Below are positions 1 through 64,000 of a stretch of 64,000 bases of DNA, one piece after another (positions within the stretch are counted from its first letter, which is position 1; each line of letters opens with the position of its first letter). This DNA comes from a bacterium (GTDB taxonomy: Bacteria > Zixibacteria > MSB-5A5 > WJJR01): assembly GCA_035559435.1 (NCBI GenBank), contig DATMBC010000103.1:75693-139692 (forward strand), read 5' to 3'. The notes beneath the pieces are model-generated. The model was not told the origin of the DNA. It did not search any database and worked only from the letters and a program-made list of their open reading frames with translations. A program made the position numbers and the translations under genes.

Positions 1-561
1 GACCAGGTCACCAAGGTGAAGTACCGCAAGGAATCCCGGTCGCTGGTCTTCGGGGAGCGTCCCGCCGAGGAAGGTACCCTGTGGCTGGGTCCGCCGAAAC
101 GATATCGGATCGAGGCCGGCAAGCAGGTGATCGTGCGCGGGGATGACACGCTTTGGACCTACACCCCTGAAAGCGGCCAAGTCACGTTGCGGGTGGGTGG
201 ACTGGATTCGCTCGAGTTCGGCCCGGCCGGTTTCTTTGGGTCGCTGCGTCATGACTTCCTGCCGACCGACTGTGCCGTGGACACCGTCGACGGCAACCCC
301 TGGCTGCGGGTGCGTCTGACCGCCAAGACCGAGACCGCCCCGATCCAGCGTCTGGCGCTTTGGATCGACCCGGCCACACACCGGGTCCAGATCGCCGAGT
401 ACGTCGACTACAATGAGGAGAGCTCTCGCCTGACTTTCTCCAAGTTCGAGTCCGAGAAGACCGGCGGAGCCGATCGCTTTGTCTTCGTCTATCCCAGGAA
501 TGTCGAACGCATCGTCCTGCCCGCAGTCAAAAGCGGCCAGGCCCATGATGAGGCTAACTGA
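1..561 (+). CDS. lolA: LolA-like outer-membrane lipoprotein carrier protein, 5' truncated
   Basis: The reading frame is open from base 1, so the signal peptide and first strands lie outside the window. What remains (about 187 residues) has the alternating beta-strand pattern of the LolA half-barrel: LWLGPPKRYRIEA, then DDTLWTYTPESGQV, and late strands reading LALWIDPATHRVQIAEYVDY. This corresponds to the W-Y-P and 'P...F.W.Y..P' signature region of the family. LolA carries lipoproteins across the periplasm from LolCDE to the outer membrane. The stop overlaps the likely rimO start, so the two are probably co-transcribed. Family assignment is by pattern only. Confidence 0.72.
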   Translation, partial: DQVTKVKYRKESRSLVFGERPAEEGTLWLGPPKRYRIEAGKQVIVRGDDTLWTYTPESGQVTLRVGGLDSLEFGPAGFFGSLRHDFLPTDCAVDTVDGNPWLRVRLTAKTETAPIQRLALWIDPATHRVQIAEYVDYNEESSRLTFSKFESEKTGGADRFVFVYPRNVERIVLPAVKSGQAHDEAN

Positions 562-1984
562 CCTGAAGCCGCTACCGCGCCATGACATCACGTCCACCGC
601 GACGCCATCCGGCCCGCGGGGGAAGGTCTATTTGCGCACGCTCGGTTGCCCGAAGAATGAAGCCGATGGCTCGGCGCTGGTCCGTCATCTTGAAGCGGCC
701 GGTTGGGAAGTGGTCGACGACCCGGCGCATGCCGATGCCGAGATCGTCAATACCTGCGGCTTTATCGAGCAGACCAAAGTCGAGTCGCTTGACGCGATCT
801 TCGAGGCGGTCGAGCGCAAAAACGGCGGCCCGCGCCGACTGATCGTCACCGGCTGCCTGGCCCAGCGTTATCCGCAGCAATTGGCCGGGCAGATCGAAGG
901 TCTCGATGCGATCGTCGGCTTCAACCGGCCGGAGCTGGTTGAACAGGCGTTGCGCGCCCCGCGCGCCAACGGCGCCCCCGCCTGCTGGGTGGAAAAGCCC
1001 GATGCGGTCTACCGCGAGCACACCACTCACTGGACCTTTGATGCCCGTCACCCCGCGCCGCTGTCGGCCTACGTGAAGGTCGGCGACGGCTGCGACAACG
1101 CCTGCCGCTTCTGTGCCATTCCGCTCATCCGCGGACGGCTCCGGTCGCGCTCACCGGAGGCCATTGTCGCCGAGGTCAGCGCGCTGGTCGAACATGGCAG
1201 CCGTGAGATCATCCTGGTCTCGCAGGACACGACGTCGTGGGGGTTGGATCTTCCCGATCATCCGGGACTGGACACGCTCTTGGAGCGTCTCAACGACATC
1301 CCCGGGGATTTCTGGATCCGGGTGATGTACGCGCACCCCGCCTTCCTGCGCGAGGAGCACATCGCCGCGATCGGCGCCTGCGAGAAGGTTGTGCCGTATC
1401 TGGACATGCCGCTGCAGCACATCTCCGACCGGATGCTGCGCATCATGAACCGTCACACGACGCGACAAGAGACCCAGGCGAAGATCGATGCGCTGCGTCG
1501 CGTCCGGCCGGGCATCACCCTGCGCACCACCTTCATCATCGGGCATCCCGGCGAGACGACCTCCGATTTCGAAGAACTGCTGGCTTTTGCGGCCGACAAC
1601 GCCTTCGAGCGCATGGGCGGCTTCACTTACTCGGCGGAAGAGGGCACGCCCGCGGCGCGATTCCGCGGTCGGGTCCGCGCCGCCGTCGCGCGCGAACGTC
1701 TGGAACGACTAAATGACGCCTATGATCGCTGGTCATCCGCGCAATCGGTCGACCGCATCGGCAGCCGTATTCGCTGTCTGATCGAACGGCGGCTCGACGA
1801 TGGTTCCTGGGAGGGGCGCGGCCCATTCGATGCGCCCGACATCGACGGCCGCGTGATCCTGCCGGCCACCGACCGGATCACCCCCGGATTCCACCCGGTG
1901 TTGATCCGCCGGGCCGACGGCGTCGATCTGCACGCGGTCAGCGCGGAGAAACCGGCGCCCCTGGTTCTGGAGAAAACGCCATGA
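545..1984 (+). CDS. rimO: Ribosomal protein S12 methylthiotransferase RimO
   Basis: Radical-SAM methylthiotransferase that beta-methylthiolates the conserved Asp of ribosomal protein S12. With the ATG at 545 (overlapping the end of lolA) it has 479 residues. The N-terminal UPF0004 domain carries three cluster cysteines near residues 35 (TLGCPKN), 71 (NTCGF) and 104 (TGCLAQR). The radical-SAM motif CDNACRFC is at about 183-190 and a TRAM domain forms the last 70 residues. An open frame extends back to 479, but that start would lie deep inside lolA. The stop overlaps the next ATG (ATGA), indicating translational coupling. RimO rather than MiaB is favoured by the TLGCPKNEAD and NTCGFI motifs. 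Confidence 0.93.
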   Translation: MMRLTDLKPLPRHDITSTATPSGPRGKVYLRTLGCPKNEADGSALVRHLEAAGWEVVDDPAHADAEIVNTCGFIEQTKVESLDAIFEAVERKNGGPRRLIVTGCLAQRYPQQLAGQIEGLDAIVGFNRPELVEQALRAPRANGAPACWVEKPDAVYREHTTHWTFDARHPAPLSAYVKVGDGCDNACRFCAIPLIRGRLRSRSPEAIVAEVSALVEHGSREIILVSQDTTSWGLDLPDHPGLDTLLERLNDIPGDFWIRVMYAHPAFLREEHIAAIGACEKVVPYLDMPLQHISDRMLRIMNRHTTRQETQAKIDALRRVRPGITLRTTFIIGHPGETTSDFEELLAFAADNAFERMGGFTYSAEEGTPAARFRGRVRAAVARERLERLNDAYDRWSSAQSVDRIGSRIRCLIERRLDDGSWEGRGPFDAPDIDGRVILPATDRITPGFHPVLIRRADGVDLHAVSAEKPAPLVLEKTP

Positions 1985-2670
1985 AGACACACAGCCCGAT
2001 TACCAGCAAGCGCGGCATTCTGGTGGGACGTCCCCTGGCGATGACCATGCTGTTTGCCTGGCTTTTGTCGCTGGTGGGATTCATCCACCTGTTGCGCCAG
2101 AATCAACAGTTGGCGCACCTGGTGAAGACCCAGCAGGATGAGATGATGCAGCAGCGCGAGCAGATCGTCTCGTTGCAGCAGCGGCTGCGGATTCTTGAAG
2201 CGGTCGAGGATATGCAGAGCAATCTCAGCCCCGACGAGGAAGTGCACCTGGCGCACAACGTCTACCATTACAGCGAGCGCCATGGCCTCGATCCGCTCCT
2301 GGTGTTGGCGCTCATCCGCGTCGAGTCTGGTTTTTCGCCCGCGGCGGTCTCACCGGTGGGGGCATTGGGCCTGATGCAGGTGATGCCGTCGACGGCGCGC
2401 TTCATTGCCGACTCGCGCGGCTGGGGCTGGCCCGGCGAGAAACGTCTGTTTGATCCGGTCTACAATCTGCGGCTGGCCACCACCTACCTCTCCGAGCTGA
2501 TTTCCAAGTTTGGCAGTGTCGAACAGGCACTGATTGCATACAATTGGGGAGAGGGGGCGGTGCTCGAAATGATGGAGACCGGACAGCCCCTGCCGCGCGG
2601 CTTCGCCCAGCGCGTGTTGTCCACCTATGACCGGCTGCAGCGCCGCTATGGGTCCTCGAAACCGGATTAG
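1981..2670 (+). CDS. Membrane-anchored lytic transglycosylase (SLT domain)
   Basis: 229-residue protein cleaving peptidoglycan glycan strands. A single N-terminal transmembrane segment (about 20-38) is followed by a Gln-rich coiled coil (about 40-77). The transglycosylase SLT/LT domain runs from about 85 and includes the motif LIRVESGFSPAAVSPVGALG. The Glu of VESGF (about E115) is the expected catalytic acid, and GLMQVMP and AYNWGEG complete the fold signature. The anchor is a plain TM helix, with no lipobox, so it should sit on the periplasmic face of the inner membrane. It starts inside the rimO stop (ATGA overlap). Confidence 0.88.
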   Translation: MKTHSPITSKRGILVGRPLAMTMLFAWLLSLVGFIHLLRQNQQLAHLVKTQQDEMMQQREQIVSLQQRLRILEAVEDMQSNLSPDEEVHLAHNVYHYSERHGLDPLLVLALIRVESGFSPAAVSPVGALGLMQVMPSTARFIADSRGWGWPGEKRLFDPVYNLRLATTYLSELISKFGSVEQALIAYNWGEGAVLEMMETGQPLPRGFAQRVLSTYDRLQRRYGSSKPD

Positions 2671-3316
2671 CCCGCCTCCACCAATCGCCATTCGCAGTCT
2701 CGTATTCATGTGCTGGCTTGCGGCCGGCGCCGTGACCGTGTCGGCCGACACGCTGTCGGTGGCCGACACGTTGCCGCCGACCCACCGCGCGTTTGTCGAC
2801 AGCAGTCTGCGCGACTTGGCGCGTCGGGCGGTGGCCGAATTCACCCCGTACCGCTCGCGCCCGCTGACGATTGTGCCCGACACCGCGGGCGACAGCGCCG
2901 GCGTTTTTGGGCAGGCGCTGGCCGCGACCCTGTCCCGGCGCGGACTGCTCATTCGCGACAACGGCGCCGCCGTTGACAGCGCCGATCTCTGGCTTTTGCA
3001 CTACACCGTGGCTCCGCGGCAGCTCTCGCTCACCGAACCGCACCGCCGCAGTTTCCTTGGACGGATCTGGGTCAAGCGCACGCTCCAGGCCGGCGCCGAA
3101 CTGCGGGTGCACGATCTGTCGGATTCGACCGAGGTCTGGTCGGGGCGTGTCGACACAAGCTACACCGACTGGGTGGCCAAGCGCGACTTGAAACGTCTGG
3201 CCGATGCCGAGTATGCGCCGCGCGCGCCCTCGACGGGCTGGGAGAAGGCCCAGTGGCCATTGGTGGCCGGCGGCGCGGCCGCGGTGATCGGGGTGCTTGT
3301 GCTGGCGCTGCGCTGA
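2648..3316 (+). CDS. Exported protein of unknown function with C-terminal membrane anchor
   Basis: I do not recognise this family. The N-terminus (from the ATG at 2648; alternative ATG at 2708) has a basic stretch, then a hydrophobic run VFMCWLAAGAVTVSA that looks like a signal peptide. The middle is a soluble alpha/beta-looking domain of about 150 residues. The last 20 residues (WPLVAGGAAAVIGVLVLALR) form a transmembrane helix with a single terminal Arg. The start overlaps the end of the transglycosylase gene, so it probably belongs to the same operon and acts at the envelope. It is followed after 59 bp by bamD. Confidence 0.6.
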   Translation: MGPRNRISPPPPIAIRSLVFMCWLAAGAVTVSADTLSVADTLPPTHRAFVDSSLRDLARRAVAEFTPYRSRPLTIVPDTAGDSAGVFGQALAATLSRRGLLIRDNGAAVDSADLWLLHYTVAPRQLSLTEPHRRSFLGRIWVKRTLQAGAELRVHDLSDSTEVWSGRVDTSYTDWVAKRDLKRLADAEYAPRAPSTGWEKAQWPLVAGGAAAVIGVLVLALR

Positions 3317-3375
3317 GGGATCGCGATTGACTCGCTCCGTCGCATGTGCGTTAATGCCCGCGCCCACGAGGGACT

Positions 3376-4188
3376 ATGCCTGACCGCCGACCGATCAATC
3401 CGTGTTCGCCCTGGTTGTTAACGCTGGGCGTGTGCCTGGCCGCGTTGGTGATCGGCTCCTGCGGGGGCAGCGCGCCGCCGTCGGTGAGCACCGAATCGGC
3501 CGCCGACATGTTCTCCCGCGCCAAGGCGCACTACGAGAAAGGCGACTGGATGAAGGCAAAAGTCGCCTTCGAGTCACTGATCTACAGTTACCCGGGCGCG
3601 GCGATTGTCGATTCGGCGCAGTTCCTGCTGGCCATGTGCAGTTACAACACCAAGGACTACATCATTGCCGCCGATGAGTTCCGCCGGCTGCGCGCGCGTT
3701 ATCCCAACAGCCCGCTGGTCGACGACGGCGACCTGTTGCGTTGCCGCGCGCTGCTGAATATCGCCCCCAAAAACGCCGGGCTGGATCAGGAGAAGACGCT
3801 GGAGGCGATCACCGAGATCCGTCTGTACAAGGACCGTCATCCGCTCTCGCCCCATATCGCCACCGCCGATTCACTGCTGCGCGAGGCCTCCGGACGGCTC
3901 TCCAAGCGCGACTTCCGCACCGCGACGCTCTACCACCGTCTCGGCCGTTACCAGGCGGCGCGGATCTATTGTCAGCAGGTGATCGACAACTACACCGATT
4001 CGCCCTATGTGCCCGACTGTCTCTTCCAGATGGCCGAGGGCTACCGCAAGCAGGACTCGACCGACCGGGCGCTGGAGTATTACGAGAAGTTGCTCTACCT
4101 GTATCCCGATGCGGAAAACGCCGCGAAGGCGAAGAAGCGCATCGCGGATCTGGCGCAATCGCGCGACACCGCGCGCGTGCCGGAATGA
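3376..4188 (+). CDS. bamD: Outer membrane protein assembly factor BamD (TPR lipoprotein)
   Basis: 270-residue lipoprotein. The signal sequence ends in the lipobox VIGSC, giving lipidated Cys29. The rest is a chain of TPR-like helix pairs with the BamD signature (MFSRAKAHYEKGDWMKAKVAFE, YPNSPLVDD, YQAARIYCQQVIDNY). BamD is the essential TPR partner of BamA in the BAM complex that folds outer-membrane barrels. YbgF/CpoB-like TPR proteins share similar repeats, but the lipobox and length favour BamD. TamA/TamB (14.9-20.3 kb) and many barrel genes in this window are functional company. Confidence 0.85.
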   Translation: MPDRRPINPCSPWLLTLGVCLAALVIGSCGGSAPPSVSTESAADMFSRAKAHYEKGDWMKAKVAFESLIYSYPGAAIVDSAQFLLAMCSYNTKDYIIAADEFRRLRARYPNSPLVDDGDLLRCRALLNIAPKNAGLDQEKTLEAITEIRLYKDRHPLSPHIATADSLLREASGRLSKRDFRTATLYHRLGRYQAARIYCQQVIDNYTDSPYVPDCLFQMAEGYRKQDSTDRALEYYEKLLYLYPDAENAAKAKKRIADLAQSRDTARVPE

Positions 4189-4210
4189 CCGCCGGCGCGA
4201 TTCGGTCGCG

Positions 4211-4786
4211 ATGACGCAGACCTTCGTCATTCTGGGCGGCAGTTTCGATCCCTTCCACAACGGGCATTGGCACATGGCCGAGACCGCGCAGGCGCAGTTG
4301 GCGGCCGACGTCGTGCTGTTTGTGCCCACGGCGCAGTCGCCGTTCAAGCCGCGCGGGCCGCAGGCCTCCTTCGCCGACCGCGTCGCGATGATCCAGGCCG
4401 CCATTGCCGGACAACCCGGCTGGCGCGTGTCGGATCTCGAAGGACGGCGCGGCGGCGTGTCGTACACCATCGACACCCTGCGCGCGCTGCGCGCTGAATT
4501 CCCCGACGCGGCATTTCACCTCGTGGTCGGCGCCGATGCCCTCGCCGACTTTCATCGTTGGAAAGACTACGAAGAGATTCTCACCATGGCCGAACTGGCG
4601 GTCATCGAGCGTCCCGGACGGCCGGCGGTGGCGCCTCGCGTGGCCGCGCGGCAACTGACGATGGCGCCGATGAATGTTTCCTCGACCGACATCAGACAGC
4701 GTGTCCGTCGCGGCGAGGCGATCGACGATCTGGTGCCGGCGGCGGTGGCGCGTTACATCGCCGAGCACCGGCTGTATCGCGCCTGA
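4211..4786 (+). CDS. nadD: Nicotinate-nucleotide adenylyltransferase NadD
   Basis: 191-residue nucleotidyltransferase joining nicotinate mononucleotide and ATP to form deamido-NAD. It shows the family motifs: GGSFDPFHNGHW at residues 9-20 (the HxGH-type nucleotide site), VVGADALADFHRW, and the C-terminal SSTDIRQRV that replaces ISSTxIR. The ATG at 4211 is chosen because it places GGSFDP at the usual distance from the N-terminus; the open frame upstream belongs to bamD territory. It lies 22 bp after bamD, probably in the same transcription unit. Confidence 0.94.
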   Translation: MTQTFVILGGSFDPFHNGHWHMAETAQAQLAADVVLFVPTAQSPFKPRGPQASFADRVAMIQAAIAGQPGWRVSDLEGRRGGVSYTIDTLRALRAEFPDAAFHLVVGADALADFHRWKDYEEILTMAELAVIERPGRPAVAPRVAARQLTMAPMNVSSTDIRQRVRRGEAIDDLVPAAVARYIAEHRLYRA

Positions 4787-4805
4787 GCGATTCCCGGCAA
4801 GCCGC

Positions 4806-4833
4806 TTGATTTGCGCTTCCGCGCCGGTATATA
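4806..4833 (+). promoter_or_regulatory. Sigma-70-type promoter before the DUF2064 gene
   Basis: TTGATT (4806-4811) and TATACT (4828-4833) are separated by 16 bp. Transcription would start near 4840, about 12 nt before the ATG at 4852, with a GAGG stretch at 4844-4847 as ribosome site. Confidence 0.55.
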
Positions 4834-4851
4834 CTCGGCACGAGGCGCCCG

Positions 4852-5628
4852 ATGCCATCGCGCAACGTCATCATCCTCCAGCTCCGCAATCCCGTCGGCA
4901 AGTCCGAGCCGCTGCCGGTGTTGCGTGTCTATGATGACATCCACATGCTGCGGCTCAAGCGAGCCCTCTTCGAAGACACGTTGCATCAGGCGGCGCAGGT
5001 GGAGAACGCCGACATCAAGGTGGCAGTGGCTCCGCCCGCGCGCAGCGTCTGGGGAAAGGAGGCGGTCGCCAGTCTCGCGCGGCGCTACGGCGAGCGGCGC
5101 GCCTTCCAGACGCTCGCGGAGCGCTGCGAGATGATCGGGCAGGGGGTTGCGCCGATCGCCGCGCGCACGGCCGACAATCTGCGCGCCGCGATCAAGGCCG
5201 GTTACAAACACATCCTGCTGATGAGCGGCTACCTGCCGACCATCCGCACCGAGCAGATCGCCGACGCGCTCAAATACCTCGCCGAGCATCCGATCATCCT
5301 CGGACCGACCATCGAGGGCGGCTGTTACCTTGTGGGTCTGCGTTCTGATTGCCCCGAGGCGGCGCCGCTGGTCTCGGTCGGCAGCGACACGTCATACAAG
5401 GATTCGACCGAAGCGCTGGCCGCCGCCGGGCTCGCGTGGCAGGAGATCGATCTCTGCTACGACATCAGCCATCAGGAAGACCTCGAGTTCATCGTGCGCG
5501 AGATCAACCATGCGCGATTCACCGGCGACGAGGAAATCGGCCTGTGCACCGAAGCGGTCATCTCCGAGTTCATGAACGAACCGGAGCGCAAGGCCGCCGC
5601 CAACCACCGCAAGAAATCCGGCCGCTGA
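4852..5628 (+). CDS. DUF2064 / TIGR04282-type GT-A fold protein
   Basis: 258-residue protein of the DUF2064 family (GT-A nucleotidyl/glycosyl-transferase fold, related to CofC). Supporting features are the N-terminal strand NVIILQLRNPVGKSEP, the central HILLMSGYLPTI (the usual metal-binding Asp region reads SGYLP instead of the common GSDCP-type motif) and the diagnostic GPTIEGGCYLVGL. The altered central motif may mean changed or lost catalysis. The basic tail KAAANHRKKSGR is unusual. It has its own likely promoter and lies 33 bp before the creatininase-family gene. The substrate is unknown. Confidence 0.7.
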   Translation: MPSRNVIILQLRNPVGKSEPLPVLRVYDDIHMLRLKRALFEDTLHQAAQVENADIKVAVAPPARSVWGKEAVASLARRYGERRAFQTLAERCEMIGQGVAPIAARTADNLRAAIKAGYKHILLMSGYLPTIRTEQIADALKYLAEHPIILGPTIEGGCYLVGLRSDCPEAAPLVSVGSDTSYKDSTEALAAAGLAWQEIDLCYDISHQEDLEFIVREINHARFTGDEEIGLCTEAVISEFMNEPERKAAANHRKKSGR

Positions 5629-5661
5629 CACGGGAGGAAGGGGCAACGCCCCTGCGCCATC

Positions 5662-6396
5662 ATGCCGACCTACTGGGAAGACCTCAACTGGGCCGAGTTC
5701 CGCGAACGCGTCCCCGCCGAGTTTCGTACCGCGATCATTCCGATCGGCACGGTCGAAGCGCACGGCGTTGGCCCGCTGGGCACCGACAACATGATCCCCA
5801 TCGATCTGGTCGCCCAGATCGCCGATGATCTCAAGGCGCTGGTCTGTCCGCCCATCCACTACGGCCAGGTGCGCGGACTGGCCGGCTATCCCGGCGCCAT
5901 CGCCGTGGAGGAACGCACCCTCAGCGACTATTGCGCCCAAGTCTTCCGCGCGATCGCCTCCTGGGGGATGGACACCATCGTGGTGATCAATGGCCATGGC
6001 GGCAACACGAACACGCTGAAGAACGCCGCGTGGGAGGCGCACGCGGCCACCGGCGTCAAGATCCTCGTGGTCGACTGGTGGTTTTTGGCCTACTCCGTGT
6101 GCGAGGAGGTCTTCGGGCAGACCGGCGGACACGCGGGGACCGACGAAAACGCCTACACCATGGCGATCCGTCCCGACACCATCCACGCCGACTGGTACAA
6201 GGATGAGATGACCTTCACGTTTGAAAACGGCGTGACCGCCTACCCCATCCCCGGCCCGGTCATCACCTACAAGAAGGGCCAGGGCGCGCCGGTCTTCGAC
6301 ATGGAAAAGGCGCGCCGCTACCGCGAAGGCGCCATCAAGAAGGTCCGCGACTATTGCCAGATGGTCCTGGCCAAGTGGGATGTGCTGGGACTGTAG
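5662..6396 (+). CDS. Creatininase-family metal-dependent amidohydrolase
   Basis: 244 residues with the family's metal-site motifs: PIGTVEAHGVGPLGTDNMIP (Glu, His and Asp ligands), VINGHGGN and GGHAGTDENAYTM. The family covers creatinine amidohydrolase, the FAPy deformylase of riboflavin/F420 synthesis, and mycofactocin MftE; the exact substrate here is not readable. The purine-rich ribosome site (5632-5640) lies about 20 nt upstream of the ATG. A small GGGGC-AAC-GCCCC hairpin (5640-5652) sits between them and could bring the two close. Confidence 0.85.
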   Translation: MPTYWEDLNWAEFRERVPAEFRTAIIPIGTVEAHGVGPLGTDNMIPIDLVAQIADDLKALVCPPIHYGQVRGLAGYPGAIAVEERTLSDYCAQVFRAIASWGMDTIVVINGHGGNTNTLKNAAWEAHAATGVKILVVDWWFLAYSVCEEVFGQTGGHAGTDENAYTMAIRPDTIHADWYKDEMTFTFENGVTAYPIPGPVITYKKGQGAPVFDMEKARRYREGAIKKVRDYCQMVLAKWDVLGL

Positions 6397-6415
6397 TCTC
6401 CCTCCGCGGGCGTAA

Positions 6416-6436
6416 CAAGGGGCTCTCAGCCCCTTG
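6416..6436 (+). terminator. Hairpin after the creatininase-family gene
   Basis: A perfect 9-bp inverted repeat, CAAGGGGCT / AGCCCCTTG, with a 3-nt loop follows the stop by 20 bp. There is no U-tract, so it may only stabilise the 3' end. Confidence 0.4.
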
Positions 6437-6442
6437 CTCCCC

Positions 6443-6477
6443 CGAAATGAAAGAGGGCGAGTCACCGACCCGCCCTC
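6443..6477 (-). terminator. Rho-independent terminator of the minus-strand OMP operon
   Basis: On the minus strand a GAGGGCG/CGCCCTC stem (6471-6477 with 6453-6459) is followed by TTTCATTTC. It lies 22 bp beyond the stop of the gene ending at 6499. Confidence 0.6.
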
Positions 6478-6498
6478 AACTGCGTCTGACAATCCACC

Positions 6499-7818
6499 TC
6501 AGATACGGTAGCCGAACGTCGCGAACACCCGGCGCGTCTTGTATTCGGTGTTGTAGGTGCCGGGATCGTCGTTGCGCAGTTCGTAGCCGCCGTGGACATA
6601 GGCAAGATCGAGCGTCATCACCCGGTCGATGAGGAATCCGACACCGGCGGTGAAATACTGCCGCTGTTTTTCGATGTACTTTTCGTCCACCGGCAGCGGA
6701 TCGCGGAAGTAGCCGGCGCGCAGCGTCAGGCCGTTTTCAGGGAAGAGGTACTCGGCGCCGAGTTGGATGCTCAGCACGTCGGTGAGTTCATCCTGTATGA
6801 AACTCAATGCCGCGTTTTCGTCTGCGTCCACTTCGGGATCGCCTGTCGGATTATCAAAGCTGACATCTGTTTGAGTCCAGTCTGTGTACCGCATGTCTGC
6901 TGCGAGGTTTGCGCTCCCAAATGAACCCGCAAAACCGAATCCAAATACGAACGGCTTTGTGAACGTGTACGCTTGATAGTACCTCGTGACATCGTACCAG
7001 ATGAAATTGGAACTAAGAGTATCGAGCTCGATCTCATCTAGACTATTCTCCTCGGCGTCAAGCAGAGTTGGTGTCTCGACAGTAAGGCCAGCTGAAATCG
7101 CGGGAGAGAGATTAAACGAAATGCCCCCTGTCGCGCTAATTCCTATGTACTCGATGTCAATGCTCTGGTTTTCACTTACTATGACGACCGGATCGTTCGC
7201 GTCTCTACTCTCCCAGTTGTACTCGTCCTTACCAGTCAGAAGGTGTAGCGAAGCGCCAAGTGAAACTCTCGGAGATATGTCGACTGCACCTCCCGCCGAC
7301 CACTTCCACATTCCGCCAGTTTCGATTTCTCTGCCGCGGAACGCGGTATCCTCTCCTCCAATGGTGTCGACTTGAACTCCGAACGTACGATCGAAGGAGT
7401 TGACCCGGTGAAGTCCGAATGCAAAAACCAAAGACCCCCTGTACGTCGGCACAGGTACTGCAACAGACAAAGCATTCAATCTCGTCTTGGAAATATCTCG
7501 ATCTTCGGTGTACTCCTCGCCGTTCACAGCCGATAGCCAAGTCTCATTCCCAAGCCTCAGGTGCGAAAGACCGGCTCTCAATTCAACTCGCTTTATGCTT
7601 GCGAGGTTTGCTGGATTGTAGATGAGCGCAGAGCCATCGTGCCCCAACGCAAGTCCTGTGTTTCCCATTCCCATGGACCGGGCATCTGACCCAAAGAAGT
7701 CAGACCACATAATCTCCTGTTGGAGGGGCTGGTCGCTAATGACTTGCCCGATGGAGGTGGAGGGCATTGCAGTGCCCAACATTATCATTACGCCGACAGT
7801 CAGTAACACCGTTCTCAT
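6499..7818 (-). CDS. OmpP1/FadL/PorV-type outer-membrane beta-barrel protein
   Basis: 439 residues with a signal peptide (MRTVLLTVGVMIMLGTAMPSTSIGQ). The mature N-terminus has the PorV/FadL-type signature GSDARSMGMGNTGLALGHDGSALIYNPANLA, and amphipathic beta strands run to the end (FATFGYRI, an aromatic-ending last strand). The ATG at 7818 is preferred over a GTG at 7875 because it directly precedes the signal peptide and has AGGACGG upstream. The N-terminal three quarters (about 6800-7818) are clearly AT-richer than the C-terminal quarter and all neighbours, which suggests a recombinant or recently acquired segment. It follows the CxxCH lipoprotein gene by 34 bp. Confidence 0.75.
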   Translation of the reverse strand: MRTVLLTVGVMIMLGTAMPSTSIGQVISDQPLQQEIMWSDFFGSDARSMGMGNTGLALGHDGSALIYNPANLASIKRVELRAGLSHLRLGNETWLSAVNGEEYTEDRDISKTRLNALSVAVPVPTYRGSLVFAFGLHRVNSFDRTFGVQVDTIGGEDTAFRGREIETGGMWKWSAGGAVDISPRVSLGASLHLLTGKDEYNWESRDANDPVVIVSENQSIDIEYIGISATGGISFNLSPAISAGLTVETPTLLDAEENSLDEIELDTLSSNFIWYDVTRYYQAYTFTKPFVFGFGFAGSFGSANLAADMRYTDWTQTDVSFDNPTGDPEVDADENAALSFIQDELTDVLSIQLGAEYLFPENGLTLRAGYFRDPLPVDEKYIEKQRQYFTAGVGFLIDRVMTLDLAYVHGGYELRNDDPGTYNTEYKTRRVFATFGYRI

Positions 7819-7852
7819 ACCGTTTACCGTCCTATTTCTCTGGATGACCTCG

Positions 7853-8485
7853 TTAGGGCTTCTTGCTGCCCCCACGCTTTGCCTTCCCGGCTTTTACAGT
7901 ATCTTTGCTCTCGGTTGAAGTGGCTGTGGAATCGGTAGATCCGGACATCCTCACGCGAGTCTTCTCGGTCTGCGTGCCGCCCGCCCCCGTTGACCCACCA
8001 TTATGTCCCTTGCCTCCGCCCGCGCCGCCCGGCACCGAGTAGCCGCCGCCGCCGCCCATGCCGCCGGTGTTGATCGCCGGCGCGCCGGTCACATACGGGG
8101 GAATGAGGCTGCCGCGGCGCTGGGCCTTTTCGCCTTCGGTGACAATCTCGCCCTCGCCGTCGCCGGCGTCATACCAATGACGGTCCCACCACCAGGGATA
8201 CGCGTAGTAGTACCCCCAGCGCGGGTACTCGAAGTAGTAGTCGGGGTAATCCCCATAGAAGTAGCCGTAGGGGAACTCGGCGTAGTCGGAGTGGCACTCG
8301 ATGCAATTCTGCCGGTAGTACTCCTGGGGGTGCACGCTGTCAAGCTGGCCCTGCGGACCCTCTTCCGATGTCACGGGATGTTTCAGAATGGTGTAACAGC
8401 CGACGATCAGGAAGGCCGCGGCCACCGCGGCCAGCGGCGCCCAGCGGACGCGCCAACGCGAGTATGTGGTCATCTGGTTGCTCAT
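7853..8485 (-). CDS. Lipoprotein with single CxxCH haem motif and Tyr/Trp-rich, Gly-rich tail
   Basis: 210-residue protein. The signal sequence ends in lipobox LIVGC (Cys30). NCIECH (C61xxC64-H65) is a single c-type haem attachment site. It is followed by an extraordinarily aromatic stretch (about 70-105: many Tyr/Trp in PYGYFYGDYPDYYFEYPRWG and onward), then a Gly-rich and Ser/Thr/Lys-rich low-complexity tail. No known family is recognised. A mono-haem lipoprotein on the periplasmic side or outer membrane is the simplest reading. Met or His as distal ligand cannot be assigned. It is co-directional with the barrel gene downstream and likely in one operon with it. Confidence 0.6.
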   Translation of the reverse strand: MSNQMTTYSRWRVRWAPLAAVAAAFLIVGCYTILKHPVTSEEGPQGQLDSVHPQEYYRQNCIECHSDYAEFPYGYFYGDYPDYYFEYPRWGYYYAYPWWWDRHWYDAGDGEGEIVTEGEKAQRRGSLIPPYVTGAPAINTGGMGGGGGYSVPGGAGGGKGHNGGSTGAGGTQTEKTRVRMSGSTDSTATSTESKDTVKAGKAKRGGSKKP

Positions 8486-8645
8486 GTTCTACGCCTGCTC
8501 TCTGACAAACCGCTCTGCCGGTCCGAAGTTCCACTCATTCCTACACATGATAACGCGGGAATCTCCCCGCGACAGCGTCAATAAGACGCTCCCGACGCGA
8601 TTCCTGCCATCCTATTGTCCGCAATCACGATGCGGGTCGGGGCAC

Positions 8646-8677
8646 AAAAAGCACGACCGGGCACATGGCCCGGTCGT
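8646..8677 (-). terminator. Rho-independent terminator of the 8705-9526 gene
   Basis: A perfect 10-bp stem (8668-8677 with 8653-8662, ACGACCGGGC type) with a 5-nt loop is followed on the minus strand by GC and TTTTT (8646-8650). It lies about 30 bp after the stop. Confidence 0.8.
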
Positions 8678-8704
8678 TAGGGAAGAACCCGAGGTCAGAA
8701 ACGG

Positions 8705-9526
8705 CTAAAACGATTCCACGTAGATCAGCCGCAATTCGCGGCCAATGGTCGATGTGTGGCGGCGGTTGCTGGTCAGATCCTTCAAATTGAATTCCATCAG
8801 GATGCGGTCGAGCACTACCCAGCGCACTCCGGCGTTCAGGTATCCGTACCCGTCGCCCTGCGCCAACGGTTTCTTGTCGTCGTTGAGCGCCATGTCGTAT
8901 TCGGCGACCAGCCCGAGGTTGTTCTCAAACCGGATGTCGGTCCCGAAGAAGAAATTGAGATCCTCGTCGTTGTCGTCGGTCTCGCGCGAGTAGTTCAGCC
9001 CGGCGTGCAGACTCGAGGTGAACCCTGCTCCCTGAAAACCCTTGGAGCCGACGGCGTAAAATCCGCGCGACTTGGTCTCAAAGCGATCCAGCGTGTCGAT
9101 CCAGCGCCCGAATCCGATGTCCTCGTACCCGACCGCGATGCCCGGCAGGCTCATCGTCTCGGCGAGAATCTGAAACTTGGTGGTAAACTGCAGATGCGGG
9201 TTCCACCGCGGCGAATTGGCCGCGATGATGTCGGTGCCCCCGTATCCGATGCCCACCGTCCAGGCATTGGTCAAACCGATCTGCAGAATGCCCAGCATTC
9301 CCCCCTCGGGGAAGGCGCGCAATTCGGTGTCGAACGAGCCGCGCCGCAACGTGCCCGCAGTGGGGCAGTCGATCAGACGGCGCGGCGCCTGAAAGCCGTC
9401 GGTCCAAGACGATTCCACTGCATCACGTCGCGTCCGCCGCGAACTCTGCGCGTACAGGTCCTGCGCGGCCAGACACACCACGACCGCGCACACCAGCCCC
9501 ACAAGGGGCCAACGATATTTTGGCAT
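8705..9526 (-). CDS. Outer-membrane beta-barrel protein of unknown function
   Basis: 273 residues. It has a clean signal peptide (MPKYRWPLVGLVCAVVVCLAAQDLYAQ), then amphipathic beta strands throughout and a C-terminal strand ELRLIYVESF ending in Phe, as outer-membrane barrels do. Phrases such as RRGSFDTELRAFPEGGMLG and NAWTVGIGYGGTDII recall small barrel proteins found in uncultured FCB-type genomes, but I cannot name the family. A GGGGGAG ribosome site sits 5-6 nt before the ATG. A strong terminator after it isolates it from the next minus-strand genes. Confidence 0.65.
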   Translation of the reverse strand: MPKYRWPLVGLVCAVVVCLAAQDLYAQSSRRTRRDAVESSWTDGFQAPRRLIDCPTAGTLRRGSFDTELRAFPEGGMLGILQIGLTNAWTVGIGYGGTDIIAANSPRWNPHLQFTTKFQILAETMSLPGIAVGYEDIGFGRWIDTLDRFETKSRGFYAVGSKGFQGAGFTSSLHAGLNYSRETDDNDEDLNFFFGTDIRFENNLGLVAEYDMALNDDKKPLAQGDGYGYLNAGVRWVVLDRILMEFNLKDLTSNRRHTSTIGRELRLIYVESF

Positions 9527-9614
9527 ATTGCTCCCCCCTCGGATAACAACTCCCTGCCGAGTAAAAGATTCCCCCCACCGGAAAGGGTGTCAACAACAAT
9601 CCGGAGCGAGCGCG

Positions 9615-10472
9615 CTAATGCCCTTGATGCCAAGCGGTTATCTCGTCGGACACGCGCCGTCTGTAGGCGGCGATGATCCGACGGAAAACACTGGGCTGGG
9701 TGCCCTGCTGTCGCCAGTGTGTCTCGATGCGCTGCACAGCCACAACCCCGCGCAATGCCGATGCGACAAAGACAGCGTCGGCGTCCAACAGCAACTTCCA
9801 GGAGATGACCCGCTCTCGGCAGCGAATTCCCAATGTGTGGGCGATCTCGATGACCAATCCGCGTGTGATTCCGGCCAACGTCCCCTGATCGAGCCGCGGC
9901 GTGAGGATTTCTCCGCCACTGATGAGGAAGATCGATGACGCCGCGCCATCGGCGATTCGTCCGGCGGTGTTGAGGACCAATGCTTCATCGAAGTTGTGGC
10001 GGCGCGCCGTGGCTCCGGCGAAGATGTAGGGAAAATAGGCCAGCGTCTTGACGCCGGCGCCGGGGAAGGTCGGCTCCAGCCGCCAGGGAGCGACCCAAAG
10101 CCGCAACCCGCGGCGCGGATAGTGGGGATGCGCGCGCAGGCGCACAATGCGCGATGGGGCGACCGACGACATCGCGGAGCCGCGCGTCCAATAGCAGTTG
10201 ATCACCGCCTCGCGCTCCGCCGCGTGTTTCAACGCCCGGGTCACCGAACGGCGCCAGCGCTCCTGCTCTGTCGCCGGATCATCGTCCAGATCCAGTAGCG
10301 GCGCGGTCCGACACAGGCGTTCCAGATGCCGATCAAGAAAGAGCGGACAACCCTGATGGACACGGATCGTCTCGAAAAGCCCCCAGCCATAGCGGAAGGC
10401 CCAGTCATCGATGGAAATCATCGCCCGATCGGCGGGCACCATTCGGTCGTTAACGAGCGCGAGTTCCGCCAT
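9615..10472 (-). CDS. pabC: Aminotransferase class IV, probable 4-amino-4-deoxychorismate lyase PabC
   Basis: 285-residue PLP enzyme that would release pyruvate from aminodeoxychorismate to give p-aminobenzoate. It shows class-IV motifs: an N-terminal SIDDWAFRYGWGLFETIRV, the catalytic Lys in VKTLAYFPYIFAG (about K142), DEALVLNTAGRIADGAASSIFLI and GTLAGITRG. The ATG at 10472 overlaps the last 23 bp of pabB; an upstream open frame is shadow. Branched-chain aminotransferase and D-Ala aminotransferase are relatives, but fusion-like coupling to pabB supports PabC. Confidence 0.85.
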   Translation of the reverse strand: MAELALVNDRMVPADRAMISIDDWAFRYGWGLFETIRVHQGCPLFLDRHLERLCRTAPLLDLDDDPATEQERWRRSVTRALKHAAEREAVINCYWTRGSAMSSVAPSRIVRLRAHPHYPRRGLRLWVAPWRLEPTFPGAGVKTLAYFPYIFAGATARRHNFDEALVLNTAGRIADGAASSIFLISGGEILTPRLDQGTLAGITRGLVIEIAHTLGIRCRERVISWKLLLDADAVFVASALRGVVAVQRIETHWRQQGTQPSVFRRIIAAYRRRVSDEITAWHQGH

Positions 10473-11760
10473 GACCGGCCACCTCGATATCTGATGACTG
10501 CGTGATCCGACGCGGCGCCAGCGCCGCCACCAGCGGGGCGATCTTGATGAGCGATTCCTGGTGCTCCGCGTCGATGTCGGAGTCGGCGACAATCCCTCCG
10601 CCGCCGTAGAGACGGATCCGGTCGCCGACCTGCACCGCCGTGCGGATCGCGAGGGCGAAATCCGCGTCCCCGCGCGCGTCCACCCAGCCGTAGGCGCCGC
10701 AGTAGACGCCGCGCGCGATCAATTCGCGCTCGCCGAGTATCTCGACCGCGCGGCGCTTCGGCGCGCCGGTGATCGAGCCGCCGGGAAAGGTCGCCTTCAT
10801 GACATCCACCCAGGTCGTCTCCGGCGGCAACTGGGCGGTGACGGTCGACTCCAGATGCCACACCGAGGGAGTCCCGCGCACCCGGGCCAGCATCTCGGTG
10901 CGCACACTGCCGATCGCGGCGATCCGTCCGAGGTCGTTGCGCTCCAGATCGGTGATCATCAAAAGTTCGGCCCGATCCTTGGCGCTGGACAGCAGCGCCC
11001 GCCGCGCCTGACGATCAAGGCGGGCGTCGAACCGACGCGCCGTGGTCCCTTTGATCGGACGTGTCTCGATCAGACATCCGGTCTTCTTCCAGAATCTCTC
11101 GGGGGACGCAGCGATGATTGCCAGGCCGGGGAACTCCAGCAGGGCGTTGAAGGGCGCCGGCGCATGACGGCGAATGGATGCGAAATTCTCCGGGGGCGTG
11201 CTTCCGGTATGCAGATCGAATCCCTGCGTGTAATTGGCCTGGTAGATGTCGCCAGCGGCGATCAGCTCGAGGATCTCTGCGACATGACGGCAATATGTGG
11301 CCCGGTCCGTCAACGGGTTGACCAGTCGCTGCGCGGCGGGGTGAATCATGCTGGTCCGACCGGGTCTTCCCGCGGGCAGTGGCTCGCTGCCACTGAAGAT
11401 CAGAAACTGAATGTCGGGCACCTGAAGCCAGTCGCCGATGGCCGGCTGCGGGCGCGGCAGACTTAACCACTCATAGCCGGCCTCGTAAGCGATGTACCCA
11501 TACATGACCCCGGCCGCGCCTCTGCGGGATAGTTCGGCAAAGCGCCCGTGCAGGACCGCCAGCGGATCGCCTGTGCCGCATTCCATCCGGTCGGTGGCGG
11601 GATTGCGAAAACTCCAACGTCCCTGCTGGGCGACAAAGTGCCCGACACACCGACCACCCAACGATCCGTCGTGCCGCATGCCGGAACGCGGCCAGTTGTT
11701 CTCCAGACGCGCGCTGAGCGGTTCGTTCCGGGGGCGGAGAATGTCTGTGGCGGCAGTCAT
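10450..11760 (-). CDS. pabB: Aminodeoxychorismate synthase component I PabB
   Basis: 436 residues of the chorismate-binding family. The Lys of PIKGTTARR (chorismate C2-attacking Lys of PabB-type enzymes; anthranilate synthases have PIAGT) identifies it as PabB rather than TrpE. Other motifs are GDIYQANYTQ, DRAELLMITDLERNDLGRI and TFPGGSITGAPKRRAVEIL. The ATG at 11760 has no clear ribosome site and lies about 7 nt from the predicted transcription start, so it may be translated from a nearly leaderless mRNA. With pabC it forms the folate p-aminobenzoate branch; the glutaminase PabA is not in the window. Confidence 0.92.
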   Translation of the reverse strand: MTAATDILRPRNEPLSARLENNWPRSGMRHDGSLGGRCVGHFVAQQGRWSFRNPATDRMECGTGDPLAVLHGRFAELSRRGAAGVMYGYIAYEAGYEWLSLPRPQPAIGDWLQVPDIQFLIFSGSEPLPAGRPGRTSMIHPAAQRLVNPLTDRATYCRHVAEILELIAAGDIYQANYTQGFDLHTGSTPPENFASIRRHAPAPFNALLEFPGLAIIAASPERFWKKTGCLIETRPIKGTTARRFDARLDRQARRALLSSAKDRAELLMITDLERNDLGRIAAIGSVRTEMLARVRGTPSVWHLESTVTAQLPPETTWVDVMKATFPGGSITGAPKRRAVEILGERELIARGVYCGAYGWVDARGDADFALAIRTAVQVGDRIRLYGGGGIVADSDIDAEHQESLIKIAPLVAALAPRRITQSSDIEVAGHGGTRAR

Positions 11761-11773
11761 GATTCGGCGGCAG

Positions 11774-11802
11774 AGCATACAGCGAAGCCGGCGGGCTCAC
11801 AA
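11774..11802 (-). promoter_or_regulatory. Sigma-70-type promoter for pabB-pabC
   Basis: On the minus strand, TTGTGA (11797-11802), a 17-bp spacer and TATGCT (11774-11779). The expected start is near 11767, only about 7 nt from the pabB ATG. Confidence 0.55.
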
Positions 11803-12081
11803 GCCCCCCGCGCCCCGTTCTTGTGCCGCGGGCCCGAAATCGGTGCGGCACCTTTCGCCGGTGGGCCGTCCGGACTTGCCGTATTTGGCGGGGGTTCCGT
11901 ACGGTTGTCCTCCAAGTTCACGATGCAACTCGTTTTAAAGCAATCGCTTACGTATTGGCGGCCGCGGTTTCCGGGGGCGATTACTCGATTTTCGTCGTAT
12001 AATCGATGGGAACGGAACGGCCATTGCTTGGTATTATTTCGACAGGAAGTGCCGATGGTCCTTCAACAAGTGAGGTAGACC
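11803..12081 (+). promoter_or_regulatory. Divergent intergenic region ahead of the ECF sigma operon
   Basis: No gene is supported here. A perfect TATAAT lies at 11998-12003, with no good -35 at 17 or 18 bp. Two tandem GGAAC pentamers (12009-12013 and 12014-12018) resemble ECF -35 elements and could serve autoregulation, but I see no convincing matching -10. The ribosome site GAGGT is at 12072-12076. Confidence 0.4.
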
Positions 12082-12678
12082 TTGGATACCGCCAAAGCCA
12101 TTGACCACGCGCTCATGCGACGCGTCCAGAAGGACGAGTACGAGGCGTTCGAGGAATTGGTGGATCGGTACAAAACGCGTCTGGTCAGTCTCATCTACCG
12201 GATGCTGAACGACCAGAACGAGGCCGAAGATCTGGTGCAGGAGACGTTCCTGCGCGTCTGGACCCACCGTCAGGACTACGATTTCTCGTACTGTCTGTCG
12301 ACCTGGATCTACACGATCGCGCTGAACCTGGCCAAGAACGAGCTGCGCAAGCGGCGCAAGTTCAAATTTTTCAGCCTGCTGGATATGACCGAGAAGGGGC
12401 TGGAGTTGCCCGATCCGAAGATGGGCCCCTCGGCATTGGGGCACATGCTCGAGGGCGCGATCGGCAAGCTGCCGTCGAAGTACAAAGAAGCGTTTCTGCT
12501 GCGCGATGTCGAACAACTGCCCTATGAGGAAGTCGCGCAGATTCTGGGCGTGCCGTTGGGAACCGTCAAGTCGCGCGTCAATCGCGCCCGTGCGGTCCTG
12601 AAGGATGAACTCAAACCCAAACTGGAGCAATCCCGTGCGTTGTCGCAAGGCTCGTTGGTACCTGTCCGCGCGTTGTGA
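12082..12678 (+). CDS. ECF-family RNA polymerase sigma factor
   Basis: 198 residues with sigma regions 2 and 4 only. Region 2 has EAFEELVDRYKTRLVSLIYRML, AEDLVQETFLRVW and STWIYTIALNLAKNELRKRRK. Region 4 has LPSKYKEAFLLRDVEQLPYEEVAQILGVPLGTVKSRVNRAR, the HTH that reads the -35. It starts at a TTG (12082): an in-frame stop lies immediately upstream and GAGGT is well spaced. The next ATG is at 12115. It overlaps the anti-sigma gene downstream, and an HtrA-like gene follows, the classical layout of an envelope-stress RpoE-type module. RpoE itself is not claimed. Confidence 0.9.
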   Translation: MDTAKAIDHALMRRVQKDEYEAFEELVDRYKTRLVSLIYRMLNDQNEAEDLVQETFLRVWTHRQDYDFSYCLSTWIYTIALNLAKNELRKRRKFKFFSLLDMTEKGLELPDPKMGPSALGHMLEGAIGKLPSKYKEAFLLRDVEQLPYEEVAQILGVPLGTVKSRVNRARAVLKDELKPKLEQSRALSQGSLVPVRAL

Positions 12679-13273
12679 CGGGACCCTCTCGGAACGCCAG
12701 CGTCTCCGGTTGGAGGCGCACTTGGCGTCCTGCGATGAGTGCCGCCGCGAGGCGTTTTACTTCGGCGAGATCGGCGCGCTGACCACCAAGGTCGAGGCGC
12801 GGAGCGTGCGTCCCGATTTCGACCTGCGTCTGAAAGCGGCGATCCGTCGCGCCGAAGAGCAGCAGGCCCATCCCACCCCCTGGTGGGTGCGCGCCGAGTC
12901 GTTCCTGATGCGTCCCGCCCTGGCGGCCGCGACGGTGATGGTGCTGGGCATTGGCGGATTGGTTTCCTGGAATCTGCTGGCCGGTCATTCGGTTCCGATG
13001 GCCAAATCCTCCGGCGTGGGCGATCCCGTCAGCCGCGACCATGGTCTGGCAAACCGCCCGTGGGAAACTCCTCAAGACTCCGGCCGCCTGATCCCGGTCG
13101 ATCTGACCGAAGCGCGTGTGCTGGAGGACCGCTACCGCCAGGTCGGCGAGTGGCCGCGCGATTACATCATGGAATACGACCGTCTCGATGCCGCCGGCTC
13201 GACGGATTCGGCCACCCGGTACGTGTTGCCGATCATCTCGACCGATCAAGTCACGAAAAAGGAGATGTATTGA
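12635..13273 (+). CDS. Zinc-finger (ZAS-type) transmembrane anti-sigma factor
   Basis: 212 residues from the GTG at 12635, which has GGAG 8 nt upstream and overlaps the sigma gene by 44 bp; an ATG at 12605 is less likely. The N-terminus carries the ZAS zinc motif: Cys3, then His29-x3-Cys33-x2-Cys36 (HLASCDEC). One transmembrane helix lies at about 94-115. The periplasmic tail of about 95 residues is unlike known RseA domains. It should hold the preceding ECF sigma at the inner membrane until signal-dependent release. A strong terminator follows. Confidence 0.85.
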   Translation: MRCRKARWYLSARCDGTLSERQRLRLEAHLASCDECRREAFYFGEIGALTTKVEARSVRPDFDLRLKAAIRRAEEQQAHPTPWWVRAESFLMRPALAAATVMVLGIGGLVSWNLLAGHSVPMAKSSGVGDPVSRDHGLANRPWETPQDSGRLIPVDLTEARVLEDRYRQVGEWPRDYIMEYDRLDAAGSTDSATRYVLPIISTDQVTKKEMY

Positions 13274-13300
13274 CCCCTTGCTGAATGGTTTTTTCTCTCG

Positions 13301-13328
13301 ACGGCCGTCCCCGGACGGCCGTTTTTTT
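13301..13328 (+). terminator. Rho-independent terminator of the sigma/anti-sigma operon
   Basis: An 8-bp perfect stem ACGGCCGT/ACGGCCGT (13301-13308 and 13315-13322) with a 6-nt loop runs into seven T. This is a textbook intrinsic terminator 28 bp after the anti-sigma stop. Confidence 0.9.
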
Positions 13329-13452
13329 GTCGGGATTGGGGTCGTCCCCGGACCGGCTCAGGGGTACAAGTGACAGAGGCCACAGACGGGACTGCGGCCG
13401 TGCGAACGGTTGACGGAGGTCTGCCCATCGATCCTTGCGTGAGATTAAGTCG

Positions 13453-14763
13453 ATGACGAAGCCCCAGATGATCCATAAGGCGTGTGCGCTCGCCGTGGCG
13501 GTATTCTGCGCGGGTTGGGCGGTCGCCCCATCGGTCGGCGCGCAGACCAGTCCGCGTCCGGGCAGCCTGCTTGTCGCGCTCGAGGCGGAGGTGCGCGGCC
13601 TGGTCGATGCGGCGGCGCCGTCGGTGGTGACCATCCGCTCGGCCTGCAAGAACTCCGGAACGCCGTCGCACCCCGGACCGAGCGCGTTGTCGATCGGCTC
13701 CGGCGTGATCATGGACACGCTTGGACGCATTCTTACCAGTGCGCGGGTGGTGGAGAACGCCGACGAGCACTGGGTCGAAACGTTCGATGAACGCATCTTC
13801 CCGGCCTCGCTTTTGGGCATCAGCGGCGACATCGCCGTGTTGCAGATTGACGCCGCCGGCCTCCAGCCGGCGTCCTTTGGCGATGCCGCCGATCTTGATG
13901 TGGGCTCATTTGTAGCGGCGATCGGCAACTCCTATGGATTCTCCGGCGGGCTGGCCTGGGGAGAAGTGAATGGGTTCCGTCCCGACGGCACCATTCAGCT
14001 GTCGGTGGGCGTCTCGCCCGGCAGTTCCGGCGGCGCTATCGTCGACACGCGCGGACGGGTCGTCGGGTTGATCAAAGCGAAGATTTCCGAATCATACTAC
14101 CTCGATGTGCCCGGGGGCACGGGCAAAACCTCTTACTCGCCCCGTCGGCTCGAATTGCCGACCTCGGCGGTGTCGCTGGCGTTGCCGATTGGCACCGTGT
14201 TGCGGCTGGCCCGCAACGTGACCGAAACCGGCGGTGCGCCGGCGTATGTGGGCGTCTATGTCGAGGACCTGACCGGCTGGCAGGCGGAGCACTACAAGAC
14301 CAAGCAGGGTGTATTGGTCATTGGCGTTGTGGGCGGCTCGCCGGCCGAGCGCTATGGGATTGCGACCGGCGACATCATTCGCACGGTCGGCTCCGAGACG
14401 GTGGAGTCGGTCCGTCGCTTCCGTCAGGTCATTGTGCAATCGCAACCGGGCGAGCGGCTGACGTTTGGGCTTTTGCGTGACGGGCGTCCGCTTAAAGTCA
14501 CACTCGAAGCGGCGCGCGCCGAATTGCCCGATTTGACCTCGCCTATTGATGTGACGCCGGTGACCGCGCCGCGGCCGATTCCTCTCATTACGGAAGAACC
14601 AGTGCCCGATCCTGGCGCGATGACCGCCAGTCTCGGCGCCGTGCCGACCTCGGCAGTGCCGCCGCGGCCGGCCACCGACGATCTGGAAGCGCGGGTGCGC
14701 TTGCTGGAAAGCGTCGTGGACTCGCTGCTGCGTGAAATCGACGCGCTGCGCCGTCAACCGTAG
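13453..14763 (+). CDS. Secreted HtrA/DegP-like trypsin-fold protein with PDZ domain, catalytic His missing
   Basis: 436 residues: signal peptide (about 1-30, ending SVGAQ), S1C trypsin-like domain (about 45-260), one PDZ domain (about 265-360), a Pro-rich linker and a short C-terminal coiled coil. The catalytic Asp (D126 in GDIAVL) and Ser (S192 in PGSSGGA) are present. The position of the catalytic His, normally NAHVV or NNHVV, reads TSARVV with Arg98. It should therefore be protease-dead or use unusual chemistry, and may work as a chaperone or sensor. It stands after the sigma/anti-sigma pair, where active DegP-type proteases often occur. The ATG at 13453 precedes the signal peptide; the TTG at 13435 is less likely. 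Confidence 0.85.
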   Translation: MTKPQMIHKACALAVAVFCAGWAVAPSVGAQTSPRPGSLLVALEAEVRGLVDAAAPSVVTIRSACKNSGTPSHPGPSALSIGSGVIMDTLGRILTSARVVENADEHWVETFDERIFPASLLGISGDIAVLQIDAAGLQPASFGDAADLDVGSFVAAIGNSYGFSGGLAWGEVNGFRPDGTIQLSVGVSPGSSGGAIVDTRGRVVGLIKAKISESYYLDVPGGTGKTSYSPRRLELPTSAVSLALPIGTVLRLARNVTETGGAPAYVGVYVEDLTGWQAEHYKTKQGVLVIGVVGGSPAERYGIATGDIIRTVGSETVESVRRFRQVIVQSQPGERLTFGLLRDGRPLKVTLEAARAELPDLTSPIDVTPVTAPRPIPLITEEPVPDPGAMTASLGAVPTSAVPPRPATDDLEARVRLLESVVDSLLREIDALRRQP

Positions 14764-14766
14764 CCC

Positions 14767-14782
14767 GGACAACCGGTTGTCC
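14767..14782 (+). repeat. 16-bp perfect palindrome after the HtrA-like gene
   Basis: GGACAACCGGTTGTCC follows the stop codon by 3 bp. It has no U-tract, so it is a weak 3'-end hairpin or a binding site. Confidence 0.4.
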
Positions 14783-14875
14783 CCCCATATCGGTCTCTGT
14801 TGCCGTCGGCGGTAATTGACGATATTGTGAGGCCGTCACTCCGTCCCCCCAGGCGTGACAGGTGATGCGGCTGTC

Positions 14876-17800
14876 ATGCGCAAGCTTATCACCATACCGC
14901 TGTGGTTTGTGGCGTTTGTGTTGGCGCTGGCGGTCGGAGTCTATGTCTGGCTGACCCAGTCATCCTGGCTTAAGCATCAGCTGGAAACGCAGATCAATCA
15001 GGCGCTGGGCGCCTCGACGCAACTGACGCTATCGGTCGGCGACATGTCCGGTGATCTCTACTCCGGCGTCGTCTTCACCGATCTGATGCTGACAACCCGT
15101 CGGGCCGAGGTTGTCGACACGTTGGCACAGGTGGGACGGATCACCGTCGATTATGACCTGCGCGACCTGTTGCCCGATCAGCGCCGCATCCGTTCGGTGG
15201 CGATTGAGCGACTGCGTCTCCAGGTGCCGCGCGACTCGATTGAGTCGATTTTCCGCAAGGCGAAAACCGAGGTCGCCGAACGCGCCCGGCTGGAGGGCGC
15301 GCTGGAGCTGTCGGTCGAGTCGCTGAGTCTGCGCGACGGCATCATCTACCGCATCGGCGAACCCGAGCCGCTGGCCGATTCGGTGCGGGTCGATGCTTCC
15401 TTCCACGCCGCCGGCGGCCGGTGGACAGTCGCGATTGCGCCGTCGTCGGCATGGACCACCTGGGTCGGTCCGGTGACCTTCGAAGGACTGATCTCCTCCG
15501 GCGAAGGCGCCTGGCGGTTTGATTCGTTGTCGGTGGCCACCGGCAAATCCTCGTTCGTCCTCGTGGGCACCCTGAACAATCTGCAGATTCGCTCGGCGCG
15601 CCTGGATCTCGAGGAGTTGACGCAGTCGACAAACCTCGGCCTCGAAGGCGTGCTGGCCGTCGCCGGCAACGTGAGCGCGGACACCAAACGCAAGAGCGTG
15701 TCCGGCGCGCTGGAGCTGACCGGCACATTCGAAGGGTACGAGCTTGATGGCCTGCGCCTGCGCTTCGTGGCCGATTCCAGCGGCGTGACCGGCGACTCGG
15801 TGCACGGCGTGGTCTGCGGGGCGCGTTTCGATGGCCGGGCGCGGTTTGTCTGGTCGGTCAAGCCGGAGCGCTGGGAGTTCCGCGGTCGTGTGGAGCGATT
15901 CGACCTGAATCGCTTTGCCAGGGGCACGCTGCCCACCCTGCTGTCCGGTCAGGTCGACATCAACGCGGTCGGCACCACCGACGCGGATTTGCGCATTCGC
16001 GCCGACGTTCGACTGGGTCCGGGGCATATCGATTCCATCTACTTCCAATCGGCGGATGGATCGTTGGGCGCGACGGTTGATTCGCTCCTGGTTGGCGAGG
16101 ACTTCGCCGTCATGATCAACGGCGCCTCGCTGGTTGGCGGCGGCACGATGGCTTTCGCCGACTCGGTCGATTTGTTTGCCGCCATCAACGTCGATGATTT
16201 GAGGCCCTTTGATCGCATGGTGTTTGTCGACTCGCTGGCCGGGCGCGCCGACGGATACGCCTATCTCTCCGGTCTGACCAGCGACCCCGACCTGGCTGCC
16301 TTCATCAACTCGGATTCGCTGCGCCTGTTCGATCTGCGCACCGATCAGTTCGAGGCGCGTTTCTTTGTCCCGCATTTCCTCTCCAATCCGGGCGGGCAGG
16401 TGGATGCCCGCTGGGGTCGGGCTTCGACCTGGGGCATCGAGACCGACTCCATCGACTTGCATGCCACGCTGGCCGGACGGCGCATCGATATCGAGTGGGC
16501 GCGCTGGTATTCGCCGCTGGTTGATATCGAGGGCTCCGGCACGCTGGATTGGTCGGCGGATACCATCCCGCTGGACCTTTACCCGCTGACCCTGCGCTGG
16601 GAGAACCAGACCTATTCGGCCTCGAACGATGTCCGCATGGTGATCGATTCGGCCGGCTTCCGCTTCAACCAGTTTCAGTTCGAGGGGCCGCTGGGGATCT
16701 TCAGCGCCTCCGGGCGAATGAACTTCGACAACTCGATGGCGCTGGATTTCGAGCTGGATCGCTTTCGCATCGAGCGGGTCTGGAACCGGTTCTTTCCGAA
16801 CTGGCAACTGGATGGCATCATCGCCGCGCGCGGCCAGCTCAACGGCACCTTTAAGTCACCGCAGATCGAGATGGCCGGCGACGTCAGCGAGTTGACCTTC
16901 GAGGGGGAGGAGCTCGGCGCACTGGAGGGGAATGTCTCCTACCGCGACCGGGTGTTGACCGTGGAGTCGGCCCAGTTGGAGAACCGCTACTTCCAGGCCG
17001 AGGCCGCGGGCACCTTCCCGCTGGACCTGCGGTTCGAGAAGGTCGAACAACGGGTGCTCAATACGGCGCCGTTCGCGGGACGGCTCCATGTGGCCGGCGA
17101 CAATCTTGACCCCATCAATCGCTTTCTGCCGCAGACCATCGAGTCGGTGCGGGGCGACTTCGCCATCCGCGCCGCCGTGACCGGCACACCGCTCGCGCCG
17201 CGCTTCTCGGGCGAGGCCACGCTGGCGCGCGGCACCATCAAGGCCATCGAAATCCTCAATCCGCTCGAGGATGTCTTCATCGATGTCGCCCTGCGGCAGG
17301 ACACGGTCGTGGTGCGCAAGGTGACCGCGGTCATGCGCGACCGCGAGTTGTCGGGGACTGTCGACGTCAAGGGCACCGTGCGCATCGAGTCGGTCAAGTC
17401 GTTCGACTACGATCTGGCTGTGACCGGACGCGGGGTCCCGGCGCGGATGGAGTTCAAGGACTTCTTCGTGCTCAGCGACTTTGACCTCGCCGTGCGCGGC
17501 GCGACCCCGCCCAAAGTGACCGGGACCGCCCGCCCCAGACGCATCGAGGATCGCGAGCCCTTCACGGAGACCGAGGCGCGTCCGGTCTTCGACACCACAC
17601 TCTGGGACTGGGACATCGCAATCGAGCTTCCGCAGGGCGGGTATGTCCTGCGCAACGATCAGGTCGAGGCGGAATTGTCGGCCAACCTGCGCCTGATGCG
17701 CGACCGCGGGGTCCCCAGTTACATCGGCACCGCCGAATTCGTCCGCGGCAAGATTTACCTGTTCGACAAGACCGGACGGATCAAGCGCGGCACGCTGACT

Positions 17801-18358
17801 TTCGATGACCCGCTGAAGGCCGATCCGCAACTGGACATCGACGTCGGTTTCCGCATCCAGCAGCCGCGGGTGGCGGCTCGCACCGAGACGTCGTCCAGTC
17901 CGGTGGTCGATCTGAATCTGCATGTTTCCGGACGCGCCTCCGAGCCGCTCATCCAGCCTGAGGCGCCTTATTCCGAGCAGGATGTCCTGCTCCTGCTGGC
18001 GGCCAACACCACCGCGGTCGGCGGCGGTGATTCCCTGGCGGTTTCCGACCCGCTGGCCGACCGTCTCAAGTTCGCGGCGACCGGGCTGGTGTTCTCCGAA
18101 GTGCAGCGCGTGGCGGCGCGCAAACTGGGGCTGGAGACGCTGGAAATCAACTCGGGCGACAATCCCTTCGATGCGTCCATCACCGTCGGGCGGTACTTCA
18201 CGCCGCAGCTTTATCTCTACGGCACCAGCCCGATCGACGCCGGAGCCGGGCAGGAAGTCGGTTTTGAGTACCGTCTGAATCGGCACATGTTTTTCGAAGG
18301 CAACCGTGACAAGAACAACCTGTACCGTCTGAACCTGCACTTCAACTGGGAATATTGA
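14876..18358 (+). CDS. tamB: TamB-like translocation and assembly module protein (AsmA-like, DUF490)
   Basis: 1160 residues. It has a single N-terminal transmembrane helix (LWFVAFVLALAVGVYVWL) and then about 1100 residues of repetitive beta structure, as expected of the periplasm-spanning groove of TamB/AsmA-like proteins. The C-terminal DUF490 region includes YIGTAEFVRGKIYLFDKTGR, DPQLDIDVGFRI and PYSEQDVLLLLAA. It is thought to help move phospholipids or barrels between the membranes together with TamA. The ATG at 14876 fits the membrane anchor; a GTG lies 21 bp upstream. tamA follows within 6 bp. Confidence 0.88.
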   Translation: MRKLITIPLWFVAFVLALAVGVYVWLTQSSWLKHQLETQINQALGASTQLTLSVGDMSGDLYSGVVFTDLMLTTRRAEVVDTLAQVGRITVDYDLRDLLPDQRRIRSVAIERLRLQVPRDSIESIFRKAKTEVAERARLEGALELSVESLSLRDGIIYRIGEPEPLADSVRVDASFHAAGGRWTVAIAPSSAWTTWVGPVTFEGLISSGEGAWRFDSLSVATGKSSFVLVGTLNNLQIRSARLDLEELTQSTNLGLEGVLAVAGNVSADTKRKSVSGALELTGTFEGYELDGLRLRFVADSSGVTGDSVHGVVCGARFDGRARFVWSVKPERWEFRGRVERFDLNRFARGTLPTLLSGQVDINAVGTTDADLRIRADVRLGPGHIDSIYFQSADGSLGATVDSLLVGEDFAVMINGASLVGGGTMAFADSVDLFAAINVDDLRPFDRMVFVDSLAGRADGYAYLSGLTSDPDLAAFINSDSLRLFDLRTDQFEARFFVPHFLSNPGGQVDARWGRASTWGIETDSIDLHATLAGRRIDIEWARWYSPLVDIEGSGTLDWSADTIPLDLYPLTLRWENQTYSASNDVRMVIDSAGFRFNQFQFEGPLGIFSASGRMNFDNSMALDFELDRFRIERVWNRFFPNWQLDGIIAARGQLNGTFKSPQIEMAGDVSELTFEGEELGALEGNVSYRDRVLTVESAQLENRYFQAEAAGTFPLDLRFEKVEQRVLNTAPFAGRLHVAGDNLDPINRFLPQTIESVRGDFAIRAAVTGTPLAPRFSGEATLARGTIKAIEILNPLEDVFIDVALRQDTVVVRKVTAVMRDRELSGTVDVKGTVRIESVKSFDYDLAVTGRGVPARMEFKDFFVLSDFDLAVRGATPPKVTGTARPRRIEDREPFTETEARPVFDTTLWDWDIAIELPQGGYVLRNDQVEAELSANLRLMRDRGVPSYIGTAEFVRGKIYLFDKTGRIKRGTLTFDDPLKADPQLDIDVGFRIQQPRVAARTETSSSPVVDLNLHVSGRASEPLIQPEAPYSEQDVLLLLAANTTAVGGGDSLAVSDPLADRLKFAATGLVFSEVQRVAARKLGLETLEINSGDNPFDASITVGRYFTPQLYLYGTSPIDAGAGQEVGFEYRLNRHMFFEGNRDKNNLYRLNLHFNWEY

Positions 18359-18363
18359 ACCGA

Positions 18364-20265
18364 ATGCGACGCGCAGGGGCGATGGCCGTGGCGGCGTTGG
18401 CGCTGCTGGGCGTTTGGCCGGCGGCGAACGCGCGCGCCGATGACATCCAGGATGATCTGCGCCAGTGGCGCCGGCGGCGTCCGCCGGTGGCCCGCATCGA
18501 TATTGACGGCAACACGGCTTACTCCGACAAGGACATCCGGTCGTTCATGCAGATCCGCACGCCCGGATTCCTGCATAAGCTGGGGCTGCGCAACCGTCCG
18601 CTGCTTCTGACCGGCGCGGAGGAACGCGACGAAGCGGCGATCCGCCGCGCTTACCGGCAGGCGGGGTACTGGGACGCGACGGCCGCCATCAGTGCCGCGC
18701 CCGATCCCGATGACCAGCGCGCCGTGGTCACGGTCTTCATCACCGAAAACCGCCGCTATCACTGGGGCCATGTGTCGCTGCGCGGCGATGACACGACGCT
18801 GGCGGCGCGTGCGCGGGCGTACCTGCGCGACCTGCCCCGCGGCGCCCCGGCCGACTCGCTGTTTCTGGAATACACCGCCGCGCGCGTGCGCGCGCTTTGC
18901 GCCGACCACGGCCACCCCAAAGCCGCGGTGGCTCTCGATGTCGCCCGACGCGGCGATGACACGTTGGATGTCGTCATCGACCTGAAAAGCGGTCCCGCCG
19001 TCTATCTCGGCGAATTGACGATTTCCGGCGCCAAAATCACCCGGGATGCATACATCCGTCGGGAGGCCTACTGGCAACCCGGCGAGATGTACTCGCAACG
19101 GCGGCTCGCCTGGCGTCAGCAGGATGTCTACGCCACGGGGCTTTTCACCTTTGTCCATCTCGATCCGGTGGCGACCGACTCGCTGCGATCTCCCGACTCG
19201 CAGTTCACCGATTTTCAGATGCGCGTGGTCGAACGCAAGCCATCGTTCATCGGCTTCCGCACCGGCGCGGGGCAGGATCCCAACCGCGATCTGACTTGGG
19301 ACTATGCCTTTGAATGGGGCTCGCGCAATTGGCGGGGGACCGGGCGCCAGTGGTCGTTGACCGCGCGCTCCGGTTTCGTTGTGGTCACCGACTGGGAAGT
19401 GCTGCACCACCGCTTCGCCGCCAAGTACACCGAGCCCTGGCCCTTTGGGGTGCGTTTGCCGACCACGCTGACGCTGGCCTACGAGCCCGGTGTGCACTCT
19501 TCGGTGCAGGAGTACCGGATTGAGCGCATGGAGGGCGAACTGAACGTGACCCGCCGCATCGGGCGCAAGATGCGCTGGTGGTCCTCTCTGGTCTATGAGC
19601 GGGTCAAAATCTACGACATCCCCGCGGACCGCATCGAAGATTATCTCGAGGAGCAGGGCATCAGCGTGCGCCGGCGCTGGCGCGCGGCGATCGAACGCGA
19701 CAGCCGGCCCAACCTCTTTGTGCCGACCAGCGGCGCCCGCACCCGTCTGGATGCCGAATACGTCGGCGGCATCCTCGGCGGCGCCGAGGATTTCTACAAG
19801 ATTGACGCTTCCTGGTCGCGCTATCAGACCATCAGCGCCCCCACCGTCTTTGCCAGCCGTGTGCGTCTGGCCTGGATCAAGCCGCACTCGGAGGGGGACT
19901 TTGTGCCCACCAGCGACCGCTTCTATCTGGGCGGCGCCAGCTCGATTCGCGGCTACGCCGAAAACACCGTCGGCCCCAAGGACTCGACCGGCGTTCCGAT
20001 CGGCGGGCAGGTGGTGATGCTGGCCAACCTGGAGATGCGCACGCCGATGAGTTCGAAGTTTTGGTTCTCGATCTTCCTGGACGCGGGAAACAACTTTGCG
20101 CGCTTCCGTGATGCCAGCGTCGGCGACATGCTGGTCTCGCTGGGAGTCGGGATCCAGTACATCGCGCCGGTGGGCCCCTTGCGGCTGGACTATGCCCGCC
20201 GCGCGGTGCATCCAAAATACGCTCCGTCCGACCGCGTCCACCTGTCGATTCTGTTCGCGTTCTGA
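18364..20265 (+). CDS. tamA: TamA/BamA-like Omp85 outer-membrane protein
   Basis: 633 residues: signal peptide (about 1-25, ending ARADD), three POTRA-like segments (about 45-290; one begins VARIDIDGNTAYSDKDI) and a C-terminal 16-strand Omp85 barrel. The barrel contains GGASSIRGYAENTVGP (the RGY lid-lock motif), DAGNNFARF and the terminal strand VHLSILFAF. Adjacency to tamB and the small POTRA number favour TamA over BamA. The ATG at 18364 lies just after the tamB stop; a TTG at 18355 overlaps it. Confidence 0.87.
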   Translation: MRRAGAMAVAALALLGVWPAANARADDIQDDLRQWRRRRPPVARIDIDGNTAYSDKDIRSFMQIRTPGFLHKLGLRNRPLLLTGAEERDEAAIRRAYRQAGYWDATAAISAAPDPDDQRAVVTVFITENRRYHWGHVSLRGDDTTLAARARAYLRDLPRGAPADSLFLEYTAARVRALCADHGHPKAAVALDVARRGDDTLDVVIDLKSGPAVYLGELTISGAKITRDAYIRREAYWQPGEMYSQRRLAWRQQDVYATGLFTFVHLDPVATDSLRSPDSQFTDFQMRVVERKPSFIGFRTGAGQDPNRDLTWDYAFEWGSRNWRGTGRQWSLTARSGFVVVTDWEVLHHRFAAKYTEPWPFGVRLPTTLTLAYEPGVHSSVQEYRIERMEGELNVTRRIGRKMRWWSSLVYERVKIYDIPADRIEDYLEEQGISVRRRWRAAIERDSRPNLFVPTSGARTRLDAEYVGGILGGAEDFYKIDASWSRYQTISAPTVFASRVRLAWIKPHSEGDFVPTSDRFYLGGASSIRGYAENTVGPKDSTGVPIGGQVVMLANLEMRTPMSSKFWFSIFLDAGNNFARFRDASVGDMLVSLGVGIQYIAPVGPLRLDYARRAVHPKYAPSDRVHLSILFAF

Positions 20266-20351
20266 CGCGTGAAACTATTTTTGCCGCGGCGACAACAACC
20301 GCCATGCCGCCAGCGTACTGTCTCCGTATCCGCCCGGCGGAAGGATCACTC

Positions 20352-21113
20352 ATGACCACAGCGCCTGTTATCTGCCTGACCATGCGGGGACGCCCCTTCG
20401 ATGCGAAGCGGACCTCGCCGACGCCCTATGCTTATGAATGGCTGCCGAATTCCTATGGGGCCGCGATCACGCGCGCCGGCGGCGTGCCGGTTTTTCTGTC
20501 CAACGAGATGGACCCCGATGCGGTGCGGGAAGTCCTGCGCCGGGTCGATGGCCTGTTTCTTACCGGCGGGGAGGACGTCGATCCGGTGCACTACGGTGAG
20601 CGCGACGAGGTCGGCAATGTCGAAGTCTACGCCGAGCGCGACCGTGTCGAGCTGGCGGCGGTGGCCGTCGCCGATGAACTCGGCCTGCCGATCCTGGGCG
20701 TCTGCCGCGGGGTTCAGGTGCTGAATGTCGCGCGCGGCGGCACGTTGTATCAGGATTTGGACAAGCAACTCGATGGCGCGCCGCGCGATCATTCCCGCGG
20801 CGGCACCGGGATGTTTGTGCAAACGCACGAGGTCGAAGTGACGCCCGGCTGCCGTCTGGAACAACTTCTTGGCGCGCGCCGCCTCCAGGGCGCGACCAGT
20901 CACCATCAGGCGGTCAAGACGCCCGGACGCGATCTGGTGGCGGTGGCGCATTCTCCCGAAGATGGCATCATCGAGGCGGTCGAACAGCCGGGCGAGCGGT
21001 TTGTCGTTGGCGTGCAATGGCATCCGGAAGTGCGCGCGGAGGATGCAACGACTCAACGGCTCTTCCGTTCATTTGTCGAGGCGGCCGCGGCATATCGGAA
21101 GCGGCAATTGTAA
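20352..21113 (+). CDS. Class-I glutamine-amidotransferase-like gamma-glutamyl hydrolase (PuuD/peptidase C26 type)
   Basis: 253 residues. The triad is readable: nucleophile Cys118 in LGVCRGVQVLNVARGG, and His/Glu in GVQWHPEV near the end. TGGEDVDPVHYGE is typical of the gamma-glutamyl-gamma-aminobutyrate hydrolase family, which cleaves gamma-glutamyl amides in polyamine breakdown and related pathways. No putrescine genes are adjacent, so the substrate is open. The ATG at 20352 has AAGGA 6-7 nt upstream and beats an earlier ATG at 20304. Confidence 0.85.
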   Translation: MTTAPVICLTMRGRPFDAKRTSPTPYAYEWLPNSYGAAITRAGGVPVFLSNEMDPDAVREVLRRVDGLFLTGGEDVDPVHYGERDEVGNVEVYAERDRVELAAVAVADELGLPILGVCRGVQVLNVARGGTLYQDLDKQLDGAPRDHSRGGTGMFVQTHEVEVTPGCRLEQLLGARRLQGATSHHQAVKTPGRDLVAVAHSPEDGIIEAVEQPGERFVVGVQWHPEVRAEDATTQRLFRSFVEAAAAYRKRQL

Positions 21114-21129
21114 CGTATCTTGGTAGTCT

Positions 21130-22284
21130 ATGCGAACCATCTTCTGCGATCACAATAGCACCACCCGGACCGATCCGCGCGTGGCCGCGGCGATGCAGGA
21201 AGTCGCTGTTGAGCACTTCGCCAATCCCTCTTCGTCGCACCGTATGGGTCAGGCGGCGCGGGTGCGCCTCGATGAGGCGCGCGCGCGGATCGCCGCGCTC
21301 CTGGGCGCCAAGCCCTCGGAGATTGTCTTCACCGCCTCCGGCAGTGAAGCGGACAACCTCGCCATCCTGGGCTCGCTCCTGTCAACCGAGGCCCGCGGCA
21401 AGCACTTTGTGACCGTCGCCTCCGAGCATCCGGCGATCACCGCCACCGCCGGCTGGGCGCAGGCGCATGGCTTCGAAACGACCATCGTGCCTGTCGACTC
21501 GCTGGGCCGAATCGATCCTGCGGAGTTCGCGCGGACGTTGCGTCCCGACACGCAGATCGCCTCGGTGATGCTGGCCAACAATGAAGTCGGCACCGTCCAC
21601 CCGATCGCCGATCTGGCACAAATCGCCCGCGCGCGCGGTGTTGTCTTCCACACCGACGCGGTGCAGGCCTATGGCAAGATTCCGGTGAATGTGAATGAGC
21701 TCGGTGTGGACTTGCTCTCGCTGTCGTCGCATAAGTTCTATGGCCCGAAAGGTGTGGGCATCCTCTATGTCCGGCAGGGGACACGTCTGGCGCCGATCCT
21801 CTTCGGCGGCGGGCAGGAACAGGGACGTCGTCCCGGCACCGAGAATGTCCCCGGCGCGGTCGGCACCGCGCTGGCCATGCAAATTGCCGCCGAGGAGCCG
21901 CAGGAGATCCGCCGTGTCGGCAAACTCGCCGATGAGTTCCGCAAGTTGATCAGCCAGAAGATCGAGGACATCATGATCTTCGGCGACCCGGAGCGCCGTC
22001 TGCCGAACACCGTCGCGGTCGGCTTCGGCGGGGTCGAGGGCGAGTCGCTGGCGATCGCGCTTGATCTGCGCGGCATCTGTGTTTCGACCGGCTCGGCCTG
22101 CCACTCCGGCGCGCATGAGCCGTCGCATGTGCTCCGGGCCATGGCCGCCCCCCGGCATTATGCCCTCGGCGCCATCCGGTTCTCCTTTGGACGCGACAGT
22201 AAGCCCGACGACCCCGCGCTGATCGCCGCCGCCGCCGCCGAGGAAGTCGCGCGGTTGCGCGCGCTGTCTCCGGCGCATGCCTGA
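21130..22284 (+). CDS. Cysteine desulfurase (NifS/IscS type)
   Basis: 384-residue PLP enzyme taking sulfur from cysteine as an enzyme persulfide. Features are CDHNSTTRTDPRV at the N-terminus, the cofactor Lys in SSHKFYGPKG (about K202), FGGGQEQGRRPGTENV, and the persulfide Cys in STGSACHSG (about C324), whose loop is of the long NifS/IscS type. It is followed 20 bp later by mnmA, suggesting a dedicated sulfur donor for tRNA 2-thiouridine (compare the YrvO-MnmA pair of Bacillus). No iscU/sufU gene is adjacent. Confidence 0.92.
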   Translation: MRTIFCDHNSTTRTDPRVAAAMQEVAVEHFANPSSSHRMGQAARVRLDEARARIAALLGAKPSEIVFTASGSEADNLAILGSLLSTEARGKHFVTVASEHPAITATAGWAQAHGFETTIVPVDSLGRIDPAEFARTLRPDTQIASVMLANNEVGTVHPIADLAQIARARGVVFHTDAVQAYGKIPVNVNELGVDLLSLSSHKFYGPKGVGILYVRQGTRLAPILFGGGQEQGRRPGTENVPGAVGTALAMQIAAEEPQEIRRVGKLADEFRKLISQKIEDIMIFGDPERRLPNTVAVGFGGVEGESLAIALDLRGICVSTGSACHSGAHEPSHVLRAMAAPRHYALGAIRFSFGRDSKPDDPALIAAAAAEEVARLRALSPAHA

Positions 22285-22304
22285 CCGATCCCCGGACCGT
22301 GTCC

Positions 22305-23450
22305 ATGACACTTGCCCCTGAGATGAACGAGGCGCTGATCGATTCCCGCTGGCGCGGCCGGCGCGTCGCGGTGGCGATGTCGGGCGGTGTGGATTCCTCG
22401 GTGGCCGCAGTGCTCCTGAAAGAGGCCGGCTGCGACGTGGTCGGCATCACAATGAAACTCTGGGACTACGACGCGGTCGGGGGCGACACGCGCAAGGACG
22501 GCGCCTGCTGCACGCTCGAGGCGTTCATGGATGCCCGCGCCGTCTGCGCGCGGCTGGGTGTGCCGCACTACACGCTCAACCTGACCGACGCGTTTGAAGA
22601 CACGGTGATACGGTACTTCGTCGACGAGTATCGACGGGCGCGCACGCCGAACCCGTGTGTGGTCTGCAATATCGAAATCAAGTGGGCGGCCCTATGGAAG
22701 AAGGCGCAGGCCATCGGCTGCGAGGCGATCGCCACCGGGCATTATGCGCGTCTGGCGCAGGAGGGCGATGCGGTGATCCTGCGGCGCGGCCTGGACGCGT
22801 CGCGCGACCAGACTTACTTCCTCTGGGGTGTGCCGCGGTCCTATTTCGCCCGCACCATTTTCCCGCTGGGCCCGTTGGTCAAGCCGCAGGTGCGCGGATT
22901 GGCGGCGGCGCATGGCCTCGGCAACGCCGAAAAGCCGGAGAGCCGCGACATCTGTTTTGTCGCCGACGATGACTTGCCGCGGTTTCTCGCCGAGCGCGCC
23001 CAGCGCGACGGCGTGGGCAACACCCCGGGCCCGTTTGTCGACAAGCACGGCAATGTGGTCGGGCAGCATCCGGGGTTTGAATCGCTGACCATCGGCCAGC
23101 GGCGCGGGCTGGGTGTCGCGCTGGGCAAGCGCCAGTATGTGACCGATATCGATCCCGCGTCGGCGTCGGTGGTGCTCGGCGATGATGCCGATTTGTGGCG
23201 GCGCACCTGCGAAGTGTCGGCGGTCAACTGGCTCGGTCCGGCGCCGACCGAACCGTTCGAGGCGATGGTGCAGATTCGCTACCGCCATGAAGCCGCGGCG
23301 GCGCAGGTGGCCCCGCAGGGGCGGTCGCTGACGATCACCTTTCGTGACCCACAACGAGCCATGACGCCCGGCCAGTCGGCGGTCATCTACGATCCCGCCA
23401 ACGAGCGCCTGCTCGGCGGCGGCGTGATTGAGTTTGTGCCGCGGCGTTGA
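22305..23450 (+). CDS. mnmA: tRNA-specific 2-thiouridylase MnmA
   Basis: 381 residues. It adenylates and thiolates U34 of tRNA-Lys/Glu/Gln. Diagnostic motifs are the PP-loop VAMSGGVDSSVAA, the catalytic Cys in TPNPCVVCNIEIKW, ATGHYARL, the second catalytic Cys in ESRDICFV (redox partner) and GQRRGLGVA of the C-terminal domain. The start is uncertain among GTG 22299, ATG 22305 and ATG 22323; none has a strong ribosome site. The upstream cysteine desulfurase probably supplies its sulfur. Confidence 0.94.
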   Translation: MTLAPEMNEALIDSRWRGRRVAVAMSGGVDSSVAAVLLKEAGCDVVGITMKLWDYDAVGGDTRKDGACCTLEAFMDARAVCARLGVPHYTLNLTDAFEDTVIRYFVDEYRRARTPNPCVVCNIEIKWAALWKKAQAIGCEAIATGHYARLAQEGDAVILRRGLDASRDQTYFLWGVPRSYFARTIFPLGPLVKPQVRGLAAAHGLGNAEKPESRDICFVADDDLPRFLAERAQRDGVGNTPGPFVDKHGNVVGQHPGFESLTIGQRRGLGVALGKRQYVTDIDPASASVVLGDDADLWRRTCEVSAVNWLGPAPTEPFEAMVQIRYRHEAAAAQVAPQGRSLTITFRDPQRAMTPGQSAVIYDPANERLLGGGVIEFVPRR

Positions 23451-23543
23451 CGGCGTCGCCTTCTGTCATCATCACAGCGCCTGTGCCATCGCGGCAACGT
23501 GGACTTGCTGCGTGGTTGGCGCGAGGCCGGACAAACAAAGATT

Positions 23544-23588
23544 CCAAGGCCATCATCGCGCGGCGTTGCCGCGGGATGATGGCCTTGG
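23544..23588. repeat. Long hairpin between convergent genes
   Basis: A perfect 14-bp inverted repeat (CCAAGGCCATCATC with its complement, 23544-23557 and 23575-23588) encloses a GC-rich loop region of 17 nt. It lies between mnmA (plus) and the symporter gene (minus). It may act as a bidirectional terminator or be a dispersed extragenic palindrome. Confidence 0.6.
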
Positions 23589-23641
23589 GATGACGGGGTG
23601 AGATACTGCTGGGCATGCGGAGAGGCGTGTGCAATACGCCA

Positions 23642-25021
23642 CTACATGCGTTTGATGCCAACGAGGGCTATGATGATGGAGGCGAACAGGCCCGGGAAGA
23701 TGGGCTCGAGACCGAGCGGGTAGGCGCCGGTCAGCCAGTGGATCGTTACCCAGGCGAGGGATGCTGCGCCGGGGATGGCCATCCAGACCACAACGAAACT
23801 TTGCGAAAAATGGAAGCGCTGCTCGCGAAACGTGGAGAGCACCGGCAAAAGCAGCATCGGCACACCAATCGAGCCGAGATTCTTCCAGATGCCAATCACT
23901 GATTGGGTTCCCAGCGCCAATGCCACCGCGAGCAGGGCCGACACCAGAAGCGCCCAGCGCGTCGAGGTCTGCACCGCCTGATCGGTCATGGCCCGCAACC
24001 GCGACATCACATCGCGCCCCAGCGCCACCGCCGCGAGAAACATATAGGAATCAACTGTCGATATCACAGTCGCGATCAGCCCAACGAAAAAGAGTCCCAG
24101 CACGCCGGGTGGCAGCACCTGCGCCGCCAGCGCCGGATAGGACATCGTGGGATTTTCCAGCATCGGCAACGCCGCCCGCACATACAGGCCGGTGGTCGTG
24201 GTCATGAAGTCAAAAAGAATCCAGAAACCGATCGACCAATAAATGCCGCGGGTTGCGGTTGTCTCATTGCGGGCGGCGTAGCAGCGCTGGTAGAACGCCG
24301 GTTCGACCAGTGTCGCGGTGGCGATGAAGTACCAGGAGATGATGTACCACCAGGAATTGCCGCCGCTGGCGGTCAGGTGCGCCGCCGGCAGATTGGCCTT
24401 GAGGAAACTCCAGCCGCCATATTCGCCGATCGCAAACGGCAGGATGAGCGCAAACCCCCCGAACATGCAGACAAACTGCAGGAGGTCGGCACGGATTGCC
24501 GAACGGAACCCGCCGATGAAGAGGTACATAATTGACAGCCCGGCCCCGACGGCCGCGCCCGCCCACAACGGCCAGCCCAGCAGCAACCGTCCGAAATCGC
24601 CCAGCATCAGGACATAGGCCGCCGGCACGGTCATGATGAAGACGACTGCGGCCCCCAAGAGTCCGGGGCCGCGTCCATACGCCTGCCCGAGATGGTCGGG
24701 CAGCGAGATGAAGTGCGTGCGCCGCGCCTTGCGCGCCAGAAACAGCGCGAACACCAGCGCCCAGAGATAGTAGGGAAGGCCGAATACGAGCCAGTTGGAG
24801 ACACCGTACAGGTAGGAATACTCGCCGACGCCGAGAATGCCGCCGTACCAGGTCGACACCAGCGAGGCCACAAACGCCGGCAGCGTCAATGTCCGTCCGC
24901 CGATCAGATAGTCGGTGGCGTCCCCGCGGCGCGTCCTGTGCGCGCGCCCGAATCCCAGGTACGCCTGCAGGATGAAAAACGCAATGATCAGCGCGCCGTC
25001 GAGCGGATGAAGTCGCAGCAT
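23642..25021 (-). CDS. Sodium:solute symporter (SSS family), probable thiamin or precursor transporter
   Basis: 459 residues with about 12-13 transmembrane helices. SSS family marks are YLIGGRTLTLPAFVASLVSTWYGG near helix 1 and the helix 5-6 region GFRSAIRADLLQFVCMF. It lies 51 bp after the TonB-dependent receptor that is preceded by a TPP riboswitch, so it is very likely in the same TPP-controlled unit. SSS-type transporters in thiamin regulons have been predicted before by comparative genomics. Thiamin or its pyrimidine moiety is thus the likely cargo, by context only. Confidence 0.82.
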   Translation of the reverse strand: MLRLHPLDGALIIAFFILQAYLGFGRAHRTRRGDATDYLIGGRTLTLPAFVASLVSTWYGGILGVGEYSYLYGVSNWLVFGLPYYLWALVFALFLARKARRTHFISLPDHLGQAYGRGPGLLGAAVVFIMTVPAAYVLMLGDFGRLLLGWPLWAGAAVGAGLSIMYLFIGGFRSAIRADLLQFVCMFGGFALILPFAIGEYGGWSFLKANLPAAHLTASGGNSWWYIISWYFIATATLVEPAFYQRCYAARNETTATRGIYWSIGFWILFDFMTTTTGLYVRAALPMLENPTMSYPALAAQVLPPGVLGLFFVGLIATVISTVDSYMFLAAVALGRDVMSRLRAMTDQAVQTSTRWALLVSALLAVALALGTQSVIGIWKNLGSIGVPMLLLPVLSTFREQRFHFSQSFVVVWMAIPGAASLAWVTIHWLTGAYPLGLEPIFPGLFASIIIALVGIKRM

Positions 25022-25072
25022 GAGCCAGTCAGTTCCCGATGGACGCGGTCTGCGGCATGGCGGGCCGGTCGC

Positions 25073-27619
25073 TCACAGGCGTGCCCGCAGTCCAACATAC
25101 ACATTGCGCTTGGCGGCTGGAATGAACAACGGCCCCTCCTCATCCACATAACCGCCGGTCTCGTACTCCTCGTCGAACAGATTGTTGATCTGCGCAAACA
25201 GGTCGACGCCCGCCCAGCCGATTGCCTCCTCCAGTTTCACCACGCCGCGCAGGTTGAACACGGTGTAGGGGGCGATGCGTTTTTCCCGCTCGTTTGAGTT
25301 GTCGATGTAGAGCTCCCCGGCATGGAACAGATGACCGGAGATGCTCGCGTAGCGATGCTCGTAGGTGAGCCGCAGGTTGGCCAGCCGGTTCGGAAAGCCG
25401 GCGATCGTGTTGCCGCCGCGATCAACCGTGTCGATCGGCAGGACCTCGCCCCAATTGGCCCAGTCGGGGACATACTCAATGAATTGATCGAAGTAATTGT
25501 CCGACAGCGACGTGTTTCCCTCCAGCGTGAGCCCCCGCGCCGGCGTCACCGCCCAGGCCAGTTCGATCCCCTGATGGATCGAAGTGGGGGCATTGGCGCG
25601 GATCGGCACTCCATCATCGTTGATCTGGCCGTTGTAAACGATCTCGTCATGGAACCGCATCTGGTACAGATTGGCCTCGACGCGCCAGCGCGGTTTCTGC
25701 CACGACAGCCCGACCTCGTAGTTGATCAGCCGCTCCGGATCGATGATCGGGTCTGAGCCGGTGAGGACTCCGTCGCCGCCGCTTTTCACGTCGCGGAAGA
25801 AGGAGTGGGCGTCGGCGTAGTAATCCGTCGCGTCGAAAACCTCGTCGTTGGTCGGCTCCTGCTCGTTGTAACTGACACTGGCAAACGCGGTCCAGCCATC
25901 GGCGGGACGTACCGTCAATCCGAGCCGCGGCGAGACAAAATGGTAGTCGGTGCTGTGCTCGACCCGCTGGCCGTAGGCATTCGGAAAGCGGTTGGCGGTC
26001 AGTTCGTAGCGTTTGAACGAATACGACAGCGCGCCGGTGATGGTCAGGCGCGGATCGGGCGTGAACACCTCCTGCACAAACGGCGTCAGGACGGTCTTGC
26101 GGCCATCGTAGTCGTAGTATCGCTGACCCGGGATGAAATCGGGCGGCGCGGGACGCACCGACTGCACTTCGGCCCAATGGTCGGCGGTCAGGCGACTGAA
26201 CTCGACCCCGGCGGTCAGCTCGCCGCGCGCGTGACTGCGGGTCACGCGCGGGATGAATCCCCAGAAGTCGTTGTCCACCCAGCGCCGCCGCCAGATTTGA
26301 TCGGCTTCGTCGACCATCGTCGTGTCGCCATCCGGCGCCGGCTGCGGGAAGGGATGGAGCTGGTACTGCCCGAAATCCGCCCCGGCGCGCAGTTGATCGT
26401 AGTATCCCTCGCCCTTGATGTAGTAGAGCGTGTTCTCCAGCCGCCAGAGCGAATCGGGGCGGTACTCGCTGATCCACTGGTAGTGCGGCTGGTTGAAGTT
26501 GTCGGTCTCGCCGTCCCAGGTGAATGGATTGAAGCGGCGGTCTACAGTCGGATCTCCGGTCGGACGCGGGAAGTCGTCCTGCACCTCGGGGTGGCTGTCG
26601 TAGTAAGACGTGTCGCCGTTGAGGTACCAGCGCGGCAGGCCCTTATAGGCCAGATGCGTTTGTTCCGGACCGCCGAAGAGGTTCAGACGGTTGGTCCACT
26701 TCTCATCGTAGCGCGCCGCCGACAGGAAATACGACCACAGGTCGGTCCAGGCGTTGTCACGGTAGCCGTCGGAGACAATCCGCGAGAAGCGGCCATAGAC
26801 CGCATGCTTGTCCTCGATGAGCCCCGAACTGAACCCGACGGTGAACTTGCGTGTGTCATATGATCCAAACCCCGAATGGACCGTCAACTCGCGCGATGGC
26901 GACAGGTAGTGGGTGAGGACGTTGACCGTGCCGCCGATCGAGTTGGCCCCGTAGAGGGTGGTGCCCACCCCGCGCTGCACCTGAATGTCTTGCGTGTTTT
27001 CCGGCAGGTCGGGCAGGTCGATCCAGTAGACCTCGTGCGACTCCGGATCGTTGAGCGGCACCCCGTTGACCAGCACCGAAATGCGCCGCTGAGGGAATCC
27101 GCGGATCGAAAGGTACGAGTACCCGATGCCGTTGCCGTTGTCAGAATAGGCGTAAACCCCTGGTGATTCAGTGAGCAGCATCGGGACATCCTGTGCGTAA
27201 TGGCTGCGGCGGATTTCCTCGCGCGAGAGGTTGTCGAAGGCCGCCGGCGATTCCCCCCGCCGGGCGCGTGTGCCGGTCACCACGATCTCCTGGCCCTCGA
27301 TGACCAGCGGCGTCAACCGGATCACGCCCAGATCGTCGATGCCGTCGACCGTCTTGCGGAAGGGGTGGTAGGCGACGTGCGTCACGGTCAGTTCGAACGA
27401 TCCCGGTGGCAGAGCGGCCAGCACAAAGTGGCCGTCATCGTCGGTGATGGTCGTGTAGCCGGTCCCGGGCACACGCACCGTGGCCGCCGCCACCGGACGA
27501 CCGGTTTCCGCATCGACAATCCGCCCGAACATGCCCCAGGCGGAACCGGCCATGAGGGGGAGAAGCAGACAGACGAGGAACAACATGTTCCGGGCAGATG
27601 CACCAAGGCGGCATGCCAT
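25073..27619 (-). CDS. TonB-dependent outer-membrane receptor under TPP riboswitch control
   Basis: 848 residues. It has a signal peptide (about 1-30), then a carboxypeptidase-regulatory-like domain (about 30-110: GRIVDAETGRPVAAATVRVPGTG). The plug (about 115-230) includes IEGQEIVVTGTRARRGESP as the TonB-box-like segment and SYLSIRGFPQRRISVLVNGVPLNDP. A 22-strand barrel ends in YVGLRARL. The ATG at 27619 has AAGGA at good spacing and directly precedes the signal peptide. The upstream riboswitch strongly suggests import of thiamin or a phosphate ester across the outer membrane, handing over to the symporter encoded next. Confidence 0.9.
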   Translation of the reverse strand: MACRLGASARNMLFLVCLLLPLMAGSAWGMFGRIVDAETGRPVAAATVRVPGTGYTTITDDDGHFVLAALPPGSFELTVTHVAYHPFRKTVDGIDDLGVIRLTPLVIEGQEIVVTGTRARRGESPAAFDNLSREEIRRSHYAQDVPMLLTESPGVYAYSDNGNGIGYSYLSIRGFPQRRISVLVNGVPLNDPESHEVYWIDLPDLPENTQDIQVQRGVGTTLYGANSIGGTVNVLTHYLSPSRELTVHSGFGSYDTRKFTVGFSSGLIEDKHAVYGRFSRIVSDGYRDNAWTDLWSYFLSAARYDEKWTNRLNLFGGPEQTHLAYKGLPRWYLNGDTSYYDSHPEVQDDFPRPTGDPTVDRRFNPFTWDGETDNFNQPHYQWISEYRPDSLWRLENTLYYIKGEGYYDQLRAGADFGQYQLHPFPQPAPDGDTTMVDEADQIWRRRWVDNDFWGFIPRVTRSHARGELTAGVEFSRLTADHWAEVQSVRPAPPDFIPGQRYYDYDGRKTVLTPFVQEVFTPDPRLTITGALSYSFKRYELTANRFPNAYGQRVEHSTDYHFVSPRLGLTVRPADGWTAFASVSYNEQEPTNDEVFDATDYYADAHSFFRDVKSGGDGVLTGSDPIIDPERLINYEVGLSWQKPRWRVEANLYQMRFHDEIVYNGQINDDGVPIRANAPTSIHQGIELAWAVTPARGLTLEGNTSLSDNYFDQFIEYVPDWANWGEVLPIDTVDRGGNTIAGFPNRLANLRLTYEHRYASISGHLFHAGELYIDNSNEREKRIAPYTVFNLRGVVKLEEAIGWAGVDLFAQINNLFDEEYETGGYVDEEGPLFIPAAKRNVYVGLRARL

Positions 27620-27650
27620 GGCCACAGTCCTTTCCCGGGGCCTTAAAGCA

Positions 27651-27680
27651 CAAAACCGTTTCCGGTCTTGCGGAAACGGT
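27651..27680 (-). terminator. Intrinsic terminator, likely expression platform of the TPP riboswitch
   Basis: On the minus strand a 10-bp perfect stem (27671-27680 with 27655-27664, ACCGTTTCCG type) is followed by TTTTGTGCTTT. It sits between the aptamer and the receptor start. TPP binding would be expected to favour it and stop transcription. Confidence 0.75.
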
Positions 27681-27721
27681 ATCAATCCGATGCCGGGTTG
27701 TCCTCTCCCGACATCCACCTG

Positions 27722-27812
27722 GTCCGTTTCCCTACGCCGGCATTACCCGGATCAGGTTCGAGGGGTATGATCTCAGGCCCCGAAAGCGGGGACCATCCCC
27801 ACGAACTCAGGT
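27722..27812 (-). ncRNA. TPP (THI-element) riboswitch
   Basis: Read on the minus strand, the conserved core of the thiamin-pyrophosphate aptamer is present: GGGGATGGTCCCC, then CCTGAGATCATACCCC, CGAACCTGATCCGGGTAATG and CCGGCGTAGGGAAAC. CTGAGA and ACCTGATC...GGTAATGCCGGCGTAGGGA are the diagnostic THI-box strings. It lies about 100 nt upstream of the TonB-dependent receptor, with a terminator hairpin between. An Rfam TPP covariance search should hit this strand. Confidence 0.96.
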
Positions 27813-27818
27813 CACCCG

Positions 27819-27847
27819 ACTATACGCAGTTTCCCCGGCGTTTGCAA
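27819..27847 (-). promoter_or_regulatory. Sigma-70-type promoter of the TPP riboswitch transcript
   Basis: On the minus strand, TTGCAA (27842-27847), a 17-bp spacer and TATAGT (27819-27824). The start would fall at about 27812, right at the 5' edge of the aptamer. Confidence 0.7.
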
Positions 27848-27923
27848 GCGGGTCAAATCCTTGCCAAAACTGTCCATGCGGACCCGGCGAGCGCGTATAT
27901 TCCGGGTCCACAGGACTCGGTTG

Positions 27924-28700
27924 ATGCCCATACTCGGCCCACTGAAACACTTTGCCGGCGACGTCCAGGGGCTGACGTTCTATTCCGGGCGGCTGTTCGT
28001 CCGGCTGTTCTCGCGCCCGTTCTACTTTGCCGACATGCTTGAGCAGATGTACCTGTTGGGTGTCGGGTCGCTGTTTCTGGTGGTACTGACCGGCGTTTTC
28101 GCCGGGCAGGGGATGGCGTTGCAGTTTTCCATCGAGTTGGCGGATTTCGGCTCGAAGAACTACTTGGGCCGGGTGATGGCGATCGCCATCATCCGCGAAC
28201 TTGGTCCGGTGCTGGCGGGACTGATGGTGGCCGCGCGCGTCGCCGCCGGGATCACCGCCGAACTGGGATCGATGAAGTCCTCCGAGCAGATTGACGCCCT
28301 GGTCGCCTTCGGCGTCGATCCGATCAAGAAACTGGCGGTGCCGCGCTTCTGGGCGCTGTTCATCATGATGCCGATTCTCACGATCATCTGCGACTTCGTC
28401 GCCATCGCCGGCGGCTACATCATCGCCGTCTACATCGCCCACAGTTCGGGCACCGCCTATTGGACGAACGTGATCTACAAACTGACACTGGGCAATTTCA
28501 TCATCGGGCTGGTCAAACCCTTCCTGTTCGCCATGATCATCGCGTCGATTTCGACCTACATGGGTTTCTCGACCGCCGGCGGCACCAAGGGCGTAGGCCG
28601 TTCGACCACCGACTCGGTGGTCGCCTGCTCAATCACCATCCTGATGATCAATTTCCTGTTCACCCGCCTGGTCGTGCCGCGCCTGCAGGGGTTGATGTAG
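27924..28700 (+). CDS. mlaE: MlaE-type ABC transporter permease
   Basis: 258 residues, 5-6 transmembrane helices. The family core is GVFAGQGMALQFSIELADFG, then IIRELGPVLAGLMVAARVAAGITAELGSM with the Glu-rich coupling helix, and GGTKGVGRSTTDSVV. MlaE is the inner-membrane permease moving phospholipids between the membranes. The ATG at 27924 has AGGA 8 nt upstream. mlaF follows after 3 bp; mlaD comes two genes later. No MlaB or MlaC gene is in the cluster. Confidence 0.93.
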   Translation: MPILGPLKHFAGDVQGLTFYSGRLFVRLFSRPFYFADMLEQMYLLGVGSLFLVVLTGVFAGQGMALQFSIELADFGSKNYLGRVMAIAIIRELGPVLAGLMVAARVAAGITAELGSMKSSEQIDALVAFGVDPIKKLAVPRFWALFIMMPILTIICDFVAIAGGYIIAVYIAHSSGTAYWTNVIYKLTLGNFIIGLVKPFLFAMIIASISTYMGFSTAGGTKGVGRSTTDSVVACSITILMINFLFTRLVVPRLQGLM

Positions 28701-28703
28701 AGC

Positions 28704-29477
28704 ATGATCCGGTTCGAGAACGTGTCGTTTGCCTATGGCGCCGTCCCGGTGCTGCGCGACGTGAGTTTCACCGTTGCCCCGGGCGAGACGGTCGTCATGC
28801 TCGGTGTCTCCGGCTCGGGCAAAAGCACCATCCTCAAGTTGGTCGCGGGGCTGGTGCATCCGCAGACCGGACGGATCTGGATCAACGGCCGCGACATGAC
28901 CCATGCCGGCGAGGGCGAATGGAGCGCCCTGCGCACCAAGATCGGCTATGTCTTTCAGGGCGGCGCGCTCTTCGATTCGATGACGGTGGGCGAGAACATC
29001 GGCTACGCCCTGCTGGAGCACACCGACAAATCCATCGCCGAGATCGAGCAGGTGGCGCGCGAAACGCTGCGCTTCCTCAATCTGTCGGAGGAGATCATCG
29101 ACGAACTGCCCGATGCCCTCTCCGGCGGGATGCAGAGGCGGGTGGCGATCGGGCGCGCGGTGGCGGCCGTCGATCCGCTCATCATGCTCTACGATGAGCC
29201 CACCACTGGATTGGACCCGATCTCGACCAAGGCGATCACCGAATTGATCCTGAAGCTGCAGCGGGTCAAGCGTGTCTCCTCAATTGTCGTCACGCACCAG
29301 ATTGCCGACGCCTTCGAGGTGACCAATCACTTCATCGTCCTGCACAACGGCGTGATGGTCTTCGACGGAGACGGCGCGGCGCTGGTTCGTTCGTCGCAGC
29401 CGCACGTGAGGGAATTCCTCACGCCCTTCCTCGATTCGGTTCAGGCGATGCCGTCGGACGGGAGGGCGGGAGCGTGA
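28704..29477 (+). CDS. mlaF: MlaF-type ABC transporter ATPase
   Basis: 257 residues. Walker [10 protein letters not shown] (about 34-42), Q-loop in [21 protein letters not shown], signature [14 protein letters not shown], Walker [15 protein letters not shown] and H-loop VVTHQ are all present. The phrase GALFDSMTV is characteristic of the Mkl/MlaF branch. The stop overlaps the GTG start of the ArsC-type gene (GTGA), so translation is coupled. Confidence 0.94.
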
Positions 29478-29881
29478 CCATCCTCTTTCTCTGCACGGGC
29501 AACTCCTGCCGCTCGCAGATGGCGGAGGGGTTTGCCCGCCATTTTGGCGGCGGGCGCTTTGCGGTCGACTCCGCCGGACTGGAAGCGCACGGCCTCAACC
29601 CGCAGGCGGTCGCGGCGATGGCCGAAATCGGCATCGACATCAGCGCCCAGCGATCGAAAGTCATCGATGCGGCCATGATTGATTCCGCCGACCTGATCGT
29701 CACGGTCTGCGATTACGCCCGTGAACACTGCCCGGTGGTCCCAACACGCGTCCGCCAATTGCACTGGTCGTTTGATGATCCGGCGAAGGCCACGGGAACG
29801 CCGGAGGAGGTCCGGGCGGTCTTTCGCCGCGTGCGCGATGAGATCGGCGCCCGGGTGCGCGCGCTGGTCGAGTCGCTCTGA
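29474..29881 (+). CDS. arsC: ArsC-type arsenate reductase / low-molecular-weight phosphatase family
   Basis: 135 residues from a GTG overlapping the mlaF stop. The P-loop CTGNSCRS gives Cys7-x5-Arg13. Two further Cys, C79 and C86 in [12 protein letters not shown], have the 7-residue spacing of the relay cysteines of thioredoxin-coupled arsenate reductases (C82 and C89 in Staphylococcus). [12 protein letters not shown] is also ArsC-like. Arsenate reduction is the expected activity, but there is no arsR or arsB nearby; instead the gene sits inside an mla operon. Confidence 0.85.
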
Positions 29882-29950
29882 GGAGCGCCCGGCGGTTGCG
29901 CCGGGACTGCAATTGTTGTTTCATTGGGCGGGGAAACGAAAGCGAGTGCT

Positions 29951-30274
29951 ATGGGTTCCTGTTGTTCCGCCATCGACGCTTTGGCCATCCAGTATGTGCG
30001 CGAAATCGCCGTCGTCCTGCGCACCCGCGACCTGGAGAAGGTCAAGTCGTTCTATCGCCGCTGGGAGAAGGTCATGGACATGGTCCCCATGCCCGATGAC
30101 ACCCAGCTGGAAATCGACATGCACAAGATGATCCTCGAACTGCCGGCGCTCTCCGATCTGCACGCCGAATCGCTGGCGTGGCTGGAGGCGAAGGGCGAAG
30201 TCTGGGATGTCCGCGGCAACAACTGCACGCACGGTTGTGAGCCGGGGTCGTGCGGACGCAAGGCGGTGGGGTGA
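29951..30274 (+). CDS. Small Cys-rich protein of unknown function
   Basis: 107 residues, not recognised. Cysteines cluster at both ends: MGSCC at the N-terminus and NNCTHGCEPGSCG at the C-terminus, with a charged helical middle (LRTRDLEKVKSFYRRWEKVMD). The terminal Cys sets suggest metal or metalloid binding or redox chemistry. There is no signal peptide, so it is cytoplasmic. It lies between the ArsC-type gene and mlaD, and its TGA overlaps the mlaD ATG. The ATG at 29951 is chosen over a TTG at 29924. Confidence 0.6.
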   Translation: MGSCCSAIDALAIQYVREIAVVLRTRDLEKVKSFYRRWEKVMDMVPMPDDTQLEIDMHKMILELPALSDLHAESLAWLEAKGEVWDVRGNNCTHGCEPGSCGRKAVG

Positions 30275-31209
30275 TGAAACGCAGCGGACGGGTGCCGTGG
30301 GTCGAGGTTCGGGTCGGCATGGTGATTCTCTTCGCCTTCGCCGTGCTGCTCTGGGCCGCGTTCAACGGCAGCGGGATGACCGTCTTTGAAAAGACCGACG
30401 AACTGCATGCCTACTTCAACGATGTCAGCGGCCTGGTCTTCGGCTCGCCGGTCTGGCTCGGAGGCATCGAAGTCGGCAACGTCACCAAGATTGAATTTGT
30501 CGAGCGCGACGGGGTTGGCATGATCCATGTCGCGTTCCATGTCAAGGAAGCGGCCTGGTCGCGCCTGTCTGAGCGCTCGCAGGTCTCGGTGGGCACCATG
30601 GGGTTGATGGGCGATAAGTTCATCGCGGTGAGCATGGGCAAACCGGGCGAAAAACCGGTCGAGCCCGGCGCGACGCTGCCCACCGCGGTCTCCACCGACA
30701 TGACCTCGGTCTTTTCCGGCGTTCCGGCGCTGATGGACAGCGTCAAGATCACCCTCGGTCATCTGAACACGACCCTGGCGCGCGTCGAAAACGGCGAAGG
30801 GCTGCTCGGGCGGCTCACCACTAACAGCGCGACATCCGATGAGATCGACTCGCTTCTGCATGCCTCGCGGCTGGCGATGCGCGAGCTGGTCACCACCCAG
30901 CGCCGGCTGGTGGCCGCGATGGAAGGGGCGGCCGGCTCGATCGACACCTTGGCGCATGATGTCCTGCACGGCGATGGCACATTGGCGCGGCTGGTCTATG
31001 ATTCTTCGCTTTACGTTAATCTCCGCGATGTCTCCGCTCGCAGCGATTCGCTGCTGGCCCGATGGGAATCCGGGCCGGGGACCATGGGACGGCTGTCGTC
31101 AGATTCGATGCTGTATGTCCAGGTGCGTGACGTGGTCGCCGACACCCGGCGTCTGCTCGACGACATGATGGCCAACCCGAAAAAGTACTTCAAGTTCAGC
31201 GTGTTTTAG
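30274..31209 (+). CDS. mlaD: MlaD-like MCE-domain protein
   Basis: 311 residues. A single N-terminal transmembrane helix (VGMVILFAFAVLLWAAF) is followed by one MCE domain (about 35-125: DVSGLVFGSPVWLGGIEVGNV, then GLMGDKFIAV). A long helical C-terminal part (about 150-311) could form a tunnel with other subunits. It binds and guides phospholipid between MlaFE and periplasmic partners. It starts on the stop of the preceding small gene and ends the operon; a repeat element follows. Confidence 0.92.
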   Translation: MKRSGRVPWVEVRVGMVILFAFAVLLWAAFNGSGMTVFEKTDELHAYFNDVSGLVFGSPVWLGGIEVGNVTKIEFVERDGVGMIHVAFHVKEAAWSRLSERSQVSVGTMGLMGDKFIAVSMGKPGEKPVEPGATLPTAVSTDMTSVFSGVPALMDSVKITLGHLNTTLARVENGEGLLGRLTTNSATSDEIDSLLHASRLAMRELVTTQRRLVAAMEGAAGSIDTLAHDVLHGDGTLARLVYDSSLYVNLRDVSARSDSLLARWESGPGTMGRLSSDSMLYVQVRDVVADTRRLLDDMMANPKKYFKFSVF

Positions 31210-31242
31210 AGATCACTGAGTGGTGCAGGAGCCAGGCAAACC

Positions 31243-31389
31243 GTTCACCTCTCCCCTAGGGAGAGGTCGATCCGCCGAAGGCGGATCGGGTGAGGGGACA
31301 CGGCGTGCCGGACTGAACACGTGTTGTGCCCTCACCCGCGGCGTCCGCCGCTGCGGACGCCGCGACCTCCCCCAACGGGAGAGGTGAAC
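31243..31389. repeat. MITE-like dispersed repeat with 13-bp terminal inverted repeats
   Basis: The ends are GTTCACCTCTCCC (31243-31255) and its exact complement GGGAGAGGTGAAC (31377-31389). Between them are nested palindromes: CCGCCGAAGGCGG-type, a GGCGTCCGCCGCTGCGGACGCC hairpin, and GGGTGAGGGGACAC facing GTGCCCTCACCC. The whole 147 bp would fold into a branched cruciform. No coding capacity is seen. It resembles small non-autonomous mobile repeats common in bacterial intergenic DNA. Confidence 0.75.
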
Positions 31390-31456
31390 TGACTTCACTC
31401 GTTCATGCTCGTTTGCATAAGGAATCATCGCACTCAAACTCTCCAAAGGGTTACCC

Positions 31457-32230
31457 ATGACCAACGCCGACTTTGCCGCTGAAATCGAGAAGTATATTCG
31501 CCCGGCGACCTTCCCGGTGGCGATCAAGATGCTCAAGCCGGGGGAGCCGTTGCCGCCGAAGGTGAAACGTCCGAAGGCCGATCTGGGCTTCGAGGCCGCC
31601 ATCTGCCAGGTGATCGGGCTGGCGCGACGATATGGCTGGGCGTTGGCGGTCGCGCGTGATGATATCTCCTGCCCGATCACCAAGGCCTTCTTTGGCTTCG
31701 AGGAGCGGGTGCCATATCTGACCGAAGGCCACGCCTGCGCCGGCATGTACACCGCCAGCGCCGAGGCCGGCGCGCGCACCGAAGCGGCGATCCCGCACTT
31801 TCCGCATGGCGAATACGATCGTCTGGTCTGCGCGCCGCTGGCGAAGGCGCAGTTCGACTGGGATGTCGTGGTCATCTACGGCAACTCGGCGCAGGTAATG
31901 CGACTGGTGACCGGTGCGCTCTACCAGGGCGGCGGGGTGATGCCATCGCAGACCGCCGGACGGGTCGATTGCGCCGACCTGATCATCGGCGCGATGAAGT
32001 CCGGCCAGTGTCAGTATGTGCTGCCCTGCTATGGCGACCGCATCTTCGGCGGCACCACCGATGAAGAGATGGCCTTCTCGCTGCCGAAGGCGAAGATGAT
32101 GCAACTGGTCGAGGGGCTCGAAGGCACCCAAAAGGGCGGCGTGCGCTATCCGATCCCGACCTATCTGCGCTTCACCGGTGAGTTTCCTGAGTCATACCGG
32201 AAGCTGGAAGACTTCTGGGACAAGTCCTGA
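31457..32230 (+). CDS. DUF169-domain protein
   Basis: 257 residues covering a full DUF169 domain: an N-terminal PVAIKMLKPGEPLP, ICQVIGLARRYGWALAVARDDISCP, a middle LVCAPLAKAQFDWDVVVIYGNSAQVMRLV, and CADLIIGAMKSGQCQYVLPCYGDRIFGG. Several conserved Cys (ICQ, SCP, VCAP, DCAD, GQCQ, PCYG) suggest a metal cluster or redox role, but the function of the family is not established. AAGGG lies 9 nt before the ATG. It is the first gene after the repeat element, so it probably has its own promoter. Confidence 0.8.
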   Translation: MTNADFAAEIEKYIRPATFPVAIKMLKPGEPLPPKVKRPKADLGFEAAICQVIGLARRYGWALAVARDDISCPITKAFFGFEERVPYLTEGHACAGMYTASAEAGARTEAAIPHFPHGEYDRLVCAPLAKAQFDWDVVVIYGNSAQVMRLVTGALYQGGGVMPSQTAGRVDCADLIIGAMKSGQCQYVLPCYGDRIFGGTTDEEMAFSLPKAKMMQLVEGLEGTQKGGVRYPIPTYLRFTGEFPESYRKLEDFWDKS

Positions 32231-32243
32231 CCGGCCGCGGGCG

Positions 32244-32263
32244 CACGGGTCTGAAGACCCGTG
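32244..32263 (+). terminator. Hairpin after the DUF169 gene
   Basis: A perfect 8-bp stem CACGGGTC/GACCCGTG with loop TGAA lies 13 bp after the stop, without a U-tract. Similar 'acgggtct-gaa-gacccgt' hairpins occur as extragenic palindromes, so termination is not certain. Confidence 0.45.
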
Positions 32264-32331
32264 CCACCGCTCGGCTGGCCAATTCGTCGCGCGGACCCCC
32301 GCCGTTTAAACATTCGCCGCGAGCCACGACC

Positions 32332-32763
32332 ATGACATCCGACACACTCCGCATCGTCAACGAGCCGCATGCCACCGCCGACGATATCGCGCTGGTGAAA
32401 AGCGCCCTCTACGAATTCAACATGCTGCGCATGAACGACCACAAGCCGCAGCCGATCAATCTGTTCCTGCGCGACCAGGACAATGTCATCTATGGCGGAC
32501 TACTGGCCAACTGCTGGGGGCAGTGGGCGCATATCGACTTTCTCTGGATCGCCGAGCAGGGAAGAGGGCACGGATACGGGGCGCGGATGCTCGAGATGGC
32601 TCATGCGGAGGCGCGCGCCTTCGGCTGCCGCGGCGCCTATCTCGAGACATTCAGTTTTCAGGCGCGGCCCTTCTACGAGCGCTTCGGATACAAAGTCGTT
32701 GGCGAAGTCCGGGATTACCCGCCGGGGCAGACTTACTACTTCATGGCGAAGTCCCCGTTGTGA
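32332..32763 (+). CDS. GNAT-family N-acetyltransferase
   Basis: 143 residues. The acetyl-CoA pyrophosphate loop is in LWIAEQGRGHGYGARMLEMA (about 74-93, the Q/RxxGxG/A motif). AHAEARAFGCRGAYLETFSFQA and PFYERFGYKVVGEV follow, as in small GNAT enzymes. The acceptor substrate cannot be read. There is no strong ribosome site before the ATG. It is probably a stand-alone or loosely linked gene. Confidence 0.85.
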   Translation: MTSDTLRIVNEPHATADDIALVKSALYEFNMLRMNDHKPQPINLFLRDQDNVIYGGLLANCWGQWAHIDFLWIAEQGRGHGYGARMLEMAHAEARAFGCRGAYLETFSFQARPFYERFGYKVVGEVRDYPPGQTYYFMAKSPL

Positions 32764-32836
32764 ACGCGTGAAACAATCGCGCCGGTCGTCCCGATTCCCT
32801 CAACCAAACGGCAACTCCCTGCGTATTTGATGCTTT

Positions 32837-32862
32837 CACGCGGGGAAATGGGTCTCCGCGTG
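32837..32862 (+). promoter_or_regulatory. Hairpin in the leader of the YfiT/DinB gene
   Basis: CACGCGG (32837-32843) and CCGCGTG (32856-32862) can pair around a 12-nt loop. The hairpin stands just before the ribosome site GAGGTGA (about 32868-32874), so it might modulate initiation or be the 3' end of the preceding transcript. Confidence 0.35.
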
Positions 32863-32879
32863 CGATCCGAGGTGACCGC

Positions 32880-33359
32880 ATGCTTTCTGCCGCCGAACGC
32901 CAGGAACTCATCGAGAAGATGCGTCAACTGCCCGACCAGATCGAAGCGGCCGTGCGCGGGCTGAACGATGCGCAACTGGACACCCCTTATGGCCCAGGGA
33001 AGTGGACGGTGCGCCAGGTGGCGCACCATTTGGCCGATTCGCACATGAACGCCATTATCCGCATGAAGCTGGTGCTGGCCGAGGACAACCCGACGCTGAA
33101 GCCCTACAATCAGGATGATTGGGCGCGCTTCGAGGATGCCGCGAAACTGCCGGTCGCGCCGTCGCTGTCCATCATCCGCGGGGTGCATGAACGCATGGTG
33201 CACATGCTGCGGCAGGCGCCCGAGTCCGCCTTCCGGCGCACCGCGCATCATCCCGAGCATGGCACGATCACGCTGGATGATTTGGTCGGCATCTATGGCC
33301 GCCACGGCGAGAAGCACTGTGGCCAGATCACCGGCTTGCGTTCGGCCCGCGGTTGGTAG
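32880..33359 (+). CDS. DinB/YfiT-family putative metal-dependent hydrolase or thiol transferase
   Basis: 159 residues forming the DinB four-helix bundle. Metal-binding His are visible in RQVAHHLADSHMNA (the first His pair) and in GRHGEKHCGQI near the end. YNQDDWARFEDA is typical of the YfiT branch, which includes bacillithiol S-transferases. The thiol used by this organism is unknown, so the activity remains open. GAGGTGA supplies a good ribosome site. Confidence 0.82.
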   Translation: MLSAAERQELIEKMRQLPDQIEAAVRGLNDAQLDTPYGPGKWTVRQVAHHLADSHMNAIIRMKLVLAEDNPTLKPYNQDDWARFEDAAKLPVAPSLSIIRGVHERMVHMLRQAPESAFRRTAHHPEHGTITLDDLVGIYGRHGEKHCGQITGLRSARGW

Positions 33360-33373
33360 CATCATTGCGCCTG

Positions 33374-34375
33374 ATGACAACGCGCTGGCATCCGCGGGAC
33401 CGTCTCGACGCCCTCGCCGCCGGGGAGTCCCCCGACCGTCCGCCGGTCTCCCTCTGGCGGCACTTCTACCGCGACGAGGATGACCTCGATGCCTATGTCG
33501 AGGCCATGATCGGCTGGCAGCGGACCTACGGCTGGGATTTCATGAAAATCAACCCCCGGGCTTCGTATCAATACGAGCCCTGGGGTGTGATCATGCGTCC
33601 CAGCCCCGATCGCGCGACGAAGCCGGAGCGCATCGGCTGGCCGGTCGTTCAACCGCTGGATTGGCTGAAGATCACGCCGCGCCCCATTACCCATCCCTGT
33701 TTTGATTTCCAATTGCGCGCCATCACCCGCATCCGCCGTGCCATCCCGCGTCCGTTTCCATTGGTGATGACCGTCTTCAACCCGATTTCCATCCTGGGCG
33801 ACATGGTGCCGAGCGAGGAACTGCTGGTTCGCTCGCTGCGAGAGGCGCCCGACCTGGTCGCCGCGGCCCTGCGCGCGGTGACCGACACCTTCGTCCGCCT
33901 CGTGCCGGAGTTCCGCAACGCCGGCGCCGATGGAATCTTCTTCGCCACCACGCAGTGGGCGTCGGCGTCACGGCTGTCCGTCGAGGAGCTGCGGCGCTGG
34001 GCGCTGCCCTACGACCGCGAAGTCTGGCAGGCATCCGGCGGCGACGCGTTCAACATCCTGCACGTCTGCGACCGCCAGATTCATCTCGCCGAATACCGCG
34101 AGTTCGACGCCGCGTTGGTCAATTGGGATGTCGCCCTGCCCGGCAACCCATCCTTGGCGGAGGGGCACGCCCTTATCGGCCGTCCGGTGCTGGGCGGCAT
34201 CCATCATGAAACCGACCTGGTACGGGCCACGCCCGCGGAATTGCGGCAGGCGGTGCGACGACTCCTTGATGAGAACCGTGAGATTCCGTATGCTGTGGGG
34301 CCCGGATGCGCCATTCCGGTGACCACACCGTCGGACAACGTGGCCGCCGTACGCGCCGCCGTGGACAGAGCGTGA
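33374..34375 (+). CDS. Uroporphyrinogen-decarboxylase-superfamily protein (not HemE)
   Basis: 333 residues, TIM-barrel of the URO-D/methyltransferase superfamily. It matches in general layout (VSLWRHFYRDEDDL, FMKINPRASYQYEPWG, FFATTQWASASRLSVEELRRW, LHVCDRQIHLAEY, VLGGIHHETDLV, VGPGCAIPVTTP). The N-terminal PxWxMRQAGRY signature of true HemE is absent. The His/Cys in ILHVCD and GPGC resemble metal ligands of the methyltransferase branch. No corrinoid protein gene is nearby. It starts 14 bp after the YfiT/DinB gene. Confidence 0.78.
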   Translation: MTTRWHPRDRLDALAAGESPDRPPVSLWRHFYRDEDDLDAYVEAMIGWQRTYGWDFMKINPRASYQYEPWGVIMRPSPDRATKPERIGWPVVQPLDWLKITPRPITHPCFDFQLRAITRIRRAIPRPFPLVMTVFNPISILGDMVPSEELLVRSLREAPDLVAAALRAVTDTFVRLVPEFRNAGADGIFFATTQWASASRLSVEELRRWALPYDREVWQASGGDAFNILHVCDRQIHLAEYREFDAALVNWDVALPGNPSLAEGHALIGRPVLGGIHHETDLVRATPAELRQAVRRLLDENREIPYAVGPGCAIPVTTPSDNVAAVRAAVDRA

Positions 34376-34384
34376 GCCGAGACC

Positions 34385-34855
34385 GTGCCGAAAAGCCCGC
34401 AACCCAATGATATTCTGAGCATCGTCGGACGCATCGTCGACACGGCGCCCTCGGCCGACAAGGCGATGGATGCGGTCGTCGAACTGCTCCATCACCGCAT
34501 CCCGCATTACACGTGGGTTGGTTTCTATCTCATGGACGGCGACCGCGAACTGGCGCTGGGGCCGTTTCGCGGCAAACCCTCGCCGCATACGCGCATACCG
34601 CTGGACCAGGGCATCTGCGGCGCGGCCGCCTCGCAGAAGGCGACCGTGATCGTCGATGACGTGAGCGCCGACCCGCGCTACCTCGCCTGCTCGCTGGAGA
34701 CCCGTTCGGAGATTGTCGTGCCGATCATGCGGGGCGATCGCTGCCTGGGCGAGATCGATATTGATTCCGACCAACCCGCCGCCTTCGGCCCTGAGGATCA
34801 GCGCCTGCTTGAGCAGATCGCCGCGCGCCTCGCGCCGCTGCTGGCCCGGCGCTGA
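34385..34855 (+). CDS. GAF-domain protein, fRMsr-like (free methionine-(R)-sulfoxide reductase family)
   Basis: 156-residue single GAF domain. The arrangement YTWVGFYLMD, LGPFRGKPSPHTRIPLDQGICGAAAS, DVSADPRYLACSLETRSEIVVPI and GEIDIDSDQPAAF matches fRMsr proteins closely. Two cysteines (GICG and YLAC) align with two of the three conserved ones. The Cys normally about 10 residues before GICG reads Pro/His here, so the resolving chemistry may differ. It lies 9 bp after the URO-D-like gene, in the same likely operon. Confidence 0.72.
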   Translation: MPKSPQPNDILSIVGRIVDTAPSADKAMDAVVELLHHRIPHYTWVGFYLMDGDRELALGPFRGKPSPHTRIPLDQGICGAAASQKATVIVDDVSADPRYLACSLETRSEIVVPIMRGDRCLGEIDIDSDQPAAFGPEDQRLLEQIAARLAPLLARR

Positions 34856-34893
34856 GCCGCTGACCCCCGACCGTTCCCGGAGAAGGATCACCC

Positions 34894-35829
34894 ATGCTGG
34901 GCACCGAAGGACCCACGTTCTGGATCGGATTCCTCAGCCTGATTCTGGCGCTTCTGTTGTTTGACCTGTTGTGGTTTCACCGCAAGCCGCACACGATCGG
35001 TCCGAAGGAGGCGCTGGGCTGGGTCTGCTTCTGGGTGGCGCTGGCGGTTGCCTTCAACGGCTTTGTCTACCTTGATCTGGGGACCACCAAGGCGCTGGAG
35101 TTCAGCACCGGCTACCTGGTCGAACTGGCGCTGAGTCTCGACAACGTGTTTGTCTTTATCGTCATCTTTCGCTACTTCAAGGTGCCGACCCAGTACCAGC
35201 ACCGGGTGCTCTTTTATGGCATCCTCGGCGCCATCATCCTGCGCGGCGTCTTCATTCTCGTGGGCGCGGCGCTGTTGAATCGCTTCCACTGGCTACTGTA
35301 TGTCTTCGGCGCCTTCCTGGTGATCACCGCGATCAAGCTGCTCCTGCAAAAAGACGAGGGTGTGCACCCGGAGCACAACCCGGTCCTCAAGTGGCTGCGC
35401 AAGGCGATTCCGATCAGCCGCGATTACCACGGGCAGAAGTTCTTCATCCGGCACACCGCCGGGCTGATGGCCACGCCGCTTCTGGCGGTGCTGGTGCTGA
35501 TCGAGAGCACCGATGTGGTCTTCGCGCTCGACTCGATTCCGGCGATCTTCGGGATTACCAAGGATCCGTTCATCATCTACACGTCAAACATCTTCGCCAT
35601 CCTGGGCCTGCGCTCGCTGTACATGCTGTTGGCCGGGATCATGGACAAGTTCTTCTACCTCAAGTATGGCCTTGGCGCGGTGCTTCTGTTCATCGGCGTC
35701 AAGATGCTGATCTCCGGCTGGGTGCACATTCCGATCGCGCTCTCGCTGGGCGTGGTCGCCGCGCTGCTCGGCGGGTCGATCGTCATCTCCTTCCTCCATC
35801 CCGTCACGCCCCGGATTCCGACGGAATAG
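34894..35829 (+). CDS. TerC-family integral membrane protein (Alx-like, putative Mn exporter)
   Basis: 311 residues with about 9 transmembrane helices. TerC signatures are ELALSLDNVFVFIVIFRYF (with membrane Asp/Asn) and ESTDVVFALDSIPAIFGITKDPFIIYTSNIFAILGLRSLYMLL. Family members such as Alx and YceF/YkoY are linked to manganese efflux and to metalation of exported proteins. AAGGATCACCC precedes the ATG. The 38-nt gap upstream is too short for a yybP-ykoY riboswitch, so no such element controls it locally. Confidence 0.9.
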   Translation: MLGTEGPTFWIGFLSLILALLLFDLLWFHRKPHTIGPKEALGWVCFWVALAVAFNGFVYLDLGTTKALEFSTGYLVELALSLDNVFVFIVIFRYFKVPTQYQHRVLFYGILGAIILRGVFILVGAALLNRFHWLLYVFGAFLVITAIKLLLQKDEGVHPEHNPVLKWLRKAIPISRDYHGQKFFIRHTAGLMATPLLAVLVLIESTDVVFALDSIPAIFGITKDPFIIYTSNIFAILGLRSLYMLLAGIMDKFFYLKYGLGAVLLFIGVKMLISGWVHIPIALSLGVVAALLGGSIVISFLHPVTPRIPTE

Positions 35830-35842
35830 AATCCGCAATAAA

Positions 35843-35866
35843 CAGGGCGCGCCATGGCGCGCCCTG
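35843..35866. terminator. 24-bp perfect palindrome between convergent genes
   Basis: CAGGGCGCGCC followed by AT and GGCGCGCCCTG forms a perfect palindrome midway between terC (plus, stop 35829) and the proline dehydrogenase gene (minus, stop 35890). It is likely a bidirectional terminator, although T-tracts are lacking. Confidence 0.55.
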
Positions 35867-35889
35867 CGGCGTTCAGTGCGAATTCTCGC

Positions 35890-36921
35890 TTACTTCCGGA
35901 ATAGCCAGTAGTACATCACGCGCGGCGCGTTGACCAGTCCGGTCCAGAACAGGCTCGGCGAATGCCTCAGACGGCGGCGCGAGTAGGCCAGGGCCTGGTC
36001 CCACCGGTCGGCAAAGGGGACATACATCCGGTGCACGATCCCCCGACGCAGCGAGGCGGAGGATCCATTGAGGGCGACGAAGTAGTTGCCCGATGTCAAT
36101 TGGCCGATCAGGCGATCGCGCGGCACGCCCAGCAATGTCTGGGTTTCGAACCGGTCGGGGCCGATGCCCATCGGCACGATCACCTCGCGCACAAAGCGCG
36201 CGATCAGCGGCTGATCGTGGGTGGCAAATTCGAGAAAGACGTTCTTCTCCAGCAGCCGTTTGGCCATCGGGATCATCTTCGCCTTCATCTCATGCGCGTC
36301 GCGCAAGGCGAACTCCGCCGGCTCATTGTAGATTCCGATGCACAGACGGATCCGGCACCCATCGGGCAGTTCCTCGATGTCCTGGGCGGTGCGGTGCAGC
36401 CGCGACTGCAGGACCGTGCCGACCAGCATGCCGTAACGGGCAAACGCCCGCTTGTAGATCGCCAGCGTGGCGTCGGTCCACTGGTGGTTCTCCATGTCGA
36501 TTGTGGCGCGCACGTTCGCGGCCGCCGAAACTTCGAGGACCCGGTTGATCGCCGCTTCGCATTCATCCCAGCGCACCGCGCCCGGGTCACGAATCATCCC
36601 GTTTTCGTCCTTAGGCGCCATCACGAACATCGACGGCTTCAGACTGATCGATGGCCGCATTGCGTCGGGAAGGCCGTAGAGCTGCGCGTCGGCGGTGATC
36701 GCCTCGACGAGCCGGATGTACATTCCCGAGTACACTTCGATGTCGCCGGGATTGGCGACATCCTCGCCTAGGATGTCGATGGTGGACGCCACGCCCACGT
36801 GCGCCAGATCGCGCGCCTTGGCCAGGGCCTCCTCCATGGAGACGCCGGCCACATACGGACGGGCGAAAATACGCAGGGCCTGCTGCGGCAAAATCTCGAC
36901 GAAACGTTCGCGCAGATTCAT
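35890..36921 (-). CDS. Proline dehydrogenase (monofunctional PutA/PRODH domain)
   Basis: 343 residues, an (alpha/beta)8 FAD enzyme oxidising proline to pyrroline-5-carboxylate. Recognisable segments are STIDILGEDVANP, SLKPSMFV (substrate-site Lys), ATIDMENHQWTDATL, GTVLQSRLHRTAQDIEEL, RLCIGIYNEP, FATHDQPLI and FETQTLLGV. The C-terminal region includes the RRR near YSRRRLRHSP that contacts the proline carboxylate. No P5C dehydrogenase domain or gene is adjacent. The ATG at 36921 has GGAG 7-8 nt upstream. Confidence 0.9.
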   Translation of the reverse strand: MNLRERFVEILPQQALRIFARPYVAGVSMEEALAKARDLAHVGVASTIDILGEDVANPGDIEVYSGMYIRLVEAITADAQLYGLPDAMRPSISLKPSMFVMAPKDENGMIRDPGAVRWDECEAAINRVLEVSAAANVRATIDMENHQWTDATLAIYKRAFARYGMLVGTVLQSRLHRTAQDIEELPDGCRIRLCIGIYNEPAEFALRDAHEMKAKMIPMAKRLLEKNVFLEFATHDQPLIARFVREVIVPMGIGPDRFETQTLLGVPRDRLIGQLTSGNYFVALNGSSASLRRGIVHRMYVPFADRWDQALAYSRRRLRHSPSLFWTGLVNAPRVMYYWLFRK

Positions 36922-37017
36922 AGATGACTCCGGGGAGAGGTTAACCACCCCGTGCAGTACGATCAAATGCAAACTGCGCCGGCGTCGCTGAATTGTCAGG
37001 GGCGGGATTGTCAAAAC

Positions 37018-37048
37018 AAACGGGGTGTCCGCGTGGGACACCCCGTTT
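37018..37048 (-). terminator. Rho-independent terminator of the M6 protease operon
   Basis: A 13-bp stem (AAACGGGGTGTCC, 37018-37030, with 37036-37048) and 5-nt loop. On the minus strand it runs into TTTGTTTTGAC. It lies about 100 bp past the stop of the metalloprotease gene. Confidence 0.8.
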
Positions 37049-37144
37049 CACGGTGGGGGTGGTCAGCCGGAGTACTGGTCTTGGGGGGGGCAAAACGTTC
37101 CCCCGACCTTCCGCCCCCTTCGTGTGCGTGTTTCGCCGCCGGGC

Positions 37145-38851
37145 TCAACGCAAAAGGACCATCTTGCGCGTCGCCTGATTGCCCTTGCTTTCGAAGCGGG
37201 CAAAGTAAACGCCCGATGCCACGGGCTGGCCGTGTTCGTTCTCGCCGTTCCAGGTCAGCCGCTGCGTCCCCGGCGCCACCGCGCCGTCCAGCAGCGTGAT
37301 CACCCGACGTCCCAGAACATCGTACACCTGAAGCGTCGCCCGGTCGGCGCCGGTGGTCGTGAATTCGACCGTCGTCGCGGCGTTGAACGGATTCGGACTG
37401 TTGGAGACCGTCAGACGATACTCATCCGGCACATCGTTGCCCCCGTCGAAGACATCCGAGACAAGGGAGACCTGGAAATCGCAGGTCATTGTGTTGCCGG
37501 AGGGCGAGATGTTGGTGATCGTCACGTAAGTCTGGCCGCCGGCATAGTCATCGGAACTCGGCGTGGTGGCCGAGGAAAACGTGGTCTTGTTCGTGCTGCC
37601 CGGGAAGGGGTCGCCGGTGTCGCCTTGGTCGAGGTTTTGTTCCATGTCCCAGCCGCCGTCGGCTTGTTCCAGCGCCACCCAGAAGTTGCCGCTGGCGGTG
37701 TGCCCCGGATACCACTCGTTGTTATTGTTGGTCTTGCTGTCATCGATGTGCCATATCAGAAGCCCTGCACCGGGCAGATAGGCGTCGTAGCCGACCTTTT
37801 GCCGGTTCTCGATCAGGAAGTACTGCGATCCGACCGTGCCCTCTTCCCAGAGCCGGAAGACGGTCGGGTTGTCCATGACGCGGGGAATGACCGCGCCGGT
37901 CATGTTGGCGGCGACGTTTGTCGGGGTGACCCAGCCCAGTCGGATCTTGCACCAGGCATCCATATGGGCCGGCGAATTGCCCAGCGATCCGTTCCAGGAC
38001 CCGCTGGACATCAACGACCAGCGCCCCACCCCGCGCGAGCTGCCGTCGGTGTCATACAGGTCGGGCAGCCCAAACAGATGGCCGATTTCATGGGCGTAGA
38101 CACCGATGGTGATGTCACCGGGATTGGTCCAGTACTCCGGCTGAATCGAGTAGGCGCTGACGCGCACGCCGTCTTTGGTGCGCGGAGAAATGCCCCACTT
38201 GTGCGACCAGATGTCGCTGGTCGAGCCGGAGAACTCGGCGCCGCGTCCGGGGTGAATGATGACGATCCCGTCGACCCAGCCGTTGCCGTCATTGTCATAC
38301 TGTGCGAAGTTGACGAGCGGATCGACCAGATCGACCAGATCCTCGCAGAGTTTCTGCGTGTTCTGCGGGTAGCCGCCGAGGCCGTAGTTGTTGTTGACGT
38401 AGTACGAGTAATTGGTCGACAGCCGCTTCCAGCCCAGCGACGAGGGCAGGTTGACCGTGGTGATCGTCAGCTGGCTGTACGACATCTCATCATACAGATC
38501 GCGCACCGACCCCGGCCCGTTGTAGAAGATCAGCGTGTCGAATTCCAGCGGGCTGACCGTGGCGACCTTGTCGGGATGGTCGGCGCAGATGGCCAGAATG
38601 TTGAAGTTGCCGACCACCTGGGCGCCCGCGGCCAGTCCGCCGCCCGGCGTATCGATGCCGCGCTCGGCGAACGAGGCGCGCAATTCGTTGTACCGGTCGA
38701 TCGCCGCCGCCATCGACGGGGAATGCGGCCTGCCGCTCTCGTCGAGGTAGGGTGGCATCGCCCCCGCCTCAAACAGCGGTCCCGACGCGCCCAGCGCCAG
38801 CAGTCCGAGCAGAACGCCGAGAACGACACGATCCAGTGAATGGCGCGACAT
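37145..38851 (-). CDS. Secreted M6-family zinc metalloprotease with C-terminal sorting-type domain
   Basis: 568 residues. The signal peptide is about 1-32. The M6 peptidase domain (about 75-400) has the zinc motif HEIGHLFGLPDLYD (H254, E255, H258) and a later SLMSSGSW. A beta-sandwich follows, and the last 80 residues form a FlgD/T9SS-type sorting domain (NSPNPFNAATTVEF, LQVYDVLGRRV, WNGENEHGQPVASGVYFARFE, KMVLLR). It is predicted to be exported and displayed or released outside the cell. The ATG at 38851 has AGGA upstream. It is the last gene of the operon starting at 42.1 kb and shares its sigma-54-type promoter. Confidence 0.88.
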   Translation of the reverse strand: MSRHSLDRVVLGVLLGLLALGASGPLFEAGAMPPYLDESGRPHSPSMAAAIDRYNELRASFAERGIDTPGGGLAAGAQVVGNFNILAICADHPDKVATVSPLEFDTLIFYNGPGSVRDLYDEMSYSQLTITTVNLPSSLGWKRLSTNYSYYVNNNYGLGGYPQNTQKLCEDLVDLVDPLVNFAQYDNDGNGWVDGIVIIHPGRGAEFSGSTSDIWSHKWGISPRTKDGVRVSAYSIQPEYWTNPGDITIGVYAHEIGHLFGLPDLYDTDGSSRGVGRWSLMSSGSWNGSLGNSPAHMDAWCKIRLGWVTPTNVAANMTGAVIPRVMDNPTVFRLWEEGTVGSQYFLIENRQKVGYDAYLPGAGLLIWHIDDSKTNNNNEWYPGHTASGNFWVALEQADGGWDMEQNLDQGDTGDPFPGSTNKTTFSSATTPSSDDYAGGQTYVTITNISPSGNTMTCDFQVSLVSDVFDGGNDVPDEYRLTVSNSPNPFNAATTVEFTTTGADRATLQVYDVLGRRVITLLDGAVAPGTQRLTWNGENEHGQPVASGVYFARFESKGNQATRKMVLLR

Positions 38852-38864
38852 GTGAACCGTCCTT

Positions 38865-40094
38865 TCAAATGGACAAATCAATCGCCGTCGAGGCCGCCAG
38901 TCCGCGGCCATTGCCGATCCATATTCCCCGATCAATCCGGAATCCCACATCCCAGGTGAAAGACCCCCATCGCAACCCCGCGCCCCAGCCGACCGCAAGC
39001 CCGCTGGCGCCGCCCACGGCGACACCGAGTCGAACCGGCAGGAACCGTGTTACCGGATGCTCCACCGCGGCGGCCACCTGGGGCGTCGTGCTGGCCGCAA
39101 ATCGCTGCGCCGTCCACACCGATCCCTCCAGGGCCAGACCGGTCTTGCCCGCCTGCAGGGCGGCACCGACACGCACATGCGGAGGCAGCCCGACCGAAAA
39201 CGGATCACTTGGTTCGGTGAGTTCGTGGGAATCCCAGAGCGAGTCTTCGAAGTTGTCGATGGTCAAATCATCGAATACCGTCTCATAGCGCGTGCGCTCC
39301 ACCTGGCGGGTCCATCGAATGGCGTGATAGAGATGCTCGCAGGCGACGCTGACGAGGAGATTGGGCCGCGCCTGCCAGGCGGTGCCGATGTCGACGCCGA
39401 ATCCGTCGCCGCCGGAAGCGGTGACCCACTCGGCGGTGGCCTGTCCGGTCAGTCCGGTCGTTTCCGTCGCCAGTTCGGCGCGCACTTCATCGGCGCGCGC
39501 AAGGTAGAGGCCGCGCACATACGACACCGACAGGCCCGCATAGACCGGCCCGCCGCCAAGTTGCGCAACCCGACGCCCATGGCTGAGAGTCGCCTGCCAG
39601 GACGCCAATCCCTCGCCGTCGGAGTTTTCGAAACTCCAGTCGGGTTGGTCGGCGTTGCCATGCAGGAGCAGATCGATGGCCTCGCGGTCCAGATTGCCCC
39701 GCGCGCTTCCCAGTCCGGAAACCGACAGGCCCCAGGCGCCCATCCGCGCCGCCAGGGCCGTGGCCGACCCTTCGCTCCACAGGGCCCAGCCCTCCTCAGG
39801 AACCTGGGCGAGAATGTCCGCCTTATCTTCGGCCTCCAGCGTGGCGCCGTTGTATTTGCGGTAGTCGTCGAAGCCGAGGCCGTTGCTGTGAACGCCGGCT
39901 CCCGCGCCGACCAATCGCAACTGCACCCAGTAGGGTTGGCTCATGCCCAGATGCGCCGGGTTCGAGAAGAGCGCCTCGACCCCCTGCGACAGCGCCAGCG
40001 ACGCGCCCGCGGTTGACAGCGCCAAGGGGCTCTGCGCCCGGGCCGATGCCCCGAAGACGAGGGAAAGAACAATGATCGTGGTGAGTCGACGCAT
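38865..40094 (-). CDS. PorV-like outer-membrane beta-barrel protein
   Basis: 409 residues: signal peptide ending ASARAQ, then the PorV/FadL-type opening LALSTAGASLALSQGVEALFSNPAHLGMSQPYWVQL and a run of amphipathic strands ending AASTAIDLSI. The name PorV is by resemblance only; in T9SS bacteria PorV shuttles cargo with C-terminal sorting domains to the surface. Position supports such a role: it stands directly before the M6 protease with a sorting-type C-terminus (13 bp gap). Its ATG overlaps the stop of the preceding lipoprotein gene by one base. Confidence 0.7.
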   Translation of the reverse strand: MRRLTTIIVLSLVFGASARAQSPLALSTAGASLALSQGVEALFSNPAHLGMSQPYWVQLRLVGAGAGVHSNGLGFDDYRKYNGATLEAEDKADILAQVPEEGWALWSEGSATALAARMGAWGLSVSGLGSARGNLDREAIDLLLHGNADQPDWSFENSDGEGLASWQATLSHGRRVAQLGGGPVYAGLSVSYVRGLYLARADEVRAELATETTGLTGQATAEWVTASGGDGFGVDIGTAWQARPNLLVSVACEHLYHAIRWTRQVERTRYETVFDDLTIDNFEDSLWDSHELTEPSDPFSVGLPPHVRVGAALQAGKTGLALEGSVWTAQRFAASTTPQVAAAVEHPVTRFLPVRLGVAVGGASGLAVGWGAGLRWGSFTWDVGFRIDRGIWIGNGRGLAASTAIDLSI

Positions 40095-42109
40095 CAGTCC
40101 TCCCACGGCCTCACGTCGCCGTCGAGCTTGACAACCATCCGCGCGGCGGCGTGCCAGTCCATGACATCATCGGCAGCGATCCGGGCGGGCGTTCCCGCAC
40201 CCGGGCCGACCAATCGCAGCGACTCAGCGAACCAGATCCGGTCGCGCTCAAACAACGCCAATTGCTCGCGGTTCAACTCATAGTTGAGGACCGTGGTGAC
40301 CGGCGCCACGGCAAATCCCTGCGCGTCGGTGGCCGCCGGGGCCACGGTCGAGGGACCGAAGCGCAGCGCCCCGTCCTCATCCACACCCATCGAGTCGGCG
40401 GCGGCGCGCAACACAAATTCGCCGCCCACCGGGAAGCGATTCTGGATGGTGACGGTGACGGTGGCGGCCATCAATCGGTCGGTACGGTCGCCGTAATCAT
40501 CGCTGGTGAGGTCGATGGCGGTGGGTTCGAGGTCCAGTTGAACGTCGTCGACATAGAGGTGCGCCGGCGCGGCAAATTCGACTCCGGCCCGGATGAAATC
40601 CGCGGCCGTGATAGTGATATCGGCAGTTTCCCCGCCGAGCGTCACCGTGCCGGCGCAAGCGACTTGACCGGGAAGCGGCCACAAAGGGATAGCGCCGTGC
40701 ACCAGGGGCAGACGGGTCACCGTCGGCTGGTTGCCGACCCGCGCGGGCACAGTCCCGGCAAAGGGCAGTACCAGTCCGGTGTTGCTGGTGACCGTACCGT
40801 TGAACTGCGCCGCCAAGGGCAGGGAGGATTCGATGCGCAGGTACGCCTCCCATCCATCCAGACCGGCGGCGTCGAGACCGTCCTCCCACTCGAAGCCGGC
40901 GGACTGAGTTCCGGTGGCGAATTCGGTCGGGGCGATCTGACCGCTGGCCGACGCCAGCGTCCATTCCGATGCGGCCAGCGCAAACTCAACCTGATCGGCA
41001 TCCGAAACTTCAATGATCTGGCCGTCCGATCCGGTCGTCTGGACCGTCAGATTCACGGCCGCATAGGATCTGGTGGCGCCGCCAGTGTAGACGGTGCCCG
41101 AAAGATCGATGATCTGTGTGTGCTCCGCGCCGGGGGCGAAATTGATCAACCCCGACAGCGGGACCCCATCACGCAGCAGCTCAGGGGATGACCAGGCGAC
41201 AGTGACCGGCAGCGGCGTATGATTGCGCCAGGACAGCGTCAGCTGCCCGGCGGCCAATTCCGCCGACGAGAGCAAATGCGTGTCGGACAGACGCAGCGAA
41301 TCGGACTGCTCCGACGCACTCGGGGCTACGATCCCGCGCGCGTAGACGGCACGGACTCCATTCGGCAGCGAGGCGCTGAGGCGCAGGTACTTGTCGGCGG
41401 CGGAGAGGATTGTGCCGCCGGGAGTGTGCACCTCCAGCGTGAAGTCCCAGTCGTTGCCGACCGACAGTCCTGCAAGCGTCACGGTGCGGCTTGCTGTCTG
41501 GCCGGGCGCGATCGGATCCGGGAACGGCACGATCGCCACCGGATGCCCGCCGGCATTGAGATGAACTGTGACCTGATCCAGCGTCAGGCCGAGCGCATTC
41601 TCAATCTGGATTACCAAGTCGCCGCTCGCGCCGCCCACGGTGTCGAATCCGGGAGCATCGGGGAAGGTCGCGGCGATCTGCGTCGCAAACTCCGGGACCT
41701 CGCCAGCCGCCAATGGCGTCAACTCGCCCAGCGCGATTTCACGCTCGACCGAAGTTCCAGCGCCGACGGTCACGCTGCCAAGGCTGGCTGAGCCGGTCTG
41801 TGCCGGGACTGTGAACTTTAAGTGTTCAGAGACATAGACGGGGGCCAGAACGGCACACACCGACCAAACCAGGCCGGAGTCATTGCTCCAACGCAGGTAG
41901 TCGGTGCCGTCATGAGCGGCCAGATAGGGCCCATCAATGTGCCGGTTGGCCAGCGGTACCGCCAAGTCCACGGTCCATTGTGGCGACTTGGGGGATTGCA
42001 GATCGCAGCCGGCGAAGATCGCCAGCCCCAAAAACAGAATCACCGTCCCCGCCGTCACACAGACCGGGCGGCGATCAGAGTCCGAATGTACGCACGGCGC
42101 AGAAATCAC
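40094..42109 (-). CDS. Large surface or periplasmic lipoprotein of unknown function
   Basis: 671 residues from the proposed GTG at 42109. The signal sequence has Arg-Arg, then VILFLGLAIFAGC, a clear lipobox. The mature part is all-beta, a string of Ig-like segments rich in Thr/Val/Gly, with no family I recognise. An ATG at 42154 is in frame, but it lies inside the predicted -24/-12 promoter, so it cannot be on that transcript. The GTG at 42109 follows a GGGGGGA stretch. First gene of a three-gene operon with a PorV-like barrel and the M6 protease; it may be an accessory of their export. Confidence 0.65.
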   Translation of the reverse strand: MISAPCVHSDSDRRPVCVTAGTVILFLGLAIFAGCDLQSPKSPQWTVDLAVPLANRHIDGPYLAAHDGTDYLRWSNDSGLVWSVCAVLAPVYVSEHLKFTVPAQTGSASLGSVTVGAGTSVEREIALGELTPLAAGEVPEFATQIAATFPDAPGFDTVGGASGDLVIQIENALGLTLDQVTVHLNAGGHPVAIVPFPDPIAPGQTASRTVTLAGLSVGNDWDFTLEVHTPGGTILSAADKYLRLSASLPNGVRAVYARGIVAPSASEQSDSLRLSDTHLLSSAELAAGQLTLSWRNHTPLPVTVAWSSPELLRDGVPLSGLINFAPGAEHTQIIDLSGTVYTGGATRSYAAVNLTVQTTGSDGQIIEVSDADQVEFALAASEWTLASASGQIAPTEFATGTQSAGFEWEDGLDAAGLDGWEAYLRIESSLPLAAQFNGTVTSNTGLVLPFAGTVPARVGNQPTVTRLPLVHGAIPLWPLPGQVACAGTVTLGGETADITITAADFIRAGVEFAAPAHLYVDDVQLDLEPTAIDLTSDDYGDRTDRLMAATVTVTIQNRFPVGGEFVLRAAADSMGVDEDGALRFGPSTVAPAATDAQGFAVAPVTTVLNYELNREQLALFERDRIWFAESLRLVGPGAGTPARIAADDVMDWHAAARMVVKLDGDVRPWED

Positions 42110-42155
42110 AGTTCCCCCCGGAACAGCCTGCAGGCATGCCTGCGTGAATCTCATT

Positions 42156-42172
42156 TGGCAAAGGCAATGCCA
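42156..42172 (-). promoter_or_regulatory. Strong sigma-54 (-24/-12) promoter for the lipoprotein-PorV-M6 protease operon
   Basis: On the minus strand TGGCATTGCCTTTGCCA (42172 to 42156) matches the consensus TGGCAC-N5-TTGC with the obligatory GG and GC exactly 10 nt apart. GG is at 42171-42170 and GC at 42159-42158. Transcription would start near 42147. The gene for a sigma-54 activator stands divergently next to it. Confidence 0.75.
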
Positions 42173-42225
42173 GAACGGAGGGGTCGGGCTGTGGAGATTT
42201 TGCGCACCTATTTAATGAATTATTG

Positions 42226-42348
42226 GACAATGAGTTGTCGGGTGGCAATACGTCGAGCGATAGCCATGCCGCGTCAACGAGTTACTAAGAGCGGGAACTT
42301 GTAGTGGGAGCTTTCCCATCAGTCGATGTCGGAATGCTCCATTTGGAG
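42226..42348. promoter_or_regulatory. Candidate activator-binding inverted repeats (UAS region)
   Basis: Three short inverted repeats lie in this AT-richer divergent region: GACAA-4-TTGTC (42226-42239), TGGGA-4-TCCCA (42305-42318) and CTCCA-2-TGGAG (42337-42348). Their distance from the flanking -24/-12 elements suits a Fis-type activator looping from upstream. Which, if any, is bound is unknown. No gene is seen in 42173-42580. Confidence 0.35.
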
Positions 42349-42385
42349 AGGGCGACTTGGCTTGACCGTCTCCGAGACTCCAGCT

Positions 42386-42417
42386 CGGTACGCGGCTTGC
42401 TCGGCGCAAACTTTGCG
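42386..42417 (+). promoter_or_regulatory. Two overlapping sigma-54-like promoters before the small exported protein gene
   Basis: First match: CGGTACGCGGCTTGCT (GG 42387-42388, GC 42399-42400). Second: CGGCGCAAACTTTGCG (GG 42403-42404, GC 42415-42416). Both have the exact 10-nt GG/GC spacing and TTGC at -12, but C instead of T before GG. Starts would be near 42412 or 42428, leaving a leader of about 150 nt. Confidence 0.45.
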
Positions 42418-42548
42418 ACGCAAAACGCGCGGAAACGGCACAAAGTCCTTGACAAACCTACAGATAGGGGTGTGTTTACTCGTGTGACGCGCAGGGGCCC
42501 ATCGCCCCATCTTAAGTCAGACAGCATCGGGAGTAAATCAGCTCGAAA

Positions 42549-42565
42549 CTGGGCTTTTTGCCCAG
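42549..42565 (+). promoter_or_regulatory. Hairpin immediately before a strong ribosome site
   Basis: CTGGGC-TTTTT-GCCCAG forms a 6-bp stem. It ends next to GGGGAGGAGG (42566-42573 region), the ribosome site of the small exported protein. It could expose or hide that site. Confidence 0.4.
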
Positions 42566-42580
42566 GGGAGGAGGCATCAG

Positions 42581-42937
42581 ATGGCAAGACCAAGGTCTTT
42601 GATCGCCATCTTGTTGGCTCTGGTAATTGCATTCTCACCCACCACCTTAGTGTTCGCGGACGGACCGGGGATTTACAATCCCAACGGCAACACCCCCGCC
42701 GATGGCCATCCGTGGGATGATCAGGTAGTGGAGACAACGAATCCGGGCGGCGACTCCAGTGCATCGGGTCAAGCCGCCGTGGTTCAGAACGGGCCGGCCA
42801 TCGACATCCCCAGCGCGTCCTTGGGCAACTCAGGCGCGTCGCTTGTCGCTTTGGTGTTCCGGAGCGTGATGGATCGAATGATTCGGATTGCGGAGACCAA
42901 GACCACCAAGAGCAAAGTCGTGCGGCGCTTGCGCTGA
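42581..42937 (+). CDS. Small exported protein paired with a TPR-type sigma-54 activator
   Basis: 118 residues, no known family. The signal peptide (about 1-26, LIAILLALVIAFSPTTLVFA, cleavage before DGP) is followed by a Gly/Asn/Pro-rich, acidic segment (GIYNPNGNTPADGHPWDD). A hydrophobic helix (GASLVALVFRSVMDRMIRIAE) and a strongly basic tail (KTTKSKVVRRLR) complete it. An excellent ribosome site (GGAGGAGG, 8 nt) implies high expression. It lies 15 bp before the sigma-54 activator gene and is probably co-transcribed. A role as secreted signal, sensor ligand or surface component is inferred from the pairing only. Confidence 0.65.
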   Translation: MARPRSLIAILLALVIAFSPTTLVFADGPGIYNPNGNTPADGHPWDDQVVETTNPGGDSSASGQAAVVQNGPAIDIPSASLGNSGASLVALVFRSVMDRMIRIAETKTTKSKVVRRLR

Positions 42938-42952
42938 CCGACAGGTTTTGTA

Positions 42953-45868
42953 ATGAAGCCCCTTCCCCACCACCCCGTGGCCCCTTCCGGGCCGCCGCTT
43001 CAGCAGATTCAGTCGCTGCTGAACGACAAGAAATGGACTGAGGCCGCGGCGCAATTGGCCGACGCGCAGGCGCAGGCGATGAGCGACCCCCTCTCATCGA
43101 CCGCCGGCGAGTGGTGCCTGTTAAAGGCGCGGCTGGACTTGGCACAGTCCGACCACCGCTCCGCGGTCGATTGGGCCCGCCGGGCGCTGGCCGCCTTTGA
43201 ACGCAGCGCCGTCGATGATTTCCTCGGCGACACCCACAGCGCCCTCGGCTTGTCCTATCTCGGACTTGGCGACACCAAAAACGCGCTCATCCATGTGCGC
43301 GACGCGCTGGCCATCTACCGGCGCGTCGGCGACACCGCCGGCGTGATTCGCGCCCACAACGATATGGCGCGCGTCTACTTCGTGCGCGGTGAGCATGGCA
43401 ACGCGGTCGAGCATCTCGACGATGCCCTGCAGTTGGCCCGCGCGCAGCGCGACACCGATCGCGAGGCCATGCTCCTGGGCAATCTGGGCCGTGTCCATCT
43501 GTTGCAGGGGCGTTGGGATGACGCGCAGACGGCCCTGACGCAGGCGCATGCGCGCGCCGTCGCCATTCAGAATTGGACGTCTGCCGGTCGCAACCTGCTG
43601 TCGCTGGGGTACCTTGCGACCCTGCGCCATGAGTTCCGCGAGGCGGTTTCCCGGCTGGATGCGGCGCTCACCGCCATCGAGAAGGCCGGACTAGTCCGCG
43701 AGAAGGCCATCTACTTCGAGTATTCCGGCTGGTGCGAGTTCGAACAGCATCACTGGATCGCCGCCAAGGAAGCGTTCCGTCGCGCGCTCGAACTTGGACG
43801 GCGCATCGGCGCCGCCAACGATCTGATTTCACAGGCGCTGCGCGGCCTGGCCGAATGCGAAGCCGCGCTCGGCGACTGGACCGAGGCACGTCGTCTTGCC
43901 CAGGAGGGTCTCGAAGTCGCCATCCAGATCGGCGAGCGCGCCGAAGCGGGCAGTCTCTACCGCATTCTCGCCCGCGGGCTGGCCCATCAGCGCGAATCGG
44001 CCGAGGCGCTGGCCTGCCTCGAGAAGTCCGGCGAGTGTCTGCAGGCGGTCGGCGACCCCTACGAACTGGCGCGACTGGCCGAAGCCCGCGCCGATGTGCT
44101 CGACACGATCGGCGCGCCGGAGCGTGGAATGCTTGCCGCTCTCGACGAAGCGGCGACCCTCTATGCGCGTCTGGGCGCCCGCGACCAATTGTCGCAGGTG
44201 CAGATGCTGGCGATCGCCCAGCGGCGCGCGCGCGGTTTGATTGCCGAAGCGCTGACCTACGCGCGTCGCGCCATGACCGACGATGGCAGCCGCGCGGGCA
44301 TCAGTCTCGACGATAAGCAGCTTCTATCCGATCTGTCTGATGAGTGTGTGGCCCGCGCTACGTCGTCTGCCAACGAGTTCCGTCTGGCGGCCATGCCTTG
44401 GTCGGCGGCCGACGGCGATGAATTGCAGGCGGCGATCGAATTCTGCCGCAGCCGTCTTGGCGCCTCGCACGTCATCCTGATCGAAGTCACCTCCGGCGGC
44501 CAGCGCTCCGGACGCGTGCTGGCCTCTTCCGGCACGCCCGATGACTTTGCCAACGCCATCGCCGCGTTGGCCACCAACCCCTACCAGCACGATGTGCGCA
44601 CCGACCGTCCGCACTACTTCTGGATGACGGCGTTGGCGCCGCAACTTTATGCGCACCTGGCGGCGGTGACCGACGTCGTTCCCGTGTCGGTCATTACCGT
44701 GCCGGTCGACTTGGGCCCGCAGTCCACCGGGCTGCTTTATGTCGACGCGCTGCCGGATGCGCCGCGCGCCAACGGCGCGGGCTTCGAGCCGCGCGATCTC
44801 GACTTCGTCGTCGCCTACGCCGAAGTCGTCGCCTGGCGTTCGACCAGGTTGCGCTCCGAAGGGCTACTGCGCGATGTCCAGCGGCTGCGCAACCAGCTCG
44901 GCCGCGAGTGCGAATTCCCCAACATCATCACGCAAAACGCCGAGTTCCACGACACCCTGTCGCGGGTCCGCCTGATCGTCGATTCCGATGTCTCGGTGCT
45001 GCTGAACGGCGAAACCGGCACCGGCAAGGACCTGCTGGCCCGGGCGATTCACTATTCGAGCCGGCGGCGCGACAAGCGGTTTGTTTCGGTCAACTGCGCC
45101 GCGCTGCCCGAAACGCTGTTGGAAAGCGAACTGTTCGGTGTCAAGCGCGGCGCCTTCACCGGCGCCGACCGCGACAAACCCGGCTTGTTTGAGGAGGCCG
45201 ACGGCGGCACGTTCTTCCTCGATGAAATCGGCGAGATGCCGCTGTCGATCCAGGCCAAGCTGCTGCGTTTCCTCGAATCGAAGGAACTGACCCGTTTGGG
45301 CGACACCAAGCCGCGCCGCATCGACGTGCGCGTGATCTCGGCCACCAACCGCGACCTGACCAGCGAAATGGAGCGTGGCGCCTTCCGGCGCGATCTGTTC
45401 TACCGTCTGACGCCGGTCGCGTTTACCCTGCCGCCGCTGCGCGAGCGTCGCGAGGATATCCCGCTTCTGATCGACCACTTCCTGGCCGAACTGGGCGCCG
45501 AGGGACGCGCGGTGCGTTTCTCGGTCGAGGCGGTGCGTGTGCTGTCCGCCTACGATTGGCCGGGCAACATCCGCGAACTGGAAAATGAGATCCGCAAGAC
45601 GGTGTTGCTGACCGAGCCCGGCGCGACCATCGGACCCGAGCGGCTCTCGCGCAAGTTCTTTGCCGCCGCCGCGGCCGAGGAGACGCCCGCCGCGGCGATG
45701 CCCGATCGGTTCTCGCTTTATGACCACATCGCGCAGATCGAACGTCGCTACATTGTGCAGGCGCTCAACGAGGCCGGCGGCATCAAAAAGCACGCCGCCG
45801 CGCGGCTCGGTATCCCCGAATCGACGTTGCGCCTGAAGATGAAGCAGTACAGTCTCGACAGCGACTGA
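42953..45868 (+). CDS. Sigma-54-dependent transcriptional activator with N-terminal TPR array and GAF-like domain
   Basis: 971 residues. The first 450 or so are TPR helix pairs (ALIHVRDALAIYRRVGDTAG, AVEHLDDALQLARAQRD and similar). A GAF-like domain follows (about 465-640). The AAA+ sigma-54 domain spans about 650-890, with Walker A GETGTGKD (about 685-692), the sigma-54-contacting GAFTGAD (about 733), Walker B GGTFFLDEIGEMP and an R-finger region RRDLFYRL. A Fis-type HTH ends the protein (KKHAAARLGIPESTLRLKMKQY). No receiver domain is present, so input is by protein or ligand binding to TPR/GAF, not phosphorylation. Likely targets are the -24/-12 promoters next to it. Confidence 0.92.
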   Translation: MKPLPHHPVAPSGPPLQQIQSLLNDKKWTEAAAQLADAQAQAMSDPLSSTAGEWCLLKARLDLAQSDHRSAVDWARRALAAFERSAVDDFLGDTHSALGLSYLGLGDTKNALIHVRDALAIYRRVGDTAGVIRAHNDMARVYFVRGEHGNAVEHLDDALQLARAQRDTDREAMLLGNLGRVHLLQGRWDDAQTALTQAHARAVAIQNWTSAGRNLLSLGYLATLRHEFREAVSRLDAALTAIEKAGLVREKAIYFEYSGWCEFEQHHWIAAKEAFRRALELGRRIGAANDLISQALRGLAECEAALGDWTEARRLAQEGLEVAIQIGERAEAGSLYRILARGLAHQRESAEALACLEKSGECLQAVGDPYELARLAEARADVLDTIGAPERGMLAALDEAATLYARLGARDQLSQVQMLAIAQRRARGLIAEALTYARRAMTDDGSRAGISLDDKQLLSDLSDECVARATSSANEFRLAAMPWSAADGDELQAAIEFCRSRLGASHVILIEVTSGGQRSGRVLASSGTPDDFANAIAALATNPYQHDVRTDRPHYFWMTALAPQLYAHLAAVTDVVPVSVITVPVDLGPQSTGLLYVDALPDAPRANGAGFEPRDLDFVVAYAEVVAWRSTRLRSEGLLRDVQRLRNQLGRECEFPNIITQNAEFHDTLSRVRLIVDSDVSVLLNGETGTGKDLLARAIHYSSRRRDKRFVSVNCAALPETLLESELFGVKRGAFTGADRDKPGLFEEADGGTFFLDEIGEMPLSIQAKLLRFLESKELTRLGDTKPRRIDVRVISATNRDLTSEMERGAFRRDLFYRLTPVAFTLPPLRERREDIPLLIDHFLAELGAEGRAVRFSVEAVRVLSAYDWPGNIRELENEIRKTVLLTEPGATIGPERLSRKFFAAAAAEETPAAAMPDRFSLYDHIAQIERRYIVQALNEAGGIKKHAAARLGIPESTLRLKMKQYSLDSD

Positions 45869-45871
45869 CGA

Positions 45872-45889
45872 CGCCGCCAACGGCTTTTT
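45872..45889 (+). terminator. Short intrinsic terminator after the sigma-54 activator gene
   Basis: A GCCG-CCAA-CGGC hairpin followed by six T, a few bases after the TGA. A second hairpin, ATCGCCGCC/GGCGGCGAT, lies at about 45895-45922. The first stem is short, so efficiency is uncertain. Confidence 0.5.
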
Positions 45890-45959
45890 TGCCAGATCGC
45901 CGCCTGTGCCACGGGCGGCGATTTGCATTGGCGGGGCGGAGTCGTCTACATTGCCGACG

Positions 45960-46781
45960 ATGACGGCGCAGCATTCCGCGACCAACCCACCCACCCGGCG
46001 CGATCCGGCCATCGCGTCGGCGGCGACCCAGATGGCGATCGACGCGCACCTGTTGTCCCGCGCGGCGGCCTCCGATGCGGCAATCTTTCGCGTCTATCGC
46101 ATGGATCCACCCGCAATCACCATCGGCCGCCATCAGCGCTGGCGGCGGGTGGTGGATGAATCGGCGTGCGCGGCCAACGGCTGGGAGTGGACACGCCGTC
46201 CGACCGGCGGCGGCGCGTTGTTGCATCGCCACGAACTCAATTACGCCATCGCTGCGCCGCGCGGTCTTCTGGCGCCAACCGGAAGAGGCGAGTTCCACGC
46301 GGTCTTCGCGCAGATCGGTCGGTCGCTGCAGGCGGCATTGCGCGCCATGGGCTTTGATCCGCAATTGCACCAGGGGGATCGTGGCTCGCACTTGCCACAG
46401 CATGGGCTCTGTGGCCGATCGATCACCGGCCATGAATTGTCATTGGGGCCGCGCAAACTGATCGCGGCGGCGCAGTTGATCGCTCCGGAGGGAATTCTCC
46501 AGCACGGCACGATCTATATCCATGCCCCGCAAGCGCATGATCGTTTCTGGCCGATCGAGCCCACGCGCATTGATCCCCGGGCTGATTCCGAGCGCTGGGC
46601 CGATCTGGGGACAGTCTTCCAGGCGATGGATTGGCGAAGACTCGCCGCGCTCTTCGAGGACAACTTCACGCGACATTTCCCAGCCGCTTGTCGGGCATGT
46701 GAATTGGCGCTCCCGGACTGGGCGGAAATCGATGCGACTCTGGCCGCTTGGGATGCCCAGAACTGGGTCCGCAGCCGCTGA
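45960..46781 (+). CDS. Lipoate-protein ligase A family protein (BPL/LPL fold)
   Basis: 273 residues with the biotin/lipoate ligase fold: MAIDAHLL, PPAITIGRHQ, RRPTGGGALLHRHELNYAI (the conserved RRxxGGGxVxHxxxxNY motif), the adenylate-binding Lys in GPRKLIAAAQ, and ILQHGTIYI. It would attach lipoate or octanoate, or transfer it, to E2/GcvH lipoyl domains. It lacks the C-terminal accessory domain of E. coli LplA, so octanoyl-transferase (LipM-like) is an alternative. No lipoyl protein genes are adjacent. Confidence 0.82.
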   Translation: MTAQHSATNPPTRRDPAIASAATQMAIDAHLLSRAAASDAAIFRVYRMDPPAITIGRHQRWRRVVDESACAANGWEWTRRPTGGGALLHRHELNYAIAAPRGLLAPTGRGEFHAVFAQIGRSLQAALRAMGFDPQLHQGDRGSHLPQHGLCGRSITGHELSLGPRKLIAAAQLIAPEGILQHGTIYIHAPQAHDRFWPIEPTRIDPRADSERWADLGTVFQAMDWRRLAALFEDNFTRHFPAACRACELALPDWAEIDATLAAWDAQNWVRSR

Positions 46782-46814
46782 TTTTTTTCCGGAAAGCGGG
46801 AATAATCGGCCCGG

Positions 46815-46831
46815 CCGCGCATAATGCGCGG
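46815..46831 (+). terminator. 17-bp palindromic hairpin after the lipoate-ligase gene
   Basis: CCGCGCAT-A-ATGCGCGG lies 33 bp past the stop. It has no U-tract. The rest of 46782-47079 holds no supported gene; several GC-rich hairpins and a TTGACT at about 46902 without a clear -10 are seen. Confidence 0.4.
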
Positions 46832-47079
46832 TGAGGGCGCGAGTGCAAACTCGCTTCCCGCCCACGGGTGGCAAACGGTATTCGGAAAGGTGGTTTGTCC
46901 TTGACTTTGTGCGAGTTACCCCGCCAGTTTTGCGATTTCCGTCCGGCGGGGCAAGCCAAAATCTGGGGCCGGGGGGAGAGACGACACCCGTGTTTGACGG
47001 TTGCGAAGGGCCAATGGAACGGCCCGAACGGCCGGCGTGGTTTGGTGCGTTGACACCCGCATTGGGGAGGTATGGGCGT

Positions 47080-50000
47080 ATGAATCGACGGGGAACGGGG
47101 CGCTTCACACTGACAATTTCCATCGTCCTCATCGCGCTGGCGATTGTCGCGACGGCGGCCGACGTCTGGGCCGCCGGAGTCGGCAAGGTCTCCGGACTGG
47201 TCGTGGACAAGAAGACCAAGGAGCCTCTGATCGGCTGCCCGGTGCAGATCGAGGGGACGACGTTGGGCGCGCTGACGGACGTGGATGGACGCTACACGAT
47301 CCTGTCCGTGCCGCTGGGGTTGGTCTCGGTGGGTGCCAGGATGGTCGGCTACACACCGATGATCGTCTCGGACGTGACCGTGAAGCCCGACCAGACGTCC
47401 GTGGTCAACTTCGAACTGGAGGAAAGCGAAGTCCAGCTCGAGGCGGTCGTCGTGCGCGGCCGCGCCGAAATGATCCAGATGGACCAGGCGACGACCAAGC
47501 GCGACGTCACCGCCGAAAAGATCAAGACTCTGCCGGTCACCAATGTGGGTGACATTCTCAAGACGCAGGTCGGTGTGACCGTACGCAACGACCGTTTCCA
47601 CATCCGCGGCGGCCGTTCGACCGAACTGGTCTATGCGGTCGACGGTGTCACGCTCTCCGACCCGTTGGGTGGGCGCGGCGCGACCGCGGCGCTCAATTTG
47701 TCAGGCACTGAAATCGAGAACATTTCGATCGTCAAGGGCGCCTGGTCGCCCGAATACGGCGGCACATCGGGCATCGTCAACGTGGCCACCAAAGAGGGCG
47801 ATCCGCAGGTCACCCGCGGCCACTTGCAATACTTCACCGACGATTTTGGCACCTCGGCGCTGAACACCTATTCGCGCAACTTCCAGCGCATGGAGTTCAC
47901 GCTGGGCGGGCCGGATCCGATCTTCACCAACCGCCTGCTGCCGGCGCTGGGCATCAACGGCGCACAGGAGAAGCTGACCTACTTCATCAGTCTGGATTTT
48001 GACCGCTCCGACGGCGCCTTCGACTGGGATCGTTACACCTCCCCGACCCGGCCGGCGCGCTACCGCGACATCAAATTCCTTGGCATGGTTTTCAGCGAGC
48101 GCCAGAACAACTCCGGGAACGCCCTGCTGAAGCTGACCTACCGGCTCACTCCCGATATCCGTGTCACCGGGCAGTACAAGAAGACTTACGAGCGCAACCA
48201 GCAGTGGAGCTGGGCCTACCGCTACACTCCGAATTCACAGGACTGGATCGAGGACGAAAACGACTTCTACAGCGTCCGCTGGGTTCACAACCTGGGGCCG
48301 TCGACATACTACGAAGTGCTGTACTCCGACTTCGTGCGCAACTATTGGGAAAAGCCCGGCGATCCGAACAAGCCGGGTGGCACCATGAGTCCCGATGACT
48401 TCCTGTTTGATTTCCAGGCCGATAAATTTCTCGACGTCAACGGCAACGGCGTCTGGGATGCGCCGGAGCAGTGGATCGAGATTTATCCCGACGGCCAGTA
48501 CAACTTCGGTGATATCTTCGAAGATCGTGACGGCAACGGTATCTTCGATCCGCAACAGACGCCGGCCGACACGACTTACGACAGTCTGATCTTCGACTTC
48601 AACGGCAACGGCACCTACGACTTCTCCTCCGGCGAGCCGTACCTCGACGCCAACAAGAACGGCGTTTATGATGAGGGCGATCTCCTTACGCAGGACGGCA
48701 ACGGCAACGGCACCTACGATCCCGACCGCGAGCTGAATCGGTTCGACGGCGAGTCGACGTCCCCCAACGACAACCCCGAGCCGTTTGTCGACGGCGATGT
48801 TTCCAAGGGCGAGCCATTCGTTGACGTCAACCGCAACGGCGTCTGGGATGGCCCGGGCGTGCTGCCGGGATACCCGTTGGGCGAACCGTTCACCGACTTG
48901 TCGCACGATGGCAAGCGCCAGAGTTCGGAGGACCCCTGGGTGCCGGGGATTCCGTTTGAGGATCTCAATGGCAACGGGTCGTACGATCCGGGCGCGGCGT
49001 CGCCGTCGGGTTCGTGGTCGAACCTGGACGAGAACTACGACATTGGTGAGCCGTATCTCGATGTGAACGGCGACGGCGAGCGTGATCGTCGCGACGGCTA
49101 CTACGATCTGGGTTGGGACCGCAGTGCCACCTGGCATGAGCGCAAACCGCGCACACGCACGATCAAGGCCGATCTGGTCAGCCAGATGCGCCGCGAGCAC
49201 GAAGTGAAAATGGGGTTGTCGTACTCGGCCTTCGACCTCATCTACAATGAATTGCAGCAGCCCTACGTGCCGTACACGCTGGGTTTTGACGGCGGCCCCT
49301 TCCCGTTCCGCGGCGCCATCCGCAACTTCTACCATCAGACCCCGAAGACCGGCGCGGTCTACCTGGTCGACAAGATGGAATACGGCCAGATGGTGGCGCA
49401 GGTCGGTTTCCGCTACGAGTACTTTGTGCAATCCAGCAACGCCGAGACCACCGACACCGCGCGCGCCGATTCCGTCGGTGTCGAGGATTATCGCGACAAG
49501 TTCGCGCCGCGCCTGGCTTTCTCGTATCCGATCTCCGACAAGGCGAAAGTCTTCTTCAACTACGGCCACTTTTACCAGTTGCCGCAGATGCACTTCATGT
49601 ACCGCCGCAACACGCAGTTGGGCAACGTCTCCGGCACCATCGGCAACGTAAACCTCGACTTCGTCAAGACGATCAAGTACGAATTCGGTGTCCAGTATCT
49701 GCTGTCGCCGGAGTATCTGCTCTCGGTGCAGGGGTTCTACTCCGACGACTTTGCGCGCGTCTCCGAATCGGAGGCGCAGGGGCAGACGACGCTCGAAGAG
49801 CAGAACTACTACGAGAACTCCGACTACTCGCGCACCCGCGGCCTGGAAGTCGAGCTGGATAAGAAATACGGCAACTACGTATCCGGCTCGATGACCTACA
49901 ACTTTTCCTACGCCTACGGCAAATCGTCGGCGGAGGCGCTCGATTACTTCGACAACTTCTACGCCCGCTCCGGCGGCCGTTTCGTCATCCAGGAATTCCC

Positions 50001-50472
50001 GCTGGATTGGGACGAGCGCCACAAGGTGACGTTCATTCTCGACCTGCGCGTGCCGGCCAACGATCATCCCAAGCTGTTCGGGTTGACGTTGCCGGACAAC
50101 TTCGGGTTGAACATCTTCTGGCAGTACGGGTCGGGTTTCCCCTACACGCCGACGAAGGATCACCCGGGCATCGCCTCGCAGCTGGCGCCGGGGCAGGAGC
50201 CGCTGGCCAATTCCGAGCGTTATCCGGCCACCAGCAACGTCGACATCCGATTCAACAAGGACTTCAAGATCGGCCCGATGGATTACACCATCGAGCTGTG
50301 GGTCAACAACTTGTTTGACAACCGGGATGTGGTGGCCGTCTACAGCGCCACCGGCCGTCCCGAATCCGGTCTGGTCAATGAGTCGGTGGTGCTGGAGAGC
50401 AACGGGGAACCGAGCCCGACCAACTGGACCGCACGCCGGCAGATCCGGCTCGGGCTGGGTGTCAATTTCTGA
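47080..50472 (+). CDS. TonB-dependent receptor with carboxypeptidase-like N-domain and tandem DxNxNGxxD insert
   Basis: 1130 residues. A signal peptide (about 1-32) precedes a carboxypeptidase-regulatory-like domain (about 35-120: KVSGLVVDKKTKEPLIGCPVQIEGT). The plug (about 130-240) has NVGDILKTQVGVTVRNDRFHIRGGRSTELVYAVDGV. The barrel ends QIRLGLGVNF. Between about 441 and 680 the barrel is interrupted by at least eight copies of a D-x-N-x-N-G-x-x-D motif (DVNGNGVWD, DRDGNGIFD, DFNGNGTYD, DANKNGVYD, DGNGNGTYD, DVNRNGVWD, DLNGNGSYD, DVNGDGERD), the calcium-loop pattern of dockerin/TSP3 repeats, probably an extracellular loop. The ATG at 47080 has GGGGAGG upstream. First of a four-gene cluster. 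Confidence 0.9.
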   Translation: MNRRGTGRFTLTISIVLIALAIVATAADVWAAGVGKVSGLVVDKKTKEPLIGCPVQIEGTTLGALTDVDGRYTILSVPLGLVSVGARMVGYTPMIVSDVTVKPDQTSVVNFELEESEVQLEAVVVRGRAEMIQMDQATTKRDVTAEKIKTLPVTNVGDILKTQVGVTVRNDRFHIRGGRSTELVYAVDGVTLSDPLGGRGATAALNLSGTEIENISIVKGAWSPEYGGTSGIVNVATKEGDPQVTRGHLQYFTDDFGTSALNTYSRNFQRMEFTLGGPDPIFTNRLLPALGINGAQEKLTYFISLDFDRSDGAFDWDRYTSPTRPARYRDIKFLGMVFSERQNNSGNALLKLTYRLTPDIRVTGQYKKTYERNQQWSWAYRYTPNSQDWIEDENDFYSVRWVHNLGPSTYYEVLYSDFVRNYWEKPGDPNKPGGTMSPDDFLFDFQADKFLDVNGNGVWDAPEQWIEIYPDGQYNFGDIFEDRDGNGIFDPQQTPADTTYDSLIFDFNGNGTYDFSSGEPYLDANKNGVYDEGDLLTQDGNGNGTYDPDRELNRFDGESTSPNDNPEPFVDGDVSKGEPFVDVNRNGVWDGPGVLPGYPLGEPFTDLSHDGKRQSSEDPWVPGIPFEDLNGNGSYDPGAASPSGSWSNLDENYDIGEPYLDVNGDGERDRRDGYYDLGWDRSATWHERKPRTRTIKADLVSQMRREHEVKMGLSYSAFDLIYNELQQPYVPYTLGFDGGPFPFRGAIRNFYHQTPKTGAVYLVDKMEYGQMVAQVGFRYEYFVQSSNAETTDTARADSVGVEDYRDKFAPRLAFSYPISDKAKVFFNYGHFYQLPQMHFMYRRNTQLGNVSGTIGNVNLDFVKTIKYEFGVQYLLSPEYLLSVQGFYSDDFARVSESEAQGQTTLEEQNYYENSDYSRTRGLEVELDKKYGNYVSGSMTYNFSYAYGKSSAEALDYFDNFYARSGGRFVIQEFPLDWDERHKVTFILDLRVPANDHPKLFGLTLPDNFGLNIFWQYGSGFPYTPTKDHPGIASQLAPGQEPLANSERYPATSNVDIRFNKDFKIGPMDYTIELWVNNLFDNRDVVAVYSATGRPESGLVNESVVLESNGEPSPTNWTARRQIRLGLGVNF

Positions 50473-50531
50473 TGACGACCCGGACGGGCCCGTTCCGTCC
50501 GGCGAGGGTGTCTAGGACTGAGGAGCAGCGA

Positions 50532-53159
50532 ATGCAGCAGCAAGTAACAGGATGTGGATGGCGACGTCGGTTTGGCCGATCGGCCGTGTGGGCCGGGATG
50601 GCCCTTCTCCTGCTGACGGGAGAGGCGGGGGCGGCGCTGGATCCGAAGGCAGTCGAGCACACCAAACAGCGGGCCGAGGACCTGGTGGCCCCGGCCGCGC
50701 CGGTGATTCACCGCCGCGTGCACTACACCGGCGACATCTGGATGACCATCTCCAACGACGGTTCGCTGGGCACCAACTCCGGTGAAGCGCTCCCGGATCC
50801 GCAGGACCGCGCCGACTTGGGCATCACGTATGGTCCGTCGTTTGAGTTCCCCGCCGGGACGCGTGTGGACTATCTGTTCAACGGCAGTCTCTGGATCGGC
50901 GGCATCGTTGGCACGGACACGCTCTTGAGCGCGCAAAAAAGCTCGGGTAGCGGCGACGCTAATGAGTGGAACGGCTTCACGCAGATCATGCCGGGCGTGG
51001 TCTCCCACTACCCCGGGGAATGCGACACCATCACCCGCAGACTGACACAGGCCTACACGGCGGTCTACCAGGACACGCTGGTTCTGCCGACGACCAACGA
51101 TCCGTCGGGGCGCCTGCATCTGCCGCTGGGGTTGGAGGTCGTGCAGACCACGCACCAATCGGCCGACAACTTCACCCGCCGCTTCGTCATCTACGACTAC
51201 AAAATCACCAACATTTCCGCACGTCCGATCGAGAAGATGTGGTTCGCCATCTTCCTCGACAACGACATCTTCTGGGAAAATATCAGTGGTTGCCCGGAGC
51301 CGGGGCCATCGGATGACCTGTCGGGGTGCCTGAAGACCTGGCCCAACCCGGTCAATCCAATCTATTCCGATTCGCTGCTGGTTGCCTACGCGATGGATAA
51401 CGACGGCGACGCATGCGGTTCGGGCCGCTTCCCGCGGGTCTCGGCGCGCGGCGCGATGGGTGTCCGCGTGCTGCGCGGGCCGACACCGGAGTCGCACACC
51501 AATTTCAACTGGTTTACGACCAACTTCAGCAACATCGACTGGGGTCCGCGCAAGATCACCGACAACTACAACTTCGGCACCGGCGGCACCGGGTTGCCGG
51601 GCGGCGACGCGGCCACCTACCACGTCATCTCCAACGGCGAGATCGACTACGATCAATGTTTCTCGGCGATCGACTTCCGTCCCGAATGGCAGGCGCCGCT
51701 GCGCGGCAATGCCGCCGACAACGTCGCCAACGGTCTGGACTCGCGCATCTGCATTTCATCCGGCCCTCTGCCGGTGCTGGGTGTGGGGCAGTCGACGAAC
51801 TTTACGGTGGCTTTTATCGCCGGCGGGAACGTCCACCGCGATCCGACCAACACGCTGGATGTGCGCAATCCGCAGGCCTTCGTCGACAAACTGGACTTCA
51901 GCGACCTGGCCACCAACGCCTGGTGGGCTGGGTTTGTGTGGGACAACTACGGCACCGACACCGACGGCGACGGTTACGCCGGCGAGTTTTATCGGCCGGT
52001 GATCGGCGGCGACACGGTGTACTACACCGGTGACGGTTGCCCGGATCTGTCGGGTCCCGCGCCGCCGCCCGGGCCGGACACGGCGAACTCCGATCTGCGC
52101 ATTGAGTCTCGTCCCGGTGAGTTGATCCTGCGCTGGTCCGGACGGACGGTCGAAACCAACATCGACCCGTTGCTGCGCGTTCCCGACTTCGAGGGGTACC
52201 GCGTCTATATTGTCGAACGCAACTCCCCGAAGGACCAGCCCAGCTCCGAGGACTATTCGCTGATCGCCTCATGGGACAAGATTGACTTCCGGCGTTACAC
52301 TTACAACGAACGCAATGGATCGTGGGTGATGGATTCCGATCCGTTGACCAACGACGGATGGCGCGAGTTCTTCAATGACCCCGAGTTCAACGCGACCGAT
52401 CATCCCGGTCCGTCGCTGGCCACCGCGTACGAGTACCTTGACGAGGAAGGCAAGCCGCAGCGCGCCTACTTCGCTCCGCACGAGGTCAATCAGGCAAACG
52501 AGTATCTGGTCGCGGGTGAAGTGGAGCGGAACCTGATTCAGCAGGTGGCGGTGCACGATACCGTGATTGACGAAAAGGCCTACCAATACGGCGAATACGA
52601 ATTGCATTTGAAGGGTCTGCTGCAGTCGCGGCACTATTTCCTCAGTTTGACCGCATTCGACTTCGGCGATCCGTTCAACAACCTCGAGCCGCTGGAGACG
52701 TCGGTTGGCGCGATCGGCAGCCGGCGCGTCGGCTTGCCCACGTACTCCGCGGATGTCGTCGCCGACTACACCGAGCGCGGCGGCGTTTACGCCGACTCGG
52801 TGCGCGTGTCGGTCTATCCGAATCCGTACAAGATCAACTTCCGCGACGCCAACGGCAAACTGACGTCCTACTTCGAGCAGGGGTATGAGGGCACGGTGGG
52901 GCAGACGACGTTGAATGAGGAGGATCGCCGCATCCACTTCATCAACGTGCCGGACACGTGCACGATCAACATCTACACGCTCGACGGCGACCTGGTCCGG
53001 ACGCTGACACACCCGGACGACCACCTGTCGGGATACTCGTCGAAGATTTCCTGGGACCTGATCTCGCGCAACACGCAGGCGGTGACGTCAGGGATCTATT
53101 TGTACCGCGTGGATTCGCGGTTCGGATCGCAGGTGGGCAAGATCGTCATCATTAAGTAA
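50532..53159 (+). CDS. Large secreted protein with C-terminal sorting-type domain
   Basis: 875 residues, function unknown. It has a signal peptide (RRRFGRSAVWAGMALLLLTGEAGA), a long all-beta ectodomain, a DTDGDG Ca-type loop at about 475 and a fibronectin-like segment (SDLRIESRPGELILRWSGR). The last 100 residues are a T9SS/FlgD-like sorting domain (VSVYPNPYKINF, INIYTLDGDLVRTL, ISWDLISRNTQAVTSGIYLYRV, GKIVIIK). AGGAG lies 6 nt before the ATG at 50532. It sits between the receptor and a PorV gene, so it is probably exported cargo acting with the receptor at the surface. Confidence 0.8.
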   Translation: MQQQVTGCGWRRRFGRSAVWAGMALLLLTGEAGAALDPKAVEHTKQRAEDLVAPAAPVIHRRVHYTGDIWMTISNDGSLGTNSGEALPDPQDRADLGITYGPSFEFPAGTRVDYLFNGSLWIGGIVGTDTLLSAQKSSGSGDANEWNGFTQIMPGVVSHYPGECDTITRRLTQAYTAVYQDTLVLPTTNDPSGRLHLPLGLEVVQTTHQSADNFTRRFVIYDYKITNISARPIEKMWFAIFLDNDIFWENISGCPEPGPSDDLSGCLKTWPNPVNPIYSDSLLVAYAMDNDGDACGSGRFPRVSARGAMGVRVLRGPTPESHTNFNWFTTNFSNIDWGPRKITDNYNFGTGGTGLPGGDAATYHVISNGEIDYDQCFSAIDFRPEWQAPLRGNAADNVANGLDSRICISSGPLPVLGVGQSTNFTVAFIAGGNVHRDPTNTLDVRNPQAFVDKLDFSDLATNAWWAGFVWDNYGTDTDGDGYAGEFYRPVIGGDTVYYTGDGCPDLSGPAPPPGPDTANSDLRIESRPGELILRWSGRTVETNIDPLLRVPDFEGYRVYIVERNSPKDQPSSEDYSLIASWDKIDFRRYTYNERNGSWVMDSDPLTNDGWREFFNDPEFNATDHPGPSLATAYEYLDEEGKPQRAYFAPHEVNQANEYLVAGEVERNLIQQVAVHDTVIDEKAYQYGEYELHLKGLLQSRHYFLSLTAFDFGDPFNNLEPLETSVGAIGSRRVGLPTYSADVVADYTERGGVYADSVRVSVYPNPYKINFRDANGKLTSYFEQGYEGTVGQTTLNEEDRRIHFINVPDTCTINIYTLDGDLVRTLTHPDDHLSGYSSKISWDLISRNTQAVTSGIYLYRVDSRFGSQVGKIVIIK

Positions 53160-53188
53160 CGCGCAGGTCAACCGAGGCGAGGAACGCC

Positions 53189-54136
53189 ATGATGCATATG
53201 AGACAGATGATCAAATGGGCCGCGGTCGCGGCGGGGTTGGCCTGGCTGTCGGCCCCCGGCGCGCGGGCCCAGGACAAGGTCGGCACGACCGGCGCGCAGT
53301 TTCTCGAAGTGGGTGTGTCGCCCCGCGCGGACGCGATCGGCGGCGCCTTCACCGCGATCGCCGATGATGCCTCCGCGATCTATTACAACCCGGCGGGACT
53401 GGTCCAACTGGAAAACCGCCAGGTGATGGTTTCGCTCATCGACTACCCGGCCGATATCAGTTACTCGTTTGTCGGCATCGCCGTCCCGGTCAGTTTCGGC
53501 GGCGTCATCGGCTTCGGCTACTATGGTCTCGACGCCGGCGACATGGACGTCACCACGCCCGAGCATCCCAACGGTGTGGACGGCTGGACCTTCGGCGCCA
53601 AGGACTACGCGCTGAGTCTTTCCTACGGCCGGTTCTTGACCGACCGTTTCTCGCTGGGCGTGACGGTGAAGCTGATCGATGAACTCTACGAGGAAGAGCG
53701 CTCCACCGGCTGGGCGGCGGATGTCGGCACCCAGTACAACACCGGCTGGCGCAATTTCAAGATCACGATGTTGATGTCGAACTTCGGACCCGACATGAAA
53801 TTCATCGCGCAGGAGTATCCGCTGCCGATCAACTTCAAGTTCGGCGGCGCGGTCGACGTGCTCGACAACCCCGGCCACCACGCGATCTTCGCCATCGAGG
53901 GATCGCACCCCGCCGACAACCGCGAAAAATACAACGTCGGGCTGGAATACACCTTCCGCAACTTCGCCTCCTTCCGCGCCGGCCAGCGCTTCGAGCATGA
54001 CCTGGGCGGCCTCAGCGTCGGCGGCGGGGTGAATTTCAACCTGAGTGAGAAGTACAAGGCCCGTCTCGACTACGGCTACCAGGACTTCGAGGCGCTCAGC
54101 GAGATTCACCGCTTTTCGCTCACGGTTGACTTTTAG
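53189..54136 (+). CDS. PorV/PorQ-family outer-membrane protein
   Basis: 315 residues. After a signal peptide ending GARAQ comes the diagnostic PorV/PorQ opening GAQFLEVGVSPRADAIGGAFTAIADDASAIYYNPAGL. It is followed by barrel strands with a C-terminal HRFSLTVDF ending in Phe. In T9SS bacteria PorV binds cargo carrying C-terminal sorting domains. The neighbours on both sides (a protein with such a domain upstream, a lipoprotein downstream) fit that picture, but no PorKLMN or SprA gene is in the window. Confidence 0.85.
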   Translation: MMHMRQMIKWAAVAAGLAWLSAPGARAQDKVGTTGAQFLEVGVSPRADAIGGAFTAIADDASAIYYNPAGLVQLENRQVMVSLIDYPADISYSFVGIAVPVSFGGVIGFGYYGLDAGDMDVTTPEHPNGVDGWTFGAKDYALSLSYGRFLTDRFSLGVTVKLIDELYEEERSTGWAADVGTQYNTGWRNFKITMLMSNFGPDMKFIAQEYPLPINFKFGGAVDVLDNPGHHAIFAIEGSHPADNREKYNVGLEYTFRNFASFRAGQRFEHDLGGLSVGGGVNFNLSEKYKARLDYGYQDFEALSEIHRFSLTVDF

Positions 54137-54192
54137 GCAGGCACTCCGACCACGAGGACACACTCGCGATGACTGTGAAGGGACTTGGAGAT

Positions 54193-56265
54193 ATGATGCG
54201 TCAAGCGCTGCGTTCCCCGTCCGCATGGGCGGTTTCTCTGGCGGCCGCGCTCCTGCTCTTGTTCGGATGCGGCACGCTCGATAACCAGGGCGGCCCGGGC
54301 GAGAACCGGGTGCCCGAAATCTTCATCGTTAATATTCCGCCCGACGGTTCCGAGTTCGCCGTCAGTCCGACCGTTTATTGGTACGGCACCGACAGCGACG
54401 GGCAAATCGTGCGCTATGATTACGCGGTCGTGACCGTCGCCGAAGTCGACAGCGTGACCGCCGACCTTCCGGGGACCCAATCGCCGGTGGAGAAGTATAT
54501 CGCCTTTGTGCTCAACGATCAGTTCCCCCGCTGGGTTTCGATCTTTGTCGACAGCGTCGAAGCGGGCGAGTTGCCGACCAGGGACAACATCCGTCTGTAC
54601 GCCTCTCCGCGGGCCGCCGACTGCGACACGATCTACTCCGTCGTCCGCGACCCGAATGGCAATCCGATCGACACCTTGGCCATTCCGGTCGATTGTGTCT
54701 CGGACACGATCGCCCAGTACTTCTTCGTGCGGGCGGTCGACGATCTCGGAGCGTCCTCGAAGATCAAGTACCGCACCTACAAGCGTCGCAACCACTGGCC
54801 GGAGACGCAAGTCTCTCCGTCGTTCAACGCCTATGGCGAGTATGTGTCGCTCAAGCGCCTGACGCAGACCTACTCCGGCATCCCGTTGTATTGGGGCGGA
54901 TCCGACCGTCTCGACTTCATCCCGCCGTCTGTGCCGTTCCTGGAGTATCACTGGCGGCTCTATGGTCCCTATCCGTACGGGGGCGAGGAGACACGACCAA
55001 CGCTGGCCGACACGCTCGGCCGACAACCTATTCTTGAGTCGCAGAACCCCGATCCGCTCATGGGTGTCTGGGTGCGCGACACCACCACGGTCGTCTATGA
55101 TTTGTGGCGCCAGGTGGACAGCCGGCCCGATCCGCTCAACGACTCGACGATTACGCGCGTGGGCTGGTTCCTGCTGGTCGTCACCGCGCGCGACGATGCC
55201 TACATTGCCGATGAGACGCCGTCATCGGTCGCATTCAAGGCCATTGACCCGAAGTTCGAGCGCAAGATCGTGCTGATCGACGACACCTGGTACAGCATCG
55301 ACACCTACACCAACCCGTCCAAGCGGCCGGATGCGCCGGAACCGTTCACCAACCAGGCGTTCCACTGGAATCTGGTGAAGATGGTCTACCCCGAGGCCGA
55401 CACGATGCAGGACTTCTGGTGGCGCAGCAAGGAGCCGGCGCCGAACAAGAACTGCTCGCCAACGTCCGGCCGTGTCCGTTGCGGCAACTACGTGTCGCTG
55501 GAGATGCTGGTCCGGCACAAACTCTGCATCCTCTACGACGACGACGTGTTCGAGCAGGTCAGCCCGCCCGGCGCCGCTCCGGCCGTCCGCGCCCAGTTGA
55601 TGCGCTATCTCGAAGCCGGCGGCATGCTCTGGATCATGGGTCGGCACAGCCTGCTGCCCGAGACCGAGACCACACAGACCTCGAAGGAACGGCTCTTCGA
55701 CCTGTGCACCTTCGGCACGCGCGTCTTTGATCGCCTGGGTTGCACCTACATGGATATCGAAGGCATGTACTATCCCGGTTGGCGCGCCAACGCGATTCCG
55801 ATCACGCGTGTCGGTGAAGCGCCGCGCGCGCCGAAGTCCAATGATGAGTTTGTCTCCGCCGAACTTGTGGCGGCCGGTAGCGGATTACCGCCGCGCCTCG
55901 AGGTCGATCCGGTGCGCATCGACAGCATGTTCCTGCCGAAGCGTTTGAAAGATGTCCTCCGCGCGAACGGGACCCCGAAAGTCTACGGCATCCCCGATGT
56001 CAACTTCCTGGTGCTCGGTTCGAAGGCGGTGCCGCTCTACATCTACGGCAGCTGGCGTCCGGGTGGACCCATCCCGCCGACCAACGGCCCGTCGTTCTCC
56101 GACACCAAGCCGGTCGTCGTGCGCCGCGTCGGGCCCGACCGTGTCACGCCGCTCTACAAGACCGCCTACCAGACCTTCCCGCTGTATTTCATCAAGCAGG
56201 AGCAGGCGGAGGAATACTATCGCAAAATGGTCGAGTGGTTCTTCCTGCCCTTCAGTCAGTCGTAA
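54193..56265 (+). CDS. Large lipoprotein of unknown function in the receptor/PorV cluster
   Basis: 690 residues from the ATG at 54193 (alternative ATG at 54169). The signal sequence ends LLLLFGC, a lipobox. The N-terminal part has Ig-like strands (VPEIFIVNIPPDGSEFAVSPTVYWYGTDSDGQIVRYDYAVV). From about 360 a Rossmann-like or amidotransferase-like region is suggested by KIVLIDDTWYSI, HKLCILYDDDVFEQV and RYLEAGGMLWIMGRHSLLP, without a visible catalytic Cys. I cannot name the family. As the last gene of the cluster it may be the surface lipoprotein partner of the TonB receptor, as SusD is for SusC, but sequence similarity to SusD is not seen. Confidence 0.68.
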   Translation: MMRQALRSPSAWAVSLAAALLLLFGCGTLDNQGGPGENRVPEIFIVNIPPDGSEFAVSPTVYWYGTDSDGQIVRYDYAVVTVAEVDSVTADLPGTQSPVEKYIAFVLNDQFPRWVSIFVDSVEAGELPTRDNIRLYASPRAADCDTIYSVVRDPNGNPIDTLAIPVDCVSDTIAQYFFVRAVDDLGASSKIKYRTYKRRNHWPETQVSPSFNAYGEYVSLKRLTQTYSGIPLYWGGSDRLDFIPPSVPFLEYHWRLYGPYPYGGEETRPTLADTLGRQPILESQNPDPLMGVWVRDTTTVVYDLWRQVDSRPDPLNDSTITRVGWFLLVVTARDDAYIADETPSSVAFKAIDPKFERKIVLIDDTWYSIDTYTNPSKRPDAPEPFTNQAFHWNLVKMVYPEADTMQDFWWRSKEPAPNKNCSPTSGRVRCGNYVSLEMLVRHKLCILYDDDVFEQVSPPGAAPAVRAQLMRYLEAGGMLWIMGRHSLLPETETTQTSKERLFDLCTFGTRVFDRLGCTYMDIEGMYYPGWRANAIPITRVGEAPRAPKSNDEFVSAELVAAGSGLPPRLEVDPVRIDSMFLPKRLKDVLRANGTPKVYGIPDVNFLVLGSKAVPLYIYGSWRPGGPIPPTNGPSFSDTKPVVVRRVGPDRVTPLYKTAYQTFPLYFIKQEQAEEYYRKMVEWFFLPFSQS

Positions 56266-56291
56266 GGGCGCTCCATCGACGACAATTCCGG

Positions 56292-56328
56292 CCCCGGTTC
56301 CGTCCACTGACGGAGCCGGGGTCTTCTG
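56292..56328 (+). terminator. Terminator of the receptor/PorV/lipoprotein cluster
   Basis: A 13-bp stem with one G-T wobble (56292-56304 with 56309-56321, CCCCGGTTCCGTC type) and 4-nt loop is followed by TCTTCTGCTT. It lies 27 bp after the lipoprotein stop. The remainder of 56329-56530 holds a 16-bp palindrome near 56329-56345 and no supported gene. Confidence 0.7.
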
Positions 56329-56536
56329 CTTCCGGATCCGGAAGTGTGACCGTGAATGCTCAGTGTGAAGCGCTCTGCGCGCCGGCGCATAGTCGTTCAC
56401 ACCGCCGTTGGCGTGTTGCACGGTCAAGACTGAAGACCGGGCGAGGCGAGCCCTACTAAGCGCAAAGACCGCAACGCGTTAACGAAGTGAAGAAAGTCGG
56501 CTCCAAATCCGCAATTCGGCCCTAAATTGCTCATGG

Positions 56537-56552
56537 TGGCATCGCGGTTGCG
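56537..56552 (+). promoter_or_regulatory. Sigma-54-like (-24/-12) promoter abutting the subtilase start
   Basis: TGGCATCGCGGTTGCG has GG (56538-56539) and GC (56550-56551) exactly 10 nt apart, with TTGC at -12. The expected start, near 56563, leaves only about 5 nt before the ATG at 56568. No Shine-Dalgarno is visible, so translation would be nearly leaderless. Confidence 0.55.
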
Positions 56553-56567
56553 GTAACCCCCGTTGTG

Positions 56568-59453
56568 ATGAAGTATCTAGCCCTTTTCGCAATCCTGCTG
56601 TTTTTGCTCCCGGCCGTCGCGGGGCAGGGCGCCGTGTTGTCGGCTCGTCAGCAGTTGGTGATCGCGCCCGAACTGCTCGATCGACTGGCGGCCGATGCCG
56701 GCGATGCGACCTACGACGTCCTCGTCCGATTCGAATCTTCCGATCGCCCTTCGACCCGCGTGAACTCTCTGGCGGCTTCCGCGGGCAGTCTCCGCGATCG
56801 TTACCAGCGCGTCAGCGCCCACCTGCACACGGCGGCGGCGACCATCCCGACGATCACCGGCAATGCCACGGTCGTGCGCCGCTTCTGGATCGCCAACCTC
56901 GCCCTGATTCGTCTCGATCGCGACGCGCTGCTGGCGTTGGCGGAGCGCGACGATGTCACCATGATTGCGCCGGATGCGACCATTGAGCTGTTGCAGCCGG
57001 TGTCGATCGTCGATGCTGTGGCGACAAGCGCCGGCGCCGCGCCGAATCTGCCGGCGATCGGGGCGCGCACGCTATGGGCGCGTGGCCTGACCGGCAAGGG
57101 CCGTCTGGTCGCTTCAATCGACACCGGCGTCGAAGGCATTCATCCCGCCCTCTCGGATCGCTGGCGCGGCGTGCACGGCGACACCGCCGCGTCCTGGTTT
57201 GATCCGCTCAATGGCCCGGCGCCGATGGACAACAACGGCCATGGCACCCACGTCATGGGCATCATGGTCGGGCGCGCAGGCGCCGACACCATCGGCCTGG
57301 CGCCCGACGCCGAATGGATCTCCGCCGCGGTGGTTGACCGCGGACGCTCGCTGTCGGTGACCTTTTCCGACATTCTCGCCGCGCTGGAGTGGGTCGTGGA
57401 TCCCGACGGCAATCCCGCGACGATGCACGATGTCCCGGATGTGGTCTGCAATTCCTGGGGCGTGTCGCAGCAGATCATCAACCCGTGCAACACCATGTTC
57501 TTTGAGGCGATCGACAACGCCGAGGCGATGGGAGTGGTATGCATCTTCGCCGCCGGCAACGAAGGCCCCAACGCCATGACGATCCGCAACCCCGCCGATC
57601 GGGCGACCTCGCCAACGGCGTCGTTTTCGGTCGGAGCCGTGGACGCCAATCTCGCCACGCTCGACGTCGCCGGCTTTTCCAGCCGCGGTCCCTCGGCCTG
57701 CGACGGCAGCGCCAAGAAGCCCGAAATTGTCGCCCCCGGTGTCGCGATTCGTTCGGCTTACAAGGGACAGACTTACAAATTGATCAACGGCACTTCGATG
57801 GCCGCGCCGCATGTGGCCGCGGCGGTCGCGCTCCTGCGCCAATTCAATCCCGAACTGACGCCCGAGGAAATCAAGACCGCGCTGCTGACCACCGCGCGCG
57901 ACATCGGCCCCGCGGGGGAAGACAACGCCTCCGGCTACGGCCTGCTCGATCTGGAAGCCGCGCTCGCCTCCCTGCCTTCGCCGTACTATCCCGTGGTCAC
58001 CACCGGTCCGGTGGCGCTCGATCCGGCCGGCGACGGCGTCCCGGCGCTCGGCGAGACGGTTGACTTGATCATCCCCGTGCATGCCGATGCCGCCGACGCG
58101 CGCAACGTGACCTTGAACCTGACGTCGCTGTGCAGCTCCGCGCAGGTGCTTGCCGGCAGCGCCTATCTCGGCACCGTGCCGGCCGGCGGCAGCGTCGACA
58201 ATTCCTCCGCGCCGTTTGTCATCGCCGTCTCGCCGCAATCGGTGGCCGGCGACACCGCCTGGTTCGAGGTCTCGACGTCGGGTGAGCCGCTGCTTGGCTG
58301 GTGGCGCGACACCATCGGCGTGATGGTCGGCTTGCCCGAGGGCGCAGTAGTCACCTCGGCCTCCGCGGGAGTCTCGGCATTGACCGTTTCGAATCTCGGC
58401 CATCTCGGCCTCGGCGCCGGCTCGGTGCTCAACGCCGGGGGAGAGGGATGGCGCACCGGGATGATCGCCGCCGACCTCCTCTATGAGGCGTCGCTGTTCG
58501 CTTCGTCGGGGGATGGCGGCTGGGCCGACGCGTCCCGTCAGCCCGATGGCACCCTGCGCTTCGACTTCGCGCCCCTGTCTGCCTCGGCGTTCGATGACTC
58601 GCACGCCGCATCGCCGGTGGGGATCACGGTTCGCCAGTTGGCGCCGGTGTTCCACGCCGCCGGCGACCAGGACGCGGTCACGCTCGCCTGGGTGATCCAC
58701 AATCGCGGCGACGTCGCCATTCCCGGCTTCCAGCTTGGCTGGGTGTTTGATCTCGATCTGCCCTCGGTCGGCATCATCGATGAGCGGGTCGGCTTCGACG
58801 CGGCCAGCGGCGGCTTTTTCCATCAGGCGCCGGCCGGTGAATTCGTCGCCGGTGTGGCGCCGCTGTCCGGCGCGTTCGGTGGTCTGCGCTTCTTCGAAAA
58901 CAACGATGTCAAAACCGGCCTGACCGATTTGCAGAAGCGCGCGGCGCTCTCGGGCACGGCCAGCGCCCCGTCGTCCAGCGGCGATTTCCTCGCAGTGGCC
59001 TCCACCGCGGCGGTCGATCTGTCGCCGGGAGACAGCATCGTGGTCGCCATCGCGCTGATCGGCGCCCCCACGGCCGGCTCGTTCTCCGCCGCGGCGCGCG
59101 ACGCCTATCTCCGCTGGGCGCAGATGAGCGACGCCGGCGACGACCAGGGCGGCACGGTGGTTCCCGCCGATTTCCGTCTCGATCAGAACTATCCCAATCC
59201 GTTCAACGCCGGCACCACGATCCCGGTGGCGATGGCCGGCGATGGCGCCCGCGCAGTGCGGCTGGAGATTATCGATCTGCTCGGACGCCGGGTGCGCACG
59301 CTGGTTGATGAGACGATGTCACCCGGCCAGTATCCGGTTTTCTGGAACGGCTGCGACGACAATGGCCGGGCGCTGGCCTCCGGCGTCTACTTCTCCCGTC
59401 TGGTGATCGAAGGCCGGGCATCGCAGGCGCGCGCCATGGTCCTGCTCAAATGA
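56568..59453 (+). CDS. Secreted subtilisin-like serine protease (S8) with C-terminal sorting-type domain
   Basis: 961 residues. The signal peptide (MKYLALFAILLFLLPAVAG) is followed by an I9-like propeptide (about 25-145) and the S8 catalytic domain. The full triad is visible: D185 (SIDTGVEG), H225 (NGHGTHVMG) and S410 (NGTSMAAPHV), with oxyanion Asn in NSWGV. Beta-rich domains follow (about 470-850). The last 80 residues are a sorting domain (DQNYPNPFNAGTTIPV, LEIIDLLGRRVRTL, ASGVYFSRLV, MVLLK). It is an active exported protease by all visible residues. A -24/-12 promoter-like element touches its start. Confidence 0.92.
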   Translation: MKYLALFAILLFLLPAVAGQGAVLSARQQLVIAPELLDRLAADAGDATYDVLVRFESSDRPSTRVNSLAASAGSLRDRYQRVSAHLHTAAATIPTITGNATVVRRFWIANLALIRLDRDALLALAERDDVTMIAPDATIELLQPVSIVDAVATSAGAAPNLPAIGARTLWARGLTGKGRLVASIDTGVEGIHPALSDRWRGVHGDTAASWFDPLNGPAPMDNNGHGTHVMGIMVGRAGADTIGLAPDAEWISAAVVDRGRSLSVTFSDILAALEWVVDPDGNPATMHDVPDVVCNSWGVSQQIINPCNTMFFEAIDNAEAMGVVCIFAAGNEGPNAMTIRNPADRATSPTASFSVGAVDANLATLDVAGFSSRGPSACDGSAKKPEIVAPGVAIRSAYKGQTYKLINGTSMAAPHVAAAVALLRQFNPELTPEEIKTALLTTARDIGPAGEDNASGYGLLDLEAALASLPSPYYPVVTTGPVALDPAGDGVPALGETVDLIIPVHADAADARNVTLNLTSLCSSAQVLAGSAYLGTVPAGGSVDNSSAPFVIAVSPQSVAGDTAWFEVSTSGEPLLGWWRDTIGVMVGLPEGAVVTSASAGVSALTVSNLGHLGLGAGSVLNAGGEGWRTGMIAADLLYEASLFASSGDGGWADASRQPDGTLRFDFAPLSASAFDDSHAASPVGITVRQLAPVFHAAGDQDAVTLAWVIHNRGDVAIPGFQLGWVFDLDLPSVGIIDERVGFDAASGGFFHQAPAGEFVAGVAPLSGAFGGLRFFENNDVKTGLTDLQKRAALSGTASAPSSSGDFLAVASTAAVDLSPGDSIVVAIALIGAPTAGSFSAAARDAYLRWAQMSDAGDDQGGTVVPADFRLDQNYPNPFNAGTTIPVAMAGDGARAVRLEIIDLLGRRVRTLVDETMSPGQYPVFWNGCDDNGRALASGVYFSRLVIEGRASQARAMVLLK

Positions 59454-59584
59454 GATTCGGGGTATGGGACGTTTCAGCGACGGGCGGACTGGCGGGTCCG
59501 CCCGTTGTCATTTGTGGCCGTTTCCGGTTTCATCGGATCGTTTCTTGGTTGTACCATGCGGAGGGGGCGTTTACGCGACGGCGG

Positions 59585-60406
59585 ATGACGATTCTCTGGT
59601 GGATCATCGGTGTGGGGCTGGCGCTTGGGGCGCTGAAGCTCCTCGTTGTCTGGGCCGAGCCGTACATGTCGTTTGTGCCCCGCCGCGGCCCGACCCCACC
59701 CCCGCCCGGTTTCACCGCCCTGCACCTGCGAAGTCCCGACGGCACCCGGCTTTCCGGTTGGCGCACCGAGATTCCGGTCGAGGGACCGGTCTTCCTCTAC
59801 TTCTGCGGCAACGCCGGCAATCTCGATGATCGCCGCGACCTGTTGGCCCGGGCCGCCGCCGCCGGGCTGGCGATCGTGACCTTCGACTACCGCGGCGCGG
59901 GGGAATCGAAGGGACGCGCCACCGAGACCAACGTCTACCACGATGCCGATGCGATCTACCGAATGATGATCGACACGCTCGGAGTTGGCCCCGAGCGCAT
60001 CGTCCTCTGGGGGCATTCGATCGGAGGCGCGGTGGCGATCGCGCTGGCCCATCGACGGCCCTGCGCCGGCGTCATTGCCGAGGCCACCTTCCGCTCGGCG
60101 CGGGTGATGGCGCGGCGCATGTTGCCGTTTCTGCCGGCGCACTGGTTTATGACCTACCGCTTCGACAACGAGGGCACAGTCCCCAATCTCACCTGCCCGA
60201 TCCTGTTCATCCATGGCAGCGACGATCTGACGATCCCGGTGGAGGACTCGCAATACCTGTACGACGCCTCCGGCGAGCGGGGCCAACTCTGGATCGTCCC
60301 CGGAGCCGACCACAACGGCATCTACGAGGTGGCCGGCGAGCAATTCTACACGCGCTTACTCCTGTTCGCCCAGCAAGTTTCCGACCCGGCCCTCAGGGCG
60401 CGGTAG
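59585..60406 (+). CDS. Membrane-anchored alpha/beta hydrolase (serine aminopeptidase S33 / BEM46-like)
   Basis: 273 residues. An N-terminal transmembrane helix (TILWWIIGVGLALGALKLLVVW) is followed by an alpha/beta-hydrolase core. The nucleophile Ser is in GHSIGGA, the Asp in LFIHGSDDLTIP and the His in GADHNGIYEV; DYRGAGES is also typical of the BEM46/ABHD13-type branch. The substrate is unknown. The frame is open upstream to 59450, overlapping the subtilase stop, but the ATG at 59585 directly precedes the membrane helix and is preferred; no strong ribosome site precedes either. Confidence 0.8.
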   Translation: MTILWWIIGVGLALGALKLLVVWAEPYMSFVPRRGPTPPPPGFTALHLRSPDGTRLSGWRTEIPVEGPVFLYFCGNAGNLDDRRDLLARAAAAGLAIVTFDYRGAGESKGRATETNVYHDADAIYRMMIDTLGVGPERIVLWGHSIGGAVAIALAHRRPCAGVIAEATFRSARVMARRMLPFLPAHWFMTYRFDNEGTVPNLTCPILFIHGSDDLTIPVEDSQYLYDASGERGQLWIVPGADHNGIYEVAGEQFYTRLLLFAQQVSDPALRAR

Positions 60407-60420
60407 GGCCGTTTCCGAAG

Positions 60421-60780
60421 TAAAGTGGTGGAGGCAATCCGCAGGGCGCGTGCGCTCTTTGCTTGTCCTGAGCGAATGCGAAGGGCACGGACCGCTTTGC
60501 TCCTTCCATGGGCGCGAACAACTTGATCTTAATCTCATCGAGGTGGCTACAGGTACTCAACTCATTGTGCGTCGCCCATATCGACTGAAGGGGAAACCGA
60601 TCCCGGATTTGGTTCCGGCATTCCCATCTGGACATTTGGAATGGCGATAGCCCTACACGCTCCCGTGCAGTCTGTAGTCTGTAGGGTGGATGCGCTCTTT
60701 GCACGCACCGCTTTGCTCTTTCCATGGCGGTGAACGACGGTGCGTACGTTCTTTGTACGCACCCTACGCGCTACAATACG
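60421..60780. repeat. Cluster of dispersed hairpin repeats, left flank of an accessory gene
   Basis: There is no supported gene in 60407-60997. Degenerate copies of the string TGCGCTCTTTGCACGCACCGCTTTGC occur at about 60450-60515 and 60681-60725. A perfect hairpin GGTGCGTAC/GTACGCACC lies at 60739-60763, flanked by GTAGGG-type ends. The same string recurs at 61738-61773 on the other side of the accessory gene. Confidence 0.6.
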
Positions 60781-60855
60781 TATCGGGGGGCGACGGACGT
60801 CCCGTTGACAGTGGCCCCGATGCCGCTTTGATTGCGTGAATGAGAGTTACTCACA

Positions 60856-60892
60856 GCAAGTCCGCCTCTGGCGGACTTGCGGTGGGGCACCC
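60856..60892. repeat. Hairpin repeat copy 1 (GTCCGCC-TCT-GGCGGAC with GGGGCACCC)
   Basis: A perfect 11-bp stem GCAAGTCCGCC/GGCGGACTTGC with loop TCT is followed by GGGGCACCC. A close second copy is at 61772-61831. It forms the inner left border of the accessory gene. Confidence 0.6.
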
Positions 60893-60997
60893 GGGCGTAA
60901 GAAAAAGCGAGCCGTTCAAGCTTTAACTGACTTTGGGGTTGCCCCGGAGTTTCGCCCCCAAGCGAATGGAACAACTTCTCAGAAAGGTCCACGCGGT

Positions 60998-61657
60998 ATG
61001 ACTTCGATTTTAGAAGCCCAGGATAGCCTCTTTTCCGAGTGGTCTGGACTGGAAGGGCAATTCGTACGCGACGGCATGGTTGACCATCAGGCATATGCCG
61101 GCAGTAGTCCGAGACTTCTGTTTCTTCTTAAGGAGGCCAACGATCGAGAAGGTGGACTGAGGGATCTCTGCCAAGAGGTAATTGCAAGAGCTGATCGAAA
61201 GCAGACGTGGGAGAACGTCGCAAGATGGACTCTTGGGCTCCGCAATCTGAGCCGAGATCTTCAATGGTCGGAGATTGAGGATCTCTCCGCCGATGTGCGA
61301 CGAACAGCACTCCTGTCGATTGCCGCGATGAATCTTAAGAAATCGCCGGGAGGATACACCACGGATCCCGATGCTTTCGCCACAGCAGTTCGCACACACG
61401 CGGTCAGGATTGCCCGACAGTTTCACATCTATGAGCCAGACGTTGCAATCTGCTGCGGTTCGCTTGTTGCGTGGGGAATCAAGATCGCGTTGGATAAGAG
61501 CCTGCTGGAGCAATGGTCACAAACGCGAAGAGGAATACCGTACGTGGAGTACGCCCCCGGGAGATTCATCGTTTCGTATGTTCATCCAGAAGCCCGGGTC
61601 GCCGACAGCCTGAAGTACTACGGTCTCGTCGATGCTTGTCGTGAACTGCTTACCTAG
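60998..61657 (+). CDS. Accessory gene of unknown function (possible UDG-like fold)
   Basis: 219 residues, AT-richer than its surroundings and bordered by repeats on both sides, so probably acquired. Visible segments are SPRLLFLLKEANDREGG (strand then loop, reminiscent of motif 1 of the uracil-DNA-glycosylase superfamily), EPDVAICCG and GRFIVSYVHPEAR (reminiscent of the HPS/HPA motif near the C-terminus). This layout suggests, without proving, a UDG-superfamily protein. No catalytic residues can be assigned with confidence. The ATG at 60998 has AAGG upstream; open frame extends back to 60836 without a better start. Confidence 0.6.
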   Translation: MTSILEAQDSLFSEWSGLEGQFVRDGMVDHQAYAGSSPRLLFLLKEANDREGGLRDLCQEVIARADRKQTWENVARWTLGLRNLSRDLQWSEIEDLSADVRRTALLSIAAMNLKKSPGGYTTDPDAFATAVRTHAVRIARQFHIYEPDVAICCGSLVAWGIKIALDKSLLEQWSQTRRGIPYVEYAPGRFIVSYVHPEARVADSLKYYGLVDACRELLT

Positions 61658-61737
61658 TTGATTCGAGCAATCGATCATCCGACACCCGCGCGTGCACCTC
61701 CGTCGTCGTAATCTCTCTATGGCCCAGTCGGCAGTCT

Positions 61738-61831
61738 GTAGGGTGCGTGCGCTCTTTGCACGCACCGCTTTGCCGGGTGCCCCACAGCTTTGTCCGCCTC
61801 TGACGGACTTGCTGCGGGGCACCCGACCCAC
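61738..61831. repeat. Hairpin repeats, right flank of the accessory gene
   Basis: It contains GTAGGGTGCGTGCGCTCTTTGC with its hairpin partner (61738-61773), the same string as near 60681. GTCCGCCTCTGACGGAC with GGGGCACCC (to 61831) is a copy of the element at 60856. GGGTGCCCC and GGGGCACCC also pair with each other. No gene is supported in 61658-61930. Confidence 0.6.
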
Positions 61832-61930
61832 TTACCCCTTTTCGCCCAGCGGGTTACCGGCCCGGCTTTCTTGCTCGTCGCGGGGGACTTCGCCGGGCAC
61901 TGGCGGTGGAAGTTCAAGTCGATTGGGCAC

Positions 61931-61959
61931 TTGACAGATTGGGTGGGTGTGGGTATACT
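61931..61959 (+). promoter_or_regulatory. Consensus sigma-70 promoter for rplM-rpsI
   Basis: TTGACA (61931-61936), a 17-bp spacer and TATACT (61954-61959). This is the best housekeeping promoter in the window, with a start near 61966 and a leader of about 27 nt. Confidence 0.92.
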
Positions 61960-61992
61960 GGTTGTCTGTTTTTTTGCCAGAAGAGGGCGGAA

Positions 61993-62424
61993 ATGAAGAC
62001 GTTCATACCCAAAGCAGATCAGATCGAGCGGCAGTGGTACACCGTGGATGCCACGGACCTGGTGCTGGGGCGCGCCGCGGCCCGGATCGCGCGCGTGTTG
62101 CGCGGCAAGCACAAGCCGCAGTTCACGCCGCATCTGGACACAGGCGATTTCGTCATCGTCGTCAACGCCGCCAAGATCCGCACGACCGGCGACAAGGAGA
62201 CGACGAAGGAATACTTCACCTACTCCGGTTATCCCGGCGGCGCGAAGTGGGAGACGGTCGGGCATCTGCGCGAACGTCGCCCCGAAGAACTGATCCGTCG
62301 CGCGGTGCGCGGGATGCTGCCGAAGAACCGTCTGGGACGGCGCTTGATGGGCAAGTTGCATGTCTACGCCGGACCGGAACACCCGCACGCGGCGCAGAAG
62401 CCGCAGGCGCTGACGTTGAACTAA
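61993..62424 (+). CDS. rplM: 50S ribosomal protein L13
   Basis: 143 residues, normal length. Family motifs are [54 protein letters not shown] and [30 protein letters not shown]. The ATG at 61993 has a GAGGGCGG ribosome site. It is co-transcribed with rpsI from the consensus promoter upstream, the conserved bacterial arrangement. Confidence 0.97.
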
Positions 62425-62455
62425 GTCGCGCGTGGCGCGATTGGTTGGAGGCATT

Positions 62456-62848
62456 TTGGCGGAACAAACCTATTGGGCCATCGGCCGTCGCAAAGAGGCC
62501 ACCGTCCGGGTCGGGCTGCGTCCCGGCAAAGGCGAGATGATCGTCAATGGCCTGCCCATGAAGGACTATTTCCACCGCGAGACGCTGGTCATGCTGATCG
62601 AGCAGCCGCTGCGACTGGTGGAGGCGATGGGGCAGGTCGATTTCGTCGGGTTCGCGCACGGCGGCGGCAAGTCGGGTCAGGCGGGCGCGCTGCTTCTGGG
62701 CATTTCGCGCGCGTTGCAGATGATGAACCCCGACTACCGCCCGCGGCTGAAGAAGGCCGGGTTCCTCGAACGCGACGCCCGCGCGGTGGAACGCAAAAAG
62801 TACGGTCAGGCGAAGGCGCGGAAACGCTTCCAGTACTCCAAGCGCTAG
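62456..62848 (+). CDS. rpsI: 30S ribosomal protein S9
   Basis: 130 residues from a TTG at 62456, giving the family-typical N-terminus [23 protein letters not shown] lies 4 nt upstream, a little close. Further motifs are [43 protein letters not shown] and the basic tail [12 protein letters not shown] that reaches the P-site tRNA. It follows rplM by 31 bp and is followed by a terminator. Confidence 0.96.
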
Positions 62849-62888
62849 GCATTGGCTCGGAGTGAACTGGTTGATCGGATAACACGAA

Positions 62889-62915
62889 AGCCCTCTGCCG
62901 TGGCGGAGGGCTTTT
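62889..62915 (+). terminator. Rho-independent terminator after rpsI
   Basis: AGCCCTC (62889-62895) pairs with GAGGGCT (62906-62912), followed by TTTTG. It separates rplM-rpsI from rpsB-tsf. Confidence 0.8.
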
Positions 62916-62921
62916 GACACA

Positions 62922-62982
62922 CACCCGCGGAGCGGCCCGGGGTCGGACCACAAGGTCCGTCGGCGCCGTGAGGACGCGGGTG
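62922..62982 (+). promoter_or_regulatory. Structured leader of rpsB-tsf
   Basis: CACCCGCG (62922-62929) pairs with CGCGGGTG (62975-62982), enclosing a CGGACC-ACAA-GGTCCG hairpin (62944-62959) and a second GC-rich arm. The ribosome site GAGGCGGAA follows. The shape is that expected of a ribosomal-protein autoregulatory leader for S2, but no known Rfam consensus was recognised by eye. Confidence 0.45.
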
Positions 62983-63014
62983 GAGGCGGAAACACAAAAC
63001 CCAGTGAGGCGGAA

Positions 63015-63797
63015 GTGAACGTATCCCTCAAGGATCTGCTCGACGCCGGCGTGCATTTTGGTCACCAGACCAAGCGCTGGAACCCGAAGATGAAGCCTTT
63101 CATCTTCGGCGCCCGCAACGGCATCTACATCGTCGATCTGCGCAAGACGCTCAAGTCGTTGGAGGCCGCCTGCCGCAAGGTCAGCGAGGTGGCCGCCGAG
63201 GGCCGTCCGATTCTGTTCGTCGGCACCAAGAAGCAGGCCAAGGAAGTGATTCAAAGCGAGTCGCAGCGCTGCAACCAGTTCTATGTGACTGAGCGCTGGC
63301 TGGGCGGCATGCTGACCAACTTCGCCACCATCCGCCAGTCGATTAAGCGCCTGCGCGATCTGGAGGCGATGAAGGCCGACGGCACCTTCGAGAAGCTGAC
63401 CAAGAAGGAACGGCTCAAGCTTGACCGCGAGATGGAGCGTCTCGAGGAGATTTTGGGTGGCATCAAGGACATGGGCCGTCTGCCCGGCCTGATCTACGTG
63501 GTCGACACCCGCAAGGAACGCATCGCCGTCGCCGAAGCCGAAAAGCTCGGCATCCCGATCGTGGCGATTGTCGACACCAACTGCGATCCCGACCCGATCG
63601 ACTTCCCGATCGCCGGCAATGACGACGCGATCAAGTCGATCCGCCTGATCACCAGCGCCATCGCCACCTCGATCTTCGAGGCGACCGGCGGGCGTCGCAA
63701 GGACGCGGCCGACACCGACGGCGGCAAGGCGGTCGCCGCCGGCGCCGTGATCGAAGAGGCCTGGAGCAAGGAACCCGAAGCCGAAGAGGAAGCGTAA
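63015..63797 (+). CDS. rpsB: 30S ribosomal protein S2
   Basis: 260 residues from a GTG with GAGGCGGAA upstream. Motifs are [71 protein letters not shown] and [29 protein letters not shown]. The acidic tail [10 protein letters not shown] is an ordinary extension. tsf follows after 41 bp, as in most bacteria. Confidence 0.97.
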
Positions 63798-63838
63798 TTC
63801 GATCTTTTGGACCCGACGCAACGAACAAAGGAACAACC

Positions 63839-64000
63839 ATGTCGATATCTGCTCAGGATGTCATGGCCCTGCGGGAACGCACCGGCGCGGGGATGATGGA
63901 GTGCAAAAAGGCGCTGACCGAAACCGGCGGCGACACCGAGAAGGCCGTCAACTATCTGCGCGAGCGCGGGCTGGCCAAGGCCGCGACCAAGGCCGGACGC
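63839..64000 (+). CDS. tsf: Elongation factor Ts, 3' truncated by the window end
   Basis: The first 54 residues are present: [21 protein letters not shown], the UBA-like N-terminal domain, followed by [23 protein letters not shown]-Ts recycles EF-Tu-GDP. AAAGGA lies 7 nt before the ATG. The frame remains open at base 64000. Confidence 0.95.

Follow-up and report, generated by a model that had tools for sequence, protein, structure and literature searches.

A Conserved Domain of Calcium-Type Loops Interrupts the Barrel of a TonB-Dependent Receptor in Candidatus Zixiibacteriota

Introduction

Why is the barrel of a TonB-dependent receptor interrupted by a long, acidic array of loops that resemble calcium-binding ones? 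The question is raised by a gene in a 64,000-nucleotide stretch of DNA from a member of the Zixibacteria (the window; contig DATMBC010000103.1 of assembly GCA_035559435.1, positions 75,693 to 139,692). A preliminary description of the locus had proposed that the array forms an external arm, stiffened by calcium, that binds substrate or a secreted protein encoded beside the receptor. The analysis presented here shows that the array is real and that it forms a conserved domain, not described before, on a receptor of known type. An open-access literature search, outside which most subscription journals lie, returned no reports of calcium arms in TonB-dependent receptors, and open-access searching gave nothing relevant on type IX secretion in Zixibacteria.

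Domain Architecture of the Receptor

The features of the receptor and of the genes that follow it are given in Table 1.

Table 1. Features of the receptor gene and its downstream neighbors (positions in the window)
Feature	Residues	Positions	Strand	Comment
TonB-dependent receptor with calcium-type loop arm	1130 aa	47080..50472	+	Start ATG 47080
Putative signal peptide	~1-31	47080..47172	+	Read by eye from sequence
CarbopepD_reg_2 domain	37-125	47188..47454	+	PF13715, 63.9 bits (cut-off 32.2)
Plug domain	135-229	47482..47766	+	PF07715, 44.7 bits (cut-off 23.9)
Barrel strands 1-7	246-424	47815..48351	+	DSSP, low-confidence AlphaFold2 model
Arm (predicted extracellular loop L4)	425-690	48352..49149	+	Net charge -40
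Loop 1, DVNGNGVWD	452-460	48433..48459	+	
Loop 2, DRDGNGIFD	482-490	48523..48549	+	Relaxed motif
Loop 3, DFNGNGTYD	506-514	48595..48621	+	
Loop 4, DANKNGVYD	523-531	48646..48672	+	
Loop 5, DGNGNGTYD	539-547	48694..48720	+	
Arm core	~567-668	48778..49083	+	Starts E-P-F-x-D-G-D; common to ~340-aa lipoproteins
Loop 6, DVNRNGVWD	582-590	48823..48849	+	
Loop 7, DLSHDGKRQ	606-614	48895..48921	+	Degenerate here; DLNxNGxYD in orthologs
Loop 8, DLNGNGSYD	628-636	48961..48987	+	
Loop 9, DVNGDGERD	661-669	49060..49086	+	Relaxed motif
Barrel strands 8-22	691-1130	49150..50469	+	DSSP, low-confidence model
Secreted protein with type IX-like C-terminal sorting domain (T9-CTD)	895 or 875 aa	50472 or 50532..53159	+	
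PorV/PorQ-family outer-membrane barrel		53189..54136	+	NF033709, 205.6 bits (cut-off 90)
Cassette lipoprotein	698 aa	54169..56265	+	No known family; Cys34 invariant in 14 relatives

The N-terminal part of the receptor matches the SusC/RagA model TIGR04056 with 79 bits, which is under the curated cut-off of 368.25. The barrel model PF00593 matches five of the eight orthologs scanned and not the window receptor. The segment LEAVVVRG (residues ~121-128) resembles a TonB box by eye only. The interruption of the barrel, originally put at ~240 residues, is confirmed and comprises ~266 residues (425-690). This arm is rich in D, G, P, and N, and its net charge of -40 compares with -16 for the rest of the presumed mature protein (834 residues). 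A 642-residue open frame that runs antisense to the receptor (48235-50163, minus strand) is probably a shadow ORF arising from the high GC content of the coding DNA.

Strand order was taken from an AlphaFold2 model computed with eight sequences, which is poor (mean pLDDT 42.8, pTM 0.39) and was used only for this purpose and for a Foldseek comparison; a second AlphaFold2 model, of the arm region alone, was useless (mean pLDDT 37.3). In the low-confidence receptor model, DSSP counts 22 regular strands, from 246-253 to 1120-1129, with the insert connecting strand 7 (409-424) to strand 8 (691-704). The last strand of a TonB-receptor barrel ends in the periplasm, and strand parity counted back from it assigns the insert to extracellular loop L4. 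Among the orthologs, all long loops lie on the same side as the insert, and the turns opposite to it mostly have medians of 2-5 residues, together with one constant 17-residue turn. At the L4 place, five other receptors from this genome, all of them loop-free, harbor 68-178 residues and no loops. A Foldseek search with the low-confidence model returned only TonB-dependent receptors as top matches, which supports the family and not the details. Placement of the arm in L4 is thus supported by the model, albeit weakly. The external position proposed earlier agrees with this predicted topology, in which the motifs lie, at low confidence, on the extracellular side and not in periplasmic turns, and with the occurrence of the arm core in lipoproteins (see below).

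Loop Motifs and Their Relation to Calcium Sites

Two patterns were used to define the loops: an exact one, D-x-N-x-N-G-x-x-D, and a relaxed one, Dx[DNS]x[DNS]Gxx[DNQSE]. The arm has six exact motifs (residues 452, 506, 523, 539, 582, and 628) and nine relaxed ones, i.e., the same six and those at 482, 606, and 661; none is found elsewhere in the receptor. The “at least eight” motifs first reported therefore hold for the relaxed form and not for the exact form. In 1000 shuffles of the insert, the mean was 0.004 exact motifs (maximum of 1) and ~0.10 relaxed motifs (maximum of 2), so the motif density is not due to composition.

Position statistics were obtained from 539 loops starting with Dx[DNS]x[DNS]G, a search pattern that constrains positions 1, 3, 5, and 6 and leaves positions 9 and 12 free. 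At the pattern-constrained positions 3 and 5, N or D is present in 97% and 98% of the loops, respectively. D is found at position 9 in 86% of the loops and Y, W, or F at position 8 in 84%, whereas position 12 is D or E in 45%, about half of the loops having no acidic residue there. A common sequence ahead of the loops is G-E-P-F/Y. E463, which corresponds to EF-hand position 12 of loop 1, is present in every aligned ortholog. The statistics of positions 9 and 12 indicate that the loops are a mix of two forms, one EF-hand-like with 12 residues and one dockerin/TSP3-like with 9, bearing out the EF-hand/dockerin-type residue pattern that had been noticed at the outset.

The loops share the D-x-N/D-x-N/D-G-x-x-D spacing of dockerin, TSP3, and EF-hand loops, yet no Pfam family, including these three, matches the arm over its cut-off. 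Against Dockerin_1 (PF00404), the window arm scores 10.6 bits (cut-off of 22.9), and, of 36 arms compared with this model, 4 give a match at E ≤ 1; EF-hand_8 touches one of the 36 (E of 0.14), and no TSP3 model is among the matches listed. A search of solved structures with the arm profile gave no significant match. The best one, the self-processing module of FrpC (PDB 6sjx), belongs to a secreted protein with DLNGNG repeats, but its E value of 0.59 is not significant.

The motifs could alternatively be Asx-turn repeats that bind no calcium. Most loops have N rather than D at positions 3 and 5, which, along with the 45% of acidic residues at position 12 and the sub-threshold Pfam scores, would be compatible with such turns. 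Asp, however, is invariant at position 1, where the pattern fixes it, and its 86% occurrence at position 9 is dockerin/TSP3-like, making this explanation very improbable.

Conservation within the Phylum

Relatives in named genome contigs are nearly all from Candidatus Zixiibacteriota, and none were found in viral contigs. The receptor is matched in all 133 genomes of the phylum. An insert profile (A5), built from 36 orthologs and applied at E ≤ 1e-20, matches 126 of the 133 genomes and 78 of the 79 good ones; the seven genomes with no insert match include low-completeness ones. The search of related genomes for loop arrays in TonB receptors, suggested in the preliminary description, has located the insert in most of the phylum. 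In the profile search, the armed receptor is nearly always present as one per genome.

Across 73 aligned orthologs, the insert measures 206-355 residues between its anchors and contains 4-12 relaxed loops. Inside the insert fall 501 of the 504 relaxed loops, and these stay at fixed positions within the phylum. The acidic residues D452, E463, D523, D539, D571, D573, E578, D582, D606, and D661 are at or near 100%, and the invariants outside the loops include D571-G572-D573 and G577-E578. The mean majority-residue frequency is 0.65 for residues 551-690 versus 0.51-0.62 for the other stretches compared, the figure for the insert being pushed up somewhat by its D/N/G composition and by the motif-driven alignment. 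Receptor loops usually change fast. At most, it is claimed from the alignment that the insert appears to be conserved at least as well as the barrel, which is unusual in an external loop.

Occurrence of the Arm Core in Lipoproteins

A profile search also detected the arm core in separate proteins of 328-376 residues from a dozen genomes of the phylum. All 14 such proteins read have a lipoprotein-like N terminus, in which a hydrophobic stretch leads to a conserved cysteine; the arm core comes next, and twelve columns are invariant between the core in the window and 13 aligned lipoproteins. Since the core is present in lipoproteins as well, it can be regarded as a movable domain of two kinds of envelope protein. 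Its recurrence in separate lipoproteins also rules out random expansion as the origin of the insert. Judged from its sequence, the insert is an autonomous domain that present domain libraries do not cover.

In the lipoproteins of loci L169-L180, the core is located near the N terminus, and two of them match DUF3108_like at the C-terminal end.

Gene Neighborhood and Type IX Secretion

The receptor is followed by genes for a T9-CTD protein, a PorV/PorQ-family barrel, and a lipoprotein; 29-32 bases separate the genes downstream of 53159 and of 54136. The secreted product originally described (50532-53159) is indeed encoded there, and its C terminus gives a weak type IX-like match, the PorU model being the only one matched (17.5 bits versus a cut-off of 420). 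In permissive searches (E ≤ 0.01), 15 of 18 relatives of this protein match NF052228 (PorZ) and 7 match TIGR04183. A PorV-family gene lies within 6.5 kb downstream of the receptor in 59 of the 62 phylum loci with enough sequence; it directly follows the receptor in 35 of these and follows the T9-CTD gene in 24.

The 35 cassettes lacking a T9-CTD gene were considered as evidence against service of the arm to T9-CTD proteins, and this argument was dismissed because T9-CTD genes are found elsewhere. Several full-length relatives are present at other sites in each of 12 such genomes searched, and strong matches (E ≤ 1e-100) occur in 132 of the 133 phylum genomes, at counts of 1 to 7 per genome that are lower bounds, seven candidates having been scored per genome. 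In some lineages, the T9-CTD gene has apparently moved out of the cassette and increased in copy number, and the copies elsewhere indicate that the receptor and the T9-CTD family go together. On the basis of the cassette and the co-occurrence in 132 of 133 genomes, a putative partnership of the receptor with the co-encoded secreted protein is favored. This evidence speaks for the receptor and not for the arm in particular.

Six and five T9-CTD genes with 42-70% mutual identity are arranged in tandem on contig 1 of genome G027 and contig 3 of genome G028, respectively (L181 and L182). Such arrays could represent a diversifying surface-protein family.

SprA is the usual type IX translocon. It is encoded in this genome (TIGR04189, 480 bits versus a cut-off of 200) and matched in 130 of the 133 phylum genomes. 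Its presence bears on a possible function of the receptor as an export port that moves or assembles surface proteins, as Oar does with PopC, the arm being an external platform for folding or release. The PorV-family and T9-CTD genes of the cassette would fit such a port, and Oar from Myxococcus xanthus, a TonB-dependent transporter considered for outward protein traffic, is required for PopC secretion (PMC6434023). For the armed receptor, in contrast, a role in export is speculative, and its likeness to Oar lies in the described role. Oar is not known to have a calcium arm. Because SprA is present, a second port is unneeded for the export of T9-CTD proteins; an export role is therefore less likely and is considered quite improbable.

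A second cassette of receptor, T9-CTD, and PorV-family genes, with a loop-free receptor, is found on contig 52 of the same genome (L115 of G000; 4570-7584, 7602-10649, and 10570-11709). In the window, the gene at 56565-59453, downstream of the cassette, encodes a protein that is subtilase-like by eye and has a region near its C terminus, YPNPFN...GVYFSRL, that looks like a type IX sorting domain. Upstream, at 42953-46781, are genes for a TPR/sigma-54-type regulator and a lipoate ligase-like protein (by eye), which adjoin the receptor in many genomes of the phylum.

Armed Receptors in Other Phyla

A wider search identified strong receptor relatives in genomes from other phyla, of which 20 loci were read. 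Receptors with at least four loops, mostly in L4, are present in 14 of these loci. T9-CTD and PorV genes lie downstream in 13 of the 14 (within 6.5 kb in 12 and at 7.85 kb in one), while the locus of the remaining receptor ends at a contig end. Two further outside receptors, which are loop-poor, are likewise at contig ends. Loop-free receptors can have the same T9-CTD and PorV neighbors, as is the case for two outside the phylum (L158 and L160) and one in this genome, which indicates that the arm is not required for the cassette partnership. A single origin of the arm is disfavored by a barrel-only tree, in which a few of the loop-free receptors from other phyla are nested, with modest support, among armed ones. 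This mixing suggests that the arm was gained or lost more than once outside the phylum.

L4 varies widely outside the phylum, with 191-578 residues and 4-13 loops. This variation, as well as the strong negative charge of the arm, would be accommodated by a structural or protective role, with the arm acting at the surface as a spacer that binds cations, either bridges lipopolysaccharide or covers the pore, and has no specific partner. Nonetheless, the fixed loop positions and the non-loop invariants (D571-G572-D573 and G577-E578) exceed the needs of a spacer, and a role of this kind has a correspondingly small chance of being correct.

Comparison with Known Receptors and Proposed Role

BtuB, the cobalamin receptor of E. 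coli, harbors two calcium sites in its extracellular loops, formed by a cage of five aspartates, and its binding of cobalamin is ~1000-fold weaker at sub-saturating calcium (PMC7360065). Both BtuB and the armed receptor are TonB-dependent receptors with acidic extracellular loops that use calcium, as shown for the former and proposed for the latter. However, the sites in BtuB lie within ordinary loops, whereas here one loop gives way to a ~266-residue domain that contains nine loop motifs.

By analogy to BtuB, in which calcium orders loops around vitamin B12 (PMC7360065), the protein may be a plain uptake receptor whose calcium-ordered loop captures the imported ligand, with the type IX genes being incidental or suppliers of surface proteins only. 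The best Foldseek matches of the low-confidence query are import receptors, including calcium-bound BtuB, and armed receptors are nearly always single-copy, in contrast to the multicopy T9-CTD proteins. Uptake alone is nevertheless somewhat unlikely, considering that lipoproteins, which lack a barrel, also contain the arm core, that the PorV cassette is conserved, and that one fixed arm is found phylum-wide where the specificity of capture loops would be expected to change fast.

SusCD, BtuB-BtuG, and XusAB from Bacteroidota provide a further comparison, as they too combine an N-terminal carboxypeptidase-regulatory-like domain with a surface partner. In contrast to these systems, the partner candidates of the armed receptor carry putative type IX sorting domains, and no SusD match was seen.

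The reading preferred here, with a probability of about 0.45, is that the insert is an arm made rigid by calcium, used for docking or capture on a receptor complex linked to type IX secretion; for this arm, we infer calcium binding, stiffening, and docking. In the proposed mechanism, the acidic domain of EF-hand/dockerin-like loops would take the place of extracellular loop L4, and calcium at the cell surface would fold and stiffen these loops into an arm above the receptor pore. The receptor would act in an outer-membrane unit together with the PorV/PorQ-family barrel, the lipoprotein, and T9-CTD surface proteins. The most likely role of the arm would be that of a docking or capture surface for T9-CTD surface proteins or their ligands, comparable to the SusD or BtuG lids on their own receptors. 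The conserved association of the receptor with PorV-family and T9-CTD proteins points to possible docking of one of these, or of a ligand that they deliver, by the arm.

Significance

Nearly every genome of an uncultivated phylum retains this large, acidic domain in a receptor loop, and several other phyla have it as well. Its phylum-wide retention and the reuse of its core in lipoproteins point to a core surface part of these bacteria. The linkage to PorV-family and T9-CTD genes offers a testable bridge between TonB-dependent transport and type IX secretion. A more far-reaching possibility, which is unlikely, is that the arm is the first known member of an undescribed family of extracellular calcium-loop domains, on the receptor and on lipoproteins, and couples the TonB-energized receptor to type IX secretion, with arms folded by calcium docking a family of T9-CTD surface proteins onto the unit of receptor and PorV. 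If such coupling were true, the surface layer of a whole phylum would be assembled or used via one conserved receptor.
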